Of a stretch of 64,000 bases of DNA, positions 1 through 64,000 are shown piece after piece (within the stretch, counting starts at the first letter, position 1; each line of letters begins with the position of its first letter). The stretch lies in the NCBI GenBank assembly GCA_029247205.1, contig JAQWLT010000009.1:1-64000 (forward strand). Reading direction: 5' to 3'. The translations under genes and the position numbers were made by a program. Origin of the DNA: Phycisphaerales bacterium (GTDB taxonomy: Bacteria > Planctomycetota > Phycisphaerae > Phycisphaerales > SM1A02). Below the pieces are notes generated by a model. It had not been told where the DNA came from, made no database searches, and was given only the letters and a program-made list of their open reading frames with translations.

Positions 1-163
1 GCACGGTCTGTTCGTACTCATCCCTCGACTGCAACCGGATAGCCCCAAGCGGCTCACCTGTCGCTGGATTGATGGAAACGACTCGCCCCTCCCCTGCCGT
101 CGTGTCGGGCAGCAGCAGCGGGTGATTACAAAGTTCAGCAACGATATCTGTAGTTATTGGCAT
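1..163 (-). CDS. Aldehyde dehydrogenase family protein, N-terminal part (cut by window edge)
   Basis: Reading the minus strand from the ATG at 163 gives 54 uninterrupted codons to the window edge. The peptide contains the stretch [14 protein letters not shown] followed by [13 protein letters not shown], the typical N-terminal strand and linker of NAD(P)-dependent aldehyde dehydrogenases (the 'NPATGE.' signature just ahead of the Rossmann domain). The catalytic Cys and Glu lie outside the window, so substrate cannot be judged; ALDH7-like semialdehyde dehydrogenases are one possibility. It is divergent from the CoA-transferase gene with 65 bp between the two starts, and has no Shine-Dalgarno but a TACAAT hexamer 6 nt upstream of the ATG. 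Family assignment is by eye from a short peptide. Confidence 0.72.
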
Positions 164-169
164 TTCGGA

Positions 170-175
170 ATTGTA
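170..175 (-). promoter_or_regulatory. -10-like TACAAT, leaderless start of the aldehyde dehydrogenase
   Basis: TACAAT on the minus strand ends 6 nt before the ATG at 163; no Shine-Dalgarno is present, so the transcript probably starts at or next to the start codon. No convincing -35 box. Confidence 0.5.
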
Positions 176-216
176 ATGGAGAGCCGGCGAGAGGGACAGC
201 CCATGGCCTGCGGCCG

Positions 217-222
217 TACACT
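217..222 (+). promoter_or_regulatory. -10-like TACACT, leaderless start of scoB
   Basis: TACACT ends 6 nt before the ATG at 229. It favours that ATG over in-frame starts further upstream and faces the TACAAT box of the divergent gene. Confidence 0.45.
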
Positions 223-228
223 CCTGTT

Positions 229-873
229 ATGCCATGGACACGCGACGATATTGCCCGCAGAGCTGCCGAAGAATTGCAGGACGGATTTTACGTCAACCTC
301 GGAATCGGAATGCCGACCTTGGTGGCGAATCATGTGCCGGACGACATGACGGTCTGGCTGCAATCCGAGAATGGACTACTTGGCATGGGGCCCTTCCCCA
401 CTGAGGAAGCCATTGATGCAGACCTCATCAATGCTGGCAAACAAACCGTGACTGCCGTCCCTGGCGCCAGTTTTTTCAGCAGCCATGAATCATTTGAAAT
501 GATTCGTGGTGGCCACATCGACCTCGCCATTTTGGGCGCGATGGAACTCAGCCAAGAAGGCGATATCGCCAACTGGATGATTCCAGGCAAACTCGTCAAG
601 GGCATGGGCGGCGCAATGGATCTCGTAGCGGGCGTTCGCCGCGTCGTCGTCATGATGGACCACTGCAATAAGCGGGGCGAACCAAAGCTACTCCCCACAT
701 GCACGCTTCCGCTGACCGGAGTCGCATGCATCGACATGGTGATCACTGACCTCTGCGTTCTTACAATGGACGCAACGCAAAAGCGGTTTCAACTCACCGA
801 GCTGGCTCCCGATGTCACAACTGACGAAGTGCTTCAGAAGACCGCTGCCGATATTGGCGTTAAGCTCGCGTAG
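229..873 (+). CDS. scoB: 3-oxoacid CoA-transferase subunit B
   Basis: 214-residue beta subunit of a succinyl-CoA:3-oxoacid (or acetoacetate) CoA-transferase, cytoplasmic, moving CoA between carboxylic acids. It shows the family landmarks in order: a Gly-rich [14 protein letters not shown] segment, the SENGLLG motif with the catalytic glutamate, [23 protein letters not shown], and a C-terminal [13 protein letters not shown]. The start at 229 aligns with family N-termini ([13 protein letters not shown]) and is preceded by a TACACT box; an earlier in-frame start at 157 would only add an unconserved tail. The enzyme needs an alpha subunit (ScoA), normally the adjacent upstream gene. Here the upstream gene is a divergent aldehyde dehydrogenase and downstream is a convergent sigma factor 5 bp away, so the partner must lie elsewhere. 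Confidence 0.92.
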
Positions 874-877
874 CTGT

Positions 878-1780
878 TCAGGCTTCCTTGGTGCGGTGCT
901 GCATCTGCGCTTTGAGCCGCGCGAGAATAGATGAGTGCATCTGACTGACACGTGACTCGCTCAAATCGAGCGTCACGCCAATTTCTTTCATCGTCATCTC
1001 TTCGTAGTAGTACAAGACGACAATGAGTCGCTCAGCTCGTGAGAGACCACGGGTCAACAGATACTTCAGATCATCACGCTGCAACTTCGAGATCGGACTT
1101 TCCTGGCGACGGTCGCGCACGACGTCGATCTCGGTGATATCACGACTTGAGTCCGTCTCGTACCACTTACGGTTCAACGAGACCATCGACACTGGACGCG
1201 AGTCCCGACGAATCTTCTCAAACTCGTCCTTGGAGACATTCAGATGCTTCGTGACCTCTTGCTCAGTTGCCTTGCGGCCAGAGGTCATTTCCAGCGACTT
1301 GCGGGCTCGGTCCATTTTAGTTGTACGTGAGCGGACCAGCCGCGGCACCCAGTCCATGGCACGAAGCTCATCAAAGATCGCCCCGCGGATGCGCTGCGTG
1401 CAATAGGTCGAGAACTTCACGCCACGATCAAGATCAAAGGCGTTGATGGCATCAATCAGGCCAAAGAGGCCCGAGGACATCAAGTCCTCAACGTCAACCT
1501 CAGAGGGCAAACGCGAGTGCAATCGCTCGGCGGTATAGCGCACAAGTTTGAGATAGTGCTCGACCAGCACATTGCGCGTTTCCTCACATCGTTCATCGCG
1601 ATAGGAAATCCATACTTCCAATATCGGGCGCCCATCCGCTGTCGTCTCTGGAATGGCACGACGTGATGTTGTGGCCGGAGGCGATGGAACTGCAGGGACA
1701 ACTGATGGCGCAGGTGCTTCCACCGGGGCCTCGGCCGTTGCTGTTCCACCTGATGTATTGAACGTTTGGTTCTTCGGCAT
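878..1780 (-). CDS. RNA polymerase sigma factor, FliA/WhiG (sigma-28) type
   Basis: 300-residue alternative sigma factor. After a low-complexity Ala/Pro/Thr-rich N-terminus of about 60 residues come region 2 (LVRYTAERL, VDVEDLMSSGLFGLIDAI, DLDRGVKFSTYCTQRIRGAIFDEL), the FliA-type linker AMDWVPRLVRSR, a degenerate region 3, and region 4 (LSRAERLIVVLYYYEEMTMKEIG then LSESRVSQMHSSILARLK) that reads the -35 element. The RIRGAIFDELRAMDWVPR block is typical of the FliA/WhiG class rather than sigma-70 or ECF. GTG/ATG choices upstream are possible, but the ATG at 1780 has a GGAG Shine-Dalgarno 8 nt away. Regulon cannot be inferred: no flagellar genes are nearby. Ends 5 bp from the convergent scoB. 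Confidence 0.9.
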   Translation of the reverse strand: MPKNQTFNTSGGTATAEAPVEAPAPSVVPAVPSPPATTSRRAIPETTADGRPILEVWISYRDERCEETRNVLVEHYLKLVRYTAERLHSRLPSEVDVEDLMSSGLFGLIDAINAFDLDRGVKFSTYCTQRIRGAIFDELRAMDWVPRLVRSRTTKMDRARKSLEMTSGRKATEQEVTKHLNVSKDEFEKIRRDSRPVSMVSLNRKWYETDSSRDITEIDVVRDRRQESPISKLQRDDLKYLLTRGLSRAERLIVVLYYYEEMTMKEIGVTLDLSESRVSQMHSSILARLKAQMQHRTKEA

Positions 1781-1817
1781 TGGGTCTACTCCTTGACCAC
1801 TGCGTCGCCGTTGAGTT

Positions 1818-1843
1818 GAACACGCATCTATTGTTGCGTGTTC
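1818..1843 (-). promoter_or_regulatory. 8-bp inverted repeat upstream of the sigma-factor gene
   Basis: Arms GAACACGC (1818-1825) and GCGTGTTC (1836-1843) separated by 10 nt lie 38-63 nt upstream of the sigma-factor start. It could be an operator or a leader stem-loop; the sequence alone does not decide. Confidence 0.4.
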
Positions 1844-2328
1844 CATCCCGCCCCTGCTCTTCCTTGAGCCGGTGCGTGACGTGCTTTCACCATACACATG
1901 GTGACGCAGGTCCACAAGCCGACTATGGTTGGGCTGGACGGTTGAATCAAACGAAGCGTGATCTACTGTTGGCATGGTCAAGTCAATCCAGTACAGACCA
2001 TTTGACTTTCAGTTGTGCCAATACTGCGTCCATCTTTGTGCCCAGATGTGGCACACGGGCGCCGATCGCTCCGGTCATTCCGGCGGTGCGGGGGGTGGCT
2101 CCTCTCCTCGAACGACTACCGCTCGAAGTGGATCCCGCTCGGCGGGACCTCGTTGCTCCCTTGCTCGACCGGCAGCGGCCGACTCCACCAACCCGATGTG
2201 TGCCAGCGAGTTATCGGATATATTCGGCCGATGCTGCGCCTCAAGACCCCGCTACAGGCCTCGGTAAGCGAATACGCTGGAACATGCCACCTCTCCACAT
2301 GGCCCCTCCTTGAGCAGCTCAAAGTGGA
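1844..2328. other. Intergenic region between divergent sigma-factor and envelope operons
   Basis: About 480 bp without a convincing gene: the open frames here lack start signals and look like chance. It contains a small GC hairpin (TCCCGC at 2133-2138, GCGGGA at 2142-2147) and a TGTGCC...GGCACA inverted repeat near 2038-2056. It is unusually long for this compact window and should hold the two divergent promoters. Confidence 0.4.
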
Positions 2329-2334
2329 TAGGAT
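2329..2334 (+). promoter_or_regulatory. -10-like TAGGAT upstream of the BamD-like gene
   Basis: TAGGAT ends 8 nt before the ATG at 2343, which has no Shine-Dalgarno. It supports that ATG and a near-leaderless mRNA for the whole bamD-lptE-ftsH-ppx run. Confidence 0.45.
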
Positions 2335-2342
2335 GCCGCGGC

Positions 2343-3404
2343 ATGATGGCAGCAGCCTGCGTTCTTCGGCATCCCATGGCAACCACAGCCCTGATCGGGG
2401 TCCTGATCGGGGCCTTCTGTGGCTCAGCCTCGGCCCAAGAAATTTTTAAACTTGGCCCCGATGATGAATGGAAACATGAAGCCACACCCGCCATGGGCTC
2501 TCCAGCTGCCAGCCTTTCACGGGCCCGCGTACTGCTCGCCGAAGGTCGATTTGATCGCGCATTGAATATGGCCAACCGCTGGATGAAGCGGTTTCCAACC
2601 TCCCCGCTGCTGCCAGAAGCCTATTTGCTCCGCGGCGATGCACTTGTAGGCATTGGAGATGAGTACGAGTCGCTCTATGACTATGAGTTTCTGACGCGGA
2701 AGTATCCGGGCAGCGAAGTCTTCTCCCTTGCACTCGAGCGGGAATACGAAATAGCCGTCAAGTATGCCAACGGCCTTCGTCGTAAGATTTTGGGGTTCCG
2801 GCTGATCGACGCCACAGACGAAGCCGAAGAATTGCTCATCCGTATTCAAGAGCGACTCCCAGGAAGCGGACTTGCTGAGAAAGCAGGACTCGAACTGGGA
2901 GCAATGTACTTTCGCCATCGCCGCATGACGCTCGCAGCGGAAGCGTACGCAATATTCATTGAACGCTATCCACGATCTACAGAGATCGGCTTTGCGAGGC
3001 GTCGATTAATTTATGCCAATATTGCTACGTTCAAAGGGCCACAGTTCGACATCGTTGGGCTACTCGAAGCCAAGGCCGAACTCCAACAGCTCGCCATTCG
3101 CCGTCCTGCTGAAGCCGAACGTATCGGCGCTGGCGCGCTCATTCGACGCGTCGAAGAGTCTGAATCAAACAAAATGCTGACAACCGCCAATTGGTACCTG
3201 AATGAAGGTGATCCAATTGCGGCCGAATACACGATTCGTCAACTCGTACAGCGATTTCCACGGTCAGCAGCTTGCATGCAGGCGCTCAACGGTATGCCGG
3301 CTATTCTCAAAATGCTTCCTGAATCAGTGCTCGCAACAGCACCGGACTATGAGGCCCTCCAAGCGCTCCAAGAAACGGGCGATGCAGCAGAGGCCACGCC
3401 GTGA
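2343..3404 (+). CDS. BamD-like outer-membrane assembly TPR protein
   Basis: 353-residue exported protein. A hydrophobic signal segment (ATTALIGVLIGAFCGSASAQ) ends at a predicted AxA-type cleavage; the Cys inside it is not in a lipobox-like context. The mature part is a series of TPR-like helical pairs (LSRARVLLAEGRFDRALNMA, PEAYLLRGDALVGIGDEYES, AEAYAIFIERYPRSTEIGFA, AAEYTIRQLVQRFPRSAACM), the architecture of BamD/ComL lipoproteins of the beta-barrel assembly machine. Coupling to an LptE-like gene by a 4-bp overlap supports an outer-membrane biogenesis role. Starts at 2343, 2346 or 2376 are all possible; 2343 is chosen for the TAGGAT box. It could instead be another periplasmic TPR protein. 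Confidence 0.72.
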   Translation: MMAAACVLRHPMATTALIGVLIGAFCGSASAQEIFKLGPDDEWKHEATPAMGSPAASLSRARVLLAEGRFDRALNMANRWMKRFPTSPLLPEAYLLRGDALVGIGDEYESLYDYEFLTRKYPGSEVFSLALEREYEIAVKYANGLRRKILGFRLIDATDEAEELLIRIQERLPGSGLAEKAGLELGAMYFRHRRMTLAAEAYAIFIERYPRSTEIGFARRRLIYANIATFKGPQFDIVGLLEAKAELQQLAIRRPAEAERIGAGALIRRVEESESNKMLTTANWYLNEGDPIAAEYTIRQLVQRFPRSAACMQALNGMPAILKMLPESVLATAPDYEALQALQETGDAAEATP

Positions 3405-3916
3405 CAATCAGAACACTTCTATGCACTGTGGTCGTACTTGCAATAACCGGTTGTGGCAGCGATGCGTCGAAAGGCTGGACCATCGGCACCACCTATGAAA
3501 CCTCTATCAAAACGGTTGCTGTACCAGTTGTACAGAACAACACCTTTGATCGCGAGGTCGGATACCTGCTTACCAAAGCATTGATCCAGCAGATCGAAAC
3601 CAGAACTCCGTGGCGAGTAGCCGACGAAACCGTGGCCGACACACTGCTTGAAGTCATGATTACCAAGGTCGATATGCGGGCCTTGTCGAATTCTCGGCTC
3701 ACCAAACTTGACCAAGAAATGGCCCTCGAAATCACGACCAACTGGACATGGGAACGCCTGAACGACAACTCCACGATCACCGGCTGGGATGGCATGGGCA
3801 CCAATGGCTTATTCTTTCCTTCGAATCCTCTTGGCGAGCGGATCGAACTTGGTCGATTACAAGCCGTAGACCTCATGGCACAGGCGATCGTCGACCGCAT
3901 GGCCAAAGCCTGGTAG
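3401..3916 (+). CDS. LptE-like LPS-assembly lipoprotein
   Basis: 171-residue lipoprotein starting at a GTG that overlaps the previous stop codon (GTGA). The signal peptide ends in the lipobox AITGC. The mature part has the LptE-family opening pattern, KTVAVPVVQNNTFDREVGYLLTKALIQQIE, in which a strand (KTVAVP) is followed by N-x-T-F and a helix, then DTLLEVMITKVDMRAL. LptE plugs the LptD barrel that inserts lipopolysaccharide into the outer membrane. Its place behind a BamD-like gene fits an outer-membrane assembly operon. The C-terminal half (TGWDGMGTNGLFFPSN) is less typical, so the family call rests on the N-terminal half. Confidence 0.72.
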   Translation: MTIRTLLCTVVVLAITGCGSDASKGWTIGTTYETSIKTVAVPVVQNNTFDREVGYLLTKALIQQIETRTPWRVADETVADTLLEVMITKVDMRALSNSRLTKLDQEMALEITTNWTWERLNDNSTITGWDGMGTNGLFFPSNPLGERIELGRLQAVDLMAQAIVDRMAKAW

Positions 3917-3999
3917 CAAGGCCCCTTCTAGGGCTGGACAAGACATTCTCTTCCCGACGACATAGGATGGCCACACGCTTCTTGAGGCGACACGTACAT

Positions 4000-6051
4000 A
4001 TGCCTGCACCCGACTCCAATCCACCAGAACCCACCCCCGGCAAAACCCCGAAGCCCGCAAAAGCTGCAGGCCGCGGTTTAATGAGTTGGGTCTTCATTCT
4101 CGGCCTCATGATCGTGCTCTTTGCAGTCATGCAGAGTTCGGGACAAGGCCGCGAGATCAAGAGTTGGCAGCAATTTCAGTCGCTCATCTCGCCCAAGACC
4201 GGACACCTCTACGAGCCAACACCAGGTCAGCCTGACCCAGTCTTGGTCAAGTCCACGCGCATCATTGCGACCATTGCACCAGGCACGGAGGGGGATAATC
4301 CCGGGCCGGACCCAGCGATGATTTATCACAACATCGATGGCGGAAGTCGAGAGTTCTATCTCAAGCAACTGTCAGAAATGAAGGTCGCATTCGCAACAGA
4401 TACCACACAAAGTGTGTGGACGCAGCTGCTCCTCACCATCTTCCCGTTTCTCTTGATCATTCTTGTTCTATGGTTCTTCATCTCACGATCGATGCGAGGC
4501 GCTGGTGGAGGACCCGGCGGCATGCTCGGTAATTTTGGGAAAAGCAAGCATCGCATCTCCACGAAGGAGGCCTCGAAGGTTCGCTTTACCGATGTCGCTG
4601 GCATTGATGAGGCAAAAGAAGAAGTGCTTGAGATCGTCGAGTTCCTCAAGAACCCAAAGCGATTTCAACGCTTGGGCGGCCGCATTCCTCGCGGCGTATT
4701 GCTTGTCGGCCAACCAGGCTGCGGCAAGACACTGCTTGCCAAAGCAATTGCTGGTGAAGCTGATTGCCCATTCTTCTCGATCTCTGGCTCAGACTTTGTA
4801 GAGATGTTTGTCGGAGTGGGCGCCAGCCGCGTACGAGACTTATTTAAGCAGGCCAAGGAAGGCTCACCGTGCATCATCTTTCTCGACGAGATTGACGCCG
4901 TCGGCCGGCGACGCGGCAGCGGATTCAGTTCTGGCGGTCATGATGAACGCGAGCAGACCCTCAATGCCATTCTCGTAGAGATGGATGGCTTTGAGGCCAC
5001 TGATCAAGTCATTGTGATCGCAGCGACGAACCGTTCAGATGTCCTCGATCCCGCTCTCACCCGCCCGGGACGCTTTGATCGCCAAGTGCCTGTATCACTG
5101 CCAGATGTTGAAGGCCGTCTCAAAATTCTTGAGGTGCACTCCAAGGGCATTACGCTCTGCCCAACGGTCGATCTCAAACGCGTTGCCCGTGGCACGCCAA
5201 TGTTCTCGGGTGCAGACCTTGCAGCCCTCATCAACGAAGCCGCCATCATCGCAACCCTCGAAGACAAAGACGCCGTCGACCAACTCGACATGGACGAGGC
5301 CCGCGACAAAATAAAATTCGGCCGTGCCAGTCATAGCCGCAAGATCGAAGAAGTGGAGCGACAAGCGACGGCCTATCACGAGGCCGGCCACACGGCGGTA
5401 CAAGCAATGCTTGAACATGCCGACCCCGTGCACAAGGTGACCATCATTCCTCGCGGGCAGGCCATGGGCGCTACGTTTAGCCTTCCAGAGAAGGATCGCT
5501 ATGGCTATGGGCGGCGCTATATTGATGCCACGCTCCGGGTGCTTTGTGCTGGCCGTATTGCCGAGCAACGGATCACCGGCGAAGAATCTTCCGGTGCGGC
5601 TATGGACATTCAAATGGCAACATCCTTTGCGAAGCACATGGTGCTTGAGTGGGGCATGTCTGATCGCCTCGGTTTTGTGCGCTACGCCTACGACGACACC
5701 ACCGAATCGCCCTTTGCTGAAAAAGAATACTCCCCTGAAACCGGTCGAATCATCGATGAAGAAGTCAAGTTGATCATCGACGCGGCTTACGCAGACACCG
5801 AAAAGATGGTCACCGAACATTGGGGAATTGTGACCAATATCGCCGAAGCGCTGCTTCGATACGAAACACTGCAGAGTAAGGAAGTCGCAACGCTTATTGC
5901 AGGCGGAACGATCGACCGTCCAACCGTCGCGGACTTACTTGATGCCGAAACCGGCCCACCACCGCCACCACCGATCGGGCTCGAGGAAGCAACAGACCCG
6001 GTCGTGCCCAAGGAAGACGAAGGCGATGGTTTGCTCCCTGCCCCAGCCTGA
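4000..6051 (+). CDS. ftsH: ATP-dependent zinc metalloprotease FtsH
   Basis: 683-residue membrane-anchored AAA protease degrading misfolded and regulatory proteins. Two membrane segments (about 27-44 and 142-162) flank a periplasmic domain; then come Walker A GQPGCGKT (237-244), Walker B IIFLDEID (292-299), the pore motif MFVGVG near 270, the second region of homology ([20 protein letters not shown]) and the zinc site HEAGH (460-464). The Walker A differs from the usual GPPGTGKT at two positions but keeps the essential GKT. The Pro-rich C-terminal tail (GPPPPPPIG) is atypical. The start at 4000 has GAGG 12 nt upstream; the frame is open back to 3748, but that part overlaps the LptE-like gene and is not FtsH-like. 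Confidence 0.96.
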
Positions 6052-6072
6052 TTAGGATTCCGGAGCACGTAC

Positions 6073-7590
6073 GTGGATGCCGAAACGAACCAGATCGCAG
6101 CGGTCGATCTTGGATCTAACTCGTTCCATCTGATTGTTGCAAGAGACGATGACGGCCGGCTACAGATGCTCGATCGCATTCGCGAGCGCGTGTCACTTGC
6201 CAGTGGGCTCGATCCCGTTGGTCGCCTCGATGAGAAAGCTCGATGCCGCGCCTTGACCTGCATCGCACGTTTTGGCGAACGACTGCGGGAGTTGCCCGCC
6301 GACCGGTTTCGCGTTGTCGGAACCAATACATTTCGCAAAATCCGTGATGGTGGTCTCTTTCACCGTGAAGCTGAGATGGCAATGGGCCACTCAATCGAAA
6401 TCCTTGGTGGTGCTGAAGAGGCACGGCTCGTATTCATGGGCGTTCGATACGACGTCGGCAATACCCATAGACCACTGTTAGCCATTGATATTGGAGGGGG
6501 CAGCACCGAGTTAGCACTTGGCCGTGGAGATGTTCCCGAGGTTGCCGAGAGCGTCCAAATTGGGTGTGTTTCGCTGAGTACACGCTTCTTCGCAGATGGC
6601 AAGATCTCTCGCAAGAGACTGGATGAGGCCATCATGACTGCCTCCCTCGAACTCGAACCCGTCGCCGATCGATTTACCAACGAAGACGTAGATGTCGTGG
6701 CGTCGTCTGGTACCGCATTGGCCATCGAAGAAATCGCTATGAAATGTGGGTGGAGCGAGAGCGGAATCAATGCTGATGCCCTTCGCCACATTTACAAGGC
6801 GTTGCTTGACGCAAAGCATGTTTCGAAGGTCGATCTCAAAGGGCTCTCTGACAACCGCCGCCTCGTCATCGCAGGTGGGTTCGCTGCGATGTTTGCCGTT
6901 TTTCAATTGCTACAGATTGATCAACTGAGAACATCAAGGGGTGCGTTAAGAGAAGGCGTGCTGATCGATCTCGCCGGCCGGATAGCCGGCGTCGATCGTC
7001 GTGATCAGTCAGTCATGAACTTGGCCACACGATCACATGTTGACGAACTACAAGCAACACGCGTGTCCAAGTCGGCAAAGCAACTCTTTGAAGCAGTCGC
7101 ATCGGCGTGGCTGCTTTCTGCGGAAGATGGACGAATGCTTCAGTGGGCTGCGGCACTGCACGAAGTTGGTCTTTCAATCAGCCATACTGACTACCACCGA
7201 CACGGTGAGTACATTGCAGCAAACACGGACTTGCCTGGCTTCTCGCGAACCACGCAAGAGACTCTTGCCGCCATCATTCGGCTGCATCGAAAACGCATCT
7301 CTTGGCATCGAATCCCGGATTTTGATGAAAGCACACGCAACTGCGTGCGTGATCTTGCACTGCTGCTGCGTGTCGCCGTCTACCTGCATCGAACACGCAC
7401 ACCCATGTCCATCGATGAGTTAACCGCCAGCGGCAAGCCAGATGGCCTGAAGCTTCGCCTGCCTTCAGCCGAGGCAAATCAACATCCGCTCACGATGGCC
7501 GACTTGGCACTCGAAACAAAACAATGGGCTCGGATGGGCCGAAATCTCAATGTGCTCGTTGAGTCGCCGGATCAGCAATCGTCGCCGTAG
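6073..7590 (+). CDS. Ppx/GppA exopolyphosphatase/guanosine pentaphosphatase
   Basis: 505-residue ASKHA-fold phosphatase that hydrolyses polyphosphate or pppGpp. The phosphate-1 motif AAVDLGSNSFHLIVA is at the N-terminus and phosphate-2 AIDIGGGSTELALG near residue 138; VASSGTALAIEEIA and VIAGGFAAMFAV complete the nucleotide site. A C-terminal HD-like helical domain (LQWAAALHEVGLSISHTDYHRHGEYI) makes it the long form, as in E. coli Ppx and GppA. Start is GTG at 6073, 21 nt after ftsH. The two activities cannot be separated by sequence. The last 19 bp overlap the convergent cupredoxin gene. Confidence 0.9.
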   Translation: MDAETNQIAAVDLGSNSFHLIVARDDDGRLQMLDRIRERVSLASGLDPVGRLDEKARCRALTCIARFGERLRELPADRFRVVGTNTFRKIRDGGLFHREAEMAMGHSIEILGGAEEARLVFMGVRYDVGNTHRPLLAIDIGGGSTELALGRGDVPEVAESVQIGCVSLSTRFFADGKISRKRLDEAIMTASLELEPVADRFTNEDVDVVASSGTALAIEEIAMKCGWSESGINADALRHIYKALLDAKHVSKVDLKGLSDNRRLVIAGGFAAMFAVFQLLQIDQLRTSRGALREGVLIDLAGRIAGVDRRDQSVMNLATRSHVDELQATRVSKSAKQLFEAVASAWLLSAEDGRMLQWAAALHEVGLSISHTDYHRHGEYIAANTDLPGFSRTTQETLAAIIRLHRKRISWHRIPDFDESTRNCVRDLALLLRVAVYLHRTRTPMSIDELTASGKPDGLKLRLPSAEANQHPLTMADLALETKQWARMGRNLNVLVESPDQQSSP

Positions 7591-8381
7591 ACCTCAAGTA
7601 ATTGAAGCAGGTCATCCACGCCGATAACGCCGTCTCCATTCACATCCTCTGAGCATCCACTGCAAGAGTTTCCGTAGACCGCAAGCAATTGAAGTAGGTC
7701 ATCGACGCCGACAACGCCATCGCCATTGACATCTTCAGGGCAGTCATCAGTGCCTATGACATCAATGGTCCCAACCATCCCGAGATCACAGTGCGGCGTG
7801 CAGTAGTAATCGATTGTGCCACTCGGTTCATCCTCGGGCACAACATAGTAAGGAATTGGATCGAAGTTGCTCAATGGATTGTCAAAGCGGCCATCGGAAG
7901 TGCATTCGATACCGGACGTCACGGTATGTGTGCCGCCAGCATGCAACCAGAACACGACATCGCCCGCGTCGACAGTAATTGAGGGTGGCTCGTAGTCGAA
8001 CCCATTGGTCGTCACATAGTGCGGCTGTACGTTGACGAGCAGTGCGCCAAACTGGTCACCTGAAACACAGTGGTTTCCGACACTGCAGTAGTACGGAATA
8101 ACCTGGCCATCAAACGAGGCGGGGACAGTCCACTCAAACTCGGAGACCGCGACTGTAATTGGCGAAAAGAACAGGCCTGAGTCGCCATCGCATGGGGCAC
8201 CGCTGGTGACATCATGGGTACCGTCTTCATGAATCCACCGAATGGTGTCGCCTGGCTGGACATTTGCGAACTGAGGCGAGAAGTAGAACCCGCCAACGCC
8301 GATCTCCACGACCGCTGCCGTTGCTGTTGCACCTGACACAGCAGCCAATACACAACCGATGTACACATACTTCAGGGACAT
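7572..8381 (-). CDS. Secreted double-cupredoxin protein with dockerin-like C-terminus
   Basis: 269 residues with a signal peptide ending at TATAA and a strong Shine-Dalgarno (GAGGAG). Two plastocyanin-like domains follow. Domain 2 has a complete type-1 copper set (His in GGTHTVTSG; Cys, His and Met in YYCTPHCDLGMVG). Domain 1 has His in DGTHDVTSG and Cys/His in YYCSVGNHCVSGDQFG, but the axial Met position reads Gln, as in stellacyanins. The C-terminus carries two near-identical EF-hand-like units, EDVNGDGVVGVDDLLQLLAVYG and EDVNGDGVIGVDDLLQLLEVYG, each followed by a short Cys tail. Probable role: extracellular or envelope electron carrier or copper-binding protein. Its 3' end overlaps ppx. 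Confidence 0.85.
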   Translation of the reverse strand: MSLKYVYIGCVLAAVSGATATAAVVEIGVGGFYFSPQFANVQPGDTIRWIHEDGTHDVTSGAPCDGDSGLFFSPITVAVSEFEWTVPASFDGQVIPYYCSVGNHCVSGDQFGALLVNVQPHYVTTNGFDYEPPSITVDAGDVVFWLHAGGTHTVTSGIECTSDGRFDNPLSNFDPIPYYVVPEDEPSGTIDYYCTPHCDLGMVGTIDVIGTDDCPEDVNGDGVVGVDDLLQLLAVYGNSCSGCSEDVNGDGVIGVDDLLQLLEVYGDDC

Positions 8382-8478
8382 GCTTCTCTCCTCACTAAAT
8401 CTGAGCTAGGCTCGTTGGCCCCACTACCACCACCTCCAACCATACACCCTTGTTTGCGGCATTCAAGAATGATTCTGC

Positions 8479-9813
8479 TCAATCGTCAAGGAGCCGCTTG
8501 CGACGGAGCAGATGGTGATAGGCCTGGGCAAACCGGTGAGCCTCATCGCGAATCGCCTGACAGAGGCGTAAACCCGGATTGTGGCGTCCCAGCCGCATTG
8601 GCGCTGGGCGATCTTGGACCCAGAGCAGTTCTTCACGCTTGGCCAACCCGATAACCAGTGGCGGCTGGTCTGGAAACTGGCTGAAGGCCTCGAGTGCCGC
8701 ATTCAACTGACCCTGCCCACCATCAATCAAGATGACATCTGGGAACCGCTCGCGCCCTTCGCCCGCATCAATATATCGACGCGAGACCACTTCTCGGATG
8801 GACGCATAGTCATCGTTGCCCGCGGTCGTCACGCGAAATCGGCGGTACTGCTCCTTGAAGGGCCGACCATCAAGAAAGCACACTTTGGAGCCGACTGTTT
8901 CATCGCCGCCAAGATGAGCAATATCGATTGCCTCGATACACCGAATTGGTTCTTCAACTTCAAGTGTTCGCTGCAGCGATCGCAACGCGGCTGACGGATC
9001 AGATGCAAAGATCGTGACTTCAGGTTGCCACGCGCGAGCCTCATTCTCGGTTGCAGCCCGATCGCTGAGCCGCTCAATCGACCGAAGTTGATCTCGCAGC
9101 GTGGCTGCTTGTTCAAATCGCTGTGATGCCGATGCTTCCTCCATTTGCGAGGTGAGATCTCGAATGACAACCGATCGCTTCGAACCAATGAATCGCAACA
9201 TGCGATGAATGTCCGCGGCATAGTCTTCTCGTGAAATGCGGTCTGCACACGGTGCCGTACATTGCTTGATCGCATGCAACAAGCACGGACGAAAATGGCG
9301 ATTGCCTCGATCGCCATCTTTGATAACGAGATGGCATGTTCGAAAGCGAAAGATGCGTTGCATCACATCAACAGCCTCGTGTATATCGCGACCAGAAGTA
9401 AATGGACCAAAGATCCTTGCACCTCGGTACTGTGGATCAGCTGGATCGCGTGTTACAAAGACTCCCGGGAAGTCGTCTCGGGTGGTCACCGCGAGATACG
9501 GATAGCTCTTTCCATCAGTCAGCAGTACATTGAAACGTGGCCGGAGATCCTTGATCAGTCGTGCTTCTGCAAGCAAGGCTTCCCACTCGGCGGCAGTCTC
9601 GATCACCTCAACATCATCGATCAGAGCCAACATAGGCTGCTTTCGAGGCCCCAGATCGGTGGAGGACAAAAAGTAACTTCCCACACGATCTCGTAGCGAT
9701 GAGGCTTTCCCGACGTAGAGCACCAGCCCATCGGCATCCTTCATCAGATAGACGCCAGGCCCATCGTGAAGCCCGCGGGCCTTGGTATGCAACCATTCGC
9801 GTCGATCGCTCAT
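8479..9813 (-). CDS. uvrC: Short UvrC-type excinuclease subunit
   Basis: 444 residues versus roughly 600 for standard UvrC. N-terminal GIY-YIG nuclease (GVYLMKDADGLVLYVGKAS with conserved Arg in LRDRVGSYF) makes the 3' incision; a UVR motif near residue 215-250 (SQMEEASASQRFEQAATLRDQL) contacts UvrB; then the RNase H-like 5'-incision domain (CIEAIDIAHLGGDETVGS, DVILIDGGQGQLNAA, GLAKREELLW, LRLCQAIRDEAHRFAQAYH). The chain stops right after HHLLRRKRLLDD, so the C-terminal tandem helix-hairpin-helix DNA-binding domain is absent. No frameshifted continuation is visible downstream, so this is a natural short form. A TAGGAT box ends 9 nt before the ATG. Confidence 0.93.
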   Translation of the reverse strand: MSDRREWLHTKARGLHDGPGVYLMKDADGLVLYVGKASSLRDRVGSYFLSSTDLGPRKQPMLALIDDVEVIETAAEWEALLAEARLIKDLRPRFNVLLTDGKSYPYLAVTTRDDFPGVFVTRDPADPQYRGARIFGPFTSGRDIHEAVDVMQRIFRFRTCHLVIKDGDRGNRHFRPCLLHAIKQCTAPCADRISREDYAADIHRMLRFIGSKRSVVIRDLTSQMEEASASQRFEQAATLRDQLRSIERLSDRAATENEARAWQPEVTIFASDPSAALRSLQRTLEVEEPIRCIEAIDIAHLGGDETVGSKVCFLDGRPFKEQYRRFRVTTAGNDDYASIREVVSRRYIDAGEGRERFPDVILIDGGQGQLNAALEAFSQFPDQPPLVIGLAKREELLWVQDRPAPMRLGRHNPGLRLCQAIRDEAHRFAQAYHHLLRRKRLLDD

Positions 9814-9822
9814 AGAACGTCG

Positions 9823-9828
9823 ATCCTA
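9823..9828 (-). promoter_or_regulatory. -10-like TAGGAT upstream of uvrC
   Basis: TAGGAT on the minus strand ends 9 nt before the uvrC ATG; no Shine-Dalgarno in the gap, so a leader of only a few nucleotides is expected. Confidence 0.4.
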
Positions 9829-9980
9829 GCGGGCCAGCTCACTGGCCTCTAACAAACCATCAAAAACAGTAAAAACATGTCATGCGACTTCCCGGAATGT
9901 CCGCTACAGTGTTGTACCGCCGATATTTGGCGGGGCACTCACGCTGATACTACATAACCCCCCTTACAGGAGATGATGAA

Positions 9981-10214
9981 ATGAAGACCCTTGCTTTGAC
10001 CGCTGCCCTCGGTGCTGCCGCCCTCCTTGCTGGCTGTAACCAGAAGGCCACCACCGCGAGCCCTGGCGCCATTGACACCCAAGGATGCTGTGCTAGCAAG
10101 AGCAGTTGTGCTGTTAAGAGCACTGCCTGCTCTACCAAGAAGGCTGCTGCTTGCCCGATGTCTGCCTCTGCGAAGACGAACGCCTCCGCGTGCTGCTCTA
10201 GCAAGAAGAAGTGA
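9981..10214 (+). CDS. Small cysteine-rich lipoprotein
   Basis: 77-residue protein with a signal peptide and lipobox LLAGC. The mature part holds seven further Cys in a Ser/Ala/Lys-rich background (QGCCASKSSC, STACSTKKAAACPM, ASACCSSKKK), a composition suggesting metal or redox chemistry at the cell surface, though no known metallothionein pattern is recognised. It has a strong Shine-Dalgarno (AGGAG, 10 nt), a 5' stem-loop (CCGCC 9917-9921, GGCGG 9929-9933) and its own perfect terminator, so it is a monocistronic, probably well-expressed gene. Function unknown. Similar small 'CC-x-K' lipoproteins occur in planctomycetes, but I cannot name a family. Confidence 0.8.
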   Translation: MKTLALTAALGAAALLAGCNQKATTASPGAIDTQGCCASKSSCAVKSTACSTKKAAACPMSASAKTNASACCSSKKK

Positions 10215-10253
10215 CCTGACGTTACTTCACTGGTATTCACTCACTGAATTCCA

Positions 10254-10293
10254 AACAACGCGCGAAGCCACGCTTCGCGCGTTGTTGCATTTT
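10254..10293 (+). terminator. Perfect 15-bp rho-independent terminator
   Basis: Arms AACAACGCGCGAAGC (10254-10268) and GCTTCGCGCGTTGTT (10272-10286) pair without mismatch around a 3-nt loop, followed by GCATTTT. It closes the Cys-rich lipoprotein gene and is the cleanest terminator in the window. Confidence 0.9.
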
Positions 10294-10522
10294 GGGGCCA
10301 GTGGGCCGTAGATAAGATCGCCAGGTGCACCCTGTGATGCTGAATCGAAACTCACACAAGATGGTTGGCACGCAGAGGTCCACCCTTGGGGCAACTTGAT
10401 CGACAATATGTGGTGGGGCGCACTATTCGTCATGAAGCACGCTCCCCATCGGTGATGACTCGCTGGCCCACCCGAGTACCCATCGCGTGGGACTGAGCCT
10501 GCACCTCCTTCGCAGAGCCGCG
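10294..10522. other. Intergenic region before pyrC
   Basis: About 230 bp between the terminator and the pyrC promoter. No reading frame with a plausible start and coding character, no tRNA-like fold and no marked inverted repeat was seen. Confidence 0.4.
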
Positions 10523-10528
10523 TATCAT
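10523..10528 (+). promoter_or_regulatory. -10-like TATCAT, leaderless start of pyrC
   Basis: TATCAT (5 of 6 to TATAAT) ends 7 nt before the ATG at 10536. The alternative ATG at 10527 lies inside this box, which argues for the second ATG. Confidence 0.5.
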
Positions 10529-10535
10529 GCCCCGC

Positions 10536-11876
10536 ATGACGGACCTCCTGCTTACTGGCGGCCGGATCATTGACCCGGCCAGTGGAATTGATCAGACAGG
10601 CGACGTACTTGTACGCAATGGCGTCGTTGTAGAAATTTCTCATACCAAGTGCGCAGCTGATGTTGCAACGGTCGATTGTGAGGGCTGCATCGTTTCACCA
10701 GGCCTCCTTGATATTCACGTCCACCTGCGAGAGCCCGACACCAGCGGTCACCACGAAGAGACCATTGCAACTGGAAGTGCTGCAGCCGTCGCAGGTGGCT
10801 TCACCACTGTCTGCTGCATGCCCAATACAACGCCGGCTATCGATTGCCGCACCGTTGTTCAGAGCATTCAGCAACGAACTGCAGCTGTCAATCTTGCCCG
10901 TGTCTTTGCGGTCGCATGCGGCACCATTGGCCGTAAGGGGGAAGTCGTCGCGCCCATTCTGGAACTTGTTGAGTCGGGCGCCATCGCCATTTCCGATGAT
11001 GGTGATGGCATTGCCGATAGCGGTGTGATGCGACGCATACTCTCCCTCGTCGCCACAGCCGATTCAGTCTTTATGCAGCACTGCCAAGATCCCACACTCA
11101 CCCGAGGTGCGGCGATGAATGCGGGACCACTTGCAACCCGGCTCGGACTAAGTGGCTGGCCGAGAGAAGCCGAGGAACTGATGCTCCGTCGCGACCTCGT
11201 GCTCAATCGAAGCATAGGAGCGAGGTATCACGCGCAGCATCTGAGCGTTGCCGAAAGTGTCACAGCATTACGGGAAGCACGCGCCGAGGGTCAACCCGCA
11301 ACAGGCGAAGCGTCGCCGCACCATTTGCTGCTCACAGACCATGAGTGTGACAACTGGAATACGCTGGCCAAAGTCAACCCTCCGCTCCGCTCAGCTGCTG
11401 ATATTGCCGCAATCAAGGAAGGCATTGCGGAGGGCACCATCACGGTGCTCGCAACCGATCATGCCCCACATCCGACTCACACCAAAGAGACCGATTTTGC
11501 TTCAGCTGCCTTTGGCATGGTTGGCCTTGAGTGTGCCTTGCCGCTGTATCGCGAGGCCCTCATCGATGATGGCGTGCTCGACTGGCCTGCGATGCTCGCC
11601 ATGATGACCAGTACGCCCGCCGAAGTAGCTGGCCTGTCACATCTGGGCCTTGGAAGATTGGAAGTGGGAGGCCCAGCAGATCTCACGGTCATCGATCCGG
11701 ATGCCGAATGGGTGATCGACCCTGAGGCATTCCGCTCTGCGGGGCGCAACTGCCCCTTTACAGGCCGATCTGTTCGTGGCAGGGCCATTCTGAGCGTCGT
11801 AGGCGGCCAGATTCGCCATCAATTGACTGGCGAGCGAAGTACTTCCGCTATTGATGAGAAGGCTTCGGTTCGATAG
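10536..11876 (+). CDS. pyrC: Dihydroorotase
   Basis: 446-residue amidohydrolase-fold enzyme cyclising N-carbamoyl-aspartate in pyrimidine synthesis (type I, PyrC/AllB class). Zinc ligands are readable: DIHVHLREP (first two His), the SDDGDG segment, FMQHCQDP (His), YHAQHLS (His) and ATDHAPHP (Asp). The first motif lacks the Gly that usually follows REP (here REPDTSGHHEE), a minor deviation. GGFTTVCCMPNTTPAID is a standard PyrC block with the substrate Asn. No pyrB precedes it; the gene lies 195 bp upstream of rpsB with a structured spacer between. MTDLLLTGG at 10536 matches the family N-terminus. Confidence 0.94.
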   Translation: MTDLLLTGGRIIDPASGIDQTGDVLVRNGVVVEISHTKCAADVATVDCEGCIVSPGLLDIHVHLREPDTSGHHEETIATGSAAAVAGGFTTVCCMPNTTPAIDCRTVVQSIQQRTAAVNLARVFAVACGTIGRKGEVVAPILELVESGAIAISDDGDGIADSGVMRRILSLVATADSVFMQHCQDPTLTRGAAMNAGPLATRLGLSGWPREAEELMLRRDLVLNRSIGARYHAQHLSVAESVTALREARAEGQPATGEASPHHLLLTDHECDNWNTLAKVNPPLRSAADIAAIKEGIAEGTITVLATDHAPHPTHTKETDFASAAFGMVGLECALPLYREALIDDGVLDWPAMLAMMTSTPAEVAGLSHLGLGRLEVGGPADLTVIDPDAEWVIDPEAFRSAGRNCPFTGRSVRGRAILSVVGGQIRHQLTGERSTSAIDEKASVR

Positions 11877-12024
11877 ACTGGTCGGTCTTGCCTGTTCTTC
11901 CTGTGAAGGCAGGCATCCAGTCGGTCTGTCCCGTGCGGGGATGTCCCGATTCAACCCGTTTCTTGCTGGCCACGGCCAGCACCCACAAGCGTCCCTGGAC
12001 GATCGTTCCACCTCAAGAAGGTGG
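11876..12024 (+). promoter_or_regulatory. Structured leader with four stem-loops upstream of rpsB
   Basis: Between pyrC and rpsB lie, in order: GACTGG...CCAGTC (11876-11881, 11917-11922) enclosing TGCCTG...CAGGCA (11889-11894, 11910-11915); a CCCG-tg-CGGG hairpin near 11929-11940; TGCTGGCC-AC-GGCCAGCA near 11965-11983; and CCACCT-caaga-AGGTGG (12008-12024). Ribosomal-protein mRNAs often carry autoregulatory leaders, so this may be an S2-binding leader; the first hairpin may also end pyrC transcription. Pairings seen by eye only. Confidence 0.45.
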
Positions 12025-12071
12025 TCCCGCACAACGGCTCGTTGGTGACGCTGCATGAGAGAGCGCGATCA

Positions 12072-12899
12072 ATGTCGGACCAACTCGTTCAGGAACTGCT
12101 TGACGCAGGCATTCACTTCGGCCAACGACGTAGTGCTTGGGACCCCCGCATGAAGCCCTATATTTGGGGTCAGCGGAACCGTATTCATATCATCGATATC
12201 CGGCAAACTGTTCGTGGTTTGTTACTTGCCAAAAAGTTCATCACTCGGACCGTCTCCGGCGGCCGTGATGTCTGCTTTGTCGGCACCAAACGACAAGCCA
12301 AAAGTTCGGTCGAGCAGTTCGCCACCGAAGTGAGCATGCCATGGGTCACTGAGCGATGGCTTGGCGGCACACTGACTAACTTCCGAACCATTCGCGAACG
12401 ACTTGGTCGACTGGTTGAGTTGGAAAAACTGGTCGAGTCTGGCGAGATCGAGACTTACTCCAAGAAGATGACCTCACAACTCATGCGTGAGAAGCAAAAG
12501 ATCACCCGCAACTTGCAGGGCATCCGCGACATGAACAAGTTGCCAGGTGCATTGGTCATCATCGACACAAATCGCGAAAAGAATGCCCTACGCGAAGCAC
12601 GCACGCTTCGCATCCCAACGATTGCATTGATCGACACCGACGGCAATCCTGGCGACTGCGACATTCCCGTTCCTGGCAACGACGATTCGATGCGGTCTAT
12701 CGAGGTCATTATGCGTGAGTTCACCGCCGCCGTTCGTGATGGCCTAGCCGGTCGCACCGCAGCCGCCGAGGGCGAAGAACAAGCCGCCAACGGACAAGAG
12801 AAGACCCGCAAGCGTTCGAGTCGAGTGGCATTTGCCGCCGACACACCAACAGAGACACCAGAAGTCGCTGCTGTAGCCGCGACCGAGACCACCAAGTGA
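12072..12899 (+). CDS. rpsB: 30S ribosomal protein S2
   Basis: 275-residue S2 of the small ribosomal subunit. The N-terminal LVQELLDAGIHFGQRR, WDPRMKPYIWGQRNRIHIIDIRQ, VCFVGTKRQAKSSVEQFA, WLGGTLTNFRTI and ALVIIDTNREKNALREARTLRIPTIALIDTDGNP are textbook S2 blocks. After about residue 225 comes a poorly conserved, charged and Ala/Thr-rich tail (RTAAAEGEEQAANGQEKTRKR) that extends the usual length slightly. The ATG at 12072 matches family N-termini; only a weak GAGAG precedes it. Followed by tsf, the standard rpsB-tsf order. Confidence 0.97.
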   Translation: MSDQLVQELLDAGIHFGQRRSAWDPRMKPYIWGQRNRIHIIDIRQTVRGLLLAKKFITRTVSGGRDVCFVGTKRQAKSSVEQFATEVSMPWVTERWLGGTLTNFRTIRERLGRLVELEKLVESGEIETYSKKMTSQLMREKQKITRNLQGIRDMNKLPGALVIIDTNREKNALREARTLRIPTIALIDTDGNPGDCDIPVPGNDDSMRSIEVIMREFTAAVRDGLAGRTAAAEGEEQAANGQEKTRKRSSRVAFAADTPTETPEVAAVAATETTK

Positions 12900-12925
12900 C
12901 CACAAGTCCAACTGGAGAGACGACC

Positions 12926-13714
12926 GTGACCATTGCCGCCAAAGACGTGATGAGCCTTCGCAAGAAGACAGGGCTCGGCATGATGGATTGCAAACAAGCC
13001 CTTGAAGCAAACGGCGGTGATATGACTGCCGCCGAAGAGTGGATTCGCGCCAAGCGAAAAGGAAAGATGGACAGCCGCACCGAGCGAGCAACTGGCGAAG
13101 GTCGTATTGCGATCATCGTTGGTGACGGCTCCGCCACGATTGTGGAGGTGCTGACTGAAACTGACTTCACCGCTCGAAATTCCGAATTTCATGACATGAT
13201 GAGTACGGTCAGCAAGGCAGCTCATGCCGGCCCAGTTGGACCGATCACCTGCAGTGATGAAATGACCGCAGCAATTGACACCATCCGAATCAAGACTGGC
13301 GAAAATGCGAATTTCGCCCGCGGCGTAAAACTCGAGGGTGGGAACTTTGGACAGTACGTCCATCATGATGGCAAACGTGCATGCCTACTTCAAGTTGATG
13401 GAGACGCTGACGAAGCGACGTTGAAGGGAATTTGCCAACACATCACCTTCTACGATCCAACAGCGATTACGCCGGATGACGTGCCCGCCGACAAACTCGA
13501 AGAGATCCGCAACAAGGCAATTCAGGAAGCAAAAGACTCTGGTAAGCCAGAAGAAATTGCTCAGAAAATGTCCGAGGGCAAGGTACGAAAGTTCCTCGAA
13601 GAAAATACGCTCATCAAGCAAAAGTACGTGCTCGATGAGAGCACGACGATTGAAGATGTGTTGCCCAAAGGGTGCACGATCACGAACTTCGTGCGATACA
13701 CACTCGGCGGCTGA
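12926..13714 (+). CDS. tsf: Elongation factor Ts
   Basis: 262-residue EF-Ts, the GDP/GTP exchange factor of EF-Tu. The signature LRKKTGLGMMDCKQAL is near the N-terminus, with the UBA-like domain (EANGGDMTAAEEWIRAKRK), the second signature NFARGVKLEGG replaced in part, and the core DFTARNSEFHDM that contacts EF-Tu (the usual TDFVARNEEF). The start is GTG at 12926, with GGAG 8 nt upstream; a GTG at 12896 overlapping the rpsB stop would add ten unconserved residues. Same operon as rpsB, 26 bp apart, closed by a strong hairpin. Confidence 0.95.
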   Translation: MTIAAKDVMSLRKKTGLGMMDCKQALEANGGDMTAAEEWIRAKRKGKMDSRTERATGEGRIAIIVGDGSATIVEVLTETDFTARNSEFHDMMSTVSKAAHAGPVGPITCSDEMTAAIDTIRIKTGENANFARGVKLEGGNFGQYVHHDGKRACLLQVDGDADEATLKGICQHITFYDPTAITPDDVPADKLEEIRNKAIQEAKDSGKPEEIAQKMSEGKVRKFLEENTLIKQKYVLDESTTIEDVLPKGCTITNFVRYTLGG

Positions 13715-13739
13715 AAAACACAATGATCAATACGACGCG

Positions 13740-13769
13740 GGCCGTTCCACCTCAATAGGTAGAACGGCC
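13740..13769. terminator. Terminator hairpin after tsf
   Basis: GGCCGTTC (13740-13747) pairs with GAACGGCC (13762-13769), and ACCT with AGGT inside, around a CAAT loop with one C/A mismatch. There is no U-run on either side, but its place between convergent tsf and the FmdB-like gene suggests a shared bidirectional terminator. Confidence 0.65.
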
Positions 13770-13803
13770 TGCTCGCGTATACGGCAATGATGGGGAGATG
13801 CCC

Positions 13804-14097
13804 CTAGTCCGCCGAAATCACGTTTGGTCCATCCCCAGCCTTCTTTTCATAATTCCCATCACCAGCTCGTTCGTACTTGGTAAAGCCAAGACGGTCGAGG
13901 TTCTTATTACTGAGTTGGGCTTTGCCCTTTATGTCCGACCACTTACCCGCAATATTGGGTAGAGCCGGAATGCGAGTCACTGAAACTCCAGTCTCGGGAT
14001 GCTTCGTGAGCGGCTTTTCGCTCATCGGCTGAACAACCTCGAAAATCTCGCCCTCGGAGTCGTCATCAGTCAGAACTTGATAGAGGTAGGTGGGCAC
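13804..14097 (-). CDS. FmdB-like small protein lacking the zinc-ribbon cysteines
   Basis: 97 residues. The opening MPTYLYQV...GEIFEVVQPMSEKPLTKHPETG...VTRI follows the FmdB regulatory-protein pattern (MPTYEYxCxxCG, xFExxQSMSExPLTxCPxCGG, VxRLI) almost position by position, but both CxxC pairs are gone: the first loop reads LTDDDSEG and the second HPETG. The rest (KWSDIKGKAQLSNKNLDRLGFTKYERAGDGNYEKKAG) is charged and resembles FmdB tails. Start is GTG at 14097 behind a TAGGAT box 6 nt upstream. It cannot bind zinc as canonical FmdB does, so the fold may be kept for another purpose. Function unknown. Confidence 0.75.
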   Translation of the reverse strand: MPTYLYQVLTDDDSEGEIFEVVQPMSEKPLTKHPETGVSVTRIPALPNIAGKWSDIKGKAQLSNKNLDRLGFTKYERAGDGNYEKKAGDGPNVISAD

Positions 14098-14103
14098 ATC
14101 AGA

Positions 14104-14109
14104 ATCCTA
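14104..14109 (-). promoter_or_regulatory. -10-like TAGGAT, leaderless start of the FmdB-like gene
   Basis: TAGGAT ends 6 nt before the GTG start at 14097; no Shine-Dalgarno. Confidence 0.5.
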
Positions 14110-14128
14110 CCATCGAAGTACTCTTACT

Positions 14129-14157
14129 TTGACAATGCAAGGCTCTAGATGTAATTT
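14129..14157 (+). promoter_or_regulatory. Candidate sigma-70 promoter for the small dockerin protein
   Basis: A perfect TTGACA (14129-14134) is followed after 15 bp by TGTAAT or after 17 bp by TAATTT, upstream of the start at 14181. It is the only consensus -35 found with a matching -10 in this window. Confidence 0.4.
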
Positions 14158-14180
14158 GAACTGACTGAATGGGGACCTCT

Positions 14181-14720
14181 ATGAAATCTCAGAAGTACTG
14201 GATCTTCACTGTCTCTGTAGCTCTTGGAACACCCCTTTTTGCTTGGGCGATCGCCACGGGGTTGAACTCCACTTTGTTTCATCAGATCCCCACCCCCGCA
14301 ATCCTGACCGGTGGAATTGACGGCATTCAACTCAATGCCGACCATTACGCCGACCTCAACAACGACCAACTGGCAGATGCCATCCGCATCGCCTTCCTTG
14401 ATGACCCGGACCAAACTCTAGTCCTGGAGGTCTACATCGGCCAAGGCAATGGCACCTTTTCGATCGCCGAGGTGCTGCCAGCGGGGTTCTGTGGAGAAGA
14501 ATACTCAGGTCAGTTGTTCACGACCGATGTCAATGGGGACGGTTTCGTCGAGTTGATCTTCAGAACATTTGGCGATGAAACTTGCGGCGATCTCATCTAC
14601 TGGAACAATCAAGGCAGTGGATTCCACTGTATCGGAGACATCCTTGACGATGGCCAGGTTGGTGTTCATGACCTGATGGCGCTGCTTGAAGACTGGGGCT
14701 GTGAGGACTTGGCCAACTGA
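14181..14720 (+). CDS. Secreted FG-GAP-like protein with single dockerin-like half
   Basis: 179 residues. A signal-anchor-like hydrophobic stretch (YWIFTVSVALGTPLFAWAIA) precedes calcium-loop-like repeats (DHYADLNNDQLADAIRIAF and TTDVNGDGFVELIFRTFGD), the pattern of FG-GAP/VCBS repeats that pair D-x-N-x-D loops with a short beta blade. The end, ILDDGQVGVHDLMALLEDWGC, is one half of the dockerin-like unit shared with other secreted proteins here, including the aromatic-Gly-Cys tail. An upstream ATG at 14169 is equally possible. Function unknown; presumably extracellular. Confidence 0.72.
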   Translation: MKSQKYWIFTVSVALGTPLFAWAIATGLNSTLFHQIPTPAILTGGIDGIQLNADHYADLNNDQLADAIRIAFLDDPDQTLVLEVYIGQGNGTFSIAEVLPAGFCGEEYSGQLFTTDVNGDGFVELIFRTFGDETCGDLIYWNNQGSGFHCIGDILDDGQVGVHDLMALLEDWGCEDLAN

Positions 14721-14735
14721 CCCCTGCTGTCAGTT
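14715..14735 (+). terminator. Hairpin at the stop codon of the small dockerin gene
   Basis: AACTGAC (14715-14721) and GTCAGTT (14729-14735) pair over a 7-nt loop, spanning the TGA stop. T-rich sequence follows only weakly. Confidence 0.5.
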
Positions 14736-14852
14736 CCCCTCACTATCCGCCCTTGACGAACTCAATCAGCAGCGTACCGATCCCCACGTGAGTCTCCCCA
14801 GAATCATGGTGGCTAGAGCACAAGCATTCGCCAATGCTCATTCAGCAATCTC

Positions 14853-16553
14853 CTACCAACCCGCGGGAACACCACCTTTCCGCGGATCACTCGCTGGCAC
14901 GATTATGCCACTCGGCATGACTTCGATCACTTGAACCTTGCCCACGGACGGGCGGCGTCTAGTGGCGTGACCCATTGCTTCGAGTGATTCGATCATTCCT
15001 GCATCCGTCCAGGCCTCCTCGAATTGCACGACATCGGGCATCCACTGATGATGCAAACGGGGTGCAAGCAAGGCCTCCTTGGGCGACATGCCGCGAAGCA
15101 AAATATTTAGCATTACTTGCAGCGTTCCGTTGATAATCCGCGGCCCACCCGATGCACCTGCAATCAATCGAACGCTGTCCCCTTCCAACACAATCGTTGG
15201 TGACATACTGCTCAGGGGTCGCTTACCAGGAGACGGCGCATTGCGATCACTTTGGACCAGGCCAAAGGCGTTGGGCTTACCAGGACTGGTTGCAAAATCG
15301 TCCATCTCATTATTGAGCACGATGCCCCACTTCGGTACTCCCACGAGGCTGCCGAATGAGAGATTGATCGTCTCTGTACACGAAACAGCCCAGCCATCGC
15401 GGGTGTACACGCAGAAGTGACTGGTGCCCGCATCATCGGGAGGCGGCAATACACCGGCACCAGCGCTCGGCCGGGCGTGGTCCATCGGGATCGCCGCAGC
15501 AGCCGCATCAAGGTGCTCAGCGTGCGTCATTTCGCGTACAGGCACCGCAACATGTGTGCCGTCAGCGCCAAAGCGGGCGCGGTCTGCAAATGCGCTCCGC
15601 ATTGCTTCAACCAAGAGATGTGTCCACGAAACACTTCCGGCCCCATCAACATCCTTCATTCGGCGATCGAGCATTCCCAGAATCTGCTGCATCGCCACAC
15701 CGCCGCTGCTAGGGGGCGGCATGGAAATCATGGTGTACCGATCAAGCACGACCGCACTCTGCAGCGGTGTCGCCCACGAGACCGTGTATCGATGCAGATC
15801 GCTTCGCGACAACACGCCGCCCGAGGATGCAACGACCAAAGCGATGTCAGTAGCGACCTCGCCCTCATAGAACGCCGACGGGCCGAGACGCGCGATGCGA
15901 TCGAGCAAGGCAGCCTGTGCTGGCTGAGTAATCAGATCACCTTGTTGCAGCGTTCCTCCGCCGCACAAGTAGTCCCACACCCACTGCGATGTGTCCCGCA
16001 GCTGTGGATACTCACCACGGACATCGGCCACCCACTCTGCAGCCTGCATCCAAGGATTACCAACATGTACGCCAGCACTTGCTGCGCGAATAGCCGGCTC
16101 AAGACAGTCACGCCAAGGCAATCGCCCCCACCGCTGATGAGCTGCCCATAGCCCTGCGACCGTGCCGGGCACACCCACTGCCGCGCCGCCGTAGCGACTC
16201 GCAGTTGGACCGCGATCGACATAGAAGTCGGCATGGACATCACCCGGAGCTCGCTCTCGGTAATCCAGTGCGACATTGGTACGAGGCCCGCCATCCTCGC
16301 CCGGAATCGAAACGATCATGAATCCTCCACCCCCCACGCCACAACTGAATGGGTCGGCGACAGAGAGCGTAAAACTCGTTGCAACGGCCGCATCGATTGC
16401 ATTTCCTCCGCGGCGAAGTATCTCGACACCTGCGTTGGAGGCAATGACATGATCAGCGGCGACGGCGCCTCGAACAATACCATCGGCCACTGTGATCTCG
16501 GAGCACAAGCCACCGATGAGACAACATGCCACGCTTGTAGATAACAACCTCAT
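14853..16553 (-). CDS. ggt: Gamma-glutamyltransferase
   Basis: 566-residue exported Ntn-hydrolase proenzyme that cleaves the gamma-glutamyl bond of glutathione and related peptides in the periplasm. A signal peptide is followed by the large-subunit blocks [25 protein letters not shown] and [12 protein letters not shown], and DYRERAPGD with the substrate Arg. Autocleavage should occur before Thr377 in [22 protein letters not shown], the small-subunit N-terminus; [10 protein letters not shown] and [18 protein letters not shown] are the conserved oxyanion and Gly-Gly blocks. The ATG overlaps the stop of the upstream isomerase gene by 4 bp, so the two are translationally coupled. Confidence 0.95.
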
Positions 16554-17374
16554 TCGAAGTGCGCTCGAACAAAGTCAACGCCCGATCGGATTTCCTCGAC
16601 ACGCCGATCTCCGCCTTCTCGCTCGATGATCGCATCGACCTCATGCGGCAACGATCTGGCAATCGCAAAGAATGCATCCCAGTCCACGCCACCTTCACCC
16701 AGTGGTGTTTCTGTTCCCCACTGCCCCGCAGCTGGCGATGGTGTTGCATCTTTGAGATGCAAAGCCATGATGCGAGGAGCCAATATCTCCATCGCTTCAA
16801 TCGGATCACCCGATCCGTACAACAGCATATTGGCCGGATCAAAATTGACGCCAAGAGCAGGCCGATCGATCTCGTCCAATACAGCGGCGAGCGTTGATGC
16901 TGTTTCCTGCCCGGTCTCCAGGGCAAGTCGCACACCTTCCTTCGCAAAAATATCGGTAAGCATGCGAAGCCGTTGGACCATCATGGGACGCTTGCTGTCC
17001 TCAGTGTCGTCCGGCACAAATCCAGCATGCATCGTGACCAGGCCAATTCCGGCATTCCCGGCCAGCACTGCCATGGCCCGGGCCATGGCCTCATTGGCTG
17101 GCCAGGTCGCGTCAGGAAGCACGCCGCCTGTCTCTTTGATCCTTGCAATAGTGCTGTAGTCCTCATTGACCGGCGAAAGCATGCCTGCCAGCAATGTAAT
17201 ATCGGCCTCTATCAGGGCTGGAATGGTCGCTCCCCAACAGTCCCGATCACTGACAACAGGCGAGAGGCCCAATTGCAACGCCTCCAGGCCAGTTTCGTGC
17301 ACTAATCGGACTAAGTCTGCGGGGTCACGAGGCCGAAGACTCCAAGAAGTTGTTCCGAGGCGAGCGAGTGGCAT
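16550..17374 (-). CDS. Sugar-phosphate isomerase/epimerase-like TIM-barrel protein
   Basis: 274 residues of the xylose-isomerase-like (AP endonuclease 2) superfamily. Metal-site segments can be read: [12 protein letters not shown] (His), [11 protein letters not shown] (Glu), [14 protein letters not shown] (Asp), [11 protein letters not shown] (His, Asp) and [10 protein letters not shown] (Glu at the end of the barrel). Members isomerise or epimerise sugars or inositols, or act as endonuclease IV; the planctomycete copies are usually annotated only to superfamily level, and no substrate can be assigned. Coupled to ggt by ATGA overlap, a combination whose logic is unclear. Start ATG at 17374 has no clear Shine-Dalgarno; TATAGG lies 9 nt upstream. 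Confidence 0.87.
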
Positions 17375-17487
17375 TGGAGTATCCCTATATCAAGACAAAC
17401 GGTAAGAGGTTCAATACTGAAAGGATCTCCATGGCTACCGTGGGGGTCAACGGGTACCATGCCACCTCGATAGAAAAGATCCCACTA

Positions 17488-17515
17488 TTGTTCGATCTCT
17501 CGAACAACACTTTTT
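17488..17515 (+). promoter_or_regulatory. Perfect inverted repeat followed by a T-run upstream of the DUF4442 gene
   Basis: Arms TTGTTCGA (17488-17495) and TCGAACAA (17500-17507) flank TCTC, followed by CACTTTTT. In plus orientation it has the form of a rho-independent terminator, yet no plus-strand gene lies upstream; it sits 24 nt before the next start. It may be an attenuator, an operator, or the end of an unannotated small RNA. Confidence 0.6.
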
Positions 17516-17531
17516 CGGCAGAATCCATCCC

Positions 17532-18149
17532 ATGTCCACGACGCCCACGGCCGGACCTCCCGGCCTCGACATTCAAACCGTCACTCCCCCACGCGGCATC
17601 TGGCCACGCATGGAAGCATTCTTCAGCCGACTCAGCACAAAGAATAACTTCTGGCACCGCGTATGTTCGCTTATCTGGCTGCCCTACGCTTGGAGATCCG
17701 GCATCTCCATGAAGCGGCTGAGCACAGGTCGATTCACCGCCATCCTGCCCTTCAAGCGTGTGAACCGAAACTGGTACAACGCCATGGCTGGTGCCGCACT
17801 ACTTGGGAACTCCGAAGTCGCGGGCGGCATGTTCTTGTTCTCCGAGGTCGGCATCGACTACATCGTCATTTGCAAGGACCTCAACTACCGATTTCTGCGG
17901 CCCTGCTGCGGGCCGGCCGTCTATGACGTCGTCAATCCAGACTCGCTCCACGAGCACATTGCCGAAGCCAAAGAGACCAAGACTGAATTTAATGTCGACT
18001 TGACAATGAATGTCTGTCAGATTCTTTCCAAGCAAGATCGACCGCTTCGAGTCGGCCGCTGCAAGATGACGTTCCACTGCGCACCAAAGTCTGCAGTCCG
18101 AAGTCGCAGCAGCAAGCAAGCACACAAACGTCGCAAACTGACAGTCTGA
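17532..18149 (+). CDS. DUF4442-type hotdog-fold protein
   Basis: 205 residues. The pattern 'KRLSTGRFTAILPFKRVNRNWYNAMAG' then 'AALLGNSEVAGGMFL' and 'YIVICKDLNYRFLRPCCGP' matches hotdog thioesterase-like proteins of the DUF4442 group: a strand pair, an N-x-x-G/A-M-A-G turn, the long central helix, and the lysine-containing 'rFlrP' strand. Such proteins may act on acyl-CoA or acyl-ACP thioesters; no catalytic residue can be assigned. The C-terminal 25 residues (RSRSSKQAHKRRKLTV) are strongly basic. The next gene begins 7 bp downstream, implying co-transcription with the membrane protein. Start ATG at 17532 lies after an odd terminator-like hairpin. Confidence 0.75.
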   Translation: MSTTPTAGPPGLDIQTVTPPRGIWPRMEAFFSRLSTKNNFWHRVCSLIWLPYAWRSGISMKRLSTGRFTAILPFKRVNRNWYNAMAGAALLGNSEVAGGMFLFSEVGIDYIVICKDLNYRFLRPCCGPAVYDVVNPDSLHEHIAEAKETKTEFNVDLTMNVCQILSKQDRPLRVGRCKMTFHCAPKSAVRSRSSKQAHKRRKLTV

Positions 18150-18156
18150 CCGGCAT

Positions 18157-19248
18157 ATGCCCCATGCCCTTCGTTCGATCGGATGGTCCCTGTACGCGAC
18201 AGCGTCGTGGACATGGTGCATTGGCCTCTTTCTACCTGCCATACTCTTGCAGTGGTTCGGTTGGCCTGGCTTCCTGATGATCGCCATTCCCAACTGCATC
18301 GGCGCTGCGGCCATGGGCTTGTTCCTTGGATCACCAGGCGCCTCACGGCTGTTTTGCACGCGGCACCACACGGCGATCGGTAGTTTTGTCAGCCTCACCA
18401 TCGCTTTTCATCTGATCTTCCTCGCCTTCGTCGCCCACTGGCTCTCGCCAGTTGACTTGCAGTTGACGGCGGGCTGGCTCATCTGGCCTGTTGCAGCACT
18501 CGTGATGGCCTCTGCGGTTTCACTCATACCTCGGCGATGGTGGCCCCTCATTGGACTACTGGCCTTTCTGAGCGGTGGGATAGTGATCTTTTTCGCTTCG
18601 GGCACGTTGTCTTACCCCGGCTGGTCGGGCGAACGCCCACCGATTGACTTGTTGTGGCTCTCGCCGGTTTTCGTGATTGGCTTCCTGTTATGCCCTTGGC
18701 TTGACGCACCCTTCCACCGCGCACGGCAGGAAACGCAGGGATCACTCGCGTTCGTTCTGCTTGCGCCACTCTTCTTATGCATGCTGCTGGTCACGGCCTC
18801 GTATTGGTCATTGACCGAAGGCACTGCAACTTTAGCCGTTTTGTTATGGGTCTTCGGCCAATCGATCTTTACGATCGCAGCCAACCTACGTGAGTGCCGC
18901 GTGGGCGGCGTTGCTCATAGCAACGACATGGGGTGGTTCTGGGGATGCATCATCGTTGCTGGCTTCGGAGTCGTGCTTGTGTTCAACAACACTTGGACAG
19001 GCGCCATGAACCTCTACCTCGGACTGCTCGCCGTCTATGGCATTGCATTCCCAGCCATCATCTTCGCATGGTGCAGACGACGGTCCCCGGCAGTCACGAC
19101 CCCACGAGTTATTCGACTCGTGGTCGTGCTTCTCATCGCCGGATGGCTTGGCAATATCGGCTTCATCACTGGCCCAACATGGGTGGCCATCTTGCCCGCA
19201 GTTCTCGTACTGATGACTCCGCTGTTCATACCAAGACGCCGCGGCTGA
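18157..19248 (+). CDS. Polytopic membrane protein, unknown function
   Basis: 363 residues, mostly hydrophobic, with about ten membrane segments (for example CIGLFLPAILLQWFGWPGFLMI, FVSLTIAFHLIFLAFVAHWL, LAFVLLAPLFLCMLLVTASY, FWGCIIVAGFGVVLVF). A short loop 'LDAPFHRARQET' follows the sixth segment, and the chain ends with RRRG. The N-terminal GSPGASRLFCTRH loop follows a helix pair broken by Gly and Pro, somewhat reminiscent of solute:sodium symporters, but no diagnostic motif was found. It lies 7 bp after the DUF4442 gene and convergent with secA (5 bp gap). Function not inferred. Confidence 0.78.
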   Translation: MPHALRSIGWSLYATASWTWCIGLFLPAILLQWFGWPGFLMIAIPNCIGAAAMGLFLGSPGASRLFCTRHHTAIGSFVSLTIAFHLIFLAFVAHWLSPVDLQLTAGWLIWPVAALVMASAVSLIPRRWWPLIGLLAFLSGGIVIFFASGTLSYPGWSGERPPIDLLWLSPVFVIGFLLCPWLDAPFHRARQETQGSLAFVLLAPLFLCMLLVTASYWSLTEGTATLAVLLWVFGQSIFTIAANLRECRVGGVAHSNDMGWFWGCIIVAGFGVVLVFNNTWTGAMNLYLGLLAVYGIAFPAIIFAWCRRRSPAVTTPRVIRLVVVLLIAGWLGNIGFITGPTWVAILPAVLVLMTPLFIPRRRG

Positions 19249-19253
19249 GCCCC

Positions 19254-22200
19254 CTACTTCGCGCCGCAACACTTCTTAAACTTCTTGCCTGAACCACATG
19301 AACAAGGTTCATTGCGACCGACGACACCAGTCGCCGCAGCAGCCGGCGATGGCTTTCTTCGCTCGCCCGTGGTAACACGGCGACCTGTGCTTGCCGCTTT
19401 CGCCACAGCTGCAACTGCCGAGCGTTCGGCCTCTTGTTCTGGAGTGGCGGTTGGTTGCGGCTGGGGAGCCTGCTTGACTGGTTGCTGCGGCGCCGCCGGC
19501 TGCGCCTGGCGAGCCTGGGGTTGCAGCCGAGCCTTGAAGACAAGGTCGGTCACTTTGTCGCGAATGGCCACGAGCATATCCTCGAAGAGATTCGCGCCTT
19601 CTCGCTTGAACTCAATCCGTGGATCGCGCTGACTGAAACTGCGATATCCAATCGACTCACGAAGTTGGTCCATCTGGTGCAGATGTTCTTTCCAGGAGGA
19701 ATCAAGAATCTGCAGCAGGATCCACTGTTCGAGTTGTGACACTTCCACACGCATCACGCTGTGTATGCGATTGGCAAGCACACCTGCTGGATCGGCTGCA
19801 AACTCTTCACGTTCCTCAACGGTGAACGTCGAAGACATCGATGTTCGAAGCCAAGTATCAACTGCTTCCACATCGTCGCCAACTTCAGCAATGACGCGGC
19901 TGACCCGCTCGGCAATCTTGGCAGCGTCCCAGGTACGAGCTTCTTCTACAAGTGTAGCGCGAATCTCTCTTGGATCAGTGGTCGGAAGGGTTTCAGGCGT
20001 CCAGTCCAACTCATAGCGCGACTTGGCCCACATGCAGAATTGCGCAATCGCTTTGGCTGGATCGCTTTGCATAGAAGCCGATGTCATATCGATCGCAAAG
20101 TCGATCGGATAGCAAATCTCCCGTTCTTCATACAACGTATGAGCCGCTTCGAGCACTATGGTGGATGCTTCGTCAGCCCCTAAGACGTCAAGGAATCGAT
20201 CAACGCCGAACTCTGTACCGAATCGGTTTGATACCCACATCGCCAATTCCCGTTGGCGGTAGTCCTCAACCAAGAATGTGTCGAGTGGACCAAGGTCAAT
20301 CTTGTCAATCGCCGACTCCGCAGCAGCATCAAGGTGCTCAAAGAGTTCGTGACGTTCGAGGTCTTTCATATCCTCAATAGAAAGCGAAGTGCCAAAGTGG
20401 CCGTTCATCCAATCGGCGAGACCTTGCCAGTCGTCCGCACTTTCATCTCGCTCCATGATCTCACCATCACCAAGATCAATCGAGTGGCTCAAGAACTCGC
20501 CAATCGAGACTTTGACAATGGACATCGCTTCTTCGCGAGCTAACCGTCGAATGCCATCATGAAGGTCTTCGCGATCATTCACTTTCAGTCGCGATGGTTC
20601 AACCGAGACTGACAGGTGCTCACGCACCCACTCAGCAATACATGTCGCTGGATAAAGAGCGTCAAAATATCGCCACGCCGCATCGCCAGTTGCCTGATCA
20701 AGGTGGTCAAAGATGATCTCCTTGATATTACGACCCTCAAGAATCTGCTGACGAGTTCCGTAGAACTCGTGCCGCTGATGATCCATTACTTCGTCGTACT
20801 CCAGAATATTCTTTCGAATAAGAAAGTTGCGCTCTTCAACCTTCCGTTGCGCACGACCTACGGCTTTGCTCAACATGGGATGCTCAATTGCATCGCCTTC
20901 CTTCATTCCCAAGCGGCTGAGCAATTTAAGTGTCGTTGGACCAGCGAACATCTTCATGAGTGGATCTTCTAAGCTCAAGAAGAAGCGGGAAGAACCATTG
21001 TCTCCCTGTCGGCCGGAACGTCCGCGGAGTTGGTTATCAATTCGACGCGACTCATGCCGCTCAGTCCCAACAACGTGCAGACCGCCAATATCCTCAGCGT
21101 TCGTGCAGAGACGCAGTCGATGCAATGTGCATGCTCCACTGCTATCGAGCGCCGCAAGAAGCTGATCGTCTGTCATTGCTTTGGCCTTCGACTCCTTGCC
21201 ATAGCAGTGCTGCTCATACCAGTGGGCCAAGAGCAAAGACTTCACTTCGGCATCCGACATAGCCTCGACGTCAGCTTTGGATGCCCCCGTTTCCTTCGGC
21301 GCAATATGCCGCCAACACGCAGCGACAATTGCTTCTTCAGACATCTCTGGGCTTGCGCTGGCCGGGCAAATATCGCGACGCTTCCAATGGTCAAGCAAGT
21401 CAGCGACCGAAAATGGCTGTAACTTGATGTCCGTACCACGACCGGCCATATTGGTGGCAATCATGACCGCCCCAAGCTCGCCCGCATATTTGACGATCTC
21501 ACTCTCTCGCTCGTGCTGTTCGGCATTGAGTACTTCATGCTTGATTCCGTAACGCTTCTTCAGGAGTTGCGAGACATCCTTTGAATTCTCGACACTTGTC
21601 GTACCGACGAGCACCGGCCGCCCCACAGCATGAAAGCGTGCCACCTCATCGATGATGCCGTGGTACTTGTCTTTTACTGACAAGTACACAACGTCATTGT
21701 GATCGCCACGTACCACGGGCACATTAGTCGGAATGACAACGACATCTAGTTTGTAAATCTCATAGAACTCAGTGGCCTCAGTGTCGGCCGTACCAGTCAT
21801 GCCCGAAAGCCGTTCGTACAACTTGTAATAATTCTGAATCGTGATCGTGGCCATAGTCTGCGTCTCCTCCTTGATGGGGACGCCTTCCTTGGACTCGATC
21901 GCCTGATGCAACCCGTCTGACCATTGACGACCGACCATCTTGCGGCCGGTGTTCTGATCAACAATTACAATGCCCTGTTCGCCATTTCCGTCTGTGCCAA
22001 CGATGTAGTCGCGATCACGCTGGTACACACTATGAGCACGGATGGCTTGCTCGAGCAAGTGCGGCATATCAATATTTTCGCCAACGTAGAAAGACCCTAG
22101 CCCTGACTCCTTTTGAGCCTCTGTAATTCCGTCATGCGTCAAGGTCGCCCGTTTTTTATCGAGCTCCACTTCGTAGTACTGTGTGTGCCGATCTCTCTTC

Positions 22201-23357
22201 GACTCAATGACGGGAAGTTCGGCCTTTCTCGCCGACAATCGCTCTTTCAATTGCGGAACGTCGCTCCGATCACGGGCATTGCGAATATCGCCTTCAAGCG
22301 ATGAGATATCAACAAGACACTTCTGTACTTGCTCATCGGTGGAATTCCAATCAAGCTGAAGTGCCAGCAAGTGTTTGGCCAAGCGATCTGACAACTCGTA
22401 TCGCGGCTGTGTGTCATGAGCCGGACCTGAAATGATCAGAGGAGTCCTTGCTTCATCGACAAGCGTTGAATCGACTTCATCCACAATCGCAATCTGTCGA
22501 TGCTTCTGCACCTGCTCTGCTGCCGACATTTTCATGTTGTCACGAAGGAAGTCAAAGCCAAATTCGGAAGTTGTTCCGTATATGACATCGCAGTGGTACA
22601 TGACCTGCTTAAGTTGCGGAGGCTGCCGATGCTGGGGGTGAATCGCACCGACTGTCATGCCCAGAGCATGGAAGAAAGGGAACATCCAATCACGGTCACG
22701 CTGTACGAGGTATTCATTAACCGTCACGAGGTGTACTTGCTTGCCCTCGATCACAGAGAGATAACAGGAAAGTGGCGCGACAATTGTCTTGCCCTCACCG
22801 GTCTTCATTTCAGCAATACGACCCTCGTACAAAACCATGCCGCCAATGATTTGTACGTCGAATGGCCGCGCTCGAAATGGAGGGCGTGACTCAGGCCAGA
22901 CTTCACGGACTGCCTCGTAGAGCGGCAGCGGGATATGCATCCACAACCACGCTGGAACCGGCTGTGTGTTGCCAAGCAGCGCACCATTGGGTGGCAGTGG
23001 CTCGGCTGCATCCATTGCTGCCTTGGTCTGTTCGTACAGCGACCTTGCCTCGGCTGGCAGAACACTTGGGTCAAACCCGGCATCTGGACTAAAGATCGCT
23101 CGAATGCCAACAGCCCGGTCCATCGCTTCGCGCGCAACTGCAAAGGCTTCCGGCTGCAGATCGACTGTTTTTTCCCCCGCCTCGTACCGCTTCTTAAACT
23201 CCTCGGTCTTGGCATGTAATGCGGCGTCGTCGAGCAAGCGTACTTCGGACTCGTGCGAAGATACTTTGTCTACAATGCTGAGGTACCGTTTGACCAGACG
23301 ATCATTGCGGGTACCGAATACTTTACGAGCGACTGTGGAAACTACGGGAATGCCCAT
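19254..23357 (-). CDS. secA: Protein translocase ATPase SecA (enlarged form)
   Basis: 1367 residues against about 850-900 for typical SecA. Conserved blocks run in order: MDRAVGIR (80-86), [26 protein letters not shown] with Walker A (166-191), [19 protein letters not shown] (257-275), [15 protein letters not shown] (293-307), [10 protein letters not shown] (519-528), [21 protein letters not shown] (634-646) and [28 protein letters not shown] (758-785). Extra material sits between 87 and 165, around 340-400, between 647 and 757 inside the second nucleotide-binding fold, and in the C-terminal scaffold. The chain ends in the SEC-C zinc motif [17 protein letters not shown]. It drives export through SecYEG. 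No frameshift: motifs are collinear in one frame. AGGA lies 9 nt before the ATG. Confidence 0.96.
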
Positions 23358-23438
23358 TGATGTGGATCCTGTGAACAGTATGTATATGAAGGTTGGGACT
23401 GATCAGCACGCCAAGGCGTGCTCAAAACCGGAAGGCGA

Positions 23439-23726
23439 TCAGACCAGCGGCGGCGGCAAATGCAACCGGGTAGGGCCAAGTCGATCGGCCTCACGGACAC
23501 GCAAACGGCCAGTCCGCGGAGCTGGCGTTGCGCCAATGGGAAGACCGGGTTGTCCGAATGCATCGCTCTCTCTCGGGATGCTTCCATTGATGTACGCCAC
23601 AAAGGCGGCGTGCTCACCACAGGCACTCGCCGAGGGCGTATCAGCCACCGGATCACCAAGCAACGCCAGTAGCATCGCGAGCAACGGAATGAGCGTGGCA
23701 GAAATGGATCGTCGAGGCGTGAGCAT
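23439..23726 (-). CDS. Possible small exported protein
   Basis: 95 codons from the ATG at 23726. The N-terminus MLTPRRSISATLIPLLAMLLALLG resembles a signal peptide, followed by DPVADTPSASACGEH and a Pro/Arg-rich tail without recognisable domains. It is divergent from copA, 20 bp apart, with a TAGACT hexamer 9 nt upstream of its ATG, overlapping the copA box on the other strand. It lies between secA and copA where otherwise there would be 390 bp without a gene. Coding status is uncertain; the tail composition could be chance. Confidence 0.4.
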   Translation of the reverse strand: MLTPRRSISATLIPLLAMLLALLGDPVADTPSASACGEHAAFVAYINGSIPRESDAFGQPGLPIGATPAPRTGRLRVREADRLGPTRLHLPPPLV

Positions 23727-23734
23727 CAATTGGA

Positions 23735-23740
23735 TAGTCT
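23735..23740 (+). promoter_or_regulatory. -10-like TAGTCT, leaderless start of copA
   Basis: TAGTCT ends 6 nt before the copA ATG at 23747. Read on the other strand one base along it gives TAGACT for the divergent small frame. Confidence 0.45.
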
Positions 23741-23746
23741 ACCGGC

Positions 23747-25948
23747 ATGGACCATCAAATGACCTCTAAATCAATCCATCTTCAAGTCAATGAGCTGAAC
23801 TGTGCCAGCTGCGTGGAGACTGCTCGAAAGGCCCTCCTGGCTCATTCATTGGTAGATGAGGTTTCCATCAGCGTGCAAACCGGCCGGGCCCTCATCAAGG
23901 GAACGATTGATGCAAGCGAAGCTGCCAGAATCGTGACCGCCTCGGGCTATCCAACCCACGTAATCGACGACACCCCAGAGTCTGCCGCTGATATGCACGA
24001 GCAGATGGAGCGGCGATCAATTGAGCATGAGCGGCAGTGGCGGCGCCGCGCAATCATCGGACTGGGTATTTGGCTTCCGATGGGCATTTTGCACTGGACT
24101 GCTGGACCGCTTGAGATCGACGGGCCGTGGCTGAACTGGGTACTCGGCATACTGGCGACGACCGTGGTCGCGATCGTCGGGCCGGGCTTCTTCTTGTCCG
24201 CATGGTCTGCGCTTAAACGCGGCGGAACGAATATGGACACGCTCATCACGATCGGCGCCGGAACAGCGTGGCTGTATTCGGTCGTACTGTTCGTGCTGCA
24301 GCTTGCAGGCTATGACCATGGGCAACCAAGTTACTTCACCGAGGCCGCAGCACTTCTTGGTCTGATCAGCCTTGGGCATTGGATGGAAGCACGGTCATCC
24401 GCTCGAGCAGGATCCGCCATTCGCGACCTGCTTGAATTACAGCCTGACACGGCAGAGCGGCTTGAGGATGCAGGGCATGCGACCGAGGTACCACTCGCCG
24501 ATGTGACTGCCGGGGATCGACTCCTGGTGCGACCAGGCGGACGAATTCCAGTTGATGGCATCGTCGCTGAAGGCGAGTCCGAAGTGGATGAGTCACTTAT
24601 CACGGGCGAGCCACTACCCGTTGTTCGCCGCGTCGGTGACGAAGTCGTCTCTGGTTCGGTCAATACGCTCGGCCGACTCGTCATTACAGCCACTTCCGGC
24701 GGCAGCGACTCAACGATTGCGCGTATCGCCAAACTTGTTTCCGAAACACTCAGCAGCCGTGCTTCTATTCAGCGAATCGCCGACAAGGTCAGCGGCATCT
24801 TTGTGCCTGCTGTACTTGCCGTCGCATTACTGACGATTGGAGGATGGACAATTCGGGCGGCAGTCATTGATGATTGGTCGCTGTTCTCAACAGGCATCAT
24901 TGCGACAGTCACAGTCCTCATCATTTCGTGCCCATGCGCACTTGGCCTTGCCACACCCATGGCCATCATGGTCGGGACCGGCGAGGCTGGGCGACGCGGC
25001 ATTTTGATCAAGTCCGCTGCTGCGCTCGAACGAGCTGGTCGCATTACTCGCGTCGTCTTCGACAAGACAGGAACACTCACCGAGGGCAGGCCCATCGTCA
25101 CGATTATTTCTCCAGAACCGGGAACAAGTGAAAACGAGCTGCTACGTGTGGCAGGCGCTGCCGAACGAGACAGTGAGCATCCGGTCGCACGAGCAATTCG
25201 TGAAGTGGTCGCGGCGAGGTCCATCGAAGTACCGCTCCCCACCAACTTCATCGCAGTACCAGGAAGTGGCGTCACCGCAACAGTGGAGGGGCACGCTGTT
25301 GAAGTTCGCCGTGATGCCGAGGCTGCGTGCGCAGTCACAGTAAACGGCACGCTCATTGGACGCATCGACGTGCAAGACCAGCCACTGCATGATGCACCAG
25401 CCGCCATCTCGGCGCTGCATGAACTTGGCGTCTCAGCCAGTATGCTCTCGGGCGATCGACTCGACGCAGCCCTTGACATTGCAGAACGCATTGGCCTCGA
25501 CCCAGAACACGTACGAGCTGGCGTCACCCCGGAAGAGAAGGCGGCTGCCATTCGGAACGCCACCGAGCCCACCCTGATGGTTGGCGACGGCATCAATGAT
25601 GCCGCCGCACTCGCAACCGCGACAGTCGGTGTAGCCGTTGGATCCGGCACGAATGTCGCCATTGACGCCGCTGACATTGTTATTCCAGCCCATCGTCCCT
25701 CGGCTGTGCCGATGTTGATTCTGATTGCGAAGCGAACACTCCGCACAATTCACCAGAACCTTTTCTTCGCCTTCTTCTACAACACGACCATGATTCCGGT
25801 GGCTGCATTCGGCCTACTCGGTACATGGGGGCCACTGATCGCCGCAGGCGCTATGGCACTCAGCGACATTACCGTGGTGGGCAATGCGGTCCGACTTGGA
25901 CGAGGACTGCGAAAAGTATCCGCTTTCACTCCCCCATCTGCATCCTAA
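23747..25948 (+). CDS. copA: Copper-translocating P1B-type ATPase
   Basis: 733-residue inner-membrane copper exporter. One N-terminal heavy-metal domain with NCASC (residues 18-22; the usual GMTCxxC is LNCASC here), then a basic amphipathic stretch, eight membrane segments, the TGE phosphatase loop (286-288), the CPC ion motif in [11 protein letters not shown] (395-397), DKTGTLTEG with the phosphorylated Asp439, the HP motif SEHP (477-479) and [13 protein letters not shown] with the downstream [12 protein letters not shown] and [17 protein letters not shown] patterns points to Cu(+) (P1B-1 class). No metal-responsive regulator gene is adjacent. The same strand downstream carries an exported HMA protein, which may work with it. 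Confidence 0.95.
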
Positions 25949-26010
25949 AGGGGATGCCCGCCTCGACTTCGTCGTAGACTCCGGTGCAGCAATTGCTCAG
26001 GAGCCTCCGC

Positions 26011-27498
26011 ATGCCCCACGCACTGTCCTCGCTTCCCGCGAAGGACTTTGGATACGAAGAAGCAGGTCACCTCCTTCGGCGGGCCGGCTTTGGTGGAACG
26101 CCTCCACAGATTCTGGCCCTCTCCAATATGGGCCTCAACGAGGCCGTCGACCACCTGCTGCTGTGGGAGCGGGTCCCGGACAACTCTTCAGCAACTGCGT
26201 TTCGATCGGACATCATGTATCCGCTCGAACAGTCCCAACGCCAACGGATTCAACGCGCACGCCGCGATGGGGACGAAACTACGCTCGAAGAGTTCCGCAA
26301 TGCACGCCAAGCACGCCAGCGTGAAGATCGCCGGCAGATACGGGACATGCAAAGCTGGTGGCTTGAGCGGCTTGTCGAAACTCCCCGCCCTCTGCTTGAG
26401 AAACTCACACTCTTTTGGCACGGGCACTTTGCCACTGGGTATCGCGCCGTCGAAGACAGCTGGCACATGATGTTGCAGAACGATATGTTCCGCGCCAATG
26501 CAGGTGGGAACTTCAAGAACGATCTCGTCCACGGAATTATCCGTGATCCAGCGATGATCAAGTACCTCAACAACAATCAGAACACGAAGCAGGCTCCAAA
26601 CGAGAATCTTGCCCGCGAACTCATGGAACTGTTCACTCTTGGCGTCGGCAACGGATACACCGAGAACGACATCAAGGATGGCGCACGTGCCTTGACAGGC
26701 TTGAACTATCGAGACGATGAGTTCGCGTTTAATCAACGCAACCACGACTCAAGCGGGAAACGCATCTTTGGCCGCAGCGGCCAATTCGACGGTGCCGACT
26801 TTGTAGAACTCATCTTTCAACGCCCTTCGGCTGCTTGGTTCACGCCATGGAAATTGCATCGTTACTTCGTCGACGACTCGATGCAGACCGATGGCGATAT
26901 CAAGAAAGCTGTCAATCGGATGAGCCGGACATTTAAGCAGCACAACTGGGAAGTTCGCCCCATGTTGCGTGAGCTCTTCCGATCTAAGTGGTTCTATGAG
27001 CCGGTCAACAGGCGTTCACTCATCAAAAGTCCAGTGCAACTCACCGTTGAAGCCATTCGATCGCTCAACACGCCCGCACGAAGTATCAGCCGACTCAACC
27101 AGGCCTGCGGAATCATGGGGCAGGAACTCTTCCACCCCCCGAGTGTCAAGGGGTGGGAAGGCGGCCGCAAGTGGATCAACACATCCACACTCTTTGTTCG
27201 AGAAAACCTCTTGCTCTACTTAATGACCGGCCGTGACCCCGGCGCCAAGTCGTGGGAGTCGGGTTCAGGCGGATGGAGTGCGGAGCCAATCATTGCTCAC
27301 CTTCGTGGCTTACCCGGGCGCGACGAACCTGCCGACATTGTCACCTACCTCTCACGCCTGACACTCGGTTTCTCACCGACTGATGGACGACTTGAGCAGT
27401 GGATCACGCTCGCAAGGGATCGCGAACCGATCAATAACGAAACTCTTATTCAGTTGCTCTCTCTCATGACAGCCTCGCCCGAATACCAACTCTGCTAG
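26011..27498 (+). CDS. DUF1800 domain protein
   Basis: 495 residues. N-terminal AGHLLRRAGFGGTPPQILAL and then KLTLFWHGHFATGYRAVED, MLQNDMFRANAGGNFKNDLVHGIIRDPAMIKYLNNNQNTKQAPNENLARELMELFTLGVGNGYTENDI (quoted in pieces as motif run 150-225), and the C-terminal SPEYQLC are typical DUF1800. These proteins nearly always precede a DUF1501 gene in planctomycetes, as here; their biochemical function is not established. No signal peptide is obvious. The ATG at 26011 has AGGAG 7 nt upstream and is preferred to a GTG at 25984. The gene follows copA by 62 bp. Confidence 0.92.
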   Translation: MPHALSSLPAKDFGYEEAGHLLRRAGFGGTPPQILALSNMGLNEAVDHLLLWERVPDNSSATAFRSDIMYPLEQSQRQRIQRARRDGDETTLEEFRNARQARQREDRRQIRDMQSWWLERLVETPRPLLEKLTLFWHGHFATGYRAVEDSWHMMLQNDMFRANAGGNFKNDLVHGIIRDPAMIKYLNNNQNTKQAPNENLARELMELFTLGVGNGYTENDIKDGARALTGLNYRDDEFAFNQRNHDSSGKRIFGRSGQFDGADFVELIFQRPSAAWFTPWKLHRYFVDDSMQTDGDIKKAVNRMSRTFKQHNWEVRPMLRELFRSKWFYEPVNRRSLIKSPVQLTVEAIRSLNTPARSISRLNQACGIMGQELFHPPSVKGWEGGRKWINTSTLFVRENLLLYLMTGRDPGAKSWESGSGGWSAEPIIAHLRGLPGRDEPADIVTYLSRLTLGFSPTDGRLEQWITLARDREPINNETLIQLLSLMTASPEYQLC

Positions 27499-27533
27499 CC
27501 ACCCGACCCACGTGCTTATTCCTGGAATCTGCA

Positions 27534-28808
27534 ATGACTGAACGAACACCTTGGACTCGACGACACTTTCTTCAGCGAGGCACAGCCTTTGCCAGCCTGG
27601 CGACAACCGCCCCGCTCTTCATCCAGCAAGCGAGCCGAGCGATGTCGCTTCCCACCCACTCGCTGCTCACCTCACTCGCCGGTGTACCTCAGGACCATGT
27701 GCTTGTTGTGGTTCAACTTGGCGGCGGAAATGACGGACTCAATACCGTCGTACCCTACGGCTCAGCCGAGTACTACAAGAAGCGACCACGCATTGCGATC
27801 GCCGCCCCAGGAGGGGGCAATGATGCTGCGCTGACCATTCCAGGCGCCGACGGGCTCGGCCTGCACCCTGCATTCTCTGGCATGCGGGAACTGATGGATG
27901 ACGGAGTTGGGTGCATCGTGCAAGGCATTGGGTATCCCAATCCAAATCGTTCGCACTTTTCATCGATGGATATCTGGCACACCGCCGACACGAATGGCCG
28001 AGACAATGGATGGATTGGCCGTTACTTCGACAATTCCTGCGGCGGCACACCGATTCCCACCGCGGGCATTTCACTGGGCAATGCAGCCCCCTTGGCAATG
28101 CAAGGCGATCAGTCAATGCCGGTGAGCTTTGAGACGCCAGACCTGTACCGTTGGATGGGTGAAGATCTCGGCGATGACATCGGACGCACCTATCGCACGA
28201 TGCCACTTCGCTCTGCTGCGGGAGAGGATGACAACCTCGCCTTTCTCAAACGCACAACCATGGATGCGCAGTTGTCATCTGACCAAGTTCGCAAGGCCGC
28301 AGCGATGTCTCCGCTCGTGCAGTGGCCCGGCGGCGATCTGGCCACACAACTTCGCATGGTGGCGGCGATGATTCGCTCGAATATGCCGACGCGGGTGTAC
28401 TACGTGACGCTTGGCGGATTCGACACGCATGCCAATCAGCAAGGATCGCACCAACGATTGCTTCGGCAAGTTGGCGATTCTCTGCTTGCATTCAACAAGG
28501 AACTGAAGGCCCAAGACAACGATGGCCGCGTACTCACCATGGTGTTCTCAGAGTTTGGTCGCCGCGTGGGCGAGAATGGCTCGGGCGGAACCGACCATGG
28601 AACAGCCGCGCCGATGTATCTCGTTGGCCCCATGGTGAAGCCAGGCGTACTTGGAACACACCCGAGCTTGTCTCGCCTGGACAATGGCGACTTGCAGCAC
28701 ACCGCTGACTTCCGGCAGGTTTATGCAGCTGTTCTCAAGAACTGGATGGGCGCTGACCCCGATGTCATTCTTCGCAAACACTGGAACCCGGCGCCAGTGC
28801 TCCGGTAG
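27534..28808 (+). CDS. DUF1501 protein with Tat signal
   Basis: 424 residues, alkaline-phosphatase/sulfatase-like superfamily. The N-terminus WTRRHFLQRGTAFASLATTA is a twin-arginine signal peptide, so it is exported folded through Tat; a tatA gene is present near 60.2 kb. Conserved features: VVVQLGGGNDGLNTVVPYG (metal-binding Asp), GVGCIVQGIGYPNPNRSHFSSMDIWHTA, YVTLGGFDTHANQ and SEFGRRVGENGSGGTDHGTAAPMYLVG. It pairs with the DUF1800 gene 35 bp upstream. The pair is abundant in planctomycetes; a role on extracellular polymers has been guessed, but no reaction is known. Confidence 0.92.
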   Translation: MTERTPWTRRHFLQRGTAFASLATTAPLFIQQASRAMSLPTHSLLTSLAGVPQDHVLVVVQLGGGNDGLNTVVPYGSAEYYKKRPRIAIAAPGGGNDAALTIPGADGLGLHPAFSGMRELMDDGVGCIVQGIGYPNPNRSHFSSMDIWHTADTNGRDNGWIGRYFDNSCGGTPIPTAGISLGNAAPLAMQGDQSMPVSFETPDLYRWMGEDLGDDIGRTYRTMPLRSAAGEDDNLAFLKRTTMDAQLSSDQVRKAAAMSPLVQWPGGDLATQLRMVAAMIRSNMPTRVYYVTLGGFDTHANQQGSHQRLLRQVGDSLLAFNKELKAQDNDGRVLTMVFSEFGRRVGENGSGGTDHGTAAPMYLVGPMVKPGVLGTHPSLSRLDNGDLQHTADFRQVYAAVLKNWMGADPDVILRKHWNPAPVLR

Positions 28809-28828
28809 CCTGATGTATTGTGCACATC

Positions 28829-29143
28829 ATGAATAGACTCATTCACTTCGCTCTGGCCATCATCATCGCGTTGCTCTCTCTAGGCTGCGAAGGAAAACCA
28901 CCACCTCGCGAACAAGCCAAGATAGGTGATCGCGTCGTATTGCCGGTCTCAGGTATGACGTGCAGCGGATGTGAAAGTGCAGTCAATCAGGGCGTGATGA
29001 CATGCCCAATGGTCAACGCTACTGAAGCATCCGCAACCGATGAAGAAGTTGTGTTGTGGGTCAAGCCTGGCAGCGATCTTGGCGCCGTCAAAGCGAAGAT
29101 CAACTCGCTTGGCTTTGTCGTAGAGCCTGACGCGACGAATTGA
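28829..29143 (+). CDS. Exported heavy-metal-associated (HMA) domain protein
   Basis: 104 residues. A hydrophobic N-terminus (FALAIIIALLSLGC) ends in a lipobox-like LSLGC, so it is probably a lipoprotein. The mature domain has the metal motif SGMTCSGCESAVNQGVM, then CPMVNATEASATDEEVVLWV and INSLGFVVEP: a complete HMA beta-alpha-beta fold with an extra Cys (TCPM) where most copies have no Cys. MerP and periplasmic copper chaperones share this plan. It follows the DUF1501 gene by about 20 bp and lies 3 kb downstream of copA on the same strand, so it may carry copper or another soft metal outside the cytoplasm. An in-frame GTG at 28820 is an alternative start. Confidence 0.82.
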   Translation: MNRLIHFALAIIIALLSLGCEGKPPPREQAKIGDRVVLPVSGMTCSGCESAVNQGVMTCPMVNATEASATDEEVVLWVKPGSDLGAVKAKINSLGFVVEPDATN

Positions 29144-29247
29144 TGCCCGATTCCACGCATTTGTCATCGCATCCTTGCAACCGTGACGTAGGTTGAGCGT
29201 ACCTGAGTGGGCGGAAGTGGGACCAGACAAGCAGAGGAAGACGAGAG

Positions 29248-31821
29248 ATGTTGACAGGTCTATTGCTCGGACTGGTTCTGCCCGCCGCCATGCCGACGGC
29301 AACGCTCGACGGCGATCTACTGCAACTGCGTGAAGTACGAGCCGCCTCGCCAGACGTGCGGTTCGTATCGGTCCGGCAAGGTCGCGAAGTCACGGTCAAT
29401 GCACCAAGCCTGCACATCAGCCGAGGAGCAGTACACGATGGGACCGTACTGCTCTTCACCAATGCAGACGGCCTCAGCCAGGGCATCAAACTCGGCAATA
29501 CTGGCACCATGCGTTTCGTGCATGGCCAGCAAGACGAGGGCCAACTGCAATTGACGACGCTTGAGCGAGCGGCCGCAACCATGCCCACCGATGCTCCAGA
29601 ATTCTGCGGTGTCTCTGCCCCAACCAGCCCAAGTCGACCGCCCCAAGGCTCGCGTCAATTACAAACGGCTGCGGGCGTCCGCATTGCCACACTCGCGATC
29701 GACGCCGACCAGTCCTACATCGAGCTCTTTGGCGGTGATGAAGAAGCCGCCATCGCTGGCATCACTGCGCAGATTGCTGGCGTATCCGCCATCTATGAAC
29801 GAGACCTTGGCATTCGTCTGGAACTGTCCTTCGTACGACTCTGGCCTGACGGCGGCGAGCCCTTTGAGGCAACCAACCTCAGCGGCTTTCGTGACTACTG
29901 GCAAGACGAGCAAGATCCCACCCCCTACAACCTCATTCATCTCTTTAGTGGACGTCGTGACACCTCATACGGCGGGGTGGCCTATCTCGCGACTGCTTGC
30001 AACCAAGCCGCCTACGGCATCAGTGCCTTTCTCACTGGCAGCATCCCAACAGACCCGGCTCTACCCGACCTCGACGCCTGGGACATCACAGTGGTTGCCC
30101 ACGAAATGGGTCACAACCTCGGCACCTATCACACGCATGACGGTTATGAGCCGGTGATCGACGACTGCGGCAATGGCGTGCCTGCACCCCGTAGCACGAT
30201 CATGAGTTACTGCCATGTCCATCAGGGCGGCGTACTGAACCTCGACCAACGCGTGCATGCACGCGTACAAGATGTCATCCTTGAACTCAATCCAGAGGGG
30301 GACTGCCTTCCCTTTGATTGCAATGAAAATGGTGACGCCGACGCAGACGATATCGCATTGGGAACAAGTGACGATGTCAACACCGATGGCATTCCGGATG
30401 AGTGCCAAGACTGCAACGGCAATGGCACGCTCGACCCGCAAGACATTGCCGATACCACGTCGCAAGATGCCGATTCAAATGGCGTCCCTGATGAGTGTCA
30501 ACCAGACTGCAACGGCAATGGTCTTCCAGACGCATGGGATGTCGCCGAATTGCTCTCAGACGATGTCAATGGCAATCGAGTCCCAGACTCGTGCGAGCCC
30601 GACTGCGACGCCAATGGAGTCATTGACTTTACTGACATCCAACTCGATCACTCACTCGACGAGAATCGTGATGGCATCCGCGACGACTGTCTAACGTGCT
30701 GGTCCAGCAGCCTACCCGAGTGGTTCCTCTATGGCGGCACGAATAACATTCTCGCAATTGCTCAAGATGGTTCGCTTCGGGAGTATCTCGGCAGCAGTGG
30801 CGTACTCATCGACACAGTCGATGCGTCGAGCATGGGCGCTGTACCACTGTCACTCTGCCCGCTCACTATCGGGACATTAACCCACCCGTATAGCTCCCGC
30901 GGCACCATGTTGGTCGGCTTTGATGACGGCACCGTGCGAGGCTGGGAAGCCGGACTCGTTGACCCTCCCATCGACTTCAACCTCGACGGAATGCAGGAGG
31001 TCCGAGCAATGGTGGTGACACCAAACGGGTACCTGCTGATGGCGGATACGGTCGCTAACACAATCATGGCTTACCGACTAAGCAGCAACACTCTTCCAGA
31101 ATTGTTGATCGGCTCTGGACCGGGCGGCGTGAACAATCCAATGGACATGCTGGTGCTCGGCGACAAGTTGCTGGTGGTTTCTCACGCTCAGCAAGTACGA
31201 CGCTTCAACGTCCACACTGGTGCCTTCCTCGATGTACTCATTGAAGACCCGGGTATCAATGGCGCCACCGCCATTGCGTTGCTGCCCGATGGCGACCTTG
31301 GCATCACCTCGCCACTGAGAAATGTTGTGCAGCGGTACGACGCCGACACCGGGTTCCCCCATGGGAGCTTCACCGATGAATACTCGTTGAACGAACCAAC
31401 CGACATCATCTCGCTCGGCACGCAGCACATGCTGATACCGAAAGCTGGATCGTCCTACGCCAGACTGGTCGAGTATGACCAAACTGGCCGATACATCAGA
31501 TCACTTGTCCGCGGCGACTTTGGATTGACCAGCCCCACTGCCCTGGCCATTCGTGGCGCGAACTCGCGTGACTGCAATGGAAACGAAATCCCTGACCTAT
31601 GCGAGATCGATAATGGCGGTGACGCCAACGGCGACGGAGTTCTCGACGACTGCGAGTGCACGAGCGACATCACGCTGGACGGTCTGGTCGGCGTAAACGA
31701 TCTGCTCGCCATCATTGACACCTGGGACAACATGGGTGGCCCGGAGGATATTGACGGCTCGGGCACGGTTGATAGTGGTGATCTCTTGATGATTCTGGAC
31801 AGCTGGGGTTGGTGCGAGTGA
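29248..31821 (+). CDS. Secreted metzincin-type metallopeptidase with dockerin-like C-terminus
   Basis: 857 residues, signal peptide (LLLGLVLPAAM). Catalytic zinc motif HEMGHNLGTYH at 285-295 and a Met-turn STIMSYC about 35 residues later define a reprolysin/M12B-like metzincin. Then come four Cys-containing calcium repeats (DCNENGDADADDI, DCNGNGTLDPQDI, DCNGNGLPDAWDV, DCDANGVIDFTDI; thrombospondin-type-3-like), an NHL-like beta-propeller of about 270 residues, another DCNGNEIPDLCE repeat and a terminal dockerin-like pair (DITLDGLVGVNDLLAIIDTW, DIDGSGTVDSGDLLMILDSWGWC). Strong Shine-Dalgarno. Likely degrades extracellular or prey proteins while held at the surface through its C-terminus. Confidence 0.87.
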   Translation: MLTGLLLGLVLPAAMPTATLDGDLLQLREVRAASPDVRFVSVRQGREVTVNAPSLHISRGAVHDGTVLLFTNADGLSQGIKLGNTGTMRFVHGQQDEGQLQLTTLERAAATMPTDAPEFCGVSAPTSPSRPPQGSRQLQTAAGVRIATLAIDADQSYIELFGGDEEAAIAGITAQIAGVSAIYERDLGIRLELSFVRLWPDGGEPFEATNLSGFRDYWQDEQDPTPYNLIHLFSGRRDTSYGGVAYLATACNQAAYGISAFLTGSIPTDPALPDLDAWDITVVAHEMGHNLGTYHTHDGYEPVIDDCGNGVPAPRSTIMSYCHVHQGGVLNLDQRVHARVQDVILELNPEGDCLPFDCNENGDADADDIALGTSDDVNTDGIPDECQDCNGNGTLDPQDIADTTSQDADSNGVPDECQPDCNGNGLPDAWDVAELLSDDVNGNRVPDSCEPDCDANGVIDFTDIQLDHSLDENRDGIRDDCLTCWSSSLPEWFLYGGTNNILAIAQDGSLREYLGSSGVLIDTVDASSMGAVPLSLCPLTIGTLTHPYSSRGTMLVGFDDGTVRGWEAGLVDPPIDFNLDGMQEVRAMVVTPNGYLLMADTVANTIMAYRLSSNTLPELLIGSGPGGVNNPMDMLVLGDKLLVVSHAQQVRRFNVHTGAFLDVLIEDPGINGATAIALLPDGDLGITSPLRNVVQRYDADTGFPHGSFTDEYSLNEPTDIISLGTQHMLIPKAGSSYARLVEYDQTGRYIRSLVRGDFGLTSPTALAIRGANSRDCNGNEIPDLCEIDNGGDANGDGVLDDCECTSDITLDGLVGVNDLLAIIDTWDNMGGPEDIDGSGTVDSGDLLMILDSWGWCE

Positions 31822-31919
31822 CGCAGCCACAACACGTTCAACTTCGGCCAGCGACGTAACGCAGGCAACACACTTACCTCTCTCGCCGATTTGGCCAATC
31901 GCTCACTACCCGACTGGCC

Positions 31920-31925
31920 TATCCT
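31920..31925 (+). promoter_or_regulatory. -10-like TATCCT, leaderless start of the NHL operon
   Basis: TATCCT ends 6 nt before the ATG at 31932; no Shine-Dalgarno precedes this gene. Confidence 0.5.
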
Positions 31926-31931
31926 GCATCA

Positions 31932-33740
31932 ATGCCGATCACACCACTACTGATTGCGATACCACTTCTGTTGCCGGCCGAACTCGGTCGGTGGATAGAG
32001 ACGCACGACAATCTTGGTGGCGTACGCGGCGTTGCGGCGATGCCGACCAGTGGTGTTGCCATCTTGGACGGCGATCGCGAAGCCGTCCTGCTCCAGTCCC
32101 AGAACAATACTACGAGACTGGATCTCAGCCAATTCCTACACCAGCCACAAGGCTTATCTGTCGCAGCAGACGGCCAACTGTACGTTGCTGACACCGGGCA
32201 TCATTCAATCATGTTCTTCGACCAAGACGGCCGCATGCTCGGCGGATTTGGGGGCCGGGGCGAAGATGAATACCGACTGCTTGAACCACACGACGTGTGC
32301 GTCGGTCCAACATTTGTAGCCGTTGCGGATACGGGCAATAACCGCATTCAGATCTATCAGCCGGGCGGCGCGTATATACAGTCCATCGAAGGCCCTCCTG
32401 GTGATCCCATGCGGCGACCCGAAGGAATTACGATCGACTCCCAGAATCGAATCTGGGTCGCTGATACCCAGAACCACTGCATACGGTGTTTCACTTCCAC
32501 CGGGACCCCGGTGCATCGCATCGGCTCATGGGGCACCTTCCCTGGGCAATTCATGGAACCGAGCGGTATCGATGCTGCCGAAGACTATGTCATCGTCACT
32601 GATCGACTGAACCATCGAGTACAGGTGTTGGACATATCCACTGGCGTGGTAAATGAGTCGTGGGGCATGCACTCGTTTCTTCCTCGCCAAGGCGAAGGAC
32701 GCGTGCACTACCCCGCCGACGTCGCCGTCTTGGCCCACGGCGACATCGTTGTTGCAGAACCATTCGAAGAGCGGATGCAACGGTTTGGTGTAACTGGAAT
32801 CGAGATTGACAAGCCAACACCAAGCCCGCCGAGCGTGCAATCGCACTTTGGACCGGTCGCCGCCACCGATGGGCGGTTCTTCTGTACGTGGGAACCTGAA
32901 CTTCGGGCCATTCACCTCTTCGATCTTGATCGCCGCACACCGCTTCGGCTCAGCACATTCGGTACACCCGGCACCGCCCCAGGCCAACTGGGAGATCTCT
33001 CGGCATTGGCCATCGATGCAGATAGCAAACAACTGTGGGCCGTCGACGCAACCAATGCAAGAGTGCATCAATGGACGTTCAATCCACCACCACCAGACAA
33101 GCCACGCTTCGACCCTTCGATGGCAACACTGACCCGCTCTATCCCGCTGCCGCAAGCAGGGCCAGGCGATCTGATTCCATCTGGCGATCGTTTGCTCTTT
33201 CTCGATCGAAACCAGGCAGTTGCCTGGGACCTCAATGACGACGGTCTGCATACGCAGGTCGACCTCAACCTAGGCCGCGATCCAATCACTGGTATTGCAG
33301 TCGTTGATCAGACGACAGGCGAACAGCGATTTGCCACATTGGATGCACTCAACAAAATCATTCAACTCCATGGCACATGGCCACACCAAGGCGAGAATGG
33401 GAATTCAATTTCATTACACGAATTGCACGACCCCGTCGACATCGCTCGACTCTCAGACAATTCCATCGTGGTCGTAGATCGTGCGGGCCATCGCGTGCAT
33501 CGCTTCGCGGCTGATGGCACTGCACTCGCCGCATGGGGCACACGAGGCGTGAAACACGGACAACTGTGGAGACCCGCGGCAGTCGTCGTCGATCATCAGG
33601 ACCGGGTGATCGTGCTGGATCACGGCAATCACCGAGCTCAAATGTTCAAGCCAGATGGAACGTGGATCATGACCTTTGGCGCCGGCCGCGCCTGGACGAC
33701 AATTCCAGCGGCCCAGACAAGTGAAACGGAGTCCAATTGA
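31932..33740 (+). CDS. NHL-repeat beta-propeller protein
   Basis: 602 residues. After a short hydrophobic N-terminus (LLIAIPLLLPAELG, a marginal signal peptide) the chain is built from NHL repeats: LSVAADGQLYVADTGHHSIMFFDQDG, VAVADTGNNRIQIYQPGG, GITIDSQNRIWVADTQNHCIRCF, IVTDRLNHRVQVLD, SIVVVDRAGHRVHRFAADG and VIVLDHGNHRAQMFKPDG. Ten or more repeats would make one or two six-bladed propellers, typically binding platforms. Its TGA overlaps the ATG of the YtkA-like gene by one base, which in turn overlaps the peroxidase gene, so the three are probably made together. Confidence 0.87.
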   Translation: MPITPLLIAIPLLLPAELGRWIETHDNLGGVRGVAAMPTSGVAILDGDREAVLLQSQNNTTRLDLSQFLHQPQGLSVAADGQLYVADTGHHSIMFFDQDGRMLGGFGGRGEDEYRLLEPHDVCVGPTFVAVADTGNNRIQIYQPGGAYIQSIEGPPGDPMRRPEGITIDSQNRIWVADTQNHCIRCFTSTGTPVHRIGSWGTFPGQFMEPSGIDAAEDYVIVTDRLNHRVQVLDISTGVVNESWGMHSFLPRQGEGRVHYPADVAVLAHGDIVVAEPFEERMQRFGVTGIEIDKPTPSPPSVQSHFGPVAATDGRFFCTWEPELRAIHLFDLDRRTPLRLSTFGTPGTAPGQLGDLSALAIDADSKQLWAVDATNARVHQWTFNPPPPDKPRFDPSMATLTRSIPLPQAGPGDLIPSGDRLLFLDRNQAVAWDLNDDGLHTQVDLNLGRDPITGIAVVDQTTGEQRFATLDALNKIIQLHGTWPHQGENGNSISLHELHDPVDIARLSDNSIVVVDRAGHRVHRFAADGTALAAWGTRGVKHGQLWRPAAVVVDHQDRVIVLDHGNHRAQMFKPDGTWIMTFGAGRAWTTIPAAQTSETESN

Positions 33741-34156
33741 TGCAACCATTCGCGATTATTGCCCCCATGCTCACTGCAGTTCTGCTCTCGGCTAGCTGTG
33801 CATCACACTCATCAGGCGGATTGAAACAGACCGCCACAACCGAAGATGGCCGCTACCGGGTGACGTGGCAGAAAACGCCACCAAGTGCAATCGAAGCCAA
33901 TCAGTACTTCGAGTTACTTGTCGAGGTTGAAGATCTCAAGACCGCCGAAGATCCACAGGACTTTCGTTTTGATGCCACGATGCCAGCACACCGACATGGC
34001 ATGAACACGATCGTGAACGCAGTCCGATCCGAAGACAACCATTGGGTTATTCAGGACCTCAACTTACACATGCCCGGCGAGTGGGTCATGACCTTTGACG
34101 TGTTCGATGCCAACGGCGTACTACATCGAGCATCGGAAGTCGTGATTCTGAAATGA
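33740..34156 (+). CDS. YtkA-like lipoprotein
   Basis: 138 residues. Signal peptide with a lipobox-like LSASC. The mature domain (YRVTWQKTPPSAIEANQYFELLVEV, FRFDATMPAHRHGMNTIVNAV, LNLHMPGEWVMTFDVFDANG) has the Ig-like pattern of YtkA/FixH-type domains, including the MPAHRHGMN stretch in which His and Met are placed as in copper-binding CopC/PCu(A)C-like proteins. That segment may bind a metal; I infer this from residue types only. Located between an NHL protein and a diheme peroxidase with 1-bp and 4-bp overlaps, so a shared role in periplasmic redox or metal handling is likely. GGAG lies 8 nt before the ATG. Confidence 0.75.
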   Translation: MQPFAIIAPMLTAVLLSASCASHSSGGLKQTATTEDGRYRVTWQKTPPSAIEANQYFELLVEVEDLKTAEDPQDFRFDATMPAHRHGMNTIVNAVRSEDNHWVIQDLNLHMPGEWVMTFDVFDANGVLHRASEVVILK

Positions 34157-35409
34157 CAAGTTCTCGCCTTGCCATTGCTGCATGCGGGTTATTGTTTCTG
34201 CCCGCAGCCGCAGATGAGTTACCAGAATCTTCGCGGCGAACCGCGATCGCGGCCAACTCGCTCACTCCGCCGCCACCAAATCCAACCAATCGGGTTGCCG
34301 ATGAACCAGCCGCTCGGCAGTTGGGCCAAGCGCTCTTCTTCGATCCCAATCTCTCCAGCAATGGCCAGATCTCATGTGCGACATGCCACGACCCATCGAA
34401 GGCCTTTACTGATGAGCGAACCATCGCGAAGGGATTGAAAGCGGGAGTAGTCAACACGCCCACGCTTCTTGGGGCTGCGCATCAGCGGTGGCTCTTTCAT
34501 GACGGGCGAGCGGACACATTGTGGTCTCAGGCACTTACGCCATTGGAAAGTGATCTCGAGATGGGCAGCACACGCACCGATGTCGCCCGCTATATCGCAA
34601 GCAATGCATCACTCAATCGTGCCTACGTTGCAATCTTCGGCCCACTCCCCGACATGGGAGATGAGAAACGATTTCCCGCTGGCGCCAAACCAGATACGCC
34701 CCAGTGGGAAACAATGACATCAAAAGATCAACACGATGTGACCGAGGTCTTTGTCAATATAGGTAAGGCGATCGAAGCGTACGAGCGACAACTCGTGCCC
34801 GGCGAATCGGCCTTTGATAAGTGGGCGAGTTCGCTCGCAGCGGGCGAGCGGGACGACACACTGATGTCAGATGCAGCCCTACGCGGCTTCACGCTCTTTA
34901 CCAATGATGCCGGTTGCACGCAGTGCCACTTTGGACCAATGATCTCCGACTTAGAGTTTCATGATCTATCGCTGCCATCATCAACTCAAACCGAGACACC
35001 ACTGCCGGGCCGAGGGAGTGGGTATCCGACACTCCGAAACAGTGAATTTCGAGCCGACGGACCGTGGAGTGATGCCCCGAAGAGTACGCTGGCCAGAAGA
35101 GCAGCATCGGCGCGGATCGGCACTGAACACTGGGGCGCTGTCCGTACGCCGTCCCTCCGAAATGTTGCAGCCACCGCCCCATACATGCACTCGGGCCAAT
35201 TTGAGACACTCTCGGATGTACTGGCCTTCTACAACACGCTCGAAGGCCAAGTCCGACGGCACCACCACGCTGAAGCAGTCCTGGTGCCCTTAAATCTGAC
35301 CGATCAGCAGCTTTCTGACCTCGAAGCCTTCTTAAGAACGCTCACGGGCACTTTACCGCCAAAAACTCTTTCTATTCCTCCGGTTGGTTACAGCATCCCT
35401 CTACGCTGA
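34153..35409 (+). CDS. Diheme cytochrome c peroxidase / MauG-family protein
   Basis: 418 residues with signal peptide. Two haem-c motifs: CATCH (75-79) and CTQCH (255-259). Family blocks around them are intact: ARQLGQALFFDPNLSSNGQISCATCHDP, NTPTLLGAAHQRWLFHDGRADTLWSQALTPLES, IGKAIEAYERQLV, WGAVRTPSLRNVAATAPYMHSGQFETLSDVLAFYNT. This is the BCCP/MauG superfamily, reducing H2O2 or carrying out long-range protein oxidation in the periplasm. The ATG overlaps the preceding stop (ATGA), so it is translationally coupled to the YtkA-like gene. C-type cytochrome maturation genes are not in the window. Confidence 0.93.
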   Translation: MTSSRLAIAACGLLFLPAAADELPESSRRTAIAANSLTPPPPNPTNRVADEPAARQLGQALFFDPNLSSNGQISCATCHDPSKAFTDERTIAKGLKAGVVNTPTLLGAAHQRWLFHDGRADTLWSQALTPLESDLEMGSTRTDVARYIASNASLNRAYVAIFGPLPDMGDEKRFPAGAKPDTPQWETMTSKDQHDVTEVFVNIGKAIEAYERQLVPGESAFDKWASSLAAGERDDTLMSDAALRGFTLFTNDAGCTQCHFGPMISDLEFHDLSLPSSTQTETPLPGRGSGYPTLRNSEFRADGPWSDAPKSTLARRAASARIGTEHWGAVRTPSLRNVAATAPYMHSGQFETLSDVLAFYNTLEGQVRRHHHAEAVLVPLNLTDQQLSDLEAFLRTLTGTLPPKTLSIPPVGYSIPLR

Positions 35410-35488
35410 TCCTGCGAATAGTCGCTCGACGAAGGCTCAATATCGTGTAATCTGAAGCCGGTTGAGGGGATTGAAGAGGAGTGATCGA

Positions 35489-37693
35489 ATGCTACGCATC
35501 GGCTTAGCGTCAACATTGGCAGTATCGATGGTCGGGCTCGCATCTGCTCATACTGACGATCCGAAAGTAAACGATCGCTTTGGTCCCTACCAAGGCTCAG
35601 GTTGGCAACGAAGTACCGACCAGCCACTCCGCGGGCTCTATGACTCGTTTGGCGACATCACGCTTGAATCTTGGCTCACCCTCGACGACCTCGGCGGCGC
35701 GGAGACCGGCAATGACTGCTGGGGCTATGTGTCACCATCAGGCAAGGAATACGCCATCATCGGCGACTCCAACGGCACCAGTTTCGTGGACATCACCAAC
35801 CCCGCAGCACCGATCATCGTCGAGAAGATCACCGGACCAGGAAGCCTGTGGCGAGACGTCAAGACTTATGGCACCCATGCCTACATAGTCAGCGAAGGCG
35901 GCAGCGGCATTCAGGTTGTCGACATGGTCAATATCGATCTCGGCATCGTCACGCTCGTGAACACGGTGGACACCGGCGGTACGAGCGCTACACACAATGT
36001 CGCAATCAATACAGAAAGTGGCTACCTCTATCGAGTCGGTGGTGGCGACAACGGGCTCCGAATCTATGACCTCAATGCAAGCCCAACCAACCCGCCCTAT
36101 GTCGGGGCGTGGACCTCGAAATATGTGCACGATGTACAGATCGTCACGTACCCAGCAGGCTCGCCCTACGCCGGACGCGAAGTCGCATTCTGCTGCAGCG
36201 GATTCAATGGTGGCTTTAACGAGACCGGACTCTCTATCGTCGATGTGACGAATAAGAGCAATATCTTCATCATTGGTGAGGTACAACACTCCAACAACAA
36301 CTACTCCCACCAGGGATGGCTCACCGAGGACTACCAGTACTTCTATCTCAATGACGAACTTGATGAGCAGAACACTGGCTCGCTAACGACCACTCGAATT
36401 CTGGATGTCAGCAACATCGCCAATCCGATTCAGGTTGGCACATGCACTTCCGGATCAACATCGATCGACCACAATCTCTACATCAAGGGCGACACGATGT
36501 ATCAGGCCAACTATCGCAGTGGCCTGCGTATCTTCGACATCAGCGATCGGCTGAACCCCTCCCAAATTGCATGGTTCGACACATACCCAGGCAGCGAGTC
36601 AGCAAGTTTCAATGGCATCTGGAGCAGTTACCCATACTTCCCAAGCGGAACGATCATTGGCTCTGATCTTGAGCGAGGGCTCTTCGTCTGGTCCATGGAG
36701 GCACCATCGGTCGCAGTCACGCTGCTCGACCCACTTCCTGAACTACTCAATCCTGCAGGCGGCGACTCATTTCGAATTGAAGCCACCCTCATTCCAGATG
36801 CTGAAATCGACTTCACTGAAACCGTCCTACGATGGGACGATGGCAATGGATGGCAAGAAGCATTGATGACCGTCGATACACCCGGAAACCCGGTTGTACT
36901 CCGAGCTACGTTTGGACTCACCGAGTGCGGCAATTCCGTTGAATTCGAAGCCAAAGTGACCGCCGTCGATGGTTTCTCGCTTACCCCCATCAGTGGCACC
37001 TTGCTTTCCGCCAATGAAGTGCTGACGGCGTTCAATGACAACTGCGAAAGCAACACGGGCTGGTCAGTCGAAAATGACTGCACCGATGGACAATGGGATC
37101 GTGGAACACCCGCCGGAACCTGTGATCGCGGCGATCCGTGCACTGACGGCGATGGAAGTGGCCAGTGCTGGCTCACCGACAATGTCACAGGCAATAGCGA
37201 TGTGGATGGTGGACACACCACGCTCATTTCGCCAGTGCTCGATGCAAGCGACAGCAATGCAATACTGCAATACACACGCTGGTACTCCAATAACAATGGC
37301 GGCGCCCCCAATGCGGATGTGTTCATTATTCGAGTATCAGATGATGCTGGTGCGACTTGGACCACCCTCGAAGAAATTGGACCAAGCGGCCCGGAAGCTG
37401 GCGGTGGCTGGTTTACCGTGCAATTCGATATCGCATCGATCGCCGGAATCGAACCAAACAACCAATTGCGATTGTCCTTTGACGCGAGCGACCTTGCCGA
37501 TGGCTCGGTAATCGAAGCGGGCGTTGATGGCATCGTCATCACGTCGATTGACTGCGAGGAATGCACTGGCGATCTTGATGGCAATGGTGTCGTAGACGTC
37601 GAAGACATCCTGCTCGTCATTGCTGGCTTCGGCGACGACTACACCGTCGACGATATCTTGATTGTCTTGGCAGCATTTGGAAACAGTTGCTGA
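35489..37693 (+). CDS. LVIVD-repeat 'choice-of-anchor B' protein with dockerin-like C-terminus
   Basis: 734 residues. Signal peptide (LASTLAVSMVGLASAH). The first 400 residues carry LVIVD-type propeller repeats (YAIIGDSNGTSFVDITNPAAP, TYGTHAYIVSEGGSGIQVVDM, GYLYRVGGGDNGLRIYDLN, LSIVDVTNKSNIFIIGEV), the signature of choice-of-anchor B proteins. A middle beta-rich part follows, then a jelly-roll-like stretch (WDRGTPAGTCDRGDPCTDGDGSGQCWLT, quoted in two parts in homologues; ILQYTRWYSNNNGGAPNADVF) and a dockerin-like end (GDLDGNGVVDVEDILLVIAGFG, then VDDILIVLAAFGNSC). The start at 35489 has GAGGAG 8 nt upstream. Surface-exposed, ligand unknown; lies 79 bp after the peroxidase gene. Confidence 0.87.
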   Translation: MLRIGLASTLAVSMVGLASAHTDDPKVNDRFGPYQGSGWQRSTDQPLRGLYDSFGDITLESWLTLDDLGGAETGNDCWGYVSPSGKEYAIIGDSNGTSFVDITNPAAPIIVEKITGPGSLWRDVKTYGTHAYIVSEGGSGIQVVDMVNIDLGIVTLVNTVDTGGTSATHNVAINTESGYLYRVGGGDNGLRIYDLNASPTNPPYVGAWTSKYVHDVQIVTYPAGSPYAGREVAFCCSGFNGGFNETGLSIVDVTNKSNIFIIGEVQHSNNNYSHQGWLTEDYQYFYLNDELDEQNTGSLTTTRILDVSNIANPIQVGTCTSGSTSIDHNLYIKGDTMYQANYRSGLRIFDISDRLNPSQIAWFDTYPGSESASFNGIWSSYPYFPSGTIIGSDLERGLFVWSMEAPSVAVTLLDPLPELLNPAGGDSFRIEATLIPDAEIDFTETVLRWDDGNGWQEALMTVDTPGNPVVLRATFGLTECGNSVEFEAKVTAVDGFSLTPISGTLLSANEVLTAFNDNCESNTGWSVENDCTDGQWDRGTPAGTCDRGDPCTDGDGSGQCWLTDNVTGNSDVDGGHTTLISPVLDASDSNAILQYTRWYSNNNGGAPNADVFIIRVSDDAGATWTTLEEIGPSGPEAGGGWFTVQFDIASIAGIEPNNQLRLSFDASDLADGSVIEAGVDGIVITSIDCEECTGDLDGNGVVDVEDILLVIAGFGDDYTVDDILIVLAAFGNSC

Positions 37694-37715
37694 TCCGCTA
37701 CAGCCTCTAAAGCCC

Positions 37716-37721
37716 TATCCT
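37716..37721 (+). promoter_or_regulatory. -10-like TATCCT, leaderless start of the DCC-LMF gene
   Basis: TATCCT ends 7 nt before the ATG at 37729, the same hexamer and spacing as before the NHL and ubiD genes. Confidence 0.5.
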
Positions 37722-37728
37722 GCTCACC

Positions 37729-39669
37729 ATGAGCGGCTGTGGATCGTGTACGTCATGTGGTTCAAAGTGCCAAGGTGGCCCGCCGACTGCTGCGCTTCCA
37801 ACTGATACGCCCCTGCTGGTTTGGGATGGTGACTGCACATTCTGTAGAAGATGGGCCAAACGCCTTCATGCTGTCGCAGGTGACCGTATTGGCTTTGCAC
37901 CCCTACAGGAAGCAGCCCACCACTATCCACACATCTCACAACATGCATTCGAGACGGCGATCCATCTTATTGAGCCCGATGGCACATACACATCCGGTGC
38001 TGAAGCCTTGTTTGCCACGATGGAACGCCTTGGGCTCAGAACTTGGCCCGCGAAGCTCTACCGCACGCTGGCACCCTTTCGAGCGATCTCTGATATGGCC
38101 TATCACTTCACCGCACGGCACCGAAGGGCTGCGGATGTTGCTTGCCGACTATCACTGGGCCGGGTTGAAGTGCCCAGTACGCTGCTTCTGACACGGCGAG
38201 TCTTTCTGCGACTGCTCGGACTGATCTATCTGATTGCGTTTCTGTCCTTCGGAAATCAAGCGATGGGGCTCATTGGCTCACAGGGATTACGACCTGCCGA
38301 TGTCCTCATGAAGCAAGTCGCTGACAGTTCGACCTCTTGGTGGAACTTTCCAACGCTGCAGTGGCTCGGTGGAGACACCGTGCTCTGGACAACATGGGTC
38401 ATTGGCGCAGTGGCGTCGTGCTTACTCATGCTTGGAATTGTTCCGCTCTTCTCATCGCTTGTGTGCTGGGCGATGTACCTCTCGCTCGTCACCGTCGGCA
38501 CAGTCTTCCTGCAGTACCAATGGGACAATCTTCTACTCGAATGCGGACTGCTCGCAATTCTCTGGGCTCCGCTCACATGGCGACTCAATAGCCAACACGC
38601 AAGGCGACCATCTCGACTCGTCCACTGGCTGCTTGTCCTGCTGCTTGCGAGGCTCGTATTCTTTGGTGGGCTCGCAAAGCTGCAAAGCGGTGACCCCACT
38701 TGGGCAGACTGTACCGCACTCTCCTACTACTTTTGGACACAACCTCTTCCATGGTGGCCTGCGTGGATCGCTGCCTCCCTTCCCGTGTGGATCCTGAAAC
38801 TCGCGTGTGCAGGCCTATTCATCATTGAGTTGGGGGCGCCCCTCCTACTCTTCTTACCCCGCGTGCCACGCACAATTGGCGCGATACTCATCGCGGGGCT
38901 CATGCTTGGTATTGCTGCCACGGGGAACTACGGCTTCTTTAACTGGCTTGCCATCGTCTTATGCCTGTGCATGCTCGATGATGCGGTGCTTTTAATGCTT
39001 TGGCCACGAGCGGCGAGAGGCCGCATCGCAGTTGGCTTACGGCCTGCTTCCGGCCCGCTTGTACGCTGGGGGCGACGAGGCGTCTCCGCTGTGTTACTTC
39101 TGCTTGTGCTGGTTTCCATTCGGGAACAAATAACCGTCAGTCGAATCGGCCAACCCATTGCCAGCCTTCAACGAGCGGTGCAGGGGTGGCGACCGGTCGG
39201 ACACTACGGCCTATTTGCAACGATGACCAAGACACGCCCCGAGATCAACATCGAGTGGCGAGATGCTGAGGGCACATGGCATCCCGTGCGATTTCGCTGG
39301 AAACCTGGCCCGCTTCATCGCGTTGGCGGATTTTGCCAACCTGGTATGCCGCGACTTGACTGGCAATTATGGTTCGATGCGTTGACCTATGAAGCGGCAT
39401 TTAATCAAGGTGGGCTCAGGTCAGGACAATTTAATCTTCGTATTACCAATCGCGTCGTGCTTCCGATGTTGCTGCGACAATTAATGGTGCTCGATCCACC
39501 TGTTGTTGCGCTCTTGGAAGAGCCGCCATCATCGACGCCAACTTCACTTCGTTGGCATCTTGATCAATACCGATTCACAACGACAGCGGAGCGAGCCGAG
39601 AGCGGCGACTGGTGGTCAAAGACGCGACTATTCAGTTCGTCTCCGCTGGTGTTGCAGGCCGCACCCTGA
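37729..39669 (+). CDS. DCC thiol-redox domain fused to lipase maturation factor-like membrane protein
   Basis: 646 residues. A Cys-rich leader (five Cys in the first 14 residues) precedes a DCC/DUF393 domain (LLVWDGDCTFCRRWAKRL, residues about 28-150) whose DGDCTFC carries the CxxC-like redox site. From about residue 155 it becomes a lipase maturation factor-like protein with several membrane segments (LGLIYLIAFLSFGNQAMGLIGSQGL, YLSLVTVGTVFLQYQWDNLLLECGLLAILWAPL, LLLARLVFFGGLAKLQSGDPTW) and a C-terminal soluble part with PRLDWQLWFDAL. LMFs assist folding of secreted lipases; the fusion suggests thiol redox is part of it. Its 3' end overlaps the convergent YcjF-like gene by 38 bp. Confidence 0.88.
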   Translation: MSGCGSCTSCGSKCQGGPPTAALPTDTPLLVWDGDCTFCRRWAKRLHAVAGDRIGFAPLQEAAHHYPHISQHAFETAIHLIEPDGTYTSGAEALFATMERLGLRTWPAKLYRTLAPFRAISDMAYHFTARHRRAADVACRLSLGRVEVPSTLLLTRRVFLRLLGLIYLIAFLSFGNQAMGLIGSQGLRPADVLMKQVADSSTSWWNFPTLQWLGGDTVLWTTWVIGAVASCLLMLGIVPLFSSLVCWAMYLSLVTVGTVFLQYQWDNLLLECGLLAILWAPLTWRLNSQHARRPSRLVHWLLVLLLARLVFFGGLAKLQSGDPTWADCTALSYYFWTQPLPWWPAWIAASLPVWILKLACAGLFIIELGAPLLLFLPRVPRTIGAILIAGLMLGIAATGNYGFFNWLAIVLCLCMLDDAVLLMLWPRAARGRIAVGLRPASGPLVRWGRRGVSAVLLLLVLVSIREQITVSRIGQPIASLQRAVQGWRPVGHYGLFATMTKTRPEINIEWRDAEGTWHPVRFRWKPGPLHRVGGFCQPGMPRLDWQLWFDALTYEAAFNQGGLRSGQFNLRITNRVVLPMLLRQLMVLDPPVVALLEEPPSSTPTSLRWHLDQYRFTTTAERAESGDWWSKTRLFSSSPLVLQAAP

Positions 39670-40531
39670 ACACGCGCGCGGCCCGCTCAACCGTTTGTCG
39701 CACACGCAATGCGACCTCATCCGCAGCAGAAGATGCAGCAAATCCTGCCACGCTTCGCTTGGCAAGCGGCATGGGCCTACACACTTGTTGTGTCCAAAGA
39801 CCAAGTCGCGCCGTGAGCGTCGCAGCAATGAGACCTTGCCCACCTGCTGCAGCAACAGCGCCGATGCGAGTGGACACGACGTCGGCGGCGTGCTGCGAAA
39901 GATCGACCGCCACAGCATGCAGAAGGACCATCCGAAGCAAACGAATTGTCCCGATCATTCCAGGTCGGCCGCCATATGCGGCCGCGATACGACGCATCAA
40001 CCGTATGTTTCGCCACGTGCATAACATGGCATCAAGCAGGGCGATGCCAGAAATCGTCACGAGCAACCCGGTCTTCGCTGCCTCTCGGCGAATCTCAGTA
40101 TCAACCGTGCCATCAATGGTGTTGAGAAATGCACTGAGCTTCGTCCGAGCCAATTCCTGATCTCCACGCTGCACAGCTTCATGCCACGCGGCAAGTGGTG
40201 TGTTGTACCGTGACTCATGCGGTAGACGATGAGACCATCGAATGAGTACACGTCGCCCAGCATTTGAGGTGTCTTCGCAAGCAAGTACTGCTCGCACACG
40301 TTCGACTCGCCGAACGGCAAGCCAACCACGGAGTTCACGTCCGATCAACCATGCAACGGCCGCAGCAACGGCCGCGGCAGAAACACCGACAATCCACGCC
40401 CACACAGAGCCAAGTGCAGCCACTCGCTGAACTTCGAGAATTACTTCGGCAATCAACACAACGGCTACCAATGCGGTAATCGCGCCACCAAGCAGCCATA
40501 TGGGGTGTGGAATTCGATGACTTTGGACCAT
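39632..40531 (-). CDS. YcjF/DUF697-type membrane protein
   Basis: 299 residues. Two N-terminal membrane helices (IWLLGGAITALVAVVLIAEVI and VWAWIVGVSAAAVAAAVAWLI) are followed by a soluble helical region and a C-terminal block LLVTISGIALLDAMLCTWRNIRLMRRIAAAYGGRPG, GTIRLLRMVLLHAVAVDLSQHAADVV, TARLGLWTQQVCRPMPL. This order and the 'WRNIRLMRRIAAAYGGRPG' and 'TARLGL...CRPMP' signatures match the UPF0283/YcjF family (DUF697). E. coli YcjF is usually next to the GTPase YcjX; no YcjX is adjacent here. Function unresolved. Overlaps the tail of the DCC-LMF gene. Confidence 0.87.
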   Translation of the reverse strand: MVQSHRIPHPIWLLGGAITALVAVVLIAEVILEVQRVAALGSVWAWIVGVSAAAVAAAVAWLIGRELRGWLAVRRVERVRAVLACEDTSNAGRRVLIRWSHRLPHESRYNTPLAAWHEAVQRGDQELARTKLSAFLNTIDGTVDTEIRREAAKTGLLVTISGIALLDAMLCTWRNIRLMRRIAAAYGGRPGMIGTIRLLRMVLLHAVAVDLSQHAADVVSTRIGAVAAAGGQGLIAATLTARLGLWTQQVCRPMPLAKRSVAGFAASSAADEVALRVRQTVERAARVFRVRPATPAETN

Positions 40532-40738
40532 AAATGCTGGCTTCCATGTCTTCTACGGGACAGTATTGATTGGGAAAGAACCCTTGGAGATTACGCAAAC
40601 CAACCCCTTTCTGTTCACTGAAAGGAATTCTGCAAGATTTCCTGTTCTCGGACACACCCAATGCCGACTTTGTGCGTAGATGGGTGTGAAAGGGCAGTGA
40701 ATGCCCGCACTCCTCTCTTCCTTGTACTGAGCAAAACC

Positions 40739-40954
40739 ATGAAGACTCGAACACCTCACGACTGGACCTGGGATGCTTGGCGAACACGCCTCAGCCGCCT
40801 ACTCGGTCGGACGGAGTATCGATATGACCTCTCCCGTGGTGAAATCCTGCTCGCCACCGGTACCGCTTCCAATGATCTCAAAGAATTGTGGAATTACGGC
40901 TGGACCCCAGGCGAAGCAGCACATGCAATCACGGAGACGCTTGGACTCCGCTAA
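40739..40954 (+). CDS. Small hypothetical protein
   Basis: 71 residues from the ATG at 40739: a Trp-rich N-terminus (HDWTWDAWRTRLSRLLGRTEYRYDL) and a helical C-terminus (ASNDLKELWNYGWTPGEAAHAITETLGL) ending in a UBA- or helix-turn-helix-like Gly-Trp-Thr-Pro-Gly-Glu-Ala-Ala pattern. The composition and regular helix pattern favour a real gene, and a 10-bp stem hairpin 64 bp downstream would terminate it. A start at 40661 would add 26 unlikely residues. No family recognised. Confidence 0.55.
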   Translation: MKTRTPHDWTWDAWRTRLSRLLGRTEYRYDLSRGEILLATGTASNDLKELWNYGWTPGEAAHAITETLGLR

Positions 40955-41017
40955 GAGCGATACTTCAAGCCCCTCAACTGCTCATGCAGTATGGGTTCTC
41001 ACTTGACTGAGCCATAT

Positions 41018-41042
41018 TGGCTTCTGGAGGTGCCAGAAGCCA
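41018..41042. terminator. 10-bp perfect hairpin, probable terminator
   Basis: TGGCTTCTGG (41018-41027) and CCAGAAGCCA (41033-41042) pair over the 5-nt loop AGGTG, after the small 40.7-kb gene. There is no U-run, so it could also be a structured leader element of the following gene. Confidence 0.5.
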
Positions 41043-41183
41043 TACAAGCCATCACCCCCATGGCCCCCCAGCCAATACATCCCCCCTATTCACCACCCTC
41101 TGAACAATCAAAGGGCTGAATTCGCAGAACTCACTTCTTGCATCACCCATGGCAGCCTGTATCCTCGACAGGTGGAGAGAAGC

Positions 41184-41783
41184 ATGTGTCAGCCCCTGAG
41201 AATCCGGGTGTATATCACCGCTGTGGCCGTTGGGATACTTCCCAGCGTCGCCCTCGCTGGTGATCAGAGCGGCGACAGTGGCGACTATGAGCAGTCGATC
41301 TTTGACCTCACGGGCATTGAATACGCTGGAGGCACCCCAGTCAGCCATGGGTCTTTTTTTAAGGTCGCGCCAGATCGCCAGATTATGCGTCTTCGCTGGG
41401 AAAATGTCATTCTTGAGACCTACGCGCACAATGAAGGTACGCCCAACTGGGCCAGTGAGGCCTATTTCGGGATTTCGGCCTTTGACCTCGTGGGTGATGC
41501 CCTCGCCTGGCTCGAGCAGCCCTTTCCAGATAACCATGCCGGCGGGGTCTTCGGGCCGGTCAATGGCGAGGTGAGCCTTGAACTCGCGAATATCTTTACA
41601 GGCCCCAATGGCGATGTGTCTATGCTCACCGCATCAAGTTTCGTAGATGGCTCCGAACTGCCTGCTGGGCACTACCTTGGCGGCAGCCTGATCATTGACT
41701 ACATGGGCATCCCCTCCCCAGGCGGCCTAGCCCTGCTCTCCGCTGCTGCTTGGCGGACTCGGCGACGACGACGAATCGAGTAG
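41184..41783 (+). CDS. Secreted protein with PEP-CTERM-like sorting tail
   Basis: 199 residues. Signal peptide (ITAVAVGILPSVALAG). The C-terminus reads IPSPGGLALLSAAAWRTRRRRRIE: a P-x-P-G-like motif, a short hydrophobic helix and a run of Arg, the tripartite plan of PEP-CTERM/exosortase substrates ('IPAPG-(A/G)-x-A-L-L' type). The mature part (YEQSIFDLTGIEYAGGTPVSHG, GPVNGEVSLELANIFTGPNGDV) has no recognised domain. The ATG at 41184 has GGAG 6 nt upstream. It implies an exosortase elsewhere in the genome; none is in the window. It precedes the feo operon but is separated from it by the Fur-like site. Confidence 0.75.
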   Translation: MCQPLRIRVYITAVAVGILPSVALAGDQSGDSGDYEQSIFDLTGIEYAGGTPVSHGSFFKVAPDRQIMRLRWENVILETYAHNEGTPNWASEAYFGISAFDLVGDALAWLEQPFPDNHAGGVFGPVNGEVSLELANIFTGPNGDVSMLTASSFVDGSELPAGHYLGGSLIIDYMGIPSPGGLALLSAAAWRTRRRRRIE

Positions 41784-41835
41784 AGCAAACCTCTCAAAGA
41801 CCTTGAATCAATCAGTACCACGCGGTACGATTTCT

Positions 41836-41856
41836 TGCTGAGACTCAGTCTCAGCA
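41836..41856 (+). promoter_or_regulatory. Fur-box-like palindrome upstream of feoA
   Basis: Arms TGCTGAGACT (41836-41845) and AGTCTCAGCA (41847-41856) are perfect inverted repeats around a single C. The inner 7-1-7 unit, TGAGACT-C-AGTCTCA, has the spacing of a Fur site (TGATAAT-n-ATTATCA; many Fur sites read TGAGAAT-n-ATTCTCA) and differs from the latter at one symmetric position. It abuts the feoA Shine-Dalgarno (GGAG at 41857-41860). An iron-dependent repressor of the Fur or DtxR/MntR type is the natural reader. Confidence 0.75.
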
Positions 41857-41868
41857 GGAGTACCGCCC

Positions 41869-42087
41869 TTGAGCACAACCCTTGATTGCCTTTCCCCCGG
41901 CGTCACCGCCACGATTACCGTTACGTCGGGATCGGATGCGGATCTACTCCGCGCCATGGGTCTTCGTGAAGGGACAGATGTAACCGTCCGCCGCATTGGT
42001 GAGCCATGCATCGTTGAGTCTGGGAACACCCGGCTCGGACTCGCCCGCTGCGTCACGTCCAATGTCCACGTCACCCCACACGGGTGA
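41869..42087 (+). CDS. feoA: Ferrous iron transport protein A
   Basis: 72-residue SH3-like FeoA, starting at TTG with GGAG 8 nt upstream. LDCLSPGVTATITVTSGSDADLLRAMGLREGTDVTVRRIGEP and the closing 'TRLGLARCVTSNVHVTP' follow the family plan (G-x-x-x-x-V, L-x-x-M-G-L-x-x-G, ALxxxxAxxIxV), with the helix-capping motif changed to LARCVTSNV. FeoA is a cytoplasmic partner of FeoB. The FeoB start is 10 bp downstream, and the operon lies directly behind the palindromic operator. Confidence 0.9.
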   Translation: MSTTLDCLSPGVTATITVTSGSDADLLRAMGLREGTDVTVRRIGEPCIVESGNTRLGLARCVTSNVHVTPHG

Positions 42088-42097
42088 ACCCTGCGAC

Positions 42098-44014
42098 ATG
42101 ACGCCCGCAACCGACCACAACAAATTCTGTGGCAACTCCTCGCCGCAATTGGTTGCGATGATTGGCCAGCCCAACGTCGGAAAGACGTCGCTCTTCAACC
42201 AATTATGTGGACTGCGTGCTCGCACATCGAATATCCCTGGCACGACGGTTGATGCTCGCATCGGCCGCGCTGGCCACACGAGCATGATCGACTTGCCCGG
42301 AACATGGGCAATCAACTTAGATCAGCCAGAGGCTACGGTTGTCCGCAAGTGCCTCGCGGGCGATCTTCCCGAGACATTTCGGCCAGACGTCGTGCTCGTT
42401 GTATTGGATGCCTCAAATCTCCAGCGAGGACTACATATTGCAATCGAAGCGATGAGCTTTGGTCGGCCCTGTGTCGTCGCACTGAATATGGTCGATGTCG
42501 CGCAGCGGAGAGGATTCGAAGTCGATCCGCAGCGACTTTCTACATGGCTGGGCTGCGATGTCATTCCGACCTGTGGTCGGACAGGCCAGGGGATCCGCAA
42601 ACTCACAACAGCCATCGGCCGTGCCCGCGTATCCGTTGCCACCCTTCCAACGATTGACGATCCCGCTGCAAAGACCACCTGGGTAGATGGAGTCATTCGA
42701 GAGAGCATCCCCGCTGCCTCGTCAACTACTCATGATCGACTGGGCGATCGCCTGGACGTCGCATTCACGCACCCCATTCTTGGTGTGGCCGTCTTTCTGG
42801 CGGTCATGGCTGGGCTATTCTGGACCATCTTCGAGTTCGCGGGCGTGCCGATGGAACTCATTGAACTTATCTTTGGTCATGTAGGTGGCTGGCTGGCAGC
42901 AGTGCTGCCAGAAGGGGCGATCCGCGACTTGCTCGTTGATGGCATTGTTGGCGGTCTCGCTGGAACCGTCGTATTCCTTCCACAAATTCTCATGCTGTTC
43001 TTCCTGATCGCGCTGCTTGAAGACACCGGCTACCTCGCCCGCGCCGCCTTCGTCATGGATCGCCTTCTGCGACACTTTGGGTTGCCTGGCCAAGCGTTCG
43101 TTCCAATGCTCTCTGCCCATGCCTGCGCAATTCCCGCCATCATGTCAGCTCGACTCATACCCGACCGCCGCGACCGACTCGCAGTCATTCTGGTCGCGCC
43201 ATTCCTCTCGTGCTCTGCCCGGCTGCCCGTGTATGTGTTGCTCATCGGTGTGCTCTTTGCGGAGCAGCCTGCGATTGCTGGCCTCATCTTTGCTGCCTGC
43301 TATGCCTTTGGAATTGTGGCGGCACTTGGCAGCGCCTTGCTCGTTCGCAAAACGCTACTACGAGGTCGAACGAGACCGATGATGCTCGAACTCCCTGCCT
43401 ACCAATGGCCGTCGCTGAAGTCGGCCCTGCTGGTGTGCTGGGATCGCGGCTGGCTATTCATCCGAAAAGCCGGCACTGTTATTCTGGGGATGGTGATTGT
43501 GCTGTGGTGGTTGACGGCCTATCCAAAGCCGCCAGCTGATATGGCTCCGCCGCCTATAGACACGATCATCACCGAGTCGGCGGATGCAACCCCAATGAAT
43601 CCAATGGCATGGTCATTTGCTGGCCAAATCGGCCGCGGTGTTCAACCACTATTCGACCCGCTGGGCTGGGACTGGCAAGTGAGTGTGGGCGTCATGACAT
43701 CCTTTGCTGCCCGTGAGGTATTTGTATCCACCATGGCTGTCTTGGTCGCTGGTCATGACGATATGGATGACCCGGATGTGCTTCATCGCATCGAAACGGC
43801 AACAAACGACGACGGCACGCCCATGCTTGGCACGGCGTCTGCAGCCAGTCTGCTGGTGTTCTTTGTTCTCGCGATGCAGTGCCTACCAACCCTTGCAGTC
43901 ACTGCTCGAGAAGCAGGCGGCTGGAAGTGGGCCGTACTACAGTTTGCGTGGATGACAGCCGTGGCATGGCTGGCCGCCTGGATCACCTTCCAGAGTGTGA
44001 GCGGGTGGTCCTGA
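42098..44014 (+). CDS. feoB: Ferrous iron transport protein B
   Basis: 638-residue inner-membrane Fe(II) transporter with an N-terminal G domain: G1 GQPNVGKT (23-30, normally GNPNxGKT), G2 Thr in GTTVDAR, G3 DLPG (65-68), G4 NMVD. The membrane part has two Gate domains and conserved LLFFLIALLEDTGYLARAAFVMDRLLR, PMLSAHACAIPAIMSARLI and LSCSARLPVYVLLIG, with the iron-path Cys in SCSARLPVY. A second half has GWDWQVSVGVMTSFAAREVFVSTMAVL. It is somewhat shorter than E. coli FeoB because the inter-domain GDI spacer is compact. Start at 42098; an in-frame ATG at 42062 overlapping feoA cannot be excluded. Confidence 0.96.
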   Translation: MTPATDHNKFCGNSSPQLVAMIGQPNVGKTSLFNQLCGLRARTSNIPGTTVDARIGRAGHTSMIDLPGTWAINLDQPEATVVRKCLAGDLPETFRPDVVLVVLDASNLQRGLHIAIEAMSFGRPCVVALNMVDVAQRRGFEVDPQRLSTWLGCDVIPTCGRTGQGIRKLTTAIGRARVSVATLPTIDDPAAKTTWVDGVIRESIPAASSTTHDRLGDRLDVAFTHPILGVAVFLAVMAGLFWTIFEFAGVPMELIELIFGHVGGWLAAVLPEGAIRDLLVDGIVGGLAGTVVFLPQILMLFFLIALLEDTGYLARAAFVMDRLLRHFGLPGQAFVPMLSAHACAIPAIMSARLIPDRRDRLAVILVAPFLSCSARLPVYVLLIGVLFAEQPAIAGLIFAACYAFGIVAALGSALLVRKTLLRGRTRPMMLELPAYQWPSLKSALLVCWDRGWLFIRKAGTVILGMVIVLWWLTAYPKPPADMAPPPIDTIITESADATPMNPMAWSFAGQIGRGVQPLFDPLGWDWQVSVGVMTSFAAREVFVSTMAVLVAGHDDMDDPDVLHRIETATNDDGTPMLGTASAASLLVFFVLAMQCLPTLAVTAREAGGWKWAVLQFAWMTAVAWLAAWITFQSVSGWS

Positions 44015-44203
44015 ATGCCCTGGGGTGACTGGCAATTCTGGCTGGTGTCGTTGATCGCATTGGCAGCGACATGGTTTGTGCTCAAGCCTCTCCTGATCAG
44101 GCCATTTCTCCGCCGAGGCAGCAAGAAAAACATACGTCAAGCCCACTTGACGCACGAGGGTCGACAAATGAGCCGATCCCGGAGATCCTCTCGCCATGAG
44201 TGA
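44015..44203 (+). CDS. Small single-pass membrane protein in the feo operon
   Basis: 62 residues beginning at the base after the feoB stop codon. One membrane helix (WQFWLVSLIALAATWFVL, residues 6-23) is followed by a very basic tail (KPLLIRPFLRRGSKKN, MSRSRRSSRHE). It occupies the place of FeoC or of the small Cys-rich FeoB-associated membrane proteins (FeoB-associated CxC type), but contains no Cys at all, so it cannot bind iron through thiolates. It may serve as an FeoB accessory subunit. The end overlaps the next gene by 8 bp. Coding status is supported by exact adjacency and the operon context. Confidence 0.68.
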   Translation: MPWGDWQFWLVSLIALAATWFVLKPLLIRPFLRRGSKKNIRQAHLTHEGRQMSRSRRSSRHE

Positions 44204-45074
44204 TGGACATGAGACGATTGCCCTGATCGGAGCTGGCGCCATGGGCACCGCACTGGCTCATGGCGCCCATGCTGCGGGTCGTCGTGTCACGGCCATTGCA
44301 AGCAGGCATCCAGGCCGAGCGCAAACGCTTGCCGATGCAATCGGCGCAGAACTCTGCGATTGCCCTGACCACGCAGCGAAGAAGGCTGATGTTGTACTGC
44401 TCTGCGTTCCAGATGATGCAATCACAGGCATCGTCACATCGCTTCGAAATATCAAAGGTTCGATCGTTGCTCATACAGCCGGAGCAAAAGGGCTCACCGC
44501 ACTTGAGTTGGCCGTCGGACGCGGCGCTCATGCCGGATCGATCCATCCGGTCATGGTCATCGCCGCAGGGGGCCGAGGCCATGAAGCACTTCGAGGGGCA
44601 ACCGCTGCCATCGATGGAGATGCTGTCGCGTGCAAGTGGCTGACCGCCTTCGCCCAAGACCTTGAACTCTCACCCGTATCTATCCCAGAAGCTCACCGTG
44701 CGCTCTATCACCTCTCTGCATCGCTTGTTGGCGGACTCATGACAGGGCTGCTTGCCTCTGCTGTTGACTTGTGGACACACATCGGTTTGGACCGAGAAGT
44801 CGCTGCGACAGCACTTGGTCGGATGGTGCAAGAAGCTGGTCATAATCTCGAAGGCCTCGGTGTGCCTAATGCAGTGATGGGACCGATTGTCCGCGGCGAT
44901 GTTGGAACGATCGAGGAACACCTTCGGGTGCTTGCAATAGATGCACCACATCTGGTGCCGCTGTACCGCAACTTGGCAGTGCTCTGTCTTCCGTATGCTT
45001 GCGAGCGAGGCGCATTGAATGCCGATCAGACAGAAGCAATCACTTCAACGTTGTTGCATCGGACCGATGCATGA
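44196..45074 (+). CDS. NAD(P)-binding DUF2520 protein, pyrroline-carboxylate-reductase-like
   Basis: 292 residues. Rossmann motif IALIGAGAMGTALAHGAHAAGRRV at the N-terminus, ADVVLLCVPDDAI, IVAHTAGAKGLTALE and GAHAGSIHPVMVIA, then the DUF2520 helical domain (ALYHLSASLVGGLMTGLLASAVDLW; MVQEAGHNLEGLGVPNAVMGPIVRGD). The family is near 2-dehydropantoate and pyrroline-5-carboxylate reductases; the substrate is unknown. The start overlaps the preceding small protein by 8 bp, and the gene ends over 35 bp of the convergent methyltransferase. Confidence 0.85.
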   Translation: MSDGHETIALIGAGAMGTALAHGAHAAGRRVTAIASRHPGRAQTLADAIGAELCDCPDHAAKKADVVLLCVPDDAITGIVTSLRNIKGSIVAHTAGAKGLTALELAVGRGAHAGSIHPVMVIAAGGRGHEALRGATAAIDGDAVACKWLTAFAQDLELSPVSIPEAHRALYHLSASLVGGLMTGLLASAVDLWTHIGLDREVAATALGRMVQEAGHNLEGLGVPNAVMGPIVRGDVGTIEEHLRVLAIDAPHLVPLYRNLAVLCLPYACERGALNADQTEAITSTLLHRTDA

Positions 45075-45672
45075 TCAGCGTGGCGTCGTGCCCGTCAAGA
45101 TAGTCCTGGCGACACGCAACAAGCGGTGTACGCTCGAGTGCCCATGCCATGAGTTTCGGCAGATGATGCCGCCGAGCTGGCCCAAGCGGTCGTGACTGCC
45201 ACTTGAGACCCGGCCGATCGGACAGAAAGTTAAATACCAAGCCAACGGCTGCAGCGTCCCACGCCAAGTCAAGTACATGCAAGGTTGTAGCGTCGTCCAT
45301 GGTGTTGAGCGTTCCTGAAATCACCACCCAATCAAATCCACTTGGCAATGTGGAGGCCATTGAAATATCAAGATGTTCAAATGTCGCCCCGGCGTGCACT
45401 TCACGGGCACGCCTCACCTGCTCGTCCAGAGCATCAATACCCAAATACGCTGCTAAAAGTGTGCCTCGCTCACCCAACCATTGATAGAGCGCCCCGTCAC
45501 CACAACCCAAATCAAGTACACGAGTGTCAGCAAGACCGCCGCATATGTTGTCAATGATGTCAAAGCGAAGCGACTGCGTTTCGGGTGAACCCCATAGCGT
45601 TGCAGCAAAGCCAGGACCTTGCTCACGGGCTGCCACCCGGTATGCATCAAGGTGAGAAATCGAATCAGCCAT
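45040..45672 (-). CDS. Class I SAM-dependent methyltransferase
   Basis: 210 residues. Motif I is VLDLGCGDGALYQWLGERG and the acidic motif II end YLGIDALDEQVRRARE, followed by EHLDISMASTLPSGFDWVVISGTLNTMDD (motif IV) and a hydrophobic strand WDAAAVGLVFNFLSD. The C-terminal part (RPLGPARRHHLPKLMAWALERTPLVACRQDYLDGHDATLIMHR) resembles small-molecule methyltransferases acting on polyketide or quinone-like substrates, but no target can be named. It lies 5 bp after the thioredoxin-like gene and is likely co-transcribed with it. Confidence 0.88.
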   Translation of the reverse strand: MADSISHLDAYRVAAREQGPGFAATLWGSPETQSLRFDIIDNICGGLADTRVLDLGCGDGALYQWLGERGTLLAAYLGIDALDEQVRRAREVHAGATFEHLDISMASTLPSGFDWVVISGTLNTMDDATTLHVLDLAWDAAAVGLVFNFLSDRPGLKWQSRPLGPARRHHLPKLMAWALERTPLVACRQDYLDGHDATLIMHRSDATTLK

Positions 45673-45677
45673 GTGTT

Positions 45678-46979
45678 CTACTCGACGGCGAGGTGCTTCT
45701 TGAAGGAACCAAGCACACTCGCCGGACCAACGTAGCGGCCCTTCTCATAACTACCTTTGACGACCTCATCTTGGCCATCAAGCCATACCAAGTTTGGAAT
45801 TCCCCGTCCGCCCCATGCAGTCTTGAGACCACTGCTGTCTCGACGGTCGAACGGCACAGCGGGAAAGTCTATTTTGTAATCAGTCATGTACTGTGACATT
45901 TTGGCCTTTTCACGGTCACTGCTGACCATGACAATCATGAAGTCGCGATCGCCTGCATGCTTCTTGTAGAAATCGACCAGGGTTGGCGTGAAACGCCTGC
46001 ATGGGCCACACCACTTGGCTGTGAAGTACAGCAGAACGTCAGGCTGATCGGCCAGGATTGACGAAGACACCGATTGCCCATCGCTCGTCACAAGCGTTGG
46101 ACCAATCATCTTGATCAGCTTGGTGTGATACGCACCTTCCACAGGTAGTTTGGTCACATCCGGCGGCGAAGTGCGTTCATCCGGAGGATTGAATGCTGCT
46201 TGGGCGCAAGGCGTCATTACAAACTCACTCGCCGGAAGTGCAGCAACTTCTGCAGCCTTAAGTGTCATCACAACCGATCCAAGCAATGATCGCTCACGAA
46301 TGACCCCAGGGACCTTGATCGAGCCAGCAGACTTCCAATCGTGAAAGCTTCGGTCCACCATGATCGGCCGCCCATCGGCGCCTGGCCGACTGAACTCCAT
46401 GCGATTCAAAAGGCCGGTCTCGATGTCAAAGAACAAGTACCACGGGCGTCCAGCCTTCGGCACCACAATAACTTTCCATGTTGACAGATTGGCAACTGTC
46501 ACCTCCCCCGACACAGTCATGGCACGAGCGTACTTTTTAAGATCAACCAGTGCCGTCGGATCTTGTTCCATTTGAAGCAAGATTGCCACGGAATCTGCTG
46601 CCGGAAAGCAGACACCGGCTGCATCTTCTTGCCATGTCTTGGTCCCATCAGAGGCTTGGCCCTCATGCCACTCACTGCCGTCCATGGTCATATCCAGCGA
46701 AAATGCACCGCCCGGCCGAGCACGAACCTCAATCTTGCCACTGTCATCCCCAGCAGCCCACTGGTAGCGGCGATAGAGCCCACCAAGTTTGCGGTAGGCC
46801 TGCTCGCCGCCTGTTGCCTCAATGAAGGCATCCAAGACCGCTTGCACCTCTGGCTTCACCTCTGCCTTGACCTCTGGCTTCACGTCTGCGGTTGTACCTG
46901 GCGAGCCCGTCAATTGGCCTTGACCAACAGCACTGCCTGAGAGGAGAAGTACAACTGCTACAGCAAGTATTTGAGACAT
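45678..46979 (-). CDS. Secreted thioredoxin-like (TlpA/nucleoredoxin-type) protein
   Basis: 433 residues. Signal peptide (ILAVAVVLLLSGSAVGQ), a Lys/Pro/Glu/Val repeat (four VKPEV/VKAEV units), then a long domain of unknown type (about 70-280, perhaps lipoprotein-localisation-like), and a C-terminal thioredoxin fold with WCGPCRRFTPTLVDFYKKH (the CGPC site) and VSSDREKAKMSQYM, PAVPFDRRDS, WGGRGIPNLVWLD, closest to tryparedoxin/nucleoredoxin. The Cys pair sits outside the cytoplasm, so it should reduce or isomerise disulfides of exported proteins. AGGAG 10 nt upstream. Confidence 0.87.
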   Translation of the reverse strand: MSQILAVAVVLLLSGSAVGQGQLTGSPGTTADVKPEVKAEVKPEVQAVLDAFIEATGGEQAYRKLGGLYRRYQWAAGDDSGKIEVRARPGGAFSLDMTMDGSEWHEGQASDGTKTWQEDAAGVCFPAADSVAILLQMEQDPTALVDLKKYARAMTVSGEVTVANLSTWKVIVVPKAGRPWYLFFDIETGLLNRMEFSRPGADGRPIMVDRSFHDWKSAGSIKVPGVIRERSLLGSVVMTLKAAEVAALPASEFVMTPCAQAAFNPPDERTSPPDVTKLPVEGAYHTKLIKMIGPTLVTSDGQSVSSSILADQPDVLLYFTAKWCGPCRRFTPTLVDFYKKHAGDRDFMIVMVSSDREKAKMSQYMTDYKIDFPAVPFDRRDSSGLKTAWGGRGIPNLVWLDGQDEVVKGSYEKGRYVGPASVLGSFKKHLAVE

Positions 46980-47117
46980 GAACGCAGGGCTCCTATTGAG
47001 AATACTTCCAGTGTAGCCAATTGCGTTGATTTATCAGGATCTCATCGGGCTTGTCTTCGTAGTTATCCCACGCCATGGCGGTCTCAAGCCAGCCATCGAG
47101 TTGATACCACGAGCGAT

Positions 47118-47999
47118 TCAGACTTCGCCGGGAATGCTGATCGCCATCAGCTTCGCATGGCGAATAGAGTCAATGGAATACACGACCACTGCCGCCCAAA
47201 TGAATAGGAAGGCCATCATGCGGTCGGTTCCAAATGGCTCGTTAAATACCACCACAGCCAAGATCAATTGCCCGCTCGGCGCGATGTATTGCAACAAGCC
47301 GACGGTGGAGAGCCGCAAACGCTTCACGCCTCCAGCAAATAGTACAAGCGGCGCGATGGTTACTACGCCCCCGCAGAGTAAGAGCACAGATGTCAACCAC
47401 GGGCCCGCAAGCACTGCGTTCCCGTACTCAACATGATCAAACCACAGCAATACAAACATGAATGGAAGGACCAATAACATCTCGACTGCCAAGCCCACAG
47501 CCGGGCCGGCATCCACTTGCTTTCGGACAAGTCCATACAGACCGAATGAACCAGCAAGCGTCAAGGAGATCCACGGCAATCCACCGAGTCGCCACGCAAG
47601 TACCGCAACACCAACACCCGCAAGCGTGATCGCTATCCACTGCGTTTGCCGCAGCCGCTCACCAAGTACCAGCATGCCAAGTGCAACCGAAACCAGCGGA
47701 TTGATGTAGTACCCCAGACTCGCTTCGCTCAGTCGGTTATCCAAAACCGCCCAGATGAAGACGATCCAGTTAACCGAGATGAGCACGGCCGAGACAGCCA
47801 GCAACCCAAGAACACGAGGTGTTCGCAAGGCGGCCCACCAAGCAGGCAGTTGCTTCATCGCCCAGAGCATGAGAAGCAAGGCTGGCAAGCCTGAGATAGC
47901 CCGCCATGCGAGCAACTCTCCGATCGGCACATCTTCCACCGCCCGGTAGTACAGCGGCGTAATGATCGCCCACCAACCGTAGGCTCCCACGGCCATCAT
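47118..47999 (-). CDS. rarD: RarD/EamA-family transporter
   Basis: 293 residues with ten membrane helices. It opens GAYGWWAIITPLYYRAVEDVPIGELLAWRAISGLPALLLMLW (RarD-type loop with P-L-Y-Y and E-L-L-A-x-R) and continues LISVNWIVFIWAVLDNRLSEASLGYYINPLVSVALGMLVLGERL, GLYGLVRKQ and LSTVGLLQYIAPSGQLILAVVVFNEPF, the diagnostic RarD block. RarD proteins export or import metabolites (chloramphenicol resistance in Pseudomonas). Start at 47999 has AAGG 8 nt upstream; a TTG at 48047 is possible. Divergent from the GNAT gene. Confidence 0.9.
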   Translation of the reverse strand: MMAVGAYGWWAIITPLYYRAVEDVPIGELLAWRAISGLPALLLMLWAMKQLPAWWAALRTPRVLGLLAVSAVLISVNWIVFIWAVLDNRLSEASLGYYINPLVSVALGMLVLGERLRQTQWIAITLAGVGVAVLAWRLGGLPWISLTLAGSFGLYGLVRKQVDAGPAVGLAVEMLLVLPFMFVLLWFDHVEYGNAVLAGPWLTSVLLLCGGVVTIAPLVLFAGGVKRLRLSTVGLLQYIAPSGQLILAVVVFNEPFGTDRMMAFLFIWAAVVVYSIDSIRHAKLMAISIPGEV

Positions 48000-48053
48000 G
48001 ACGCCAGCCTTGGCATGTTCGCTCGACTGTGTAACGGGTTCTTGCAAGCTGAC

Positions 48054-48059
48054 TAGGGT
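48054..48059 (+). promoter_or_regulatory. -10-like TAGGGT upstream of the GNAT gene
   Basis: TAGGGT ends 11 nt before the ATG at 48071, slightly further than at the other leaderless starts, so a leader of about 4-5 nt is expected if it is used. Confidence 0.3.
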
Positions 48060-48070
48060 ATCGTGCAGGC

Positions 48071-48553
48071 ATGCCACTGATGCAGTTTGACAATGTGTCG
48101 ATCCTGCCGCCCGCCACTGGGCTCGCAGCGGCGTGCGAGCCAATCTTACGAAGTGTGCCGAAGTGGTTCGGAATTGAAGAAAGCATCATCGAGTACGTCG
48201 AAGCCATAGAACAGATGCCCACCGTGCTGGCCATGCACCAGGATCAAGCAATTGGATTCATGACGATTGAACAACACTTCCCAGGATCGGCCGAATTGCA
48301 TGTGCTGGCGATACGACCGGAGTGGCATCGCAAGGGCGTTGGGCGTGCACTCTTAGACGCCAGTGAGTCACATGCTCGCCGTATGGGCGCTCGCTTCCTT
48401 CAGGTCAAGACCATTTCGGCACGGCAAGAGTGCGCGGCCTATGCAGAGACACGGAAGTGGTATGAGGCCGTCGGCTTTGTGCCGCTCACCGAGTTCCCAA
48501 CGCTCTGGGGCGAAGACGGACCCTGCCTACAAATGATCAAGGTGTTGGAGTAG
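48071..48553 (+). CDS. GNAT-family N-acetyltransferase
   Basis: 160 residues. The core AELHVLAIRPEWHRKGVGRALLDASESHARRMGARFLQVKT carries the acetyl-CoA pyrophosphate loop (R-x-x-x-R-K-G-V-G-R-A), and AAYAETRKWYEAVGFVPLTEFPTLWG is the standard motif B with aromatic-rich C-terminus. The substrate is unknown; the N-terminal WFGIEESIIEYV is shared with a group of uncharacterised GNATs. Ends 17 bp inside the convergent sulfatase gene. Confidence 0.88.
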   Translation: MPLMQFDNVSILPPATGLAAACEPILRSVPKWFGIEESIIEYVEAIEQMPTVLAMHQDQAIGFMTIEQHFPGSAELHVLAIRPEWHRKGVGRALLDASESHARRMGARFLQVKTISARQECAAYAETRKWYEAVGFVPLTEFPTLWGEDGPCLQMIKVLE

Positions 48554-49955
48554 TTTCAGCCCGGCCAGGTTCGCGGCGGCCCGCACCGTCACATTCACTG
48601 AGCGCATCCCCTAGGTCTTGACGGGCTTGCTCTGCAATGACGAGCATGTGCTTCAGAACTTCTGGATAGCTGTCCTTGACATCGTTGATCTCAGTTGGGT
48701 CGGCCTCAAGGTCATAGAGTGATAAACCTTGGGCAACGCCATACGTGTAGTTGGTTGGAACGCCGCCTGTGCCACCGGGGCGGCCCTCCATTGATCGGTA
48801 TCCATGAGGAAGGTGCAACTTCCAACGGCCACTTCGAATGGCCTGCAACTCATTCGTACGGTAGTAACACAGATATGCGTCGCGTGGCGAACCGCCGTCC
48901 CCAGTGATGAGATCAGTAGCGTCGCGACCGTCGATGGGCCCCACTGGTGCCGTGTTCATGGCACGGGCGATCGTGGGGAATACGTCGATGCTGCCCCATG
49001 GCGTGTCGTCCACTTCGCTCGCCGGCACCCGGCCGGGCCAGCGAACAATGCACGGCACTCGAATGCCGCCCTCGAATGTCGTTCCCTTGCCCTCACGTAG
49101 GTTGCCTGTTGTGCCCGCATGATCGCCGTACGACAACCAAGGGCCATTGTCGCTCGCAAACACGACAAGTGTGTTGTCGGCAACCCCGGTCTTATCAAGT
49201 GCGGCAAGTATCTCACCAACACTCCAGTCAAGTTCCTGCATCACGTCGCCGTAATCGCCTTGTTCACTCGAGCCCTTCCACTTGGCCGAACACGCCAACG
49301 GAACATGAGGCTGTGGGTGCGGGACGTACAGAAAGAATGGCTCATCAGCGTGTCGCTCGATAAAGTCGACGGCATGCTCGGTGAACTTTGCTGTCAATAC
49401 ATCTTGTTGTGGCAACGTCGAAAGTCCATCGACTGCCGTATCTCCATCGATCAGCGGCAGTGGTGGCCATTGCTTTGGACGCTCGGGGTGACCTGGCCAC
49501 ATGTCATTGGAGTAGGGAATGCCATAGAACTCATCAAAGCCGTGACGCGTCGGAAGGAACTGATCTTGGTAGCCAAGGTGCCACTTACCGAATGCTCCCG
49601 TGGCATACCCCTGAGACTTGGCGAGTTCAGCCAGCGTTGTCTCATCATCATGAATACCAACCGTGCTCCACGGGCCGAGCGCACCATGAATGCCCAGTCG
49701 ATTCGGCCAGCACCCAGTGAGTAGCGCCGCTCGCGACGCTGAGCACACCGGCTGCGCAACAGAGAAGTGCGTGAACCGTGTTCCTTCACGCTCAAGCCGT
49801 GCCAGATTCGGCATCTTCCAGCCGGTCGCACCTTGCGAGGGAAGATCGCCCCAGCCCATGTCATCGACAAAGACGATGACAACATTTGGCGGCCTCGACT
49901 CTTGATTTGATGGAAGCCCTGCAAGGAGGGCTGCCCCGAGGACAGCATGCAACAT
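48537..49955 (-). CDS. Type I sulfatase
   Basis: 472-residue exported sulfatase hydrolysing sulfate esters of polysaccharides. Signal peptide, then PPNVVIVFVDDMGWGDLP with metal Asp31/Asp32, the formylglycine precursor Cys71 in CSASRAALLTG (C-x-A-x-R), GKWHLG with Lys/His, YVPHPQPHVPL and SDNGP with Asp-Asn metal ligands. The CxAxR form needs an anaerobic-type or FGE maturase elsewhere. Downstream FEGGIRVPCIVRWPG is typical of the arylsulfatase S1 family. The start at 49955 is chosen because the TAGGGT box lies 7 nt upstream; the earlier GTG at 49964 overlaps that box. Sulfatases are numerous in marine planctomycetes. Confidence 0.93.
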   Translation of the reverse strand: MLHAVLGAALLAGLPSNQESRPPNVVIVFVDDMGWGDLPSQGATGWKMPNLARLEREGTRFTHFSVAQPVCSASRAALLTGCWPNRLGIHGALGPWSTVGIHDDETTLAELAKSQGYATGAFGKWHLGYQDQFLPTRHGFDEFYGIPYSNDMWPGHPERPKQWPPLPLIDGDTAVDGLSTLPQQDVLTAKFTEHAVDFIERHADEPFFLYVPHPQPHVPLACSAKWKGSSEQGDYGDVMQELDWSVGEILAALDKTGVADNTLVVFASDNGPWLSYGDHAGTTGNLREGKGTTFEGGIRVPCIVRWPGRVPASEVDDTPWGSIDVFPTIARAMNTAPVGPIDGRDATDLITGDGGSPRDAYLCYYRTNELQAIRSGRWKLHLPHGYRSMEGRPGGTGGVPTNYTYGVAQGLSLYDLEADPTEINDVKDSYPEVLKHMLVIAEQARQDLGDALSECDGAGRREPGRAETTPTP

Positions 49956-49962
49956 GGGGAAC

Positions 49963-49968
49963 ACCCTA
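49963..49968 (-). promoter_or_regulatory. -10-like TAGGGT, leaderless start of the sulfatase
   Basis: TAGGGT ends 7 nt before the ATG at 49955 on the minus strand; no Shine-Dalgarno. Confidence 0.45.
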
Positions 49969-50071
49969 GCAGCCCACGAGCGATCGGCAACCTACGCTCA
50001 CGTCCAGTAGCTCAACAAGAAACGAAAGTCATCTCTTCAATGGCATGAGATTCGCGTACTGGAGCCCTAGA

Positions 50072-53000
50072 TCAGGGCGTACTGCACCCGAAGCGATCCA
50101 AGATAGCCAGAAGGTCATCAATACCGACGGTTCCGTCATTGCTAAAGTCGAGCAACGGATCGACGCTGCCCCAGCCACCAATCAGTAGTAGGAGATCATC
50201 GATGCTGACATCACCTTGCCCGTCAACGTCGCCGATGCAGCGAATGTCAAGCGAGACCATCAAGTCGCCGCTTCCTGTGTCGCTTACCTCGTACGTTTTG
50301 GAACCACCGAGCAGAATTGGATGACTGTCCCCCGTGACCCACATGGACAAGGTCGCGCCGTAGTCACCACAGGGCGTGCTGCATCGCAAGACGCTCTCAC
50401 ACTGGTCTGGATACATGGCAAAGATTTGAGACTCATAGTTTGCATCACCACCAAGATCAGGACAAGTTGACAGCGTGACAAAGCCTTCAGTGGCCGCCAC
50501 ATACTTGTACCAAACACCGCGCGTCGACTCTTGATCACAAGCGTTGATCGAGTCCTCGATTGCCCCAAGTGTGCTGTATGGATGCAGACCGTCACCGATT
50601 GCCACCATCGAGTCACATGAATCATTAGATGGCGAATCGGCATGAACACCCGATCGCAGCACAAACTCACGATCGCCGTCGCGGCCAGCAACACGAATGA
50701 GATACATCTCACCTGCCGTCACTTCCCACTGCACGTACGAAGCGCCTGACTCCCCACAGTCGGGATTGGCCGCATTGTCATTGCAGGCGATTGGCGAGCA
50801 CGATCCGGGGCAGTCATCTGCATTGAAGATCGCCAATGCCGTATCAAAGGAGGTCGACTGGTCGCAAGTCGTCGCCCAAGCCACACCGTTTGCAGGCGAC
50901 ACCCATGTGTACCACTCTGCAATGGGCTGGTCTGGGCTGCATGCCGCGGCTGGACCCTGCTCGATTGAGTTGTTGGCCAGCGATCCGTACACAAGTTCGT
51001 CAAGTGGCAAGGCAAGGTGTGGCGTATCCCCAGGAATGCCTTCTAGTCGGTATCCGATATGAAAATTGCCGCCTGCGGGTTCGCCGCTCAGGCTGCCAAC
51101 ACGAATGAGGTACTTCGTGTCTGCTTGGACCGGCGCGGTCAATGCGCGGTACTCCCCCTGCTCACCAAATGCCGGGCCGCCACTGTTGCCTCCACCCGTC
51201 TCGCAGATGCATGCAACCGGCGAGGCTCCAGAACACGCACCGTCGGCTTCATACAACGCAATGACATCACTGGCATTATTGCCACCGAGCGCAATCTCAA
51301 TAAGGCCATTGGCCGGAGGAATGACTTCATACCAAAGGTCAGGACCGTAGAACAGTTCCCCCGAACCGCAACACAATTCCAGTGGTGGGTCATTGTCATC
51401 AAGGCCAAACGGATATGGAATCCAGATGACCTCGCTCCAAGTAGTCCAAGGAATGAGGTCCACATAAGTGGGCGTAGTGCAAACAGGCGGCGTTTGCTCT
51501 GGATTGCCGGGGCACGGAACGTCCATCCAGGTTGTGTTGTTCTTGGGATAGAAGTCTGGTTGACCGTACTCGTCCTGGGGTAGATACATCATGATTCCGA
51601 TGTAGTAGAGATCCGGCTCCAAGTCGTCCGGCCATGTAAATGTGAGATTACCCTCCCACCACGTCTCGCCTGACAACTCGGACCACGACCAAGTACCGAC
51701 AAGGCGATCACTTTCAGTAATCGTGTGGTTGTTCTTGGACAGGTACACACGCATCTCTAGGTCATGAAGCAACCAACCGATCGTCATGTTTTCCATCACG
51801 ACGTTGTACAGCGTGACAATTTCATTGGCATCTGGACACGTCGGGTAGAAAAAACTCCCCTCAAGAGCGCCGGTCGAGTCAACATAGTACGACTCGCATC
51901 CAACATCAATATCGGCAATGACTACTGTTTGATCATCGTATGCAGAACGAATGCGCATTGCATCGAGCAAGTGCAGCCCGCGGCCCGTCTCAATAACGTC
52001 GTCGTAATACCCATGCATCACTGAGTGGTATTCATAGTTGTAGGTCTCAGGGCATGGGTCACCGGTGGCTCCAGCCCCTTGGCTCATATACCCCCATGTA
52101 TGCCCGAGTTCATGCATGGCGACGGGCCGATACAGCGCTCGTAGATCACTGCTGTACAGCCCAAATGTGTCGTCAATGTCATCCTTCCACGAGAACCGTG
52201 GGTTGTAGTGCACGTCTGACTCAATGAACCAGCAACACTCGCAGTTAGTCAGTGTGCGAGAGCAAGTCACAGCAAGGGTATCCGTGGGCCATGAGTATCC
52301 GTCGTATTGGCTCTGCATATTGGCATCGGAAGTAAACCCACCGAATTCATTGATGCCATTGCCCCCGGCCCAGCCAGCCACTTCATAGACCCTGAAGATG
52401 TCCATAAATTGGTTGTAGGTCCACATCGAGTGGTTGTCCTTGCCGTACGCCCAAAAGGACGACGGCAGTGTGTCAAACGTTAGGAACAACTCGGCCCGGT
52501 TACAAACACAGAGATCCGTGATGCCGCCTCGCGTTGCCATCGTGCTGGTCTCGGACGCGATCATTGTGCCGTCAGCAAGATGATGATGAGTACCCACTGA
52601 CGCAGCATCACCAACATCGATTGTCGCGAGCATGCGAAGAAACCTAGGGAGCGTGTAGATCGTATCTCCAGCCCATGGCTGACGGGTTTCAGCTGAAAGA
52701 GCGCCTTGCCCAACAGGTGTCGGCGCAATGGTCATTCTTGCATCAAGACCGCCGGATGGAATAGCAAGGCCATCGACTACTGCATCAAGGCTTGGCGTCA
52801 ACGTCAACAGGCCCTCGTCGGTCAAGCCCACAATGCCGCGACGATTGAACCGCATGGGATACACATCGCCACTGCCACTCTCATCAGCAACCAATCGAAA
52901 TGCTCCTTGATCGCCTGCAACAATATTCCAACTTCCGGCCACTGCATTTCGATCAGACAGTAGGAGGAGGTAAGGACGATCCTGCTCAAGCGCGGGAGTG

Positions 53001-53308
53001 TGCCCTGTGCTCAATACACTGTCTCCCTGCACACTGCCGCGGTACATATAGATGTATTCCCCCTCTGCAGGTGCTACGCCACGAGAGAGAATTGGCGACA
53101 TCACACGCAGCACATCGCATACGTCTTCACTTCCCGCCATTGGTCCTTCTATATAAGCTTGATGCCCGGTTGGCACCACGATGACCGCGAGATCTGTTGC
53201 GGCCAACATGTCATCCATCGCATGAATACGGCTATGACCTTGGGTGGTTGCTGTTATCACAGCAATGCTGCAGGCAGCAATAATAGAAGCCACGCGAATG
53301 CTCAACAT
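50072..53308 (-). CDS. Large secreted metallopeptidase-like protein with dockerin-like C-terminus
   Basis: 1078 residues, signal peptide (VASIIAACSIAVITATTQG). A zinc-type motif HELGHTWGY (His399, His403) in AMHELGHTWGYMSQGAG, then a candidate Met-turn EYHSVMHGYYDD some 25 residues on, suggests a gluzincin/metzincin-like protease, though the third ligand is not clear. The C-terminal half has repeated beta-sandwich units resembling pre-peptidase C-terminal domains (LIEIALGGNNASDVIALYEADG, WYTWVSPANGVAWATTCDQSTSFDTALAIFNADD, VWYKYVAATEGFVTLSTCPD). It ends with the dockerin-like pair DVDGQGDVSIDDLLLLIGGW and FSNDGTVGIDDLLAILDRFGC. Start at 53308 with GAGGAG 8 nt upstream; a GGCTAC/GTAGCC hairpin (53341-53359) lies in the leader. 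Confidence 0.83.
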   Translation of the reverse strand: MLSIRVASIIAACSIAVITATTQGHSRIHAMDDMLAATDLAVIVVPTGHQAYIEGPMAGSEDVCDVLRVMSPILSRGVAPAEGEYIYMYRGSVQGDSVLSTGHTPALEQDRPYLLLLSDRNAVAGSWNIVAGDQGAFRLVADESGSGDVYPMRFNRRGIVGLTDEGLLTLTPSLDAVVDGLAIPSGGLDARMTIAPTPVGQGALSAETRQPWAGDTIYTLPRFLRMLATIDVGDAASVGTHHHLADGTMIASETSTMATRGGITDLCVCNRAELFLTFDTLPSSFWAYGKDNHSMWTYNQFMDIFRVYEVAGWAGGNGINEFGGFTSDANMQSQYDGYSWPTDTLAVTCSRTLTNCECCWFIESDVHYNPRFSWKDDIDDTFGLYSSDLRALYRPVAMHELGHTWGYMSQGAGATGDPCPETYNYEYHSVMHGYYDDVIETGRGLHLLDAMRIRSAYDDQTVVIADIDVGCESYYVDSTGALEGSFFYPTCPDANEIVTLYNVVMENMTIGWLLHDLEMRVYLSKNNHTITESDRLVGTWSWSELSGETWWEGNLTFTWPDDLEPDLYYIGIMMYLPQDEYGQPDFYPKNNTTWMDVPCPGNPEQTPPVCTTPTYVDLIPWTTWSEVIWIPYPFGLDDNDPPLELCCGSGELFYGPDLWYEVIPPANGLIEIALGGNNASDVIALYEADGACSGASPVACICETGGGNSGGPAFGEQGEYRALTAPVQADTKYLIRVGSLSGEPAGGNFHIGYRLEGIPGDTPHLALPLDELVYGSLANNSIEQGPAAACSPDQPIAEWYTWVSPANGVAWATTCDQSTSFDTALAIFNADDCPGSCSPIACNDNAANPDCGESGASYVQWEVTAGEMYLIRVAGRDGDREFVLRSGVHADSPSNDSCDSMVAIGDGLHPYSTLGAIEDSINACDQESTRGVWYKYVAATEGFVTLSTCPDLGGDANYESQIFAMYPDQCESVLRCSTPCGDYGATLSMWVTGDSHPILLGGSKTYEVSDTGSGDLMVSLDIRCIGDVDGQGDVSIDDLLLLIGGWGSVDPLLDFSNDGTVGIDDLLAILDRFGCSTP

Positions 53309-53558
53309 GGAAGACGCTCCTCTTGAATCTCTCAAACCCAGGCTACATAAGCAGTAGCCCGACACCGATCACCAGATTCCAAGCGATCCAGTGATGTCAA
53401 TTGAGACTATCGGATGCACCCCAAATTGAGACAGACAAAATGAAGCGTCTTTACTGATTGCCAAGTTATCGGGCAGCAGACCTCAACAATGCCGCTTTCA
53501 TCCGATGATGGATAGTGGCCTGAGGCATTGGGGTCGTTCTGACTCGCAGAGAGATGGT

Positions 53559-53576
53559 GCCGCAAAGCTCTGCGGC
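53559..53576 (-). terminator. Probable terminator after the ankyrin-STAS operon
   Basis: GCCGC (53559-53563) and GCGGC (53572-53576) pair over an 8-nt loop just beyond the STAS stop, with a pyrimidine-rich stretch after it on the minus strand. A modest stem. Confidence 0.45.
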
Positions 53577-53586
53577 GCGGCCTTTA

Positions 53587-53973
53587 TCACTTCGTGCCGT
53601 CAGCTTCTTGAGCGGCATGATCCTCTTCACTGACCGGTCGAAACGCCAACCTCGCGCGATCAAGATCGGGGTAGATTTCAAACACACGGTCAAGCCGCAT
53701 CATGCGAAGCACTTGCATTGGCAGCCCACTGATGCAGCAAAGTTTCACATCGCCTCCATAGCGAGCGGCCCTAGCGTGTAAACGAATCAATGCGCCAAGA
53801 CCAAGGCTCGAGATGTTTGTCAGGCGAGTGCAGTCGATGATCAACCTCGCAATCCCACCATCGACAATGGCTAGAACGTCAGTCACAAATCCATCGACAT
53901 TTTCGCCATCAAGCCCACCGTCCATTTCGAGCACCATGATGTCGCCGTCAATTTCTCGTGGGATGAACTCCAT
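53587..53973 (-). CDS. STAS-domain anti-sigma-factor antagonist-like protein
   Basis: 128 residues. GDIMVLEMDGGLDGENVDGFVTDVLAIVDGGIARLIIDCTRLTNISSLGLGALIRLHARAARYGGDVKLCCISGLPMQVLRMMRLDRVFEIYPD (quoted by motif: DCTRLTNISSLGLG) is a single STAS domain. The segment I-S-S-L-G-L-G matches the phosphorylation loop of SpoIIAA/RsbV, where the first Ser is phosphorylated by an HPK-type anti-sigma kinase. No kinase or phosphatase gene is adjacent. Start at 53973 lies one base beyond the ankyrin stop codon, with GGAG 9 nt upstream, inside the ankyrin gene; translation is likely coupled. Confidence 0.9.
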   Translation of the reverse strand: MEFIPREIDGDIMVLEMDGGLDGENVDGFVTDVLAIVDGGIARLIIDCTRLTNISSLGLGALIRLHARAARYGGDVKLCCISGLPMQVLRMMRLDRVFEIYPDLDRARLAFRPVSEEDHAAQEADGTK

Positions 53974-53974
53974 A

Positions 53975-55165
53975 TCAACCATCTCCTTCGACGCGATTGA
54001 GCGCCGATTCAAGCAGGTCGCGGCTTTGCTCAAGTCGAGAACGAACATTGCTATGCAGGTCAGTGGTCTGTAGCTGAGTGTCTACTTCATTGGCAGCCCG
54101 TTTGATGTGGTGGCGAATCGCTTTGATGTCATGAACTGATTCAATCATGGCACGCATAACGCCCGGACAGATCGTCTGTACTGCCGTCTCAAATGCAGGC
54201 CATCGAGGGCCGCTTCCGGGATGCACTGCCGCCTGCGCTTCCAAAAGAAGGCGCGCGATATCCGCATGACAGTGACGAGCTGCTTCTCGCAGAGCGGTCC
54301 ATCCAGCTGGCGTTGCGGCAGACGAGTCAGCGTGGTGCGCCAGTAACGCACGAACACATCGCTCGCACCCGTTGCGAGCTGCCGCCATAAGCGCTGTCCA
54401 TCCACGCACAGTAGCGCGGTTGGCATCAGCACCAGCTTTCAAGAGCAATTCAAGACAGTCGGCATGATGCCGCAACGCTGCGAAGTAAATTCCGTCGTGA
54501 CCTGCATAGTCGGTGGCGAGCAGGTCAGGGTCGTGCTGCAGGAGCACACGAACACAGCCGGTTGAACCCCACCATGCAGCAACCATCAAGGGGGTTACCC
54601 CGGCACTCGTTGCAGCATGCGGATCAGCCCCATGCGAGATCAGAAGCAGTGCAATCGACGGACACGCACCTTGGCAGGCAGCCAGCAATGGCGTGGAGTT
54701 GATTTGCCCACGTGACACGCTGACCGAGGCCCCACGATGAATAAGTTGTTTGGCGACATCGAGTCTGCACGCGAGCGCTGCTTCAGCGAGTGGAGATTGA
54801 GCACCACTGGGACCATCAATCGCAGCACCTGCCTGCAGCAGCAGATCGAGCATCGGTATATCGCCCGCTGCAGCGGCAATCCCCGCGGCGCAGACACCGG
54901 GCTGCCCTGCGACTCCGGCAAGAACGGCGTCAACATGATCGCCATCGGCCAGCCTCCTGCTGACCTCGGCTTGGTTGCCGCTCGCGACAGCTCGCAGCAA
55001 TGGCTGGCTACTCTGCCCAGACCCAAGATCAACTTGAATAACAGCATGAGGGGCCTGCAGAGTCGGAACCTCAGGGCTGGGCGGGGGCCCAGCCGGGGCT
55101 GAATTGGTGCCTAAAATCAGGCCAAGGGTGGCCGCCAGAGACTGTAATACCGGTCTTATTTGCAC
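53975..55165 (-). CDS. Exported ankyrin-repeat protein
   Basis: 396 residues. Signal peptide (LAATLGLILGTNSAPAG), so the repeats are probably periplasmic or surface-exposed. About nine ankyrin units follow, with readable helices and GADxxxxxxxGxTPLMxAAxxG loops (QPLLRAVASGNQAEVSRRLADGDHVDAV; TPLLAACQGACPSIALLLISHGADPHAATSAGVTPLMVAAWWG; ADCLELLLKAGADANRATVRGWTALMAAARNG). The C-terminal 80 residues are helical and not repeat-like (IKAIRHHIKRAANEVDTQ). Start GTG at 55165 with GGAG 7 nt upstream. Coupled to the STAS gene, suggesting the two proteins belong to one signalling or stress function. Confidence 0.88.
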   Translation of the reverse strand: MQIRPVLQSLAATLGLILGTNSAPAGPPPSPEVPTLQAPHAVIQVDLGSGQSSQPLLRAVASGNQAEVSRRLADGDHVDAVLAGVAGQPGVCAAGIAAAAGDIPMLDLLLQAGAAIDGPSGAQSPLAEAALACRLDVAKQLIHRGASVSVSRGQINSTPLLAACQGACPSIALLLISHGADPHAATSAGVTPLMVAAWWGSTGCVRVLLQHDPDLLATDYAGHDGIYFAALRHHADCLELLLKAGADANRATVRGWTALMAAARNGCERCVRALLAHHADSSAATPAGWTALREAARHCHADIARLLLEAQAAVHPGSGPRWPAFETAVQTICPGVMRAMIESVHDIKAIRHHIKRAANEVDTQLQTTDLHSNVRSRLEQSRDLLESALNRVEGDG

Positions 55166-55180
55166 TCATTCGCTCCCTCA

Positions 55181-55201
55181 GGGCCCCTCATGGGCCCCTC
55201 A
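55181..55201. repeat. Tandem 10-bp direct repeat in the ankyrin promoter region
   Basis: GGGCCCCTCA occurs at 55181-55190 and again at 55192-55201 (11-bp period, one helical turn), with a partial third copy CCCTCA at 55175-55180. It lies between the divergent ankyrin and 55.3-kb genes and could be a binding site for an activator or repressor. Confidence 0.4.
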
Positions 55202-55281
55202 CCTACAGTCTACCGGGATGACCGACTTCACCCGAAATGCCAAGGCCTTTGGGGGTATTGTCAGGCTGGAGGTCACGCGTT

Positions 55282-55665
55282 ATGCCACCTGTCAGATCAG
55301 CCCTAGATTCCCAAGGCCCAACCCATTTCGACGACACCGATAAGGCCCTCTCGCGTCAATGGCCGGTGGTCTCAGTCCGCTGGGTTGATGCCGAGGCCCG
55401 AGGCGGGCCAGGCTGGGAGGACCCCGAGGACATGGTCGAGTTTGCGCTCAAGCCACTGGCAGAAGTCCATACGGTTGGCTTGTTGATTCACGAGTGTGAG
55501 CAGTTCATCGCTTTGACCGACTCGCGTGGCCCTGACCAAATCGGCAGCGTCCAAAAAATTCCCAAAACATGGATTACAACCATGGCCTTCATGGTGCCAA
55601 GCATTGATGAATGCGAAAACGACATCCCCCCATCACTCCCAATCGACGGCGCCCGCGCCGGCTAG
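55282..55665 (+). CDS. Hypothetical protein, conserved-looking
   Basis: 127 residues, start at 55282 with GGAGG 9 nt upstream; earlier starts add only an unlikely Arg-rich tail. The core WPVVSVRWVDAEARGGPGWEDPEDMVEFALKPLAEVHTVGLLIHECEQFIALTDSRGPDQIGSVQKIPKTWI (by motif: VRWVDAE, VHTVGLLI, FIALTDS, SVQKIPKTWI) has the order of a small family of uncharacterised proteins seen in phages and bacteria (VGxLI..ES.xFIxL..S...VQKIPK). No function can be given. It is expressed away from the ankyrin operon. Confidence 0.65.
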   Translation: MPPVRSALDSQGPTHFDDTDKALSRQWPVVSVRWVDAEARGGPGWEDPEDMVEFALKPLAEVHTVGLLIHECEQFIALTDSRGPDQIGSVQKIPKTWITTMAFMVPSIDECENDIPPSLPIDGARAG

Positions 55666-55992
55666 TGCGACTTGCCCACCCTTTGGACTCTTGACTGCAA
55701 CTACAAGAAACGGGTGCGCCCCCACTCAGCAAAATCTCATTGATCGGACCCACTCCGAGGAGCAATCTTGATCTGGTGATTCACTTGTCCATTTTCAGGG
55801 TCGTGAAACAACCATCCCGTACGCGTGGCGGATCTTTCCTTTCGCCTCAGTAAGCAGGTAGGAACGACGCACATATGAGTACAACACAGGTCCGCCCCGT
55901 GTAACCGAAGCGGACCTGATAGATGAACGATGGGAAGAGCAGCGGAGAGGCAGCGCACGCTCAATTGCTAAGTCTGTCAACTACGTAAAAAC
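55666..55992. other. Intergenic region with possible frameshifted remnant
   Basis: About 330 bp. On the minus strand, two coding-like segments adjoin in different frames: around 55855-55800 a helix-like stretch VRRSYLLTEAKGKIRHAYG and, one frame over from 55815 to 55741, the stretch GWLFHDPENGQVNHQIKIAP. Together they would make a short basic protein if one base were added or lost near 55812. No start or Shine-Dalgarno supports a working gene. Confidence 0.25.
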
Positions 55993-56535
55993 TCACTTTG
56001 GCTCATAATCGAACTTCTGGCCGCCAATATCAGCCGCTGCAATCAAGCCACTGTTGTTGATGGTGAAGATCGCAACACCTTCGTTGTAATCAGCCAAATT
56101 AAGTCCACCATCCTGGCCCGACACCGCGCCAGCTGATGCCTGACCTGTGAACTGATCGTTGGTGAATTTATTGAAGGCGAACTCGTTCTGGAAGAAGATG
56201 ATCTCTGAAAACGTCTGGCCGCCAAGTTGCACGCCGACTGTCACGCTTGTCACTTTCGCATACCCAACAAGTGTGTCGCCTTGATATACCTCGCCGCGAC
56301 CAGATGCGACACCAATACCTGCAGCACCCTTGGTGACCTTTGGAAACACGGCATAGCCATACGCTGTTCCAAAGAACTTTGATGCTCTGGAGTCTTCTCG
56401 AAATCCGGCAATCGTTGAAGACGCAGCACTGGCGCTATCAAGACGCTGGCCTGGAGTAGAAGGCGATGGGCCGTCAGATGCACATCCAAGAATAGTCAAA
56501 CTTACACAACAGATAATGGCGGCGCGAATCAGCAT
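55993..56535 (-). CDS. SYLF-domain (YSC84-like) lipoprotein
   Basis: 180 residues. Signal peptide ending in a lipobox-like TILGC. The mature part begins with a small linker and then the SYLF domain: FRED.. SKFFGTAYGYAVFPKVTKGAAGIGVASGRGEVYQGDTLVGYAKVTSVTVGVQLGGQTFSEIIFFQNEFAFNKFTN (motifs GYAVFPKVTKGAAGIG, GEVYQGDTLVGYAKV, LGGQTFSEIIFF, INNSGLIAAADIGGQKFDY). Proteins of this group bind phosphoinositides in eukaryotes; bacterial copies such as BPSL1445 are lipid-binding envelope lipoproteins of unknown role. It has no clear operon partner; a purine-rich but weak start region. Confidence 0.88.
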   Translation of the reverse strand: MLIRAAIICCVSLTILGCASDGPSPSTPGQRLDSASAASSTIAGFREDSRASKFFGTAYGYAVFPKVTKGAAGIGVASGRGEVYQGDTLVGYAKVTSVTVGVQLGGQTFSEIIFFQNEFAFNKFTNDQFTGQASAGAVSGQDGGLNLADYNEGVAIFTINNSGLIAAADIGGQKFDYEPK

Positions 56536-56617
56536 TTTATGTGGAGCCCTTATGTGAGAATGTGAGGCTCAGTGTGACCTCATACACATGAGGGTACCGC
56601 ATCAAATTTGAATTCGC

Positions 56618-57360
56618 TCAATTCGCCCGTGAACGCATCAAGTCACGATGCCACTGCGTGAGCCGATCATCCGCTGCTTCATCCTCGGCCGCAACGTGTA
56701 GCAAGACAGCTACCGCACCAGTCCGGCGAGCCATCGAAAGACGCTTAAGTGGCAAGAATGGATTGCGAGGATTGGTCTCTGTGTTGGCAAGTGTCCATTC
56801 GGCGTGAATGACGGTGCCTGCTGGCAGTGACAGTGGTTCCTTCAACACAAATGGCTGACGCCAGTGTGGATCCCAATCGGGGATCTCCAGCAACACCGCT
56901 TCAGTTTCACCCGGCACATCGGCTGACATTTTCATCGCTGTACAGATGCCCATCGCTCGTGGCGTGATCGCCACGACGTCGATGTCCTCGGGCAATACAT
57001 ACTCGTCCCGCACAAAGTCCGTCTGGCCAATCGGGATATCCACACGTCGAACCATCGAGAGCAACGTTCGCACAGGCCTCGACTGTTCACCATCAACCAA
57101 CTTCAGCCCGAGCGTGTCTTGCAGTGGTCGCGGGCGGCCAGCCGGCCTGAAGTGCACTTGCATCACAAGGTCAGAATTACTTGGGACTTCCCAGTGATAT
57201 CCATCGGGCAACTGTGTCGTCCCGCCCATCAAGCCACTTCGCGGTCCCCGTCACATCGGCGAGATATGAGATCGCATGCACCGTGTCTGATGCAGTCGAC
57301 GCGTGCGTCACAGTGACATCCCTCAGAAATTGGCCACAAATCCAAACGCACAGGTATGGT
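56618..57360 (-). pseudogene. Remnant of a copper type II monooxygenase-like gene, 5'-truncated and frameshifted
   Basis: The downstream frame (56618-57229) reads MGGTTQLPDGYHWEVPSNSDLVMQVHFRPAG, LPEDIDVVAITPRAMGICTAMKM, LEIPDWDPHWRQPFVLKEPLSLPAGTVIHAEWTLANTETNPRNP (by motif), the order of the C-terminal PHM-like domain of copper type II ascorbate-dependent monooxygenase relatives common in planctomycetes. The usual 'HMHLRG' histidines read TPRAMG. Upstream, in another frame (about 57230-57330), lies LRDVTVTHASTASDTVHAISYLADVTGTAKWL, resembling the preceding domain's V-x-H-H-A-L-x-Y strand. The two are joined by a frame change near 57230, and nothing recognisable continues 5' of about 57360, where the DNA methyltransferase begins. 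Interpretation: decayed gene. The C-terminal frame may still be translated. Confidence 0.55.
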
Positions 57361-57368
57361 GGGCCCCT

Positions 57369-59123
57369 GTGAGCACAGAATTGGCGACGCTTCTGGACCG
57401 CATCAACAAGGTGGCTGGCCCCACTGGGGACCGGATGGTGGCTGCCACGTCCATTCTTCAAGCCGAATTGGCTGGCATATTAGAAATAGAGGCCTTGATA
57501 CCGGAATTGTCCAGTGCAATTCGGGGTGGCGAACAGGCAGTCAACGCCCGTCGCGCCGCCGGCGCCTTCTATACGCCCAGCTCACTTGTCGAATTCATGC
57601 TCACTCGCACGCTCGATCCCTGGCAGCATGACAACCCTTCCCGCTTACCAGTCATTCTCGACCCGTCCTGCGGAACCGGCCGATTCCTCTTGGCAGCTGG
57701 CGAACGCCTCGTCACAGCACATGTCTCCTCAACCGGCGTTTCGTCAACTGATGCATGGCAGTTGATCGGCCCGCACCTTCTTGGGTTCGACTCCGACCCG
57801 CTTGCAACTGCCTGGCTTCGCGGGCGGATCACGATGCTTGCGGGCGGTGAACCGACAGCGGCCGCTGGAATCCGCACGTGCAACGCCTTTGATGAATCGG
57901 CGCTCCCCTCTGCGGAGGTCGACATCGTGCTGGGCAATCCACCTTTCGGAACGCCACTCCGCAAACTGGGTGATGCCGAACTTCTTCGCAAAAAGTGTGC
58001 AGCCATCACTGGATCGCCACTTGGCCCGTATGCCGACTTGGCTGCAGTCTTTCTATTGCTCGCGTCTCACGCCCTTCGGGATCGAGGCAGACTCTCTCTC
58101 GTTCAACCACTCTCTGTGCTCGCCTCTCGTGACACACAATTGATCCGAGCCGATCTCGCGTCGCGATGCACAACTGTCTTTGCATGGGCCTCGAGCGTGC
58201 CTGTTTTTGATGCAGATGTGTACACATGCGTCCTTGGGGTACATGTTGGAGTTTCAGCATCAAGGTCAACTATCAGCAGATGGGCAGACTTGCCTGCGCG
58301 GGCCCTTGCCCCAACGCCACCACCGCCATCTGGCGCCTCGTGGTCAACGCTCGTCAGCGCTGCGTTTGATGTTCCGGATCCACCAGCAATCGAGACCAAT
58401 GGCACCATCGCCGACTTCGCTGACGCCACTGCCGACTTCCGCGATCAGTTCTATGGACTGAAGGGAACCATTGTTGAGTGCCCGGGTGATCTCCCACCAG
58501 GACATGTGCCGGTAGTCACCAGCGGTGTGCTCGATGTCGCGGAGTGCGCATGGGGCGTGCGAGCGATGCGACTGCTCGGCGAGAAGTGGACGCGGCCTGT
58601 CATTCGGCTCGGCGCCCTCAGCCAAGCCATGCAAGAATGGGCAACCAACCGCATGACTGCCAAAGTCATGCTGCCGACACAGACGCGAATACTTGAACCT
58701 GTACTCGATGAAGACGGCCGATGGCTTCCGAGCGTGCCGATTGTTTCGGTGAGCGCACCACCGCAGGACTTGGCACACATCGCCGCCGTACTCGCGAGCC
58801 CCTTGATGTCGTTGATCGCGCTGCACCGACACCTTGGCACTGCGCGACATCCGCAAGCCATCAAACTCGCCGCGCGGGACGTTCTAGCCCTTCCCATGCC
58901 TTCTCATACCGCGTTTCTACACCATGCTGCCGCCGAGTTTCGGCTTGCACAGAACGCATCCACCAATGCCAAACGCGTACATCACTTGCAATTGAGCGGC
59001 GCGTGTGTTCATGACGCATTTGGCCTGTCGGCAGCGGATGCCGACGCAGTATTCGCGTGGTGGACGAGCCGAGTACCTACGAGAACCGCTGCCACACAGG
59101 GGAAGCGGTCGGTCCATACTTGA
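57369..59123 (+). CDS. Solitary N6-adenine DNA methyltransferase
   Basis: 584 residues. SAM motif I VILDPSCGTGRFLLAAGERL and catalytic motif IV LGNPPFG (NPPF class), preceded by the AGAFYTPSSLVEFMLTRTLDPW block found in Eco57I-like and type I HsdM-like adenine methylases. VLGNPPFGTPLRKLGDAELL and HALRDRGRLSLVQPLSVLAS continue the catalytic domain; the C-terminal 200 residues look like a target-recognition domain (IVSVSAPPQDLAHIAAVLASPLMSLIALHRHLG). No endonuclease motif or neighbouring restriction gene exists, so this is an orphan methylase or part of a system without visible nuclease. Start GTG at 57369 is preferred (GGTGG 7 nt upstream); the frame extends to 57303 over the decayed gene. Confidence 0.85.
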   Translation: MSTELATLLDRINKVAGPTGDRMVAATSILQAELAGILEIEALIPELSSAIRGGEQAVNARRAAGAFYTPSSLVEFMLTRTLDPWQHDNPSRLPVILDPSCGTGRFLLAAGERLVTAHVSSTGVSSTDAWQLIGPHLLGFDSDPLATAWLRGRITMLAGGEPTAAAGIRTCNAFDESALPSAEVDIVLGNPPFGTPLRKLGDAELLRKKCAAITGSPLGPYADLAAVFLLLASHALRDRGRLSLVQPLSVLASRDTQLIRADLASRCTTVFAWASSVPVFDADVYTCVLGVHVGVSASRSTISRWADLPARALAPTPPPPSGASWSTLVSAAFDVPDPPAIETNGTIADFADATADFRDQFYGLKGTIVECPGDLPPGHVPVVTSGVLDVAECAWGVRAMRLLGEKWTRPVIRLGALSQAMQEWATNRMTAKVMLPTQTRILEPVLDEDGRWLPSVPIVSVSAPPQDLAHIAAVLASPLMSLIALHRHLGTARHPQAIKLAARDVLALPMPSHTAFLHHAAAEFRLAQNASTNAKRVHHLQLSGACVHDAFGLSAADADAVFAWWTSRVPTRTAATQGKRSVHT

Positions 59124-59242
59124 ACTCGCCGCTTCAATTCTCACCGCTTTTCGTGCTGCCCAAACAAAGCCCGCCTCTCATTACACAGCATGGGGCAGAG
59201 ATTGCAGATGCCGCTATAGGCAACAAGAAACAGATTTGGCCG

Positions 59243-59884
59243 TCAACGCGTCCCGAACATGCGGTCGCCTGCGTCGCCGAGACCTGGCAGGATGTAGCCC
59301 ACATCACTCAATTCACGGTCGAGCGCCGCGGTATAGATGGACACATCCGGAACGGCCTCATGCATCAATCGCACACCCTCAGGAGCTGCGACCAGACACA
59401 CCATACGCACATCCTTGCACCCTTTATCTCGCAGTAACTTGGCGGCTGCAACCGCCGAACCGCCGGTGGCAAGCATCGGATCGACCATGAACACAGGGCC
59501 AGCCGACACATCTTCGGGAAGCTTGCAGTAATAAGTGACTGGCTCCAGTGTCTCTTCGTTGCGATACAGCCCAATGTGCCCCACTCTCGCTTCGGGCATG
59601 AGAGCAGACACGCCATCGGCAAGTCCAATACCAGCGCGAAGGATCGGCACAATGGTGACGGGCGATGCGAGTCGGTACACCTCGGTTTCTTCGAGCGGAG
59701 TCCGTACCATTTCGCGGCGAAGCGGCAAGTCGCGGCTGACTTGGAAGACCATCAACCCCGCCACCTCGGCAACGAGCGATCGAAAGAACCCTGGGGGTGT
59801 ACCGATCTCTCGAATCCTGGCGAGTTTGTCCTGGATGAGTGGATGTTCGAGTACGTGAAGATTGGGGTGATCTGGGTGATGCAT
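59243..59884 (-). CDS. upp: Uracil phosphoribosyltransferase
   Basis: 213 residues, uracil + PRPP to UMP in pyrimidine salvage. HVLEHPLIQDKLARIREIGTPPGFFRSLVAEVAGLM is the N-terminal block; PVTIVPILRAGIGLADGV, the PRPP loop MVDPMLATGGSAVAAAKLL and the C-terminal LGDAGDRMFGT are diagnostic. Start at 59884 is chosen: TATCGT ends 7 nt upstream, and starts further out (59917, 59971) run into the tRNA terminator. Convergent with the methyltransferase, about 120 bp apart. Confidence 0.95.
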   Translation of the reverse strand: MHHPDHPNLHVLEHPLIQDKLARIREIGTPPGFFRSLVAEVAGLMVFQVSRDLPLRREMVRTPLEETEVYRLASPVTIVPILRAGIGLADGVSALMPEARVGHIGLYRNEETLEPVTYYCKLPEDVSAGPVFMVDPMLATGGSAVAAAKLLRDKGCKDVRMVCLVAAPEGVRLMHEAVPDVSIYTAALDRELSDVGYILPGLGDAGDRMFGTR

Positions 59885-59891
59885 AGGAAGC

Positions 59892-59897
59892 ACGATA
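59892..59897 (-). promoter_or_regulatory. -10-like TATCGT, leaderless start of upp
   Basis: TATCGT ends 7 nt before the ATG at 59884 on the minus strand. Confidence 0.45.
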
Positions 59898-59944
59898 CCG
59901 TTGGTTGAGCGAAGCATAGAAGAGTCCGCCACGGAGAAGCAAGA

Positions 59945-59960
59945 CCGCCCCTTCGGGCGG
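59945..59960 (-). terminator. Terminator behind the tRNA gene
   Basis: CCGCCC (59945-59950) and GGGCGG (59955-59960) pair around CTTC; on the minus strand it reads GC stem, then TCTTGCTTCT, 11 bp past the tRNA 3' end. Confidence 0.7.
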
Positions 59961-59970
59961 CCTTGTGTCA

Positions 59971-60044
59971 TGGGCCATACAGGACTCGAACCTGTGACCT
60001 CACGGGTGTGATCCGTGCGCTCTAGCCAACTGAGCTAATGGCCC
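59971..60044 (-). tRNA. tRNA-Val(CAC)
   Basis: 74 nt. Acceptor GGGCCAT/ATGGCCC is perfect; D-stem GCTC/GAGC; anticodon stem CACGG/CCGTG with loop ATCACAC (U33, anticodon CAC, reading GUG); T-arm ACAGG-TTCGAGT-CCTGT; discriminator A. The 3' CCA is not encoded. Lies between tatA and upp on the same strand. Confidence 0.95.
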
Positions 60045-60060
60045 AAAGAATCGGCGAGAA

Positions 60061-60375
60061 TCAGCTTGCAGCGTCGTCGTGGCGAGCAGGCAACTCTTCA
60101 CCGCTTGTTTCGGTGCTTTGAACTGGCGATGCGGGGTCTGTCGCAAGTTTGGCAGGATCATCCGCAACCGGCCTAGACGACTCGGCGTCAATCTCTTCGT
60201 GAATACCCTTTACGCCACGCTTGAACTCAACAATGCTCTTGCCGATGCTCCGGCCAACCTCGGGCAGACGCCGACCAAAGATCAGCAGCCCGATCATGAG
60301 AATGACCACCCACTCCCAGCCTCCGGGCATGCCGAAAGCGAGCAGAAACGAGTCGAGTGAGGCGTGTGCAAGCAT
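60061..60375 (-). CDS. tatA: Twin-arginine translocase subunit TatA
   Basis: 104 residues. Short N-terminal stretch, one membrane helix (WEWVVILMIGLLIFG), the conserved FGRRLPEVGRSIGKSIVEFKRGVKG hinge and amphipathic helix, then an acidic, disordered tail. TatA forms the pore that exports folded proteins such as the Tat-signal DUF1501 protein at 27.5 kb. GGAGG precedes the ATG by 8 nt. tatC is not in the window. The stop lies 16 bp upstream of the tRNA gene. Confidence 0.93.
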   Translation of the reverse strand: MLAHASLDSFLLAFGMPGGWEWVVILMIGLLIFGRRLPEVGRSIGKSIVEFKRGVKGIHEEIDAESSRPVADDPAKLATDPASPVQSTETSGEELPARHDDAAS

Positions 60376-60591
60376 GACAGAAATCCTCCAATGGGGCCGC
60401 AGATCATGGGGCCCACAGAATCCGCTTCATTGTACTCTCCATTGCCATGCGTGGCGGCATGCGTATTCGCCGCCTTCGTTGGCCCTGCCCATGCAATCCG
60501 GCCGATGCAAGAGTATGTGAACCCACAAGATGGGTAACCGAACCCAATTTGGCCCTTTCACGTGTCTAGCCCCGGAATGGAGTCCGGCCCC

Positions 60592-61848
60592 ATGCGTATC
60601 CACTTACTTACCGTTACCGCCCTGCTTACTAGCCTGACCGCATGCCAGCAGAATAAAACCATGACCGACACTGCAACAGCAGGCGGTCCCAATTACGCAC
60701 GACCGCTGCCTAGCGGCACCTCCCCCCTGCGGAAGGTGGTGAACCCTGAACGCCTCACGGCCATCGACAGCGCCTGGAACCAACGAGACTTGTTTCTGCG
60801 AGATGCCGCCGACGAGTCGATCACATGGTTCAATAAACCCTCAACGCTGCAGTGGTATCCCACCTGCGACATTGATCACGCACGCGCACGCGCCAGCGTC
60901 GTGGCCTTTCGTGATCTGTGCGAGTCATCAACCGATGTTGCTAGTTTTCGGAGCGAACTCATTCGCCGCTTTGATATCTATGAGTCGATCGGCTGCGATG
61001 ACGAAGGAACTGTTCTCTTTACGGCCTACTGCTCACCCACCTACCGTGCCAGTCGCACACGCCGTACCGGATTTGAAACACCGCTCTATGGTCGGCCAGA
61101 TGAACTCGTCACACACTTGGAAACTGGCGAACCGCTCGGTCGTCGCCGCGACGATGGCGGCATCGACACCTGGCCATCGCGAAGCGAAATCGAACGCACT
61201 GGCATGCTCGACGGCACCGAAGTTGTATGGCTTGAAGACCCACTCGACGCCTACATCGTGCACGTCAACGGGTCAGCCAAACTCATTCTTGACGATGATG
61301 AGCCCATGTACATCGGCTACGCCGGCAAAACCGACCGCCCCTACGCCAGCCTCGGCCGAGCACTGATCAAGAGCGGCCATATTCCTGAGGGTCGCGCCAG
61401 CCTGCAAACAATTCGTAGGCTCTGGAAGAAAAACCCCAAGGCCGTTGAACAAGCCATGCAGCAGAACGAGTCGTATGTGTTCTTCCAGGAATACGACGGT
61501 GGCAGTTGGCCAGCAGGATCACTTGGTTTCCCGGTTACATCACGACGCTCAGTCGCCACCGATAAGAGCATCTTTCCCCGAGCAGGCGTCGTACTAGTCG
61601 ACACCGAAGCTCTTCGCTTTACAGGCGAGCGAGAGAACTTCACCCAGTTCATGCTCGACCAAGATACCGGAGGCGCCATCCGCGCCCCTGGCCGCGTCGA
61701 TCTCTATCTCGGCACCGGCGCAATGGCCGAACTGCTCGCAGGACGCCAACAGAATGAAGGGCAACTGTACTACTTCTTCCTCAAGCCGAGTGAGGTCGCC
61801 CAGGTCAATGCCGATTGGCAAGGACCTGGCGCGCTCGCGTCGCACTGA
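60592..61848 (+). CDS. mltA: Membrane-bound lytic transglycosylase A-like lipoprotein
   Basis: 418 residues. Lipobox LTAC, then the MltA domain (LVHTGYYEP-type opening is FTAYCSPTYRASRTRRTGFETPLYGRPDEL), a hinge SEIERTGMLDGTEVVWLEDPLDAYIVHVNGSAKLIL, and the 3D domain with the catalytic Asp: YTFFQEYDGG, SLGFPVTSRRSVATDKSIFPRAGVVLVDT, and DQDTGGAIRAPGRVDLYLGTGAMAEL (Asp-Leu-Tyr). It cleaves peptidoglycan at the outer-membrane inner face with 1,6-anhydro product. The start at 60592 has GGAG 9 nt upstream. Confidence 0.9.
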   Translation: MRIHLLTVTALLTSLTACQQNKTMTDTATAGGPNYARPLPSGTSPLRKVVNPERLTAIDSAWNQRDLFLRDAADESITWFNKPSTLQWYPTCDIDHARARASVVAFRDLCESSTDVASFRSELIRRFDIYESIGCDDEGTVLFTAYCSPTYRASRTRRTGFETPLYGRPDELVTHLETGEPLGRRRDDGGIDTWPSRSEIERTGMLDGTEVVWLEDPLDAYIVHVNGSAKLILDDDEPMYIGYAGKTDRPYASLGRALIKSGHIPEGRASLQTIRRLWKKNPKAVEQAMQQNESYVFFQEYDGGSWPAGSLGFPVTSRRSVATDKSIFPRAGVVLVDTEALRFTGERENFTQFMLDQDTGGAIRAPGRVDLYLGTGAMAELLAGRQQNEGQLYYFFLKPSEVAQVNADWQGPGALASH

Positions 61849-61895
61849 TCGTCAAGGTTTATAGTCATCGCTGCAAGCGATGATGACATACGCAC

Positions 61896-63797
61896 CTAAG
61901 AGGTCGACGTCCATCCAAGGAATGGTGGCCAGTCTCGCGTTTCGGGCTTTCCGATCGTTCTCGCATCAATCGTCATCGCCCCTTCAACCACGCTGACATC
62001 ACGCTGGGGATCCATGCTCGCGAGCATGTGAAACCATACGTGTAGTTTGTTGTGGATGTCCACATCATTGTCCAACCGAATATGCAAGCCTGACCAGCCA
62101 GCTGGGATCGCAGGTAATTGGCCGCGAGAAACAATACAACGGCCGCAGCCCCACGTTGGCACATCAACATCGTCGCCGCAAGCAATGGCGCGAACCGCAT
62201 CGATGTCTACCGTAGGCGGCTGATCAATCGACCCAATGCCAGCCTCTTCGCCCTTCCAGCGAGGCGTGGCGTCAAAGCCAATCTTGCCACCTGCACCGCG
62301 TTCTGCCGCTGCGTGATCGAGAATGTCCAGTGGCCCAAACGTGCACTCAACGTCGCGAGCAAAGTCGGCATGGGTAAAGAGCGCCTGCAATACTGCATCT
62401 TGATCGTGCACGTCCACTTCGTCTGCATCCACAACCAACACGCACTTGGTCCAAGCCATTTGCCCGGCGCCCCATACGGCGTGCATGATCCGCCTCGCTT
62501 GCAGGGCATACGCCTTGCGAATTCCCAGCACCGCCCAATTATGAAAGCATCCGGCCATTGGCAGGTCGTAGTCAACTAGATCAGGAATGAGTGTCTTCAA
62601 CAGCGGCAAGAACACTCGCTCGGTTGCTTTTCCGAGCCAATAGTCCTCTTGCGGAGGTGGCCCGACGACTGTGGAGGGGAAGACAGCCTCTGTGCGATGC
62701 GTCATTGCCGTCACTTCAACGATGGGATACCGATCGGGGAGTGAGTAGTAGCCCGTGTGGTCACCAAAGGGCCCCTCAAGAACGGCGCCGGGGCCGATGG
62801 GCTCGTCTCCCGGCATCCACCCACAGGCACCTGCGTCTGTATTGACCCATCCCTCGATGACAATCTCAGAATTCGCTGGCACCCGTATGGGAACCGTTTT
62901 TGCCTGCACCATGGCAATACCTCGGCCTTCAAGGAAGCCCGCCATCAGCAGTTCACTGATCCCTGGCGGAAGCGGAGCGGTCGCCGCATAGGGAAGCACG
63001 GGCTCGCCGCCAAAGCAAATGGCGATTGGCATCGGCTGACCGAGTTCTTTCCATGAACGCCAGTGCGCCGCCCCATCATGATGCACATGCCAGTGCATGG
63101 CGAGTGTCGTTGGACCAAGCAACTGCGCTCGGTACATGCCAATGTTGTGGCTCGGGGGACGTGGGTTGTCTCGATCACGAGCGTGAATCGTGTGCATACC
63201 TGCAAATGTGATGAAGCGGCCATCTCCGCCGGTGGTGCCAGCAGCTTTAGCATCCTGAGGCCAGCCAACCGCGGCCGGATCACCATCGAGCGGCCAAGAC
63301 TTTGTAATGGGCAAACGACAAAGATCGACTTCGTTGAGATCAGTCAGTCGCACCACTTCTTGGCAAATGCCACGACGGACGCGGCGCGGCGGCGCCTTCA
63401 AGAGTGGCAGCAATGCTCGACCGCGTGAGAGAAGACTCAAAATGCCGCTGGGAGGTTCAAGCCGTGTAATCGCTTCGAGTTTGGCTGCGAGCGACTCCAG
63501 CCCACCTGCATGGCAGCGAAGCGCCCGCTCAACTCTTGCGTACGAACCAAACACATTCATCACCAACGGAAAGTCGCAGCCTTCGACGTCGTCAAATCGA
63601 ATCGACAGGCCGCCGAGCATGGCCCCTTCGCCATCAAGTACCCCGGTTCCGGCCGATGCTGCCTCGCGTCGCGACTCCTCTACCGCCATTGCGGATGCTT
63701 CAAGCAATGGCGATACAACATGCGACACACGGCGCAAATCGCCTGCTTGTTCAAGTTCTTCGACAAATGAACCAAGTGTTCTGCATCGGCGAGCCAT
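61896..63797 (-). CDS. UbiD-family prenyl-FMN decarboxylase
   Basis: 633 residues. PSHNIGMYRAQLLGPTTLAMHWHVHHDGAAH (Arg of the E-R-E triad in MYRAQ), LEGPFGDHTGYYS (the second catalytic segment with Glu and Asp), EIVIEGWV and HRTEAVFPSTVVGPPPQEDYWLG (the third) are the UbiD landmarks. The reaction is reversible (de)carboxylation of aromatic or alpha,beta-unsaturated acids; UbiD of ubiquinone, or the futalosine or phenolic-acid pathways, are options. Longer than E. coli UbiD (about 500) through extra residues in the N-terminal domain and the tail. The ATG at 63797 has TATCCT 7 nt upstream and removes an unlikely extension to 63851. Confidence 0.9.
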   Translation of the reverse strand: MARRCRTLGSFVEELEQAGDLRRVSHVVSPLLEASAMAVEESRREAASAGTGVLDGEGAMLGGLSIRFDDVEGCDFPLVMNVFGSYARVERALRCHAGGLESLAAKLEAITRLEPPSGILSLLSRGRALLPLLKAPPRRVRRGICQEVVRLTDLNEVDLCRLPITKSWPLDGDPAAVGWPQDAKAAGTTGGDGRFITFAGMHTIHARDRDNPRPPSHNIGMYRAQLLGPTTLAMHWHVHHDGAAHWRSWKELGQPMPIAICFGGEPVLPYAATAPLPPGISELLMAGFLEGRGIAMVQAKTVPIRVPANSEIVIEGWVNTDAGACGWMPGDEPIGPGAVLEGPFGDHTGYYSLPDRYPIVEVTAMTHRTEAVFPSTVVGPPPQEDYWLGKATERVFLPLLKTLIPDLVDYDLPMAGCFHNWAVLGIRKAYALQARRIMHAVWGAGQMAWTKCVLVVDADEVDVHDQDAVLQALFTHADFARDVECTFGPLDILDHAAAERGAGGKIGFDATPRWKGEEAGIGSIDQPPTVDIDAVRAIACGDDVDVPTWGCGRCIVSRGQLPAIPAGWSGLHIRLDNDVDIHNKLHVWFHMLASMDPQRDVSVVEGAMTIDARTIGKPETRDWPPFLGWTSTS

Positions 63798-64000
63798 GCT
63801 GCGAAGGATAGTCACTTCGCCTGCAACTACCACAATACGCGTGCCATTCACTGCTGAAATGGTCGAGGTGAAAATCCCAATACGATGCCTGAGCTACCAC
63901 ATCGCGTAGCGGAAGGACAAACAGCGTTATCATCCACTGCAGCGTGCCTACAGCAATCGAAATCCAAAACGTCCACAAAACCTTCGGGCGGAAGGTGCAT
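63751..64000 (-). CDS. Possible C-terminal part of a membrane protein (cut by window edge)
   Basis: A minus-strand frame open from the window edge to 63751 reads TFRPKVLWTFWISIAVGTLQWMITLFVLPLRDVVAQASYWDFHLDHF (by motif), a membrane-like Trp-rich helix, then a Cys-containing polar tail. If real it would overlap the UbiD start by 46 bp, which argues against it. The other frames at the edge are less coding-like. Family not recognised; treat as tentative. Confidence 0.25.
   Translation of the reverse strand, partial: CTFRPKVLWTFWISIAVGTLQWMITLFVLPLRDVVAQASYWDFHLDHFSSEWHAYCGSCRRSDYPSQHGSPMQNTWFICRRT
63805..63810 (-). promoter_or_regulatory. -10-like TATCCT, leaderless start of the UbiD gene
   Basis: TATCCT ends 7 nt before the ATG at 63797, identical in hexamer and spacing to the DCC-LMF gene. 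Confidence 0.5.

Follow-up and report, generated by a model that had tools for sequence, protein, structure and literature searches.

Three genes that overlap end to end in the window (the whole 64,000-nucleotide stretch of DNA that was analysed) encode an NHL-repeat propeller, a YtkA-like lipoprotein and a diheme enzyme, which raises the question of what these proteins do together and on which partner they might act. The first-pass annotation had read them as a three-gene operon behind one leaderless promoter, with a probably fixed protein ratio, whose products could form a complex for peroxide removal or for cofactor maturation in a partner protein. We found that the conserved unit has a fourth gene, for a secreted choice-of-anchor-B propeller, which is the likely partner protein of the trio. 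Our leading reading, held with about even confidence, is that the four genes are one module for copper loading and oxidative maturation of a secreted copper propeller.

Gene order and its conservation

The four genes and the candidate start signal are as follows.

31920..31925, + strand: -10-like TATCCT, a leaderless-promoter candidate with its end 7 nt upstream of the NHL start codon
31932..33740, + strand: NHL-repeat propeller gene (602 aa, exported)
33740..34156, + strand: YtkA/CrdA-like lipoprotein gene (138 aa, predicted copper carrier)
34153..35409, + strand: diheme enzyme gene, bCCP/MauG superfamily (418 aa)
35489..37693, + strand: choice-of-anchor-B (LVIVD) gene, the fourth member (734 aa, secreted; seven-bladed propeller, beta-sandwich and dockerin-like tail)

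Re-reading the open reading frames confirmed the positions of the three overlapping genes: the NHL stop (TGA, 33738-33740) and the YtkA start (ATG, 33740) have one base in common, and the YtkA stop and diheme start overlap by 4 bp (ATGA, 34153-34156), as read from the sequence. Export signals in all three proteins were also borne out, with a short hydrophobic N-terminus in the NHL protein, a lipobox (Cys20) in the YtkA-like protein and a signal peptide in the diheme protein. The choice-of-anchor-B gene starts at ATG 35489, with GAGGAG upstream, ~80 nt downstream of the diheme gene. Hence, the trio is real, but the three-gene operon was drawn too narrowly, as the conserved unit has four genes and the fourth, beyond 31932-35409, had been missed.

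Taking the best 80 of 501 relatives from a scan of genome contigs as choice-of-anchor-B loci, we found the order NHL-YtkA-diheme-choice-of-anchor-B in 52/80. The diheme gene adjoins YtkA in 27 of 29 loci of the phylum sample, and YtkA and choice-of-anchor-B lie at most 5 kb apart in 28 of the 34 phylum genomes that have both, with choice-of-anchor-B inverted in several. Hence, in this gene-neighbourhood search the trio recurs across Planctomycetota, the genes being together often and not rarely. For 20 of the 80 loci, at least 3.5 kb of upstream sequence held no diheme gene in the stretch examined; among them is one with an NHL-YtkA fusion (L167).

Overlaps of 1 or 4 nt were found at the NHL-YtkA junction in 13/24 loci measured and at the YtkA-diheme junction in 14/24 (automatic starts in both cases). 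Since the overlaps vary between loci, a fixed ratio of the three proteins is not supported. The diheme gene is sometimes apart, or on the opposite strand as in L091 (G026), and a complex of all three proteins, the diheme enzyme among them, likewise finds no support.

In the locus's own lineage a gene for a CopA-type ATPase is present upstream, and other copper genes were not found beside distant four-gene loci. The widely shared neighbours are a block of the own lineage (up to 18/52 loci), and a Pfam scan of five other recurrent neighbours gave three without a match, one FGE-sulfatase and one ThiG.

The single leaderless promoter stands in part. Between TATCCT and the start codon of NHL the sequence shows no clear ribosome site, and TATCCTGC is retained at the same place in three same-genus relatives (L061, L062 and L063); a fourth (L065) has TATGCT. 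Against this, a sigma-70 pattern scan gave no promoter pair at the NHL start, and in a fifth relative (L066) the element is absent, with AGGAGG instead.

The lipoprotein and the NHL propeller

Because its score against Pfam YtkA (PF13115) is just under the cut-off (21.6 bits, E 3.6e-4, cut-off 25.9), the lipoprotein is filed as YtkA/CrdA-like. A PDB profile search matched it to 9ll2 (E 8.8e-6). The best solved match of its structure model (pLDDT 89.1) was CrdA, a copper protein of Helicobacter (Z 13.3, rmsd 2.1, 101 residues), with the next unrelated entry at Z 9.8; the model thus predicts a CrdA-type copper-protein fold. The putative copper site has two halves.

33980..34006, + strand: MPAHRHGMN, residues 81-89 (belongs to the putative copper site)
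34067..34084, + strand: HMPGEW, residues 110-115 (the other half of this putative site)

We found M81, P82, H84, H86 and G87, as well as M111, G113 and W115, to be invariant in 46/46 rows; H110 is kept in at least 90%, and M88 is invariant in the 26/26 rows of alignment A1. The invariant set is M-P-x-H-x-H-G ... M-x-G-x-W, which together with the predicted fold supports the earlier suggestion that MPAHRHGMN may present copper. A Trp of CrdA aligns with W115, so W115 may be structural.

The NHL protein scores 136 bits with Pfam NHL, and its best matches in a PDB profile search were the TRIM71/Thin NHL domains; with the ScyF model NF035926 it reaches 153.5 bits, below the cut-off of 350. The NHL and YtkA genes are fused in frame in at least four genomes (G009, G023, G033 and L167). 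Since these fusions exist, we argue that the two proteins act together.

The diheme enzyme and the choice-of-anchor-B protein

The diheme protein scores 139 bits with PF03150 (cut-off 25.6), which places it in the bCCP/MauG superfamily, and it is the only PF03150 match found in its own genome assembly. It has exactly two CXXCH motifs.

34375..34389, + strand: CATCH 75-79, N-terminal heme site (C75, C78 and H79 invariant in 29/29 rows)
34498..34500, + strand: His116, in the column at xWDGR (W 25, L 3, H 1 of 29 rows)
34915..34929, + strand: CTQCH 255-259, C-terminal heme site (C255, C258 and H259 invariant in 29/29 rows)
35185..35187, + strand: Met345 in PYMHSG, which may be an axial ligand to the C-terminal heme (M in 28/29 rows)

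Its PDB profile matches are 1iqc, 6e1c (which we take to be BthA), bCCPs and MauG. MauG has Tyr294, Trp93 and Trp-based bis-Fe(IV) chemistry. The protein is neither MauG itself (TIGR03791, 141.9 bits, cut-off 443.85) nor MbnH (TIGR04039, 137.4 bits, cut-off 362.85). PYMHSG aligns with PYMHDG of 6e1c, and the bCCPs among the matches listed have F at the Met position. We discarded Met345 as an argument against a MauG-like mechanism, as 6e1c and a Pseudoalteromonas MbnH-family protein also have PYMHDG.

The fourth protein is a choice-of-anchor-B protein by TIGR04312 (344.1 bits, cut-off 100), and LVIVD is its sole match in Pfam; the phrase "choice-of-anchor B" had no match in the literature searched. 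The top Foldseek match of its structure model (pLDDT 89.2) was 5hrm (6.5e-10). In the VIA list, 5hrm has 325 aligned residues at 18% identity, both list maxima, with a Z of 30.8 that WD40 domains equal. SBP56 and nitrous-oxide reductase are not among the fold matches listed, which carries no weight either way.

Five His are invariant in 61/61 rows. Four of them sit at equivalent positions in successive blades, and the fifth is N-terminal by prediction.

35549..35551, + strand: His21, predicted first mature residue (ASA/H; H in 79/80 loci)
35993..35995, + strand: His169, start of the blade 3 inner strand (61/61 rows; strands from the model)
36128..36130, + strand: His214, start of the blade 4 inner strand (61/61 rows; strands from the model)
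36308..36310, + strand: His274, start of the blade 5 inner strand (61/61 rows; strands from the model)
36470..36472, + strand: His328, start of the blade 6 inner strand (61/61 rows; strands from the model)

The signal-cleavage rule holds in 60/61 rows, as predicted cleavage. A histidine brace comprises an N-terminal His and a second His that bind Cu in a T shape, and His21 is N-terminal here by prediction. All five His are kept in 16/16 unlinked rows; hence, given also the loci without a diheme gene, the choice-of-anchor-B protein needs no linked partners. In an alignment comparison we found no clear Trp or Tyr column that is kept in diheme-linked proteins and lost in lone ones. Hence, no particular residue stands out as a target for the diheme enzyme.

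On a Pseudoalteromonas plasmid, choice-of-anchor-B adjoins the copper pair MbnP/MbnH, and the protein retains the N-terminal His (at the cleavage site), W121, H214, H274, D289-E290 and H328. This is the only choice-of-anchor-B neighbourhood seen that is surely outside planctomycetes; plasmid searches gave one other annotated choice-of-anchor-B protein. MbnP (TIGR04052) was found in 0/246 genomes of the phylum, among them the locus's own assembly, which is 86% complete, with the Pseudoalteromonas record positive as control, and the own genome has no SBP56 (PF05694).

Function, alternatives and known systems

In the copper-maturation reading, the choice-of-anchor-B protein would have a metal site, most likely for copper, formed by the four His on the channel face of blades 3-6 and perhaps the N-terminal His. 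The YtkA/CrdA-like lipoprotein would deliver the copper, with the NHL propeller as its docking platform, and the diheme enzyme would carry out a peroxide-driven oxidation of the partner, or of the partner's copper site, during maturation. More tentatively, and with confidence well short of even, choice-of-anchor-B proteins may be secreted copper enzymes whose family has so far gone unrecognised. The mature N-terminal His would complete or cap a four-His ring from consecutive blades of the seven-bladed propeller, and the enzymes would be matured by the YtkA-NHL loader and diheme oxidase in Planctomycetota and by MbnP/MbnH in gammaproteobacteria. These data suggest that there is a copper-protein family which has apparently escaped study.

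Peroxide removal, which had been offered as one of two possible roles, is not supported as the main role and is less likely on its own. A periplasmic peroxidase module, with the propellers and YtkA as scaffold or electron-donor partners, is improbable: the diheme enzyme belongs to the right superfamily and has bCCPs among its best PDB profile matches, but the Trp of WDGR is replaced, by His in this protein and by Leu in sister lineages, and, to our knowledge, ordinary peroxidases need no YtkA, NHL or choice-of-anchor-B partners. It is quite unlikely that the choice-of-anchor-B protein is instead a secreted hydrolase whose two-metal site resembles that of the Sphingobium phosphotriesterase, the trio being only its metal supply or mere neighbours. 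Its closeness to 5hrm (top Foldseek match, most aligned residues, highest identity in the VIA list) and the title of the 5hrm paper (as cited in PMC11656708), which gives its seven-bladed propeller a binuclear metal centre, argue for a hydrolase, whereas a redox metal would better explain why, in two phyla, the gene is linked to a copper-type carrier and a diheme oxidase.

The tightest pair of all, YtkA and diheme (27/29), would be expected of an MbnP/MbnH-type module, in which the YtkA-like protein would be the substrate of the diheme enzyme: oxidation of one of its Trp residues (e.g. W115) would create or adjust a copper site that serves uptake or storage, with the choice-of-anchor-B protein as surface copper receiver. 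This is rather unlikely: MbnP/MbnH take that place beside the Pseudoalteromonas gene and the 246 planctomycete genomes searched gave no MbnP, and a Trp-to-kynurenine copper site has been described in MopE, beside a MauG-like protein (PMC3621798), but W115 may be structural and the diheme protein is far under the MbnH cut-off (137 vs 363 bits). We rejected a hydrazine-synthase-like assembly, in which the propellers and the MauG-like diheme subunit form a heme-based enzyme complex, as very improbable. In hydrazine synthase, from anammox Planctomycetota, a seven-bladed propeller does occur together with an alpha subunit that bears a propeller and a gamma subunit that is MauG-like (PMC12758564 and PMC12607021), and the diheme profile matches 5c2v chain C (8.6e-13). 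However, the gamma model NF052341 gives 30.1 bits, far under its cut-off of 625, and the NHL and choice-of-anchor-B proteins have no CXXCH; hence, the four-gene set has no alpha-type heme subunit.

If the copper-maturation reading is true, a widespread family of exported proteins, so far defined by anchor types alone, gains a functional class. MtoX-SCO1-MauG and MbnP-MbnH would then be joined by a third, independent case in which a copper carrier is paired with a diheme MauG-like enzyme, and the question of what such enzymes oxidise could be tested in a further system. The natural fusion of NHL and copper carrier is an object for structural work.

The nearest solved propeller to the choice-of-anchor-B protein, the Sphingobium TCM1 phosphotriesterase (5hrm), is likewise seven-bladed but is a hydrolase and not a known copper enzyme. 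The lipoprotein shares its predicted fold with CrdA of Helicobacter, a copper binder, and YtkA domains, as in CtaK/YtkA of Bacillus, aid CuA assembly (PMC13344008); CrdA contains no His (PMC9182242), in contrast to the MPxHxHG and HM of the subfamily here, which a diheme gene accompanies. In MbnP-MbnH, as in MopE-SACCP and CorA-CorB, a diheme MauG-like enzyme likewise stands next to an exported protein that binds copper; here the diheme protein falls below the MbnH cut-off, MbnP was not found in the 246 planctomycete genomes and YtkA has the CrdA-type fold. The methanethiol oxidase operon mtoX-SCO1/senC-mauG likewise joins a periplasmic copper propeller to a copper-chaperone gene and a MauG-like gene, and the report on it supports copper on conserved His of MtoX and proposes TTQ (PMC5739008). 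Its propeller is of the SBP56 family and its chaperone is SCO, in contrast to the choice-of-anchor-B, YtkA/CrdA-like and additional NHL proteins here. Our best reading is that the cassette is analogous to mtoX-SCO1-mauG and MbnP-MbnH but a member of neither.

The four-gene set in Planctomycetota

We found that four genes very probably constitute one module:

31932-33740, + strand, NHL propeller (NHL)
33740-34156, + strand, YtkA/CrdA-like lipoprotein (YtkA)
34153-35409, + strand, bCCP/MauG-superfamily diheme enzyme
35489-37693, + strand, choice-of-anchor-B propeller

Reading of the sequence agrees with the first-pass annotation on the coordinates of the first three genes and on their 1-bp and 4-bp overlaps. 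The neighborhood search it had proposed for this trio across Planctomycetota shows that the trio recurs: all four genes, in this order, are found at 52 of 80 choice-of-anchor-B loci (the best 80 of 501 relatives from a search of genome contigs with choice-of-anchor B). Within the same best 80, the diheme gene occurs without NHL and YtkA at 2 loci and is missing at 20 although at least 3.5 kb of upstream sequence is present; at 6, the contig ends too close to judge. Nearly every named organism is a member of Planctomycetota or an unplaced bacterium; Poly30, represented by a complete genome, is among them. Two records carry the labels Proteobacteria or Bacteroidia and may be bins filed in error.

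In the family set (61 genomes, the window's own plus 60 relatives), matches to YtkA occur in 29 and to the diheme protein (threshold E 1e-20) in 33, and the order NHL, YtkA, diheme, choice-of-anchor B is constant around the matches save where a contig ends; at one locus (L091, genome G026), the diheme gene is inverted. Across the phylum, 42 of 294 sampled genomes have YtkA, and of the 29 loci new from this survey, all of which were examined, 27 have the diheme gene and 19 have NHL at most 1.5 kb from YtkA. A search of 246 phylum genomes for choice-of-anchor B was positive in 51, 17 of them outside the YtkA-positive list (four from a sister family). Both genes are present in 34 genomes and lie at most 5 kb apart in 28 of these; in several, choice-of-anchor B is on the opposite strand.

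The set sits within a block (19254-29143 and 37729-44014) of SecA, CopA-type ATPase, DUF1800, DUF1501, HMA lipoprotein, the four genes, LMF1/DCC1 protein and FeoB. This block is conserved at genus level and, for the most part, in two additional genera; beyond this lineage, the four genes are the only part that stays together. A reprolysin-like metalloprotease with a dockerin-like tail (29248-31821), between the HMA and NHL genes, is absent there in most same-genus relatives examined; at locus L067 it is present and the HMA gene is missing. Downstream, a DUF697 protein (76 bits) is encoded on the - strand (39632-40531).

Candidate promoter, NHL protein and YtkA-like lipoprotein

The single leaderless promoter proposed for the trio stands in part: a -10-like TATCCT lies just 5' of the NHL ATG, and a pattern scan found no sigma-70 pair at the NHL start. 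TATCCT is retained in three same-genus relatives, nearly so in a fourth, and absent in a fifth. Hence, with the element partly kept and the sigma-70 pair not found, a leaderless promoter here is plausible.

The NHL protein matches Pfam NHL repeats (136 bits), and YtkA scores 21.6 bits against Pfam YtkA, below the cut-off of 25.9. The YtkA family profile matches PDB 9ll2 (E 8.8e-6), and the YtkA model (pLDDT 89.1) matches Helicobacter CrdA (silver-bound Z 13.3, apo Z 13.2; next entry 9.8), with which Foldseek agrees. Among 46 sequences, M81, P82, H84, H86, G87, M111, G113, W115 and R130 are invariant and C20, D78, H110 and D120 nearly so. CrdA, which has a Met-rich site and lacks His, shows micromolar affinity for Cu(II) (PMC9182242), whereas the subfamily in the window has a Met frame plus His; CtaK, a Bacillus YtkA protein, is implicated in CuA center assembly (PMC13344008). 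Given the CrdA-type fold, these known copper roles and the Met frame with His, YtkA is likely a copper carrier. SCO has not been lost from this genome, since a SCO1/SenC protein is encoded elsewhere (locus L216, G000:C25:16814-17224, 41.8 bits).

The best evidence that NHL and YtkA act together comes from their fusions: genomes G009, G023 and G033 each encode NHL and the YtkA match in one open frame (789-820 codons by frame arithmetic), and at locus L167 both profiles match one 811-codon frame.

Diheme enzyme and choice-of-anchor-B propeller

The diheme protein (Pfam CCP_MauG, 139 bits) has two CXXCH motifs; a PF03150 search of its assembly (86% complete) turned up no other match, and a motif check found no CXXCH in either propeller. 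Both heme motifs and E136 are invariant (29/29 rows). Met345 of PYMHSG, aligned with PYMHDG of PDB 6e1c, is Met in 28 of 29 rows, whereas the bCCPs shown in the alignment have Phe. Membership of MauG or MbnH was rejected, as the score falls under both cut-offs. At position 116 (34498-34500, WDGR motif of diheme peroxidases), 25 of 29 rows have Trp, three sister lineages have Leu, and the window enzyme alone has His (1/29). In a paper on how hydrazine synthase arose (PMC12758564), the gamma subunit is reported to have His for a Trp important in peroxidases and MauG, at a position that may or may not correspond to 116.

The next gene matches Pfam LVIVD and NCBIfam choice-of-anchor B (344 bits). 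It probably starts at ATG 35489, since GAGGAG precedes this ATG and two relatives share the MLR start. In its model (pLDDT 89.2), a propeller of seven blades spans roughly residues 54-408 and is accompanied by a beta-sandwich and a dockerin-like tail. All 61 rows share exactly five invariant His (21, 169, 214, 274 and 328), the invariance of His21 being partly due to selection, as the search required an N-terminal His. Signal cleavage is predicted immediately before His21 (-3/-1 rule satisfied in 60/61 rows); an N-terminal His is present at 79 of the best 80 of 501 loci (L168 lacks it) and in both sister-family loci with the N-terminus read (L205, L207). By model strand positions, His169, 214, 274 and 328 start the inner strands of blades 3, 4, 5 and 6, and we infer that their side chains face the channel. 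A metal site here appears fairly probable; that it holds copper is an even call. Extra choice-of-anchor-B copies, tandem or split, follow the diheme gene at six loci (L071, L072, L115, L149, L134, L161).

Proposed copper maturation and related systems

In the proposed mechanism, YtkA would carry copper and the diheme enzyme would oxidize during maturation of a metal-bearing choice-of-anchor-B protein; we assign the maturase role tentatively, at slightly under even chances. Against this reading, choice-of-anchor-B proteins unlinked to the set exist and look alike (16/16 unlinked rows retain all five His), and no target residue for the diheme enzyme stands out. The nearest solved propeller, moreover, is a hydrolase: the top Foldseek match is Sphingobium phosphotriesterase 5hrm (325 aligned residues, 18% identity, Z 30.8 in the VIA list, where WD40 domains tie in Z).

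On a Pseudoalteromonas xiamenensis plasmid (L204:4455-9127), a choice-of-anchor-B gene (464 bits) and the genes for MbnP (153 bits) and MbnH (503 bits) lie head to head. This propeller reads TTFA/HAEHDK at its predicted cleavage site and retains W121, H214, H274, D289-E290 and H328; its AHNV motif resembles H169, yet BLAST does not align the two. A search of 246 planctomycete genomes for MbnP gave no match (the positive control was detected). Hence, two lineages place the same propeller family beside a copper-type carrier and a diheme enzyme, and the carriers differ. The closest working analogue of the four-gene module is mtoX-SCO1-mauG, for which PMC5739008 supports copper on four nitrogen ligands and proposes TTQ.
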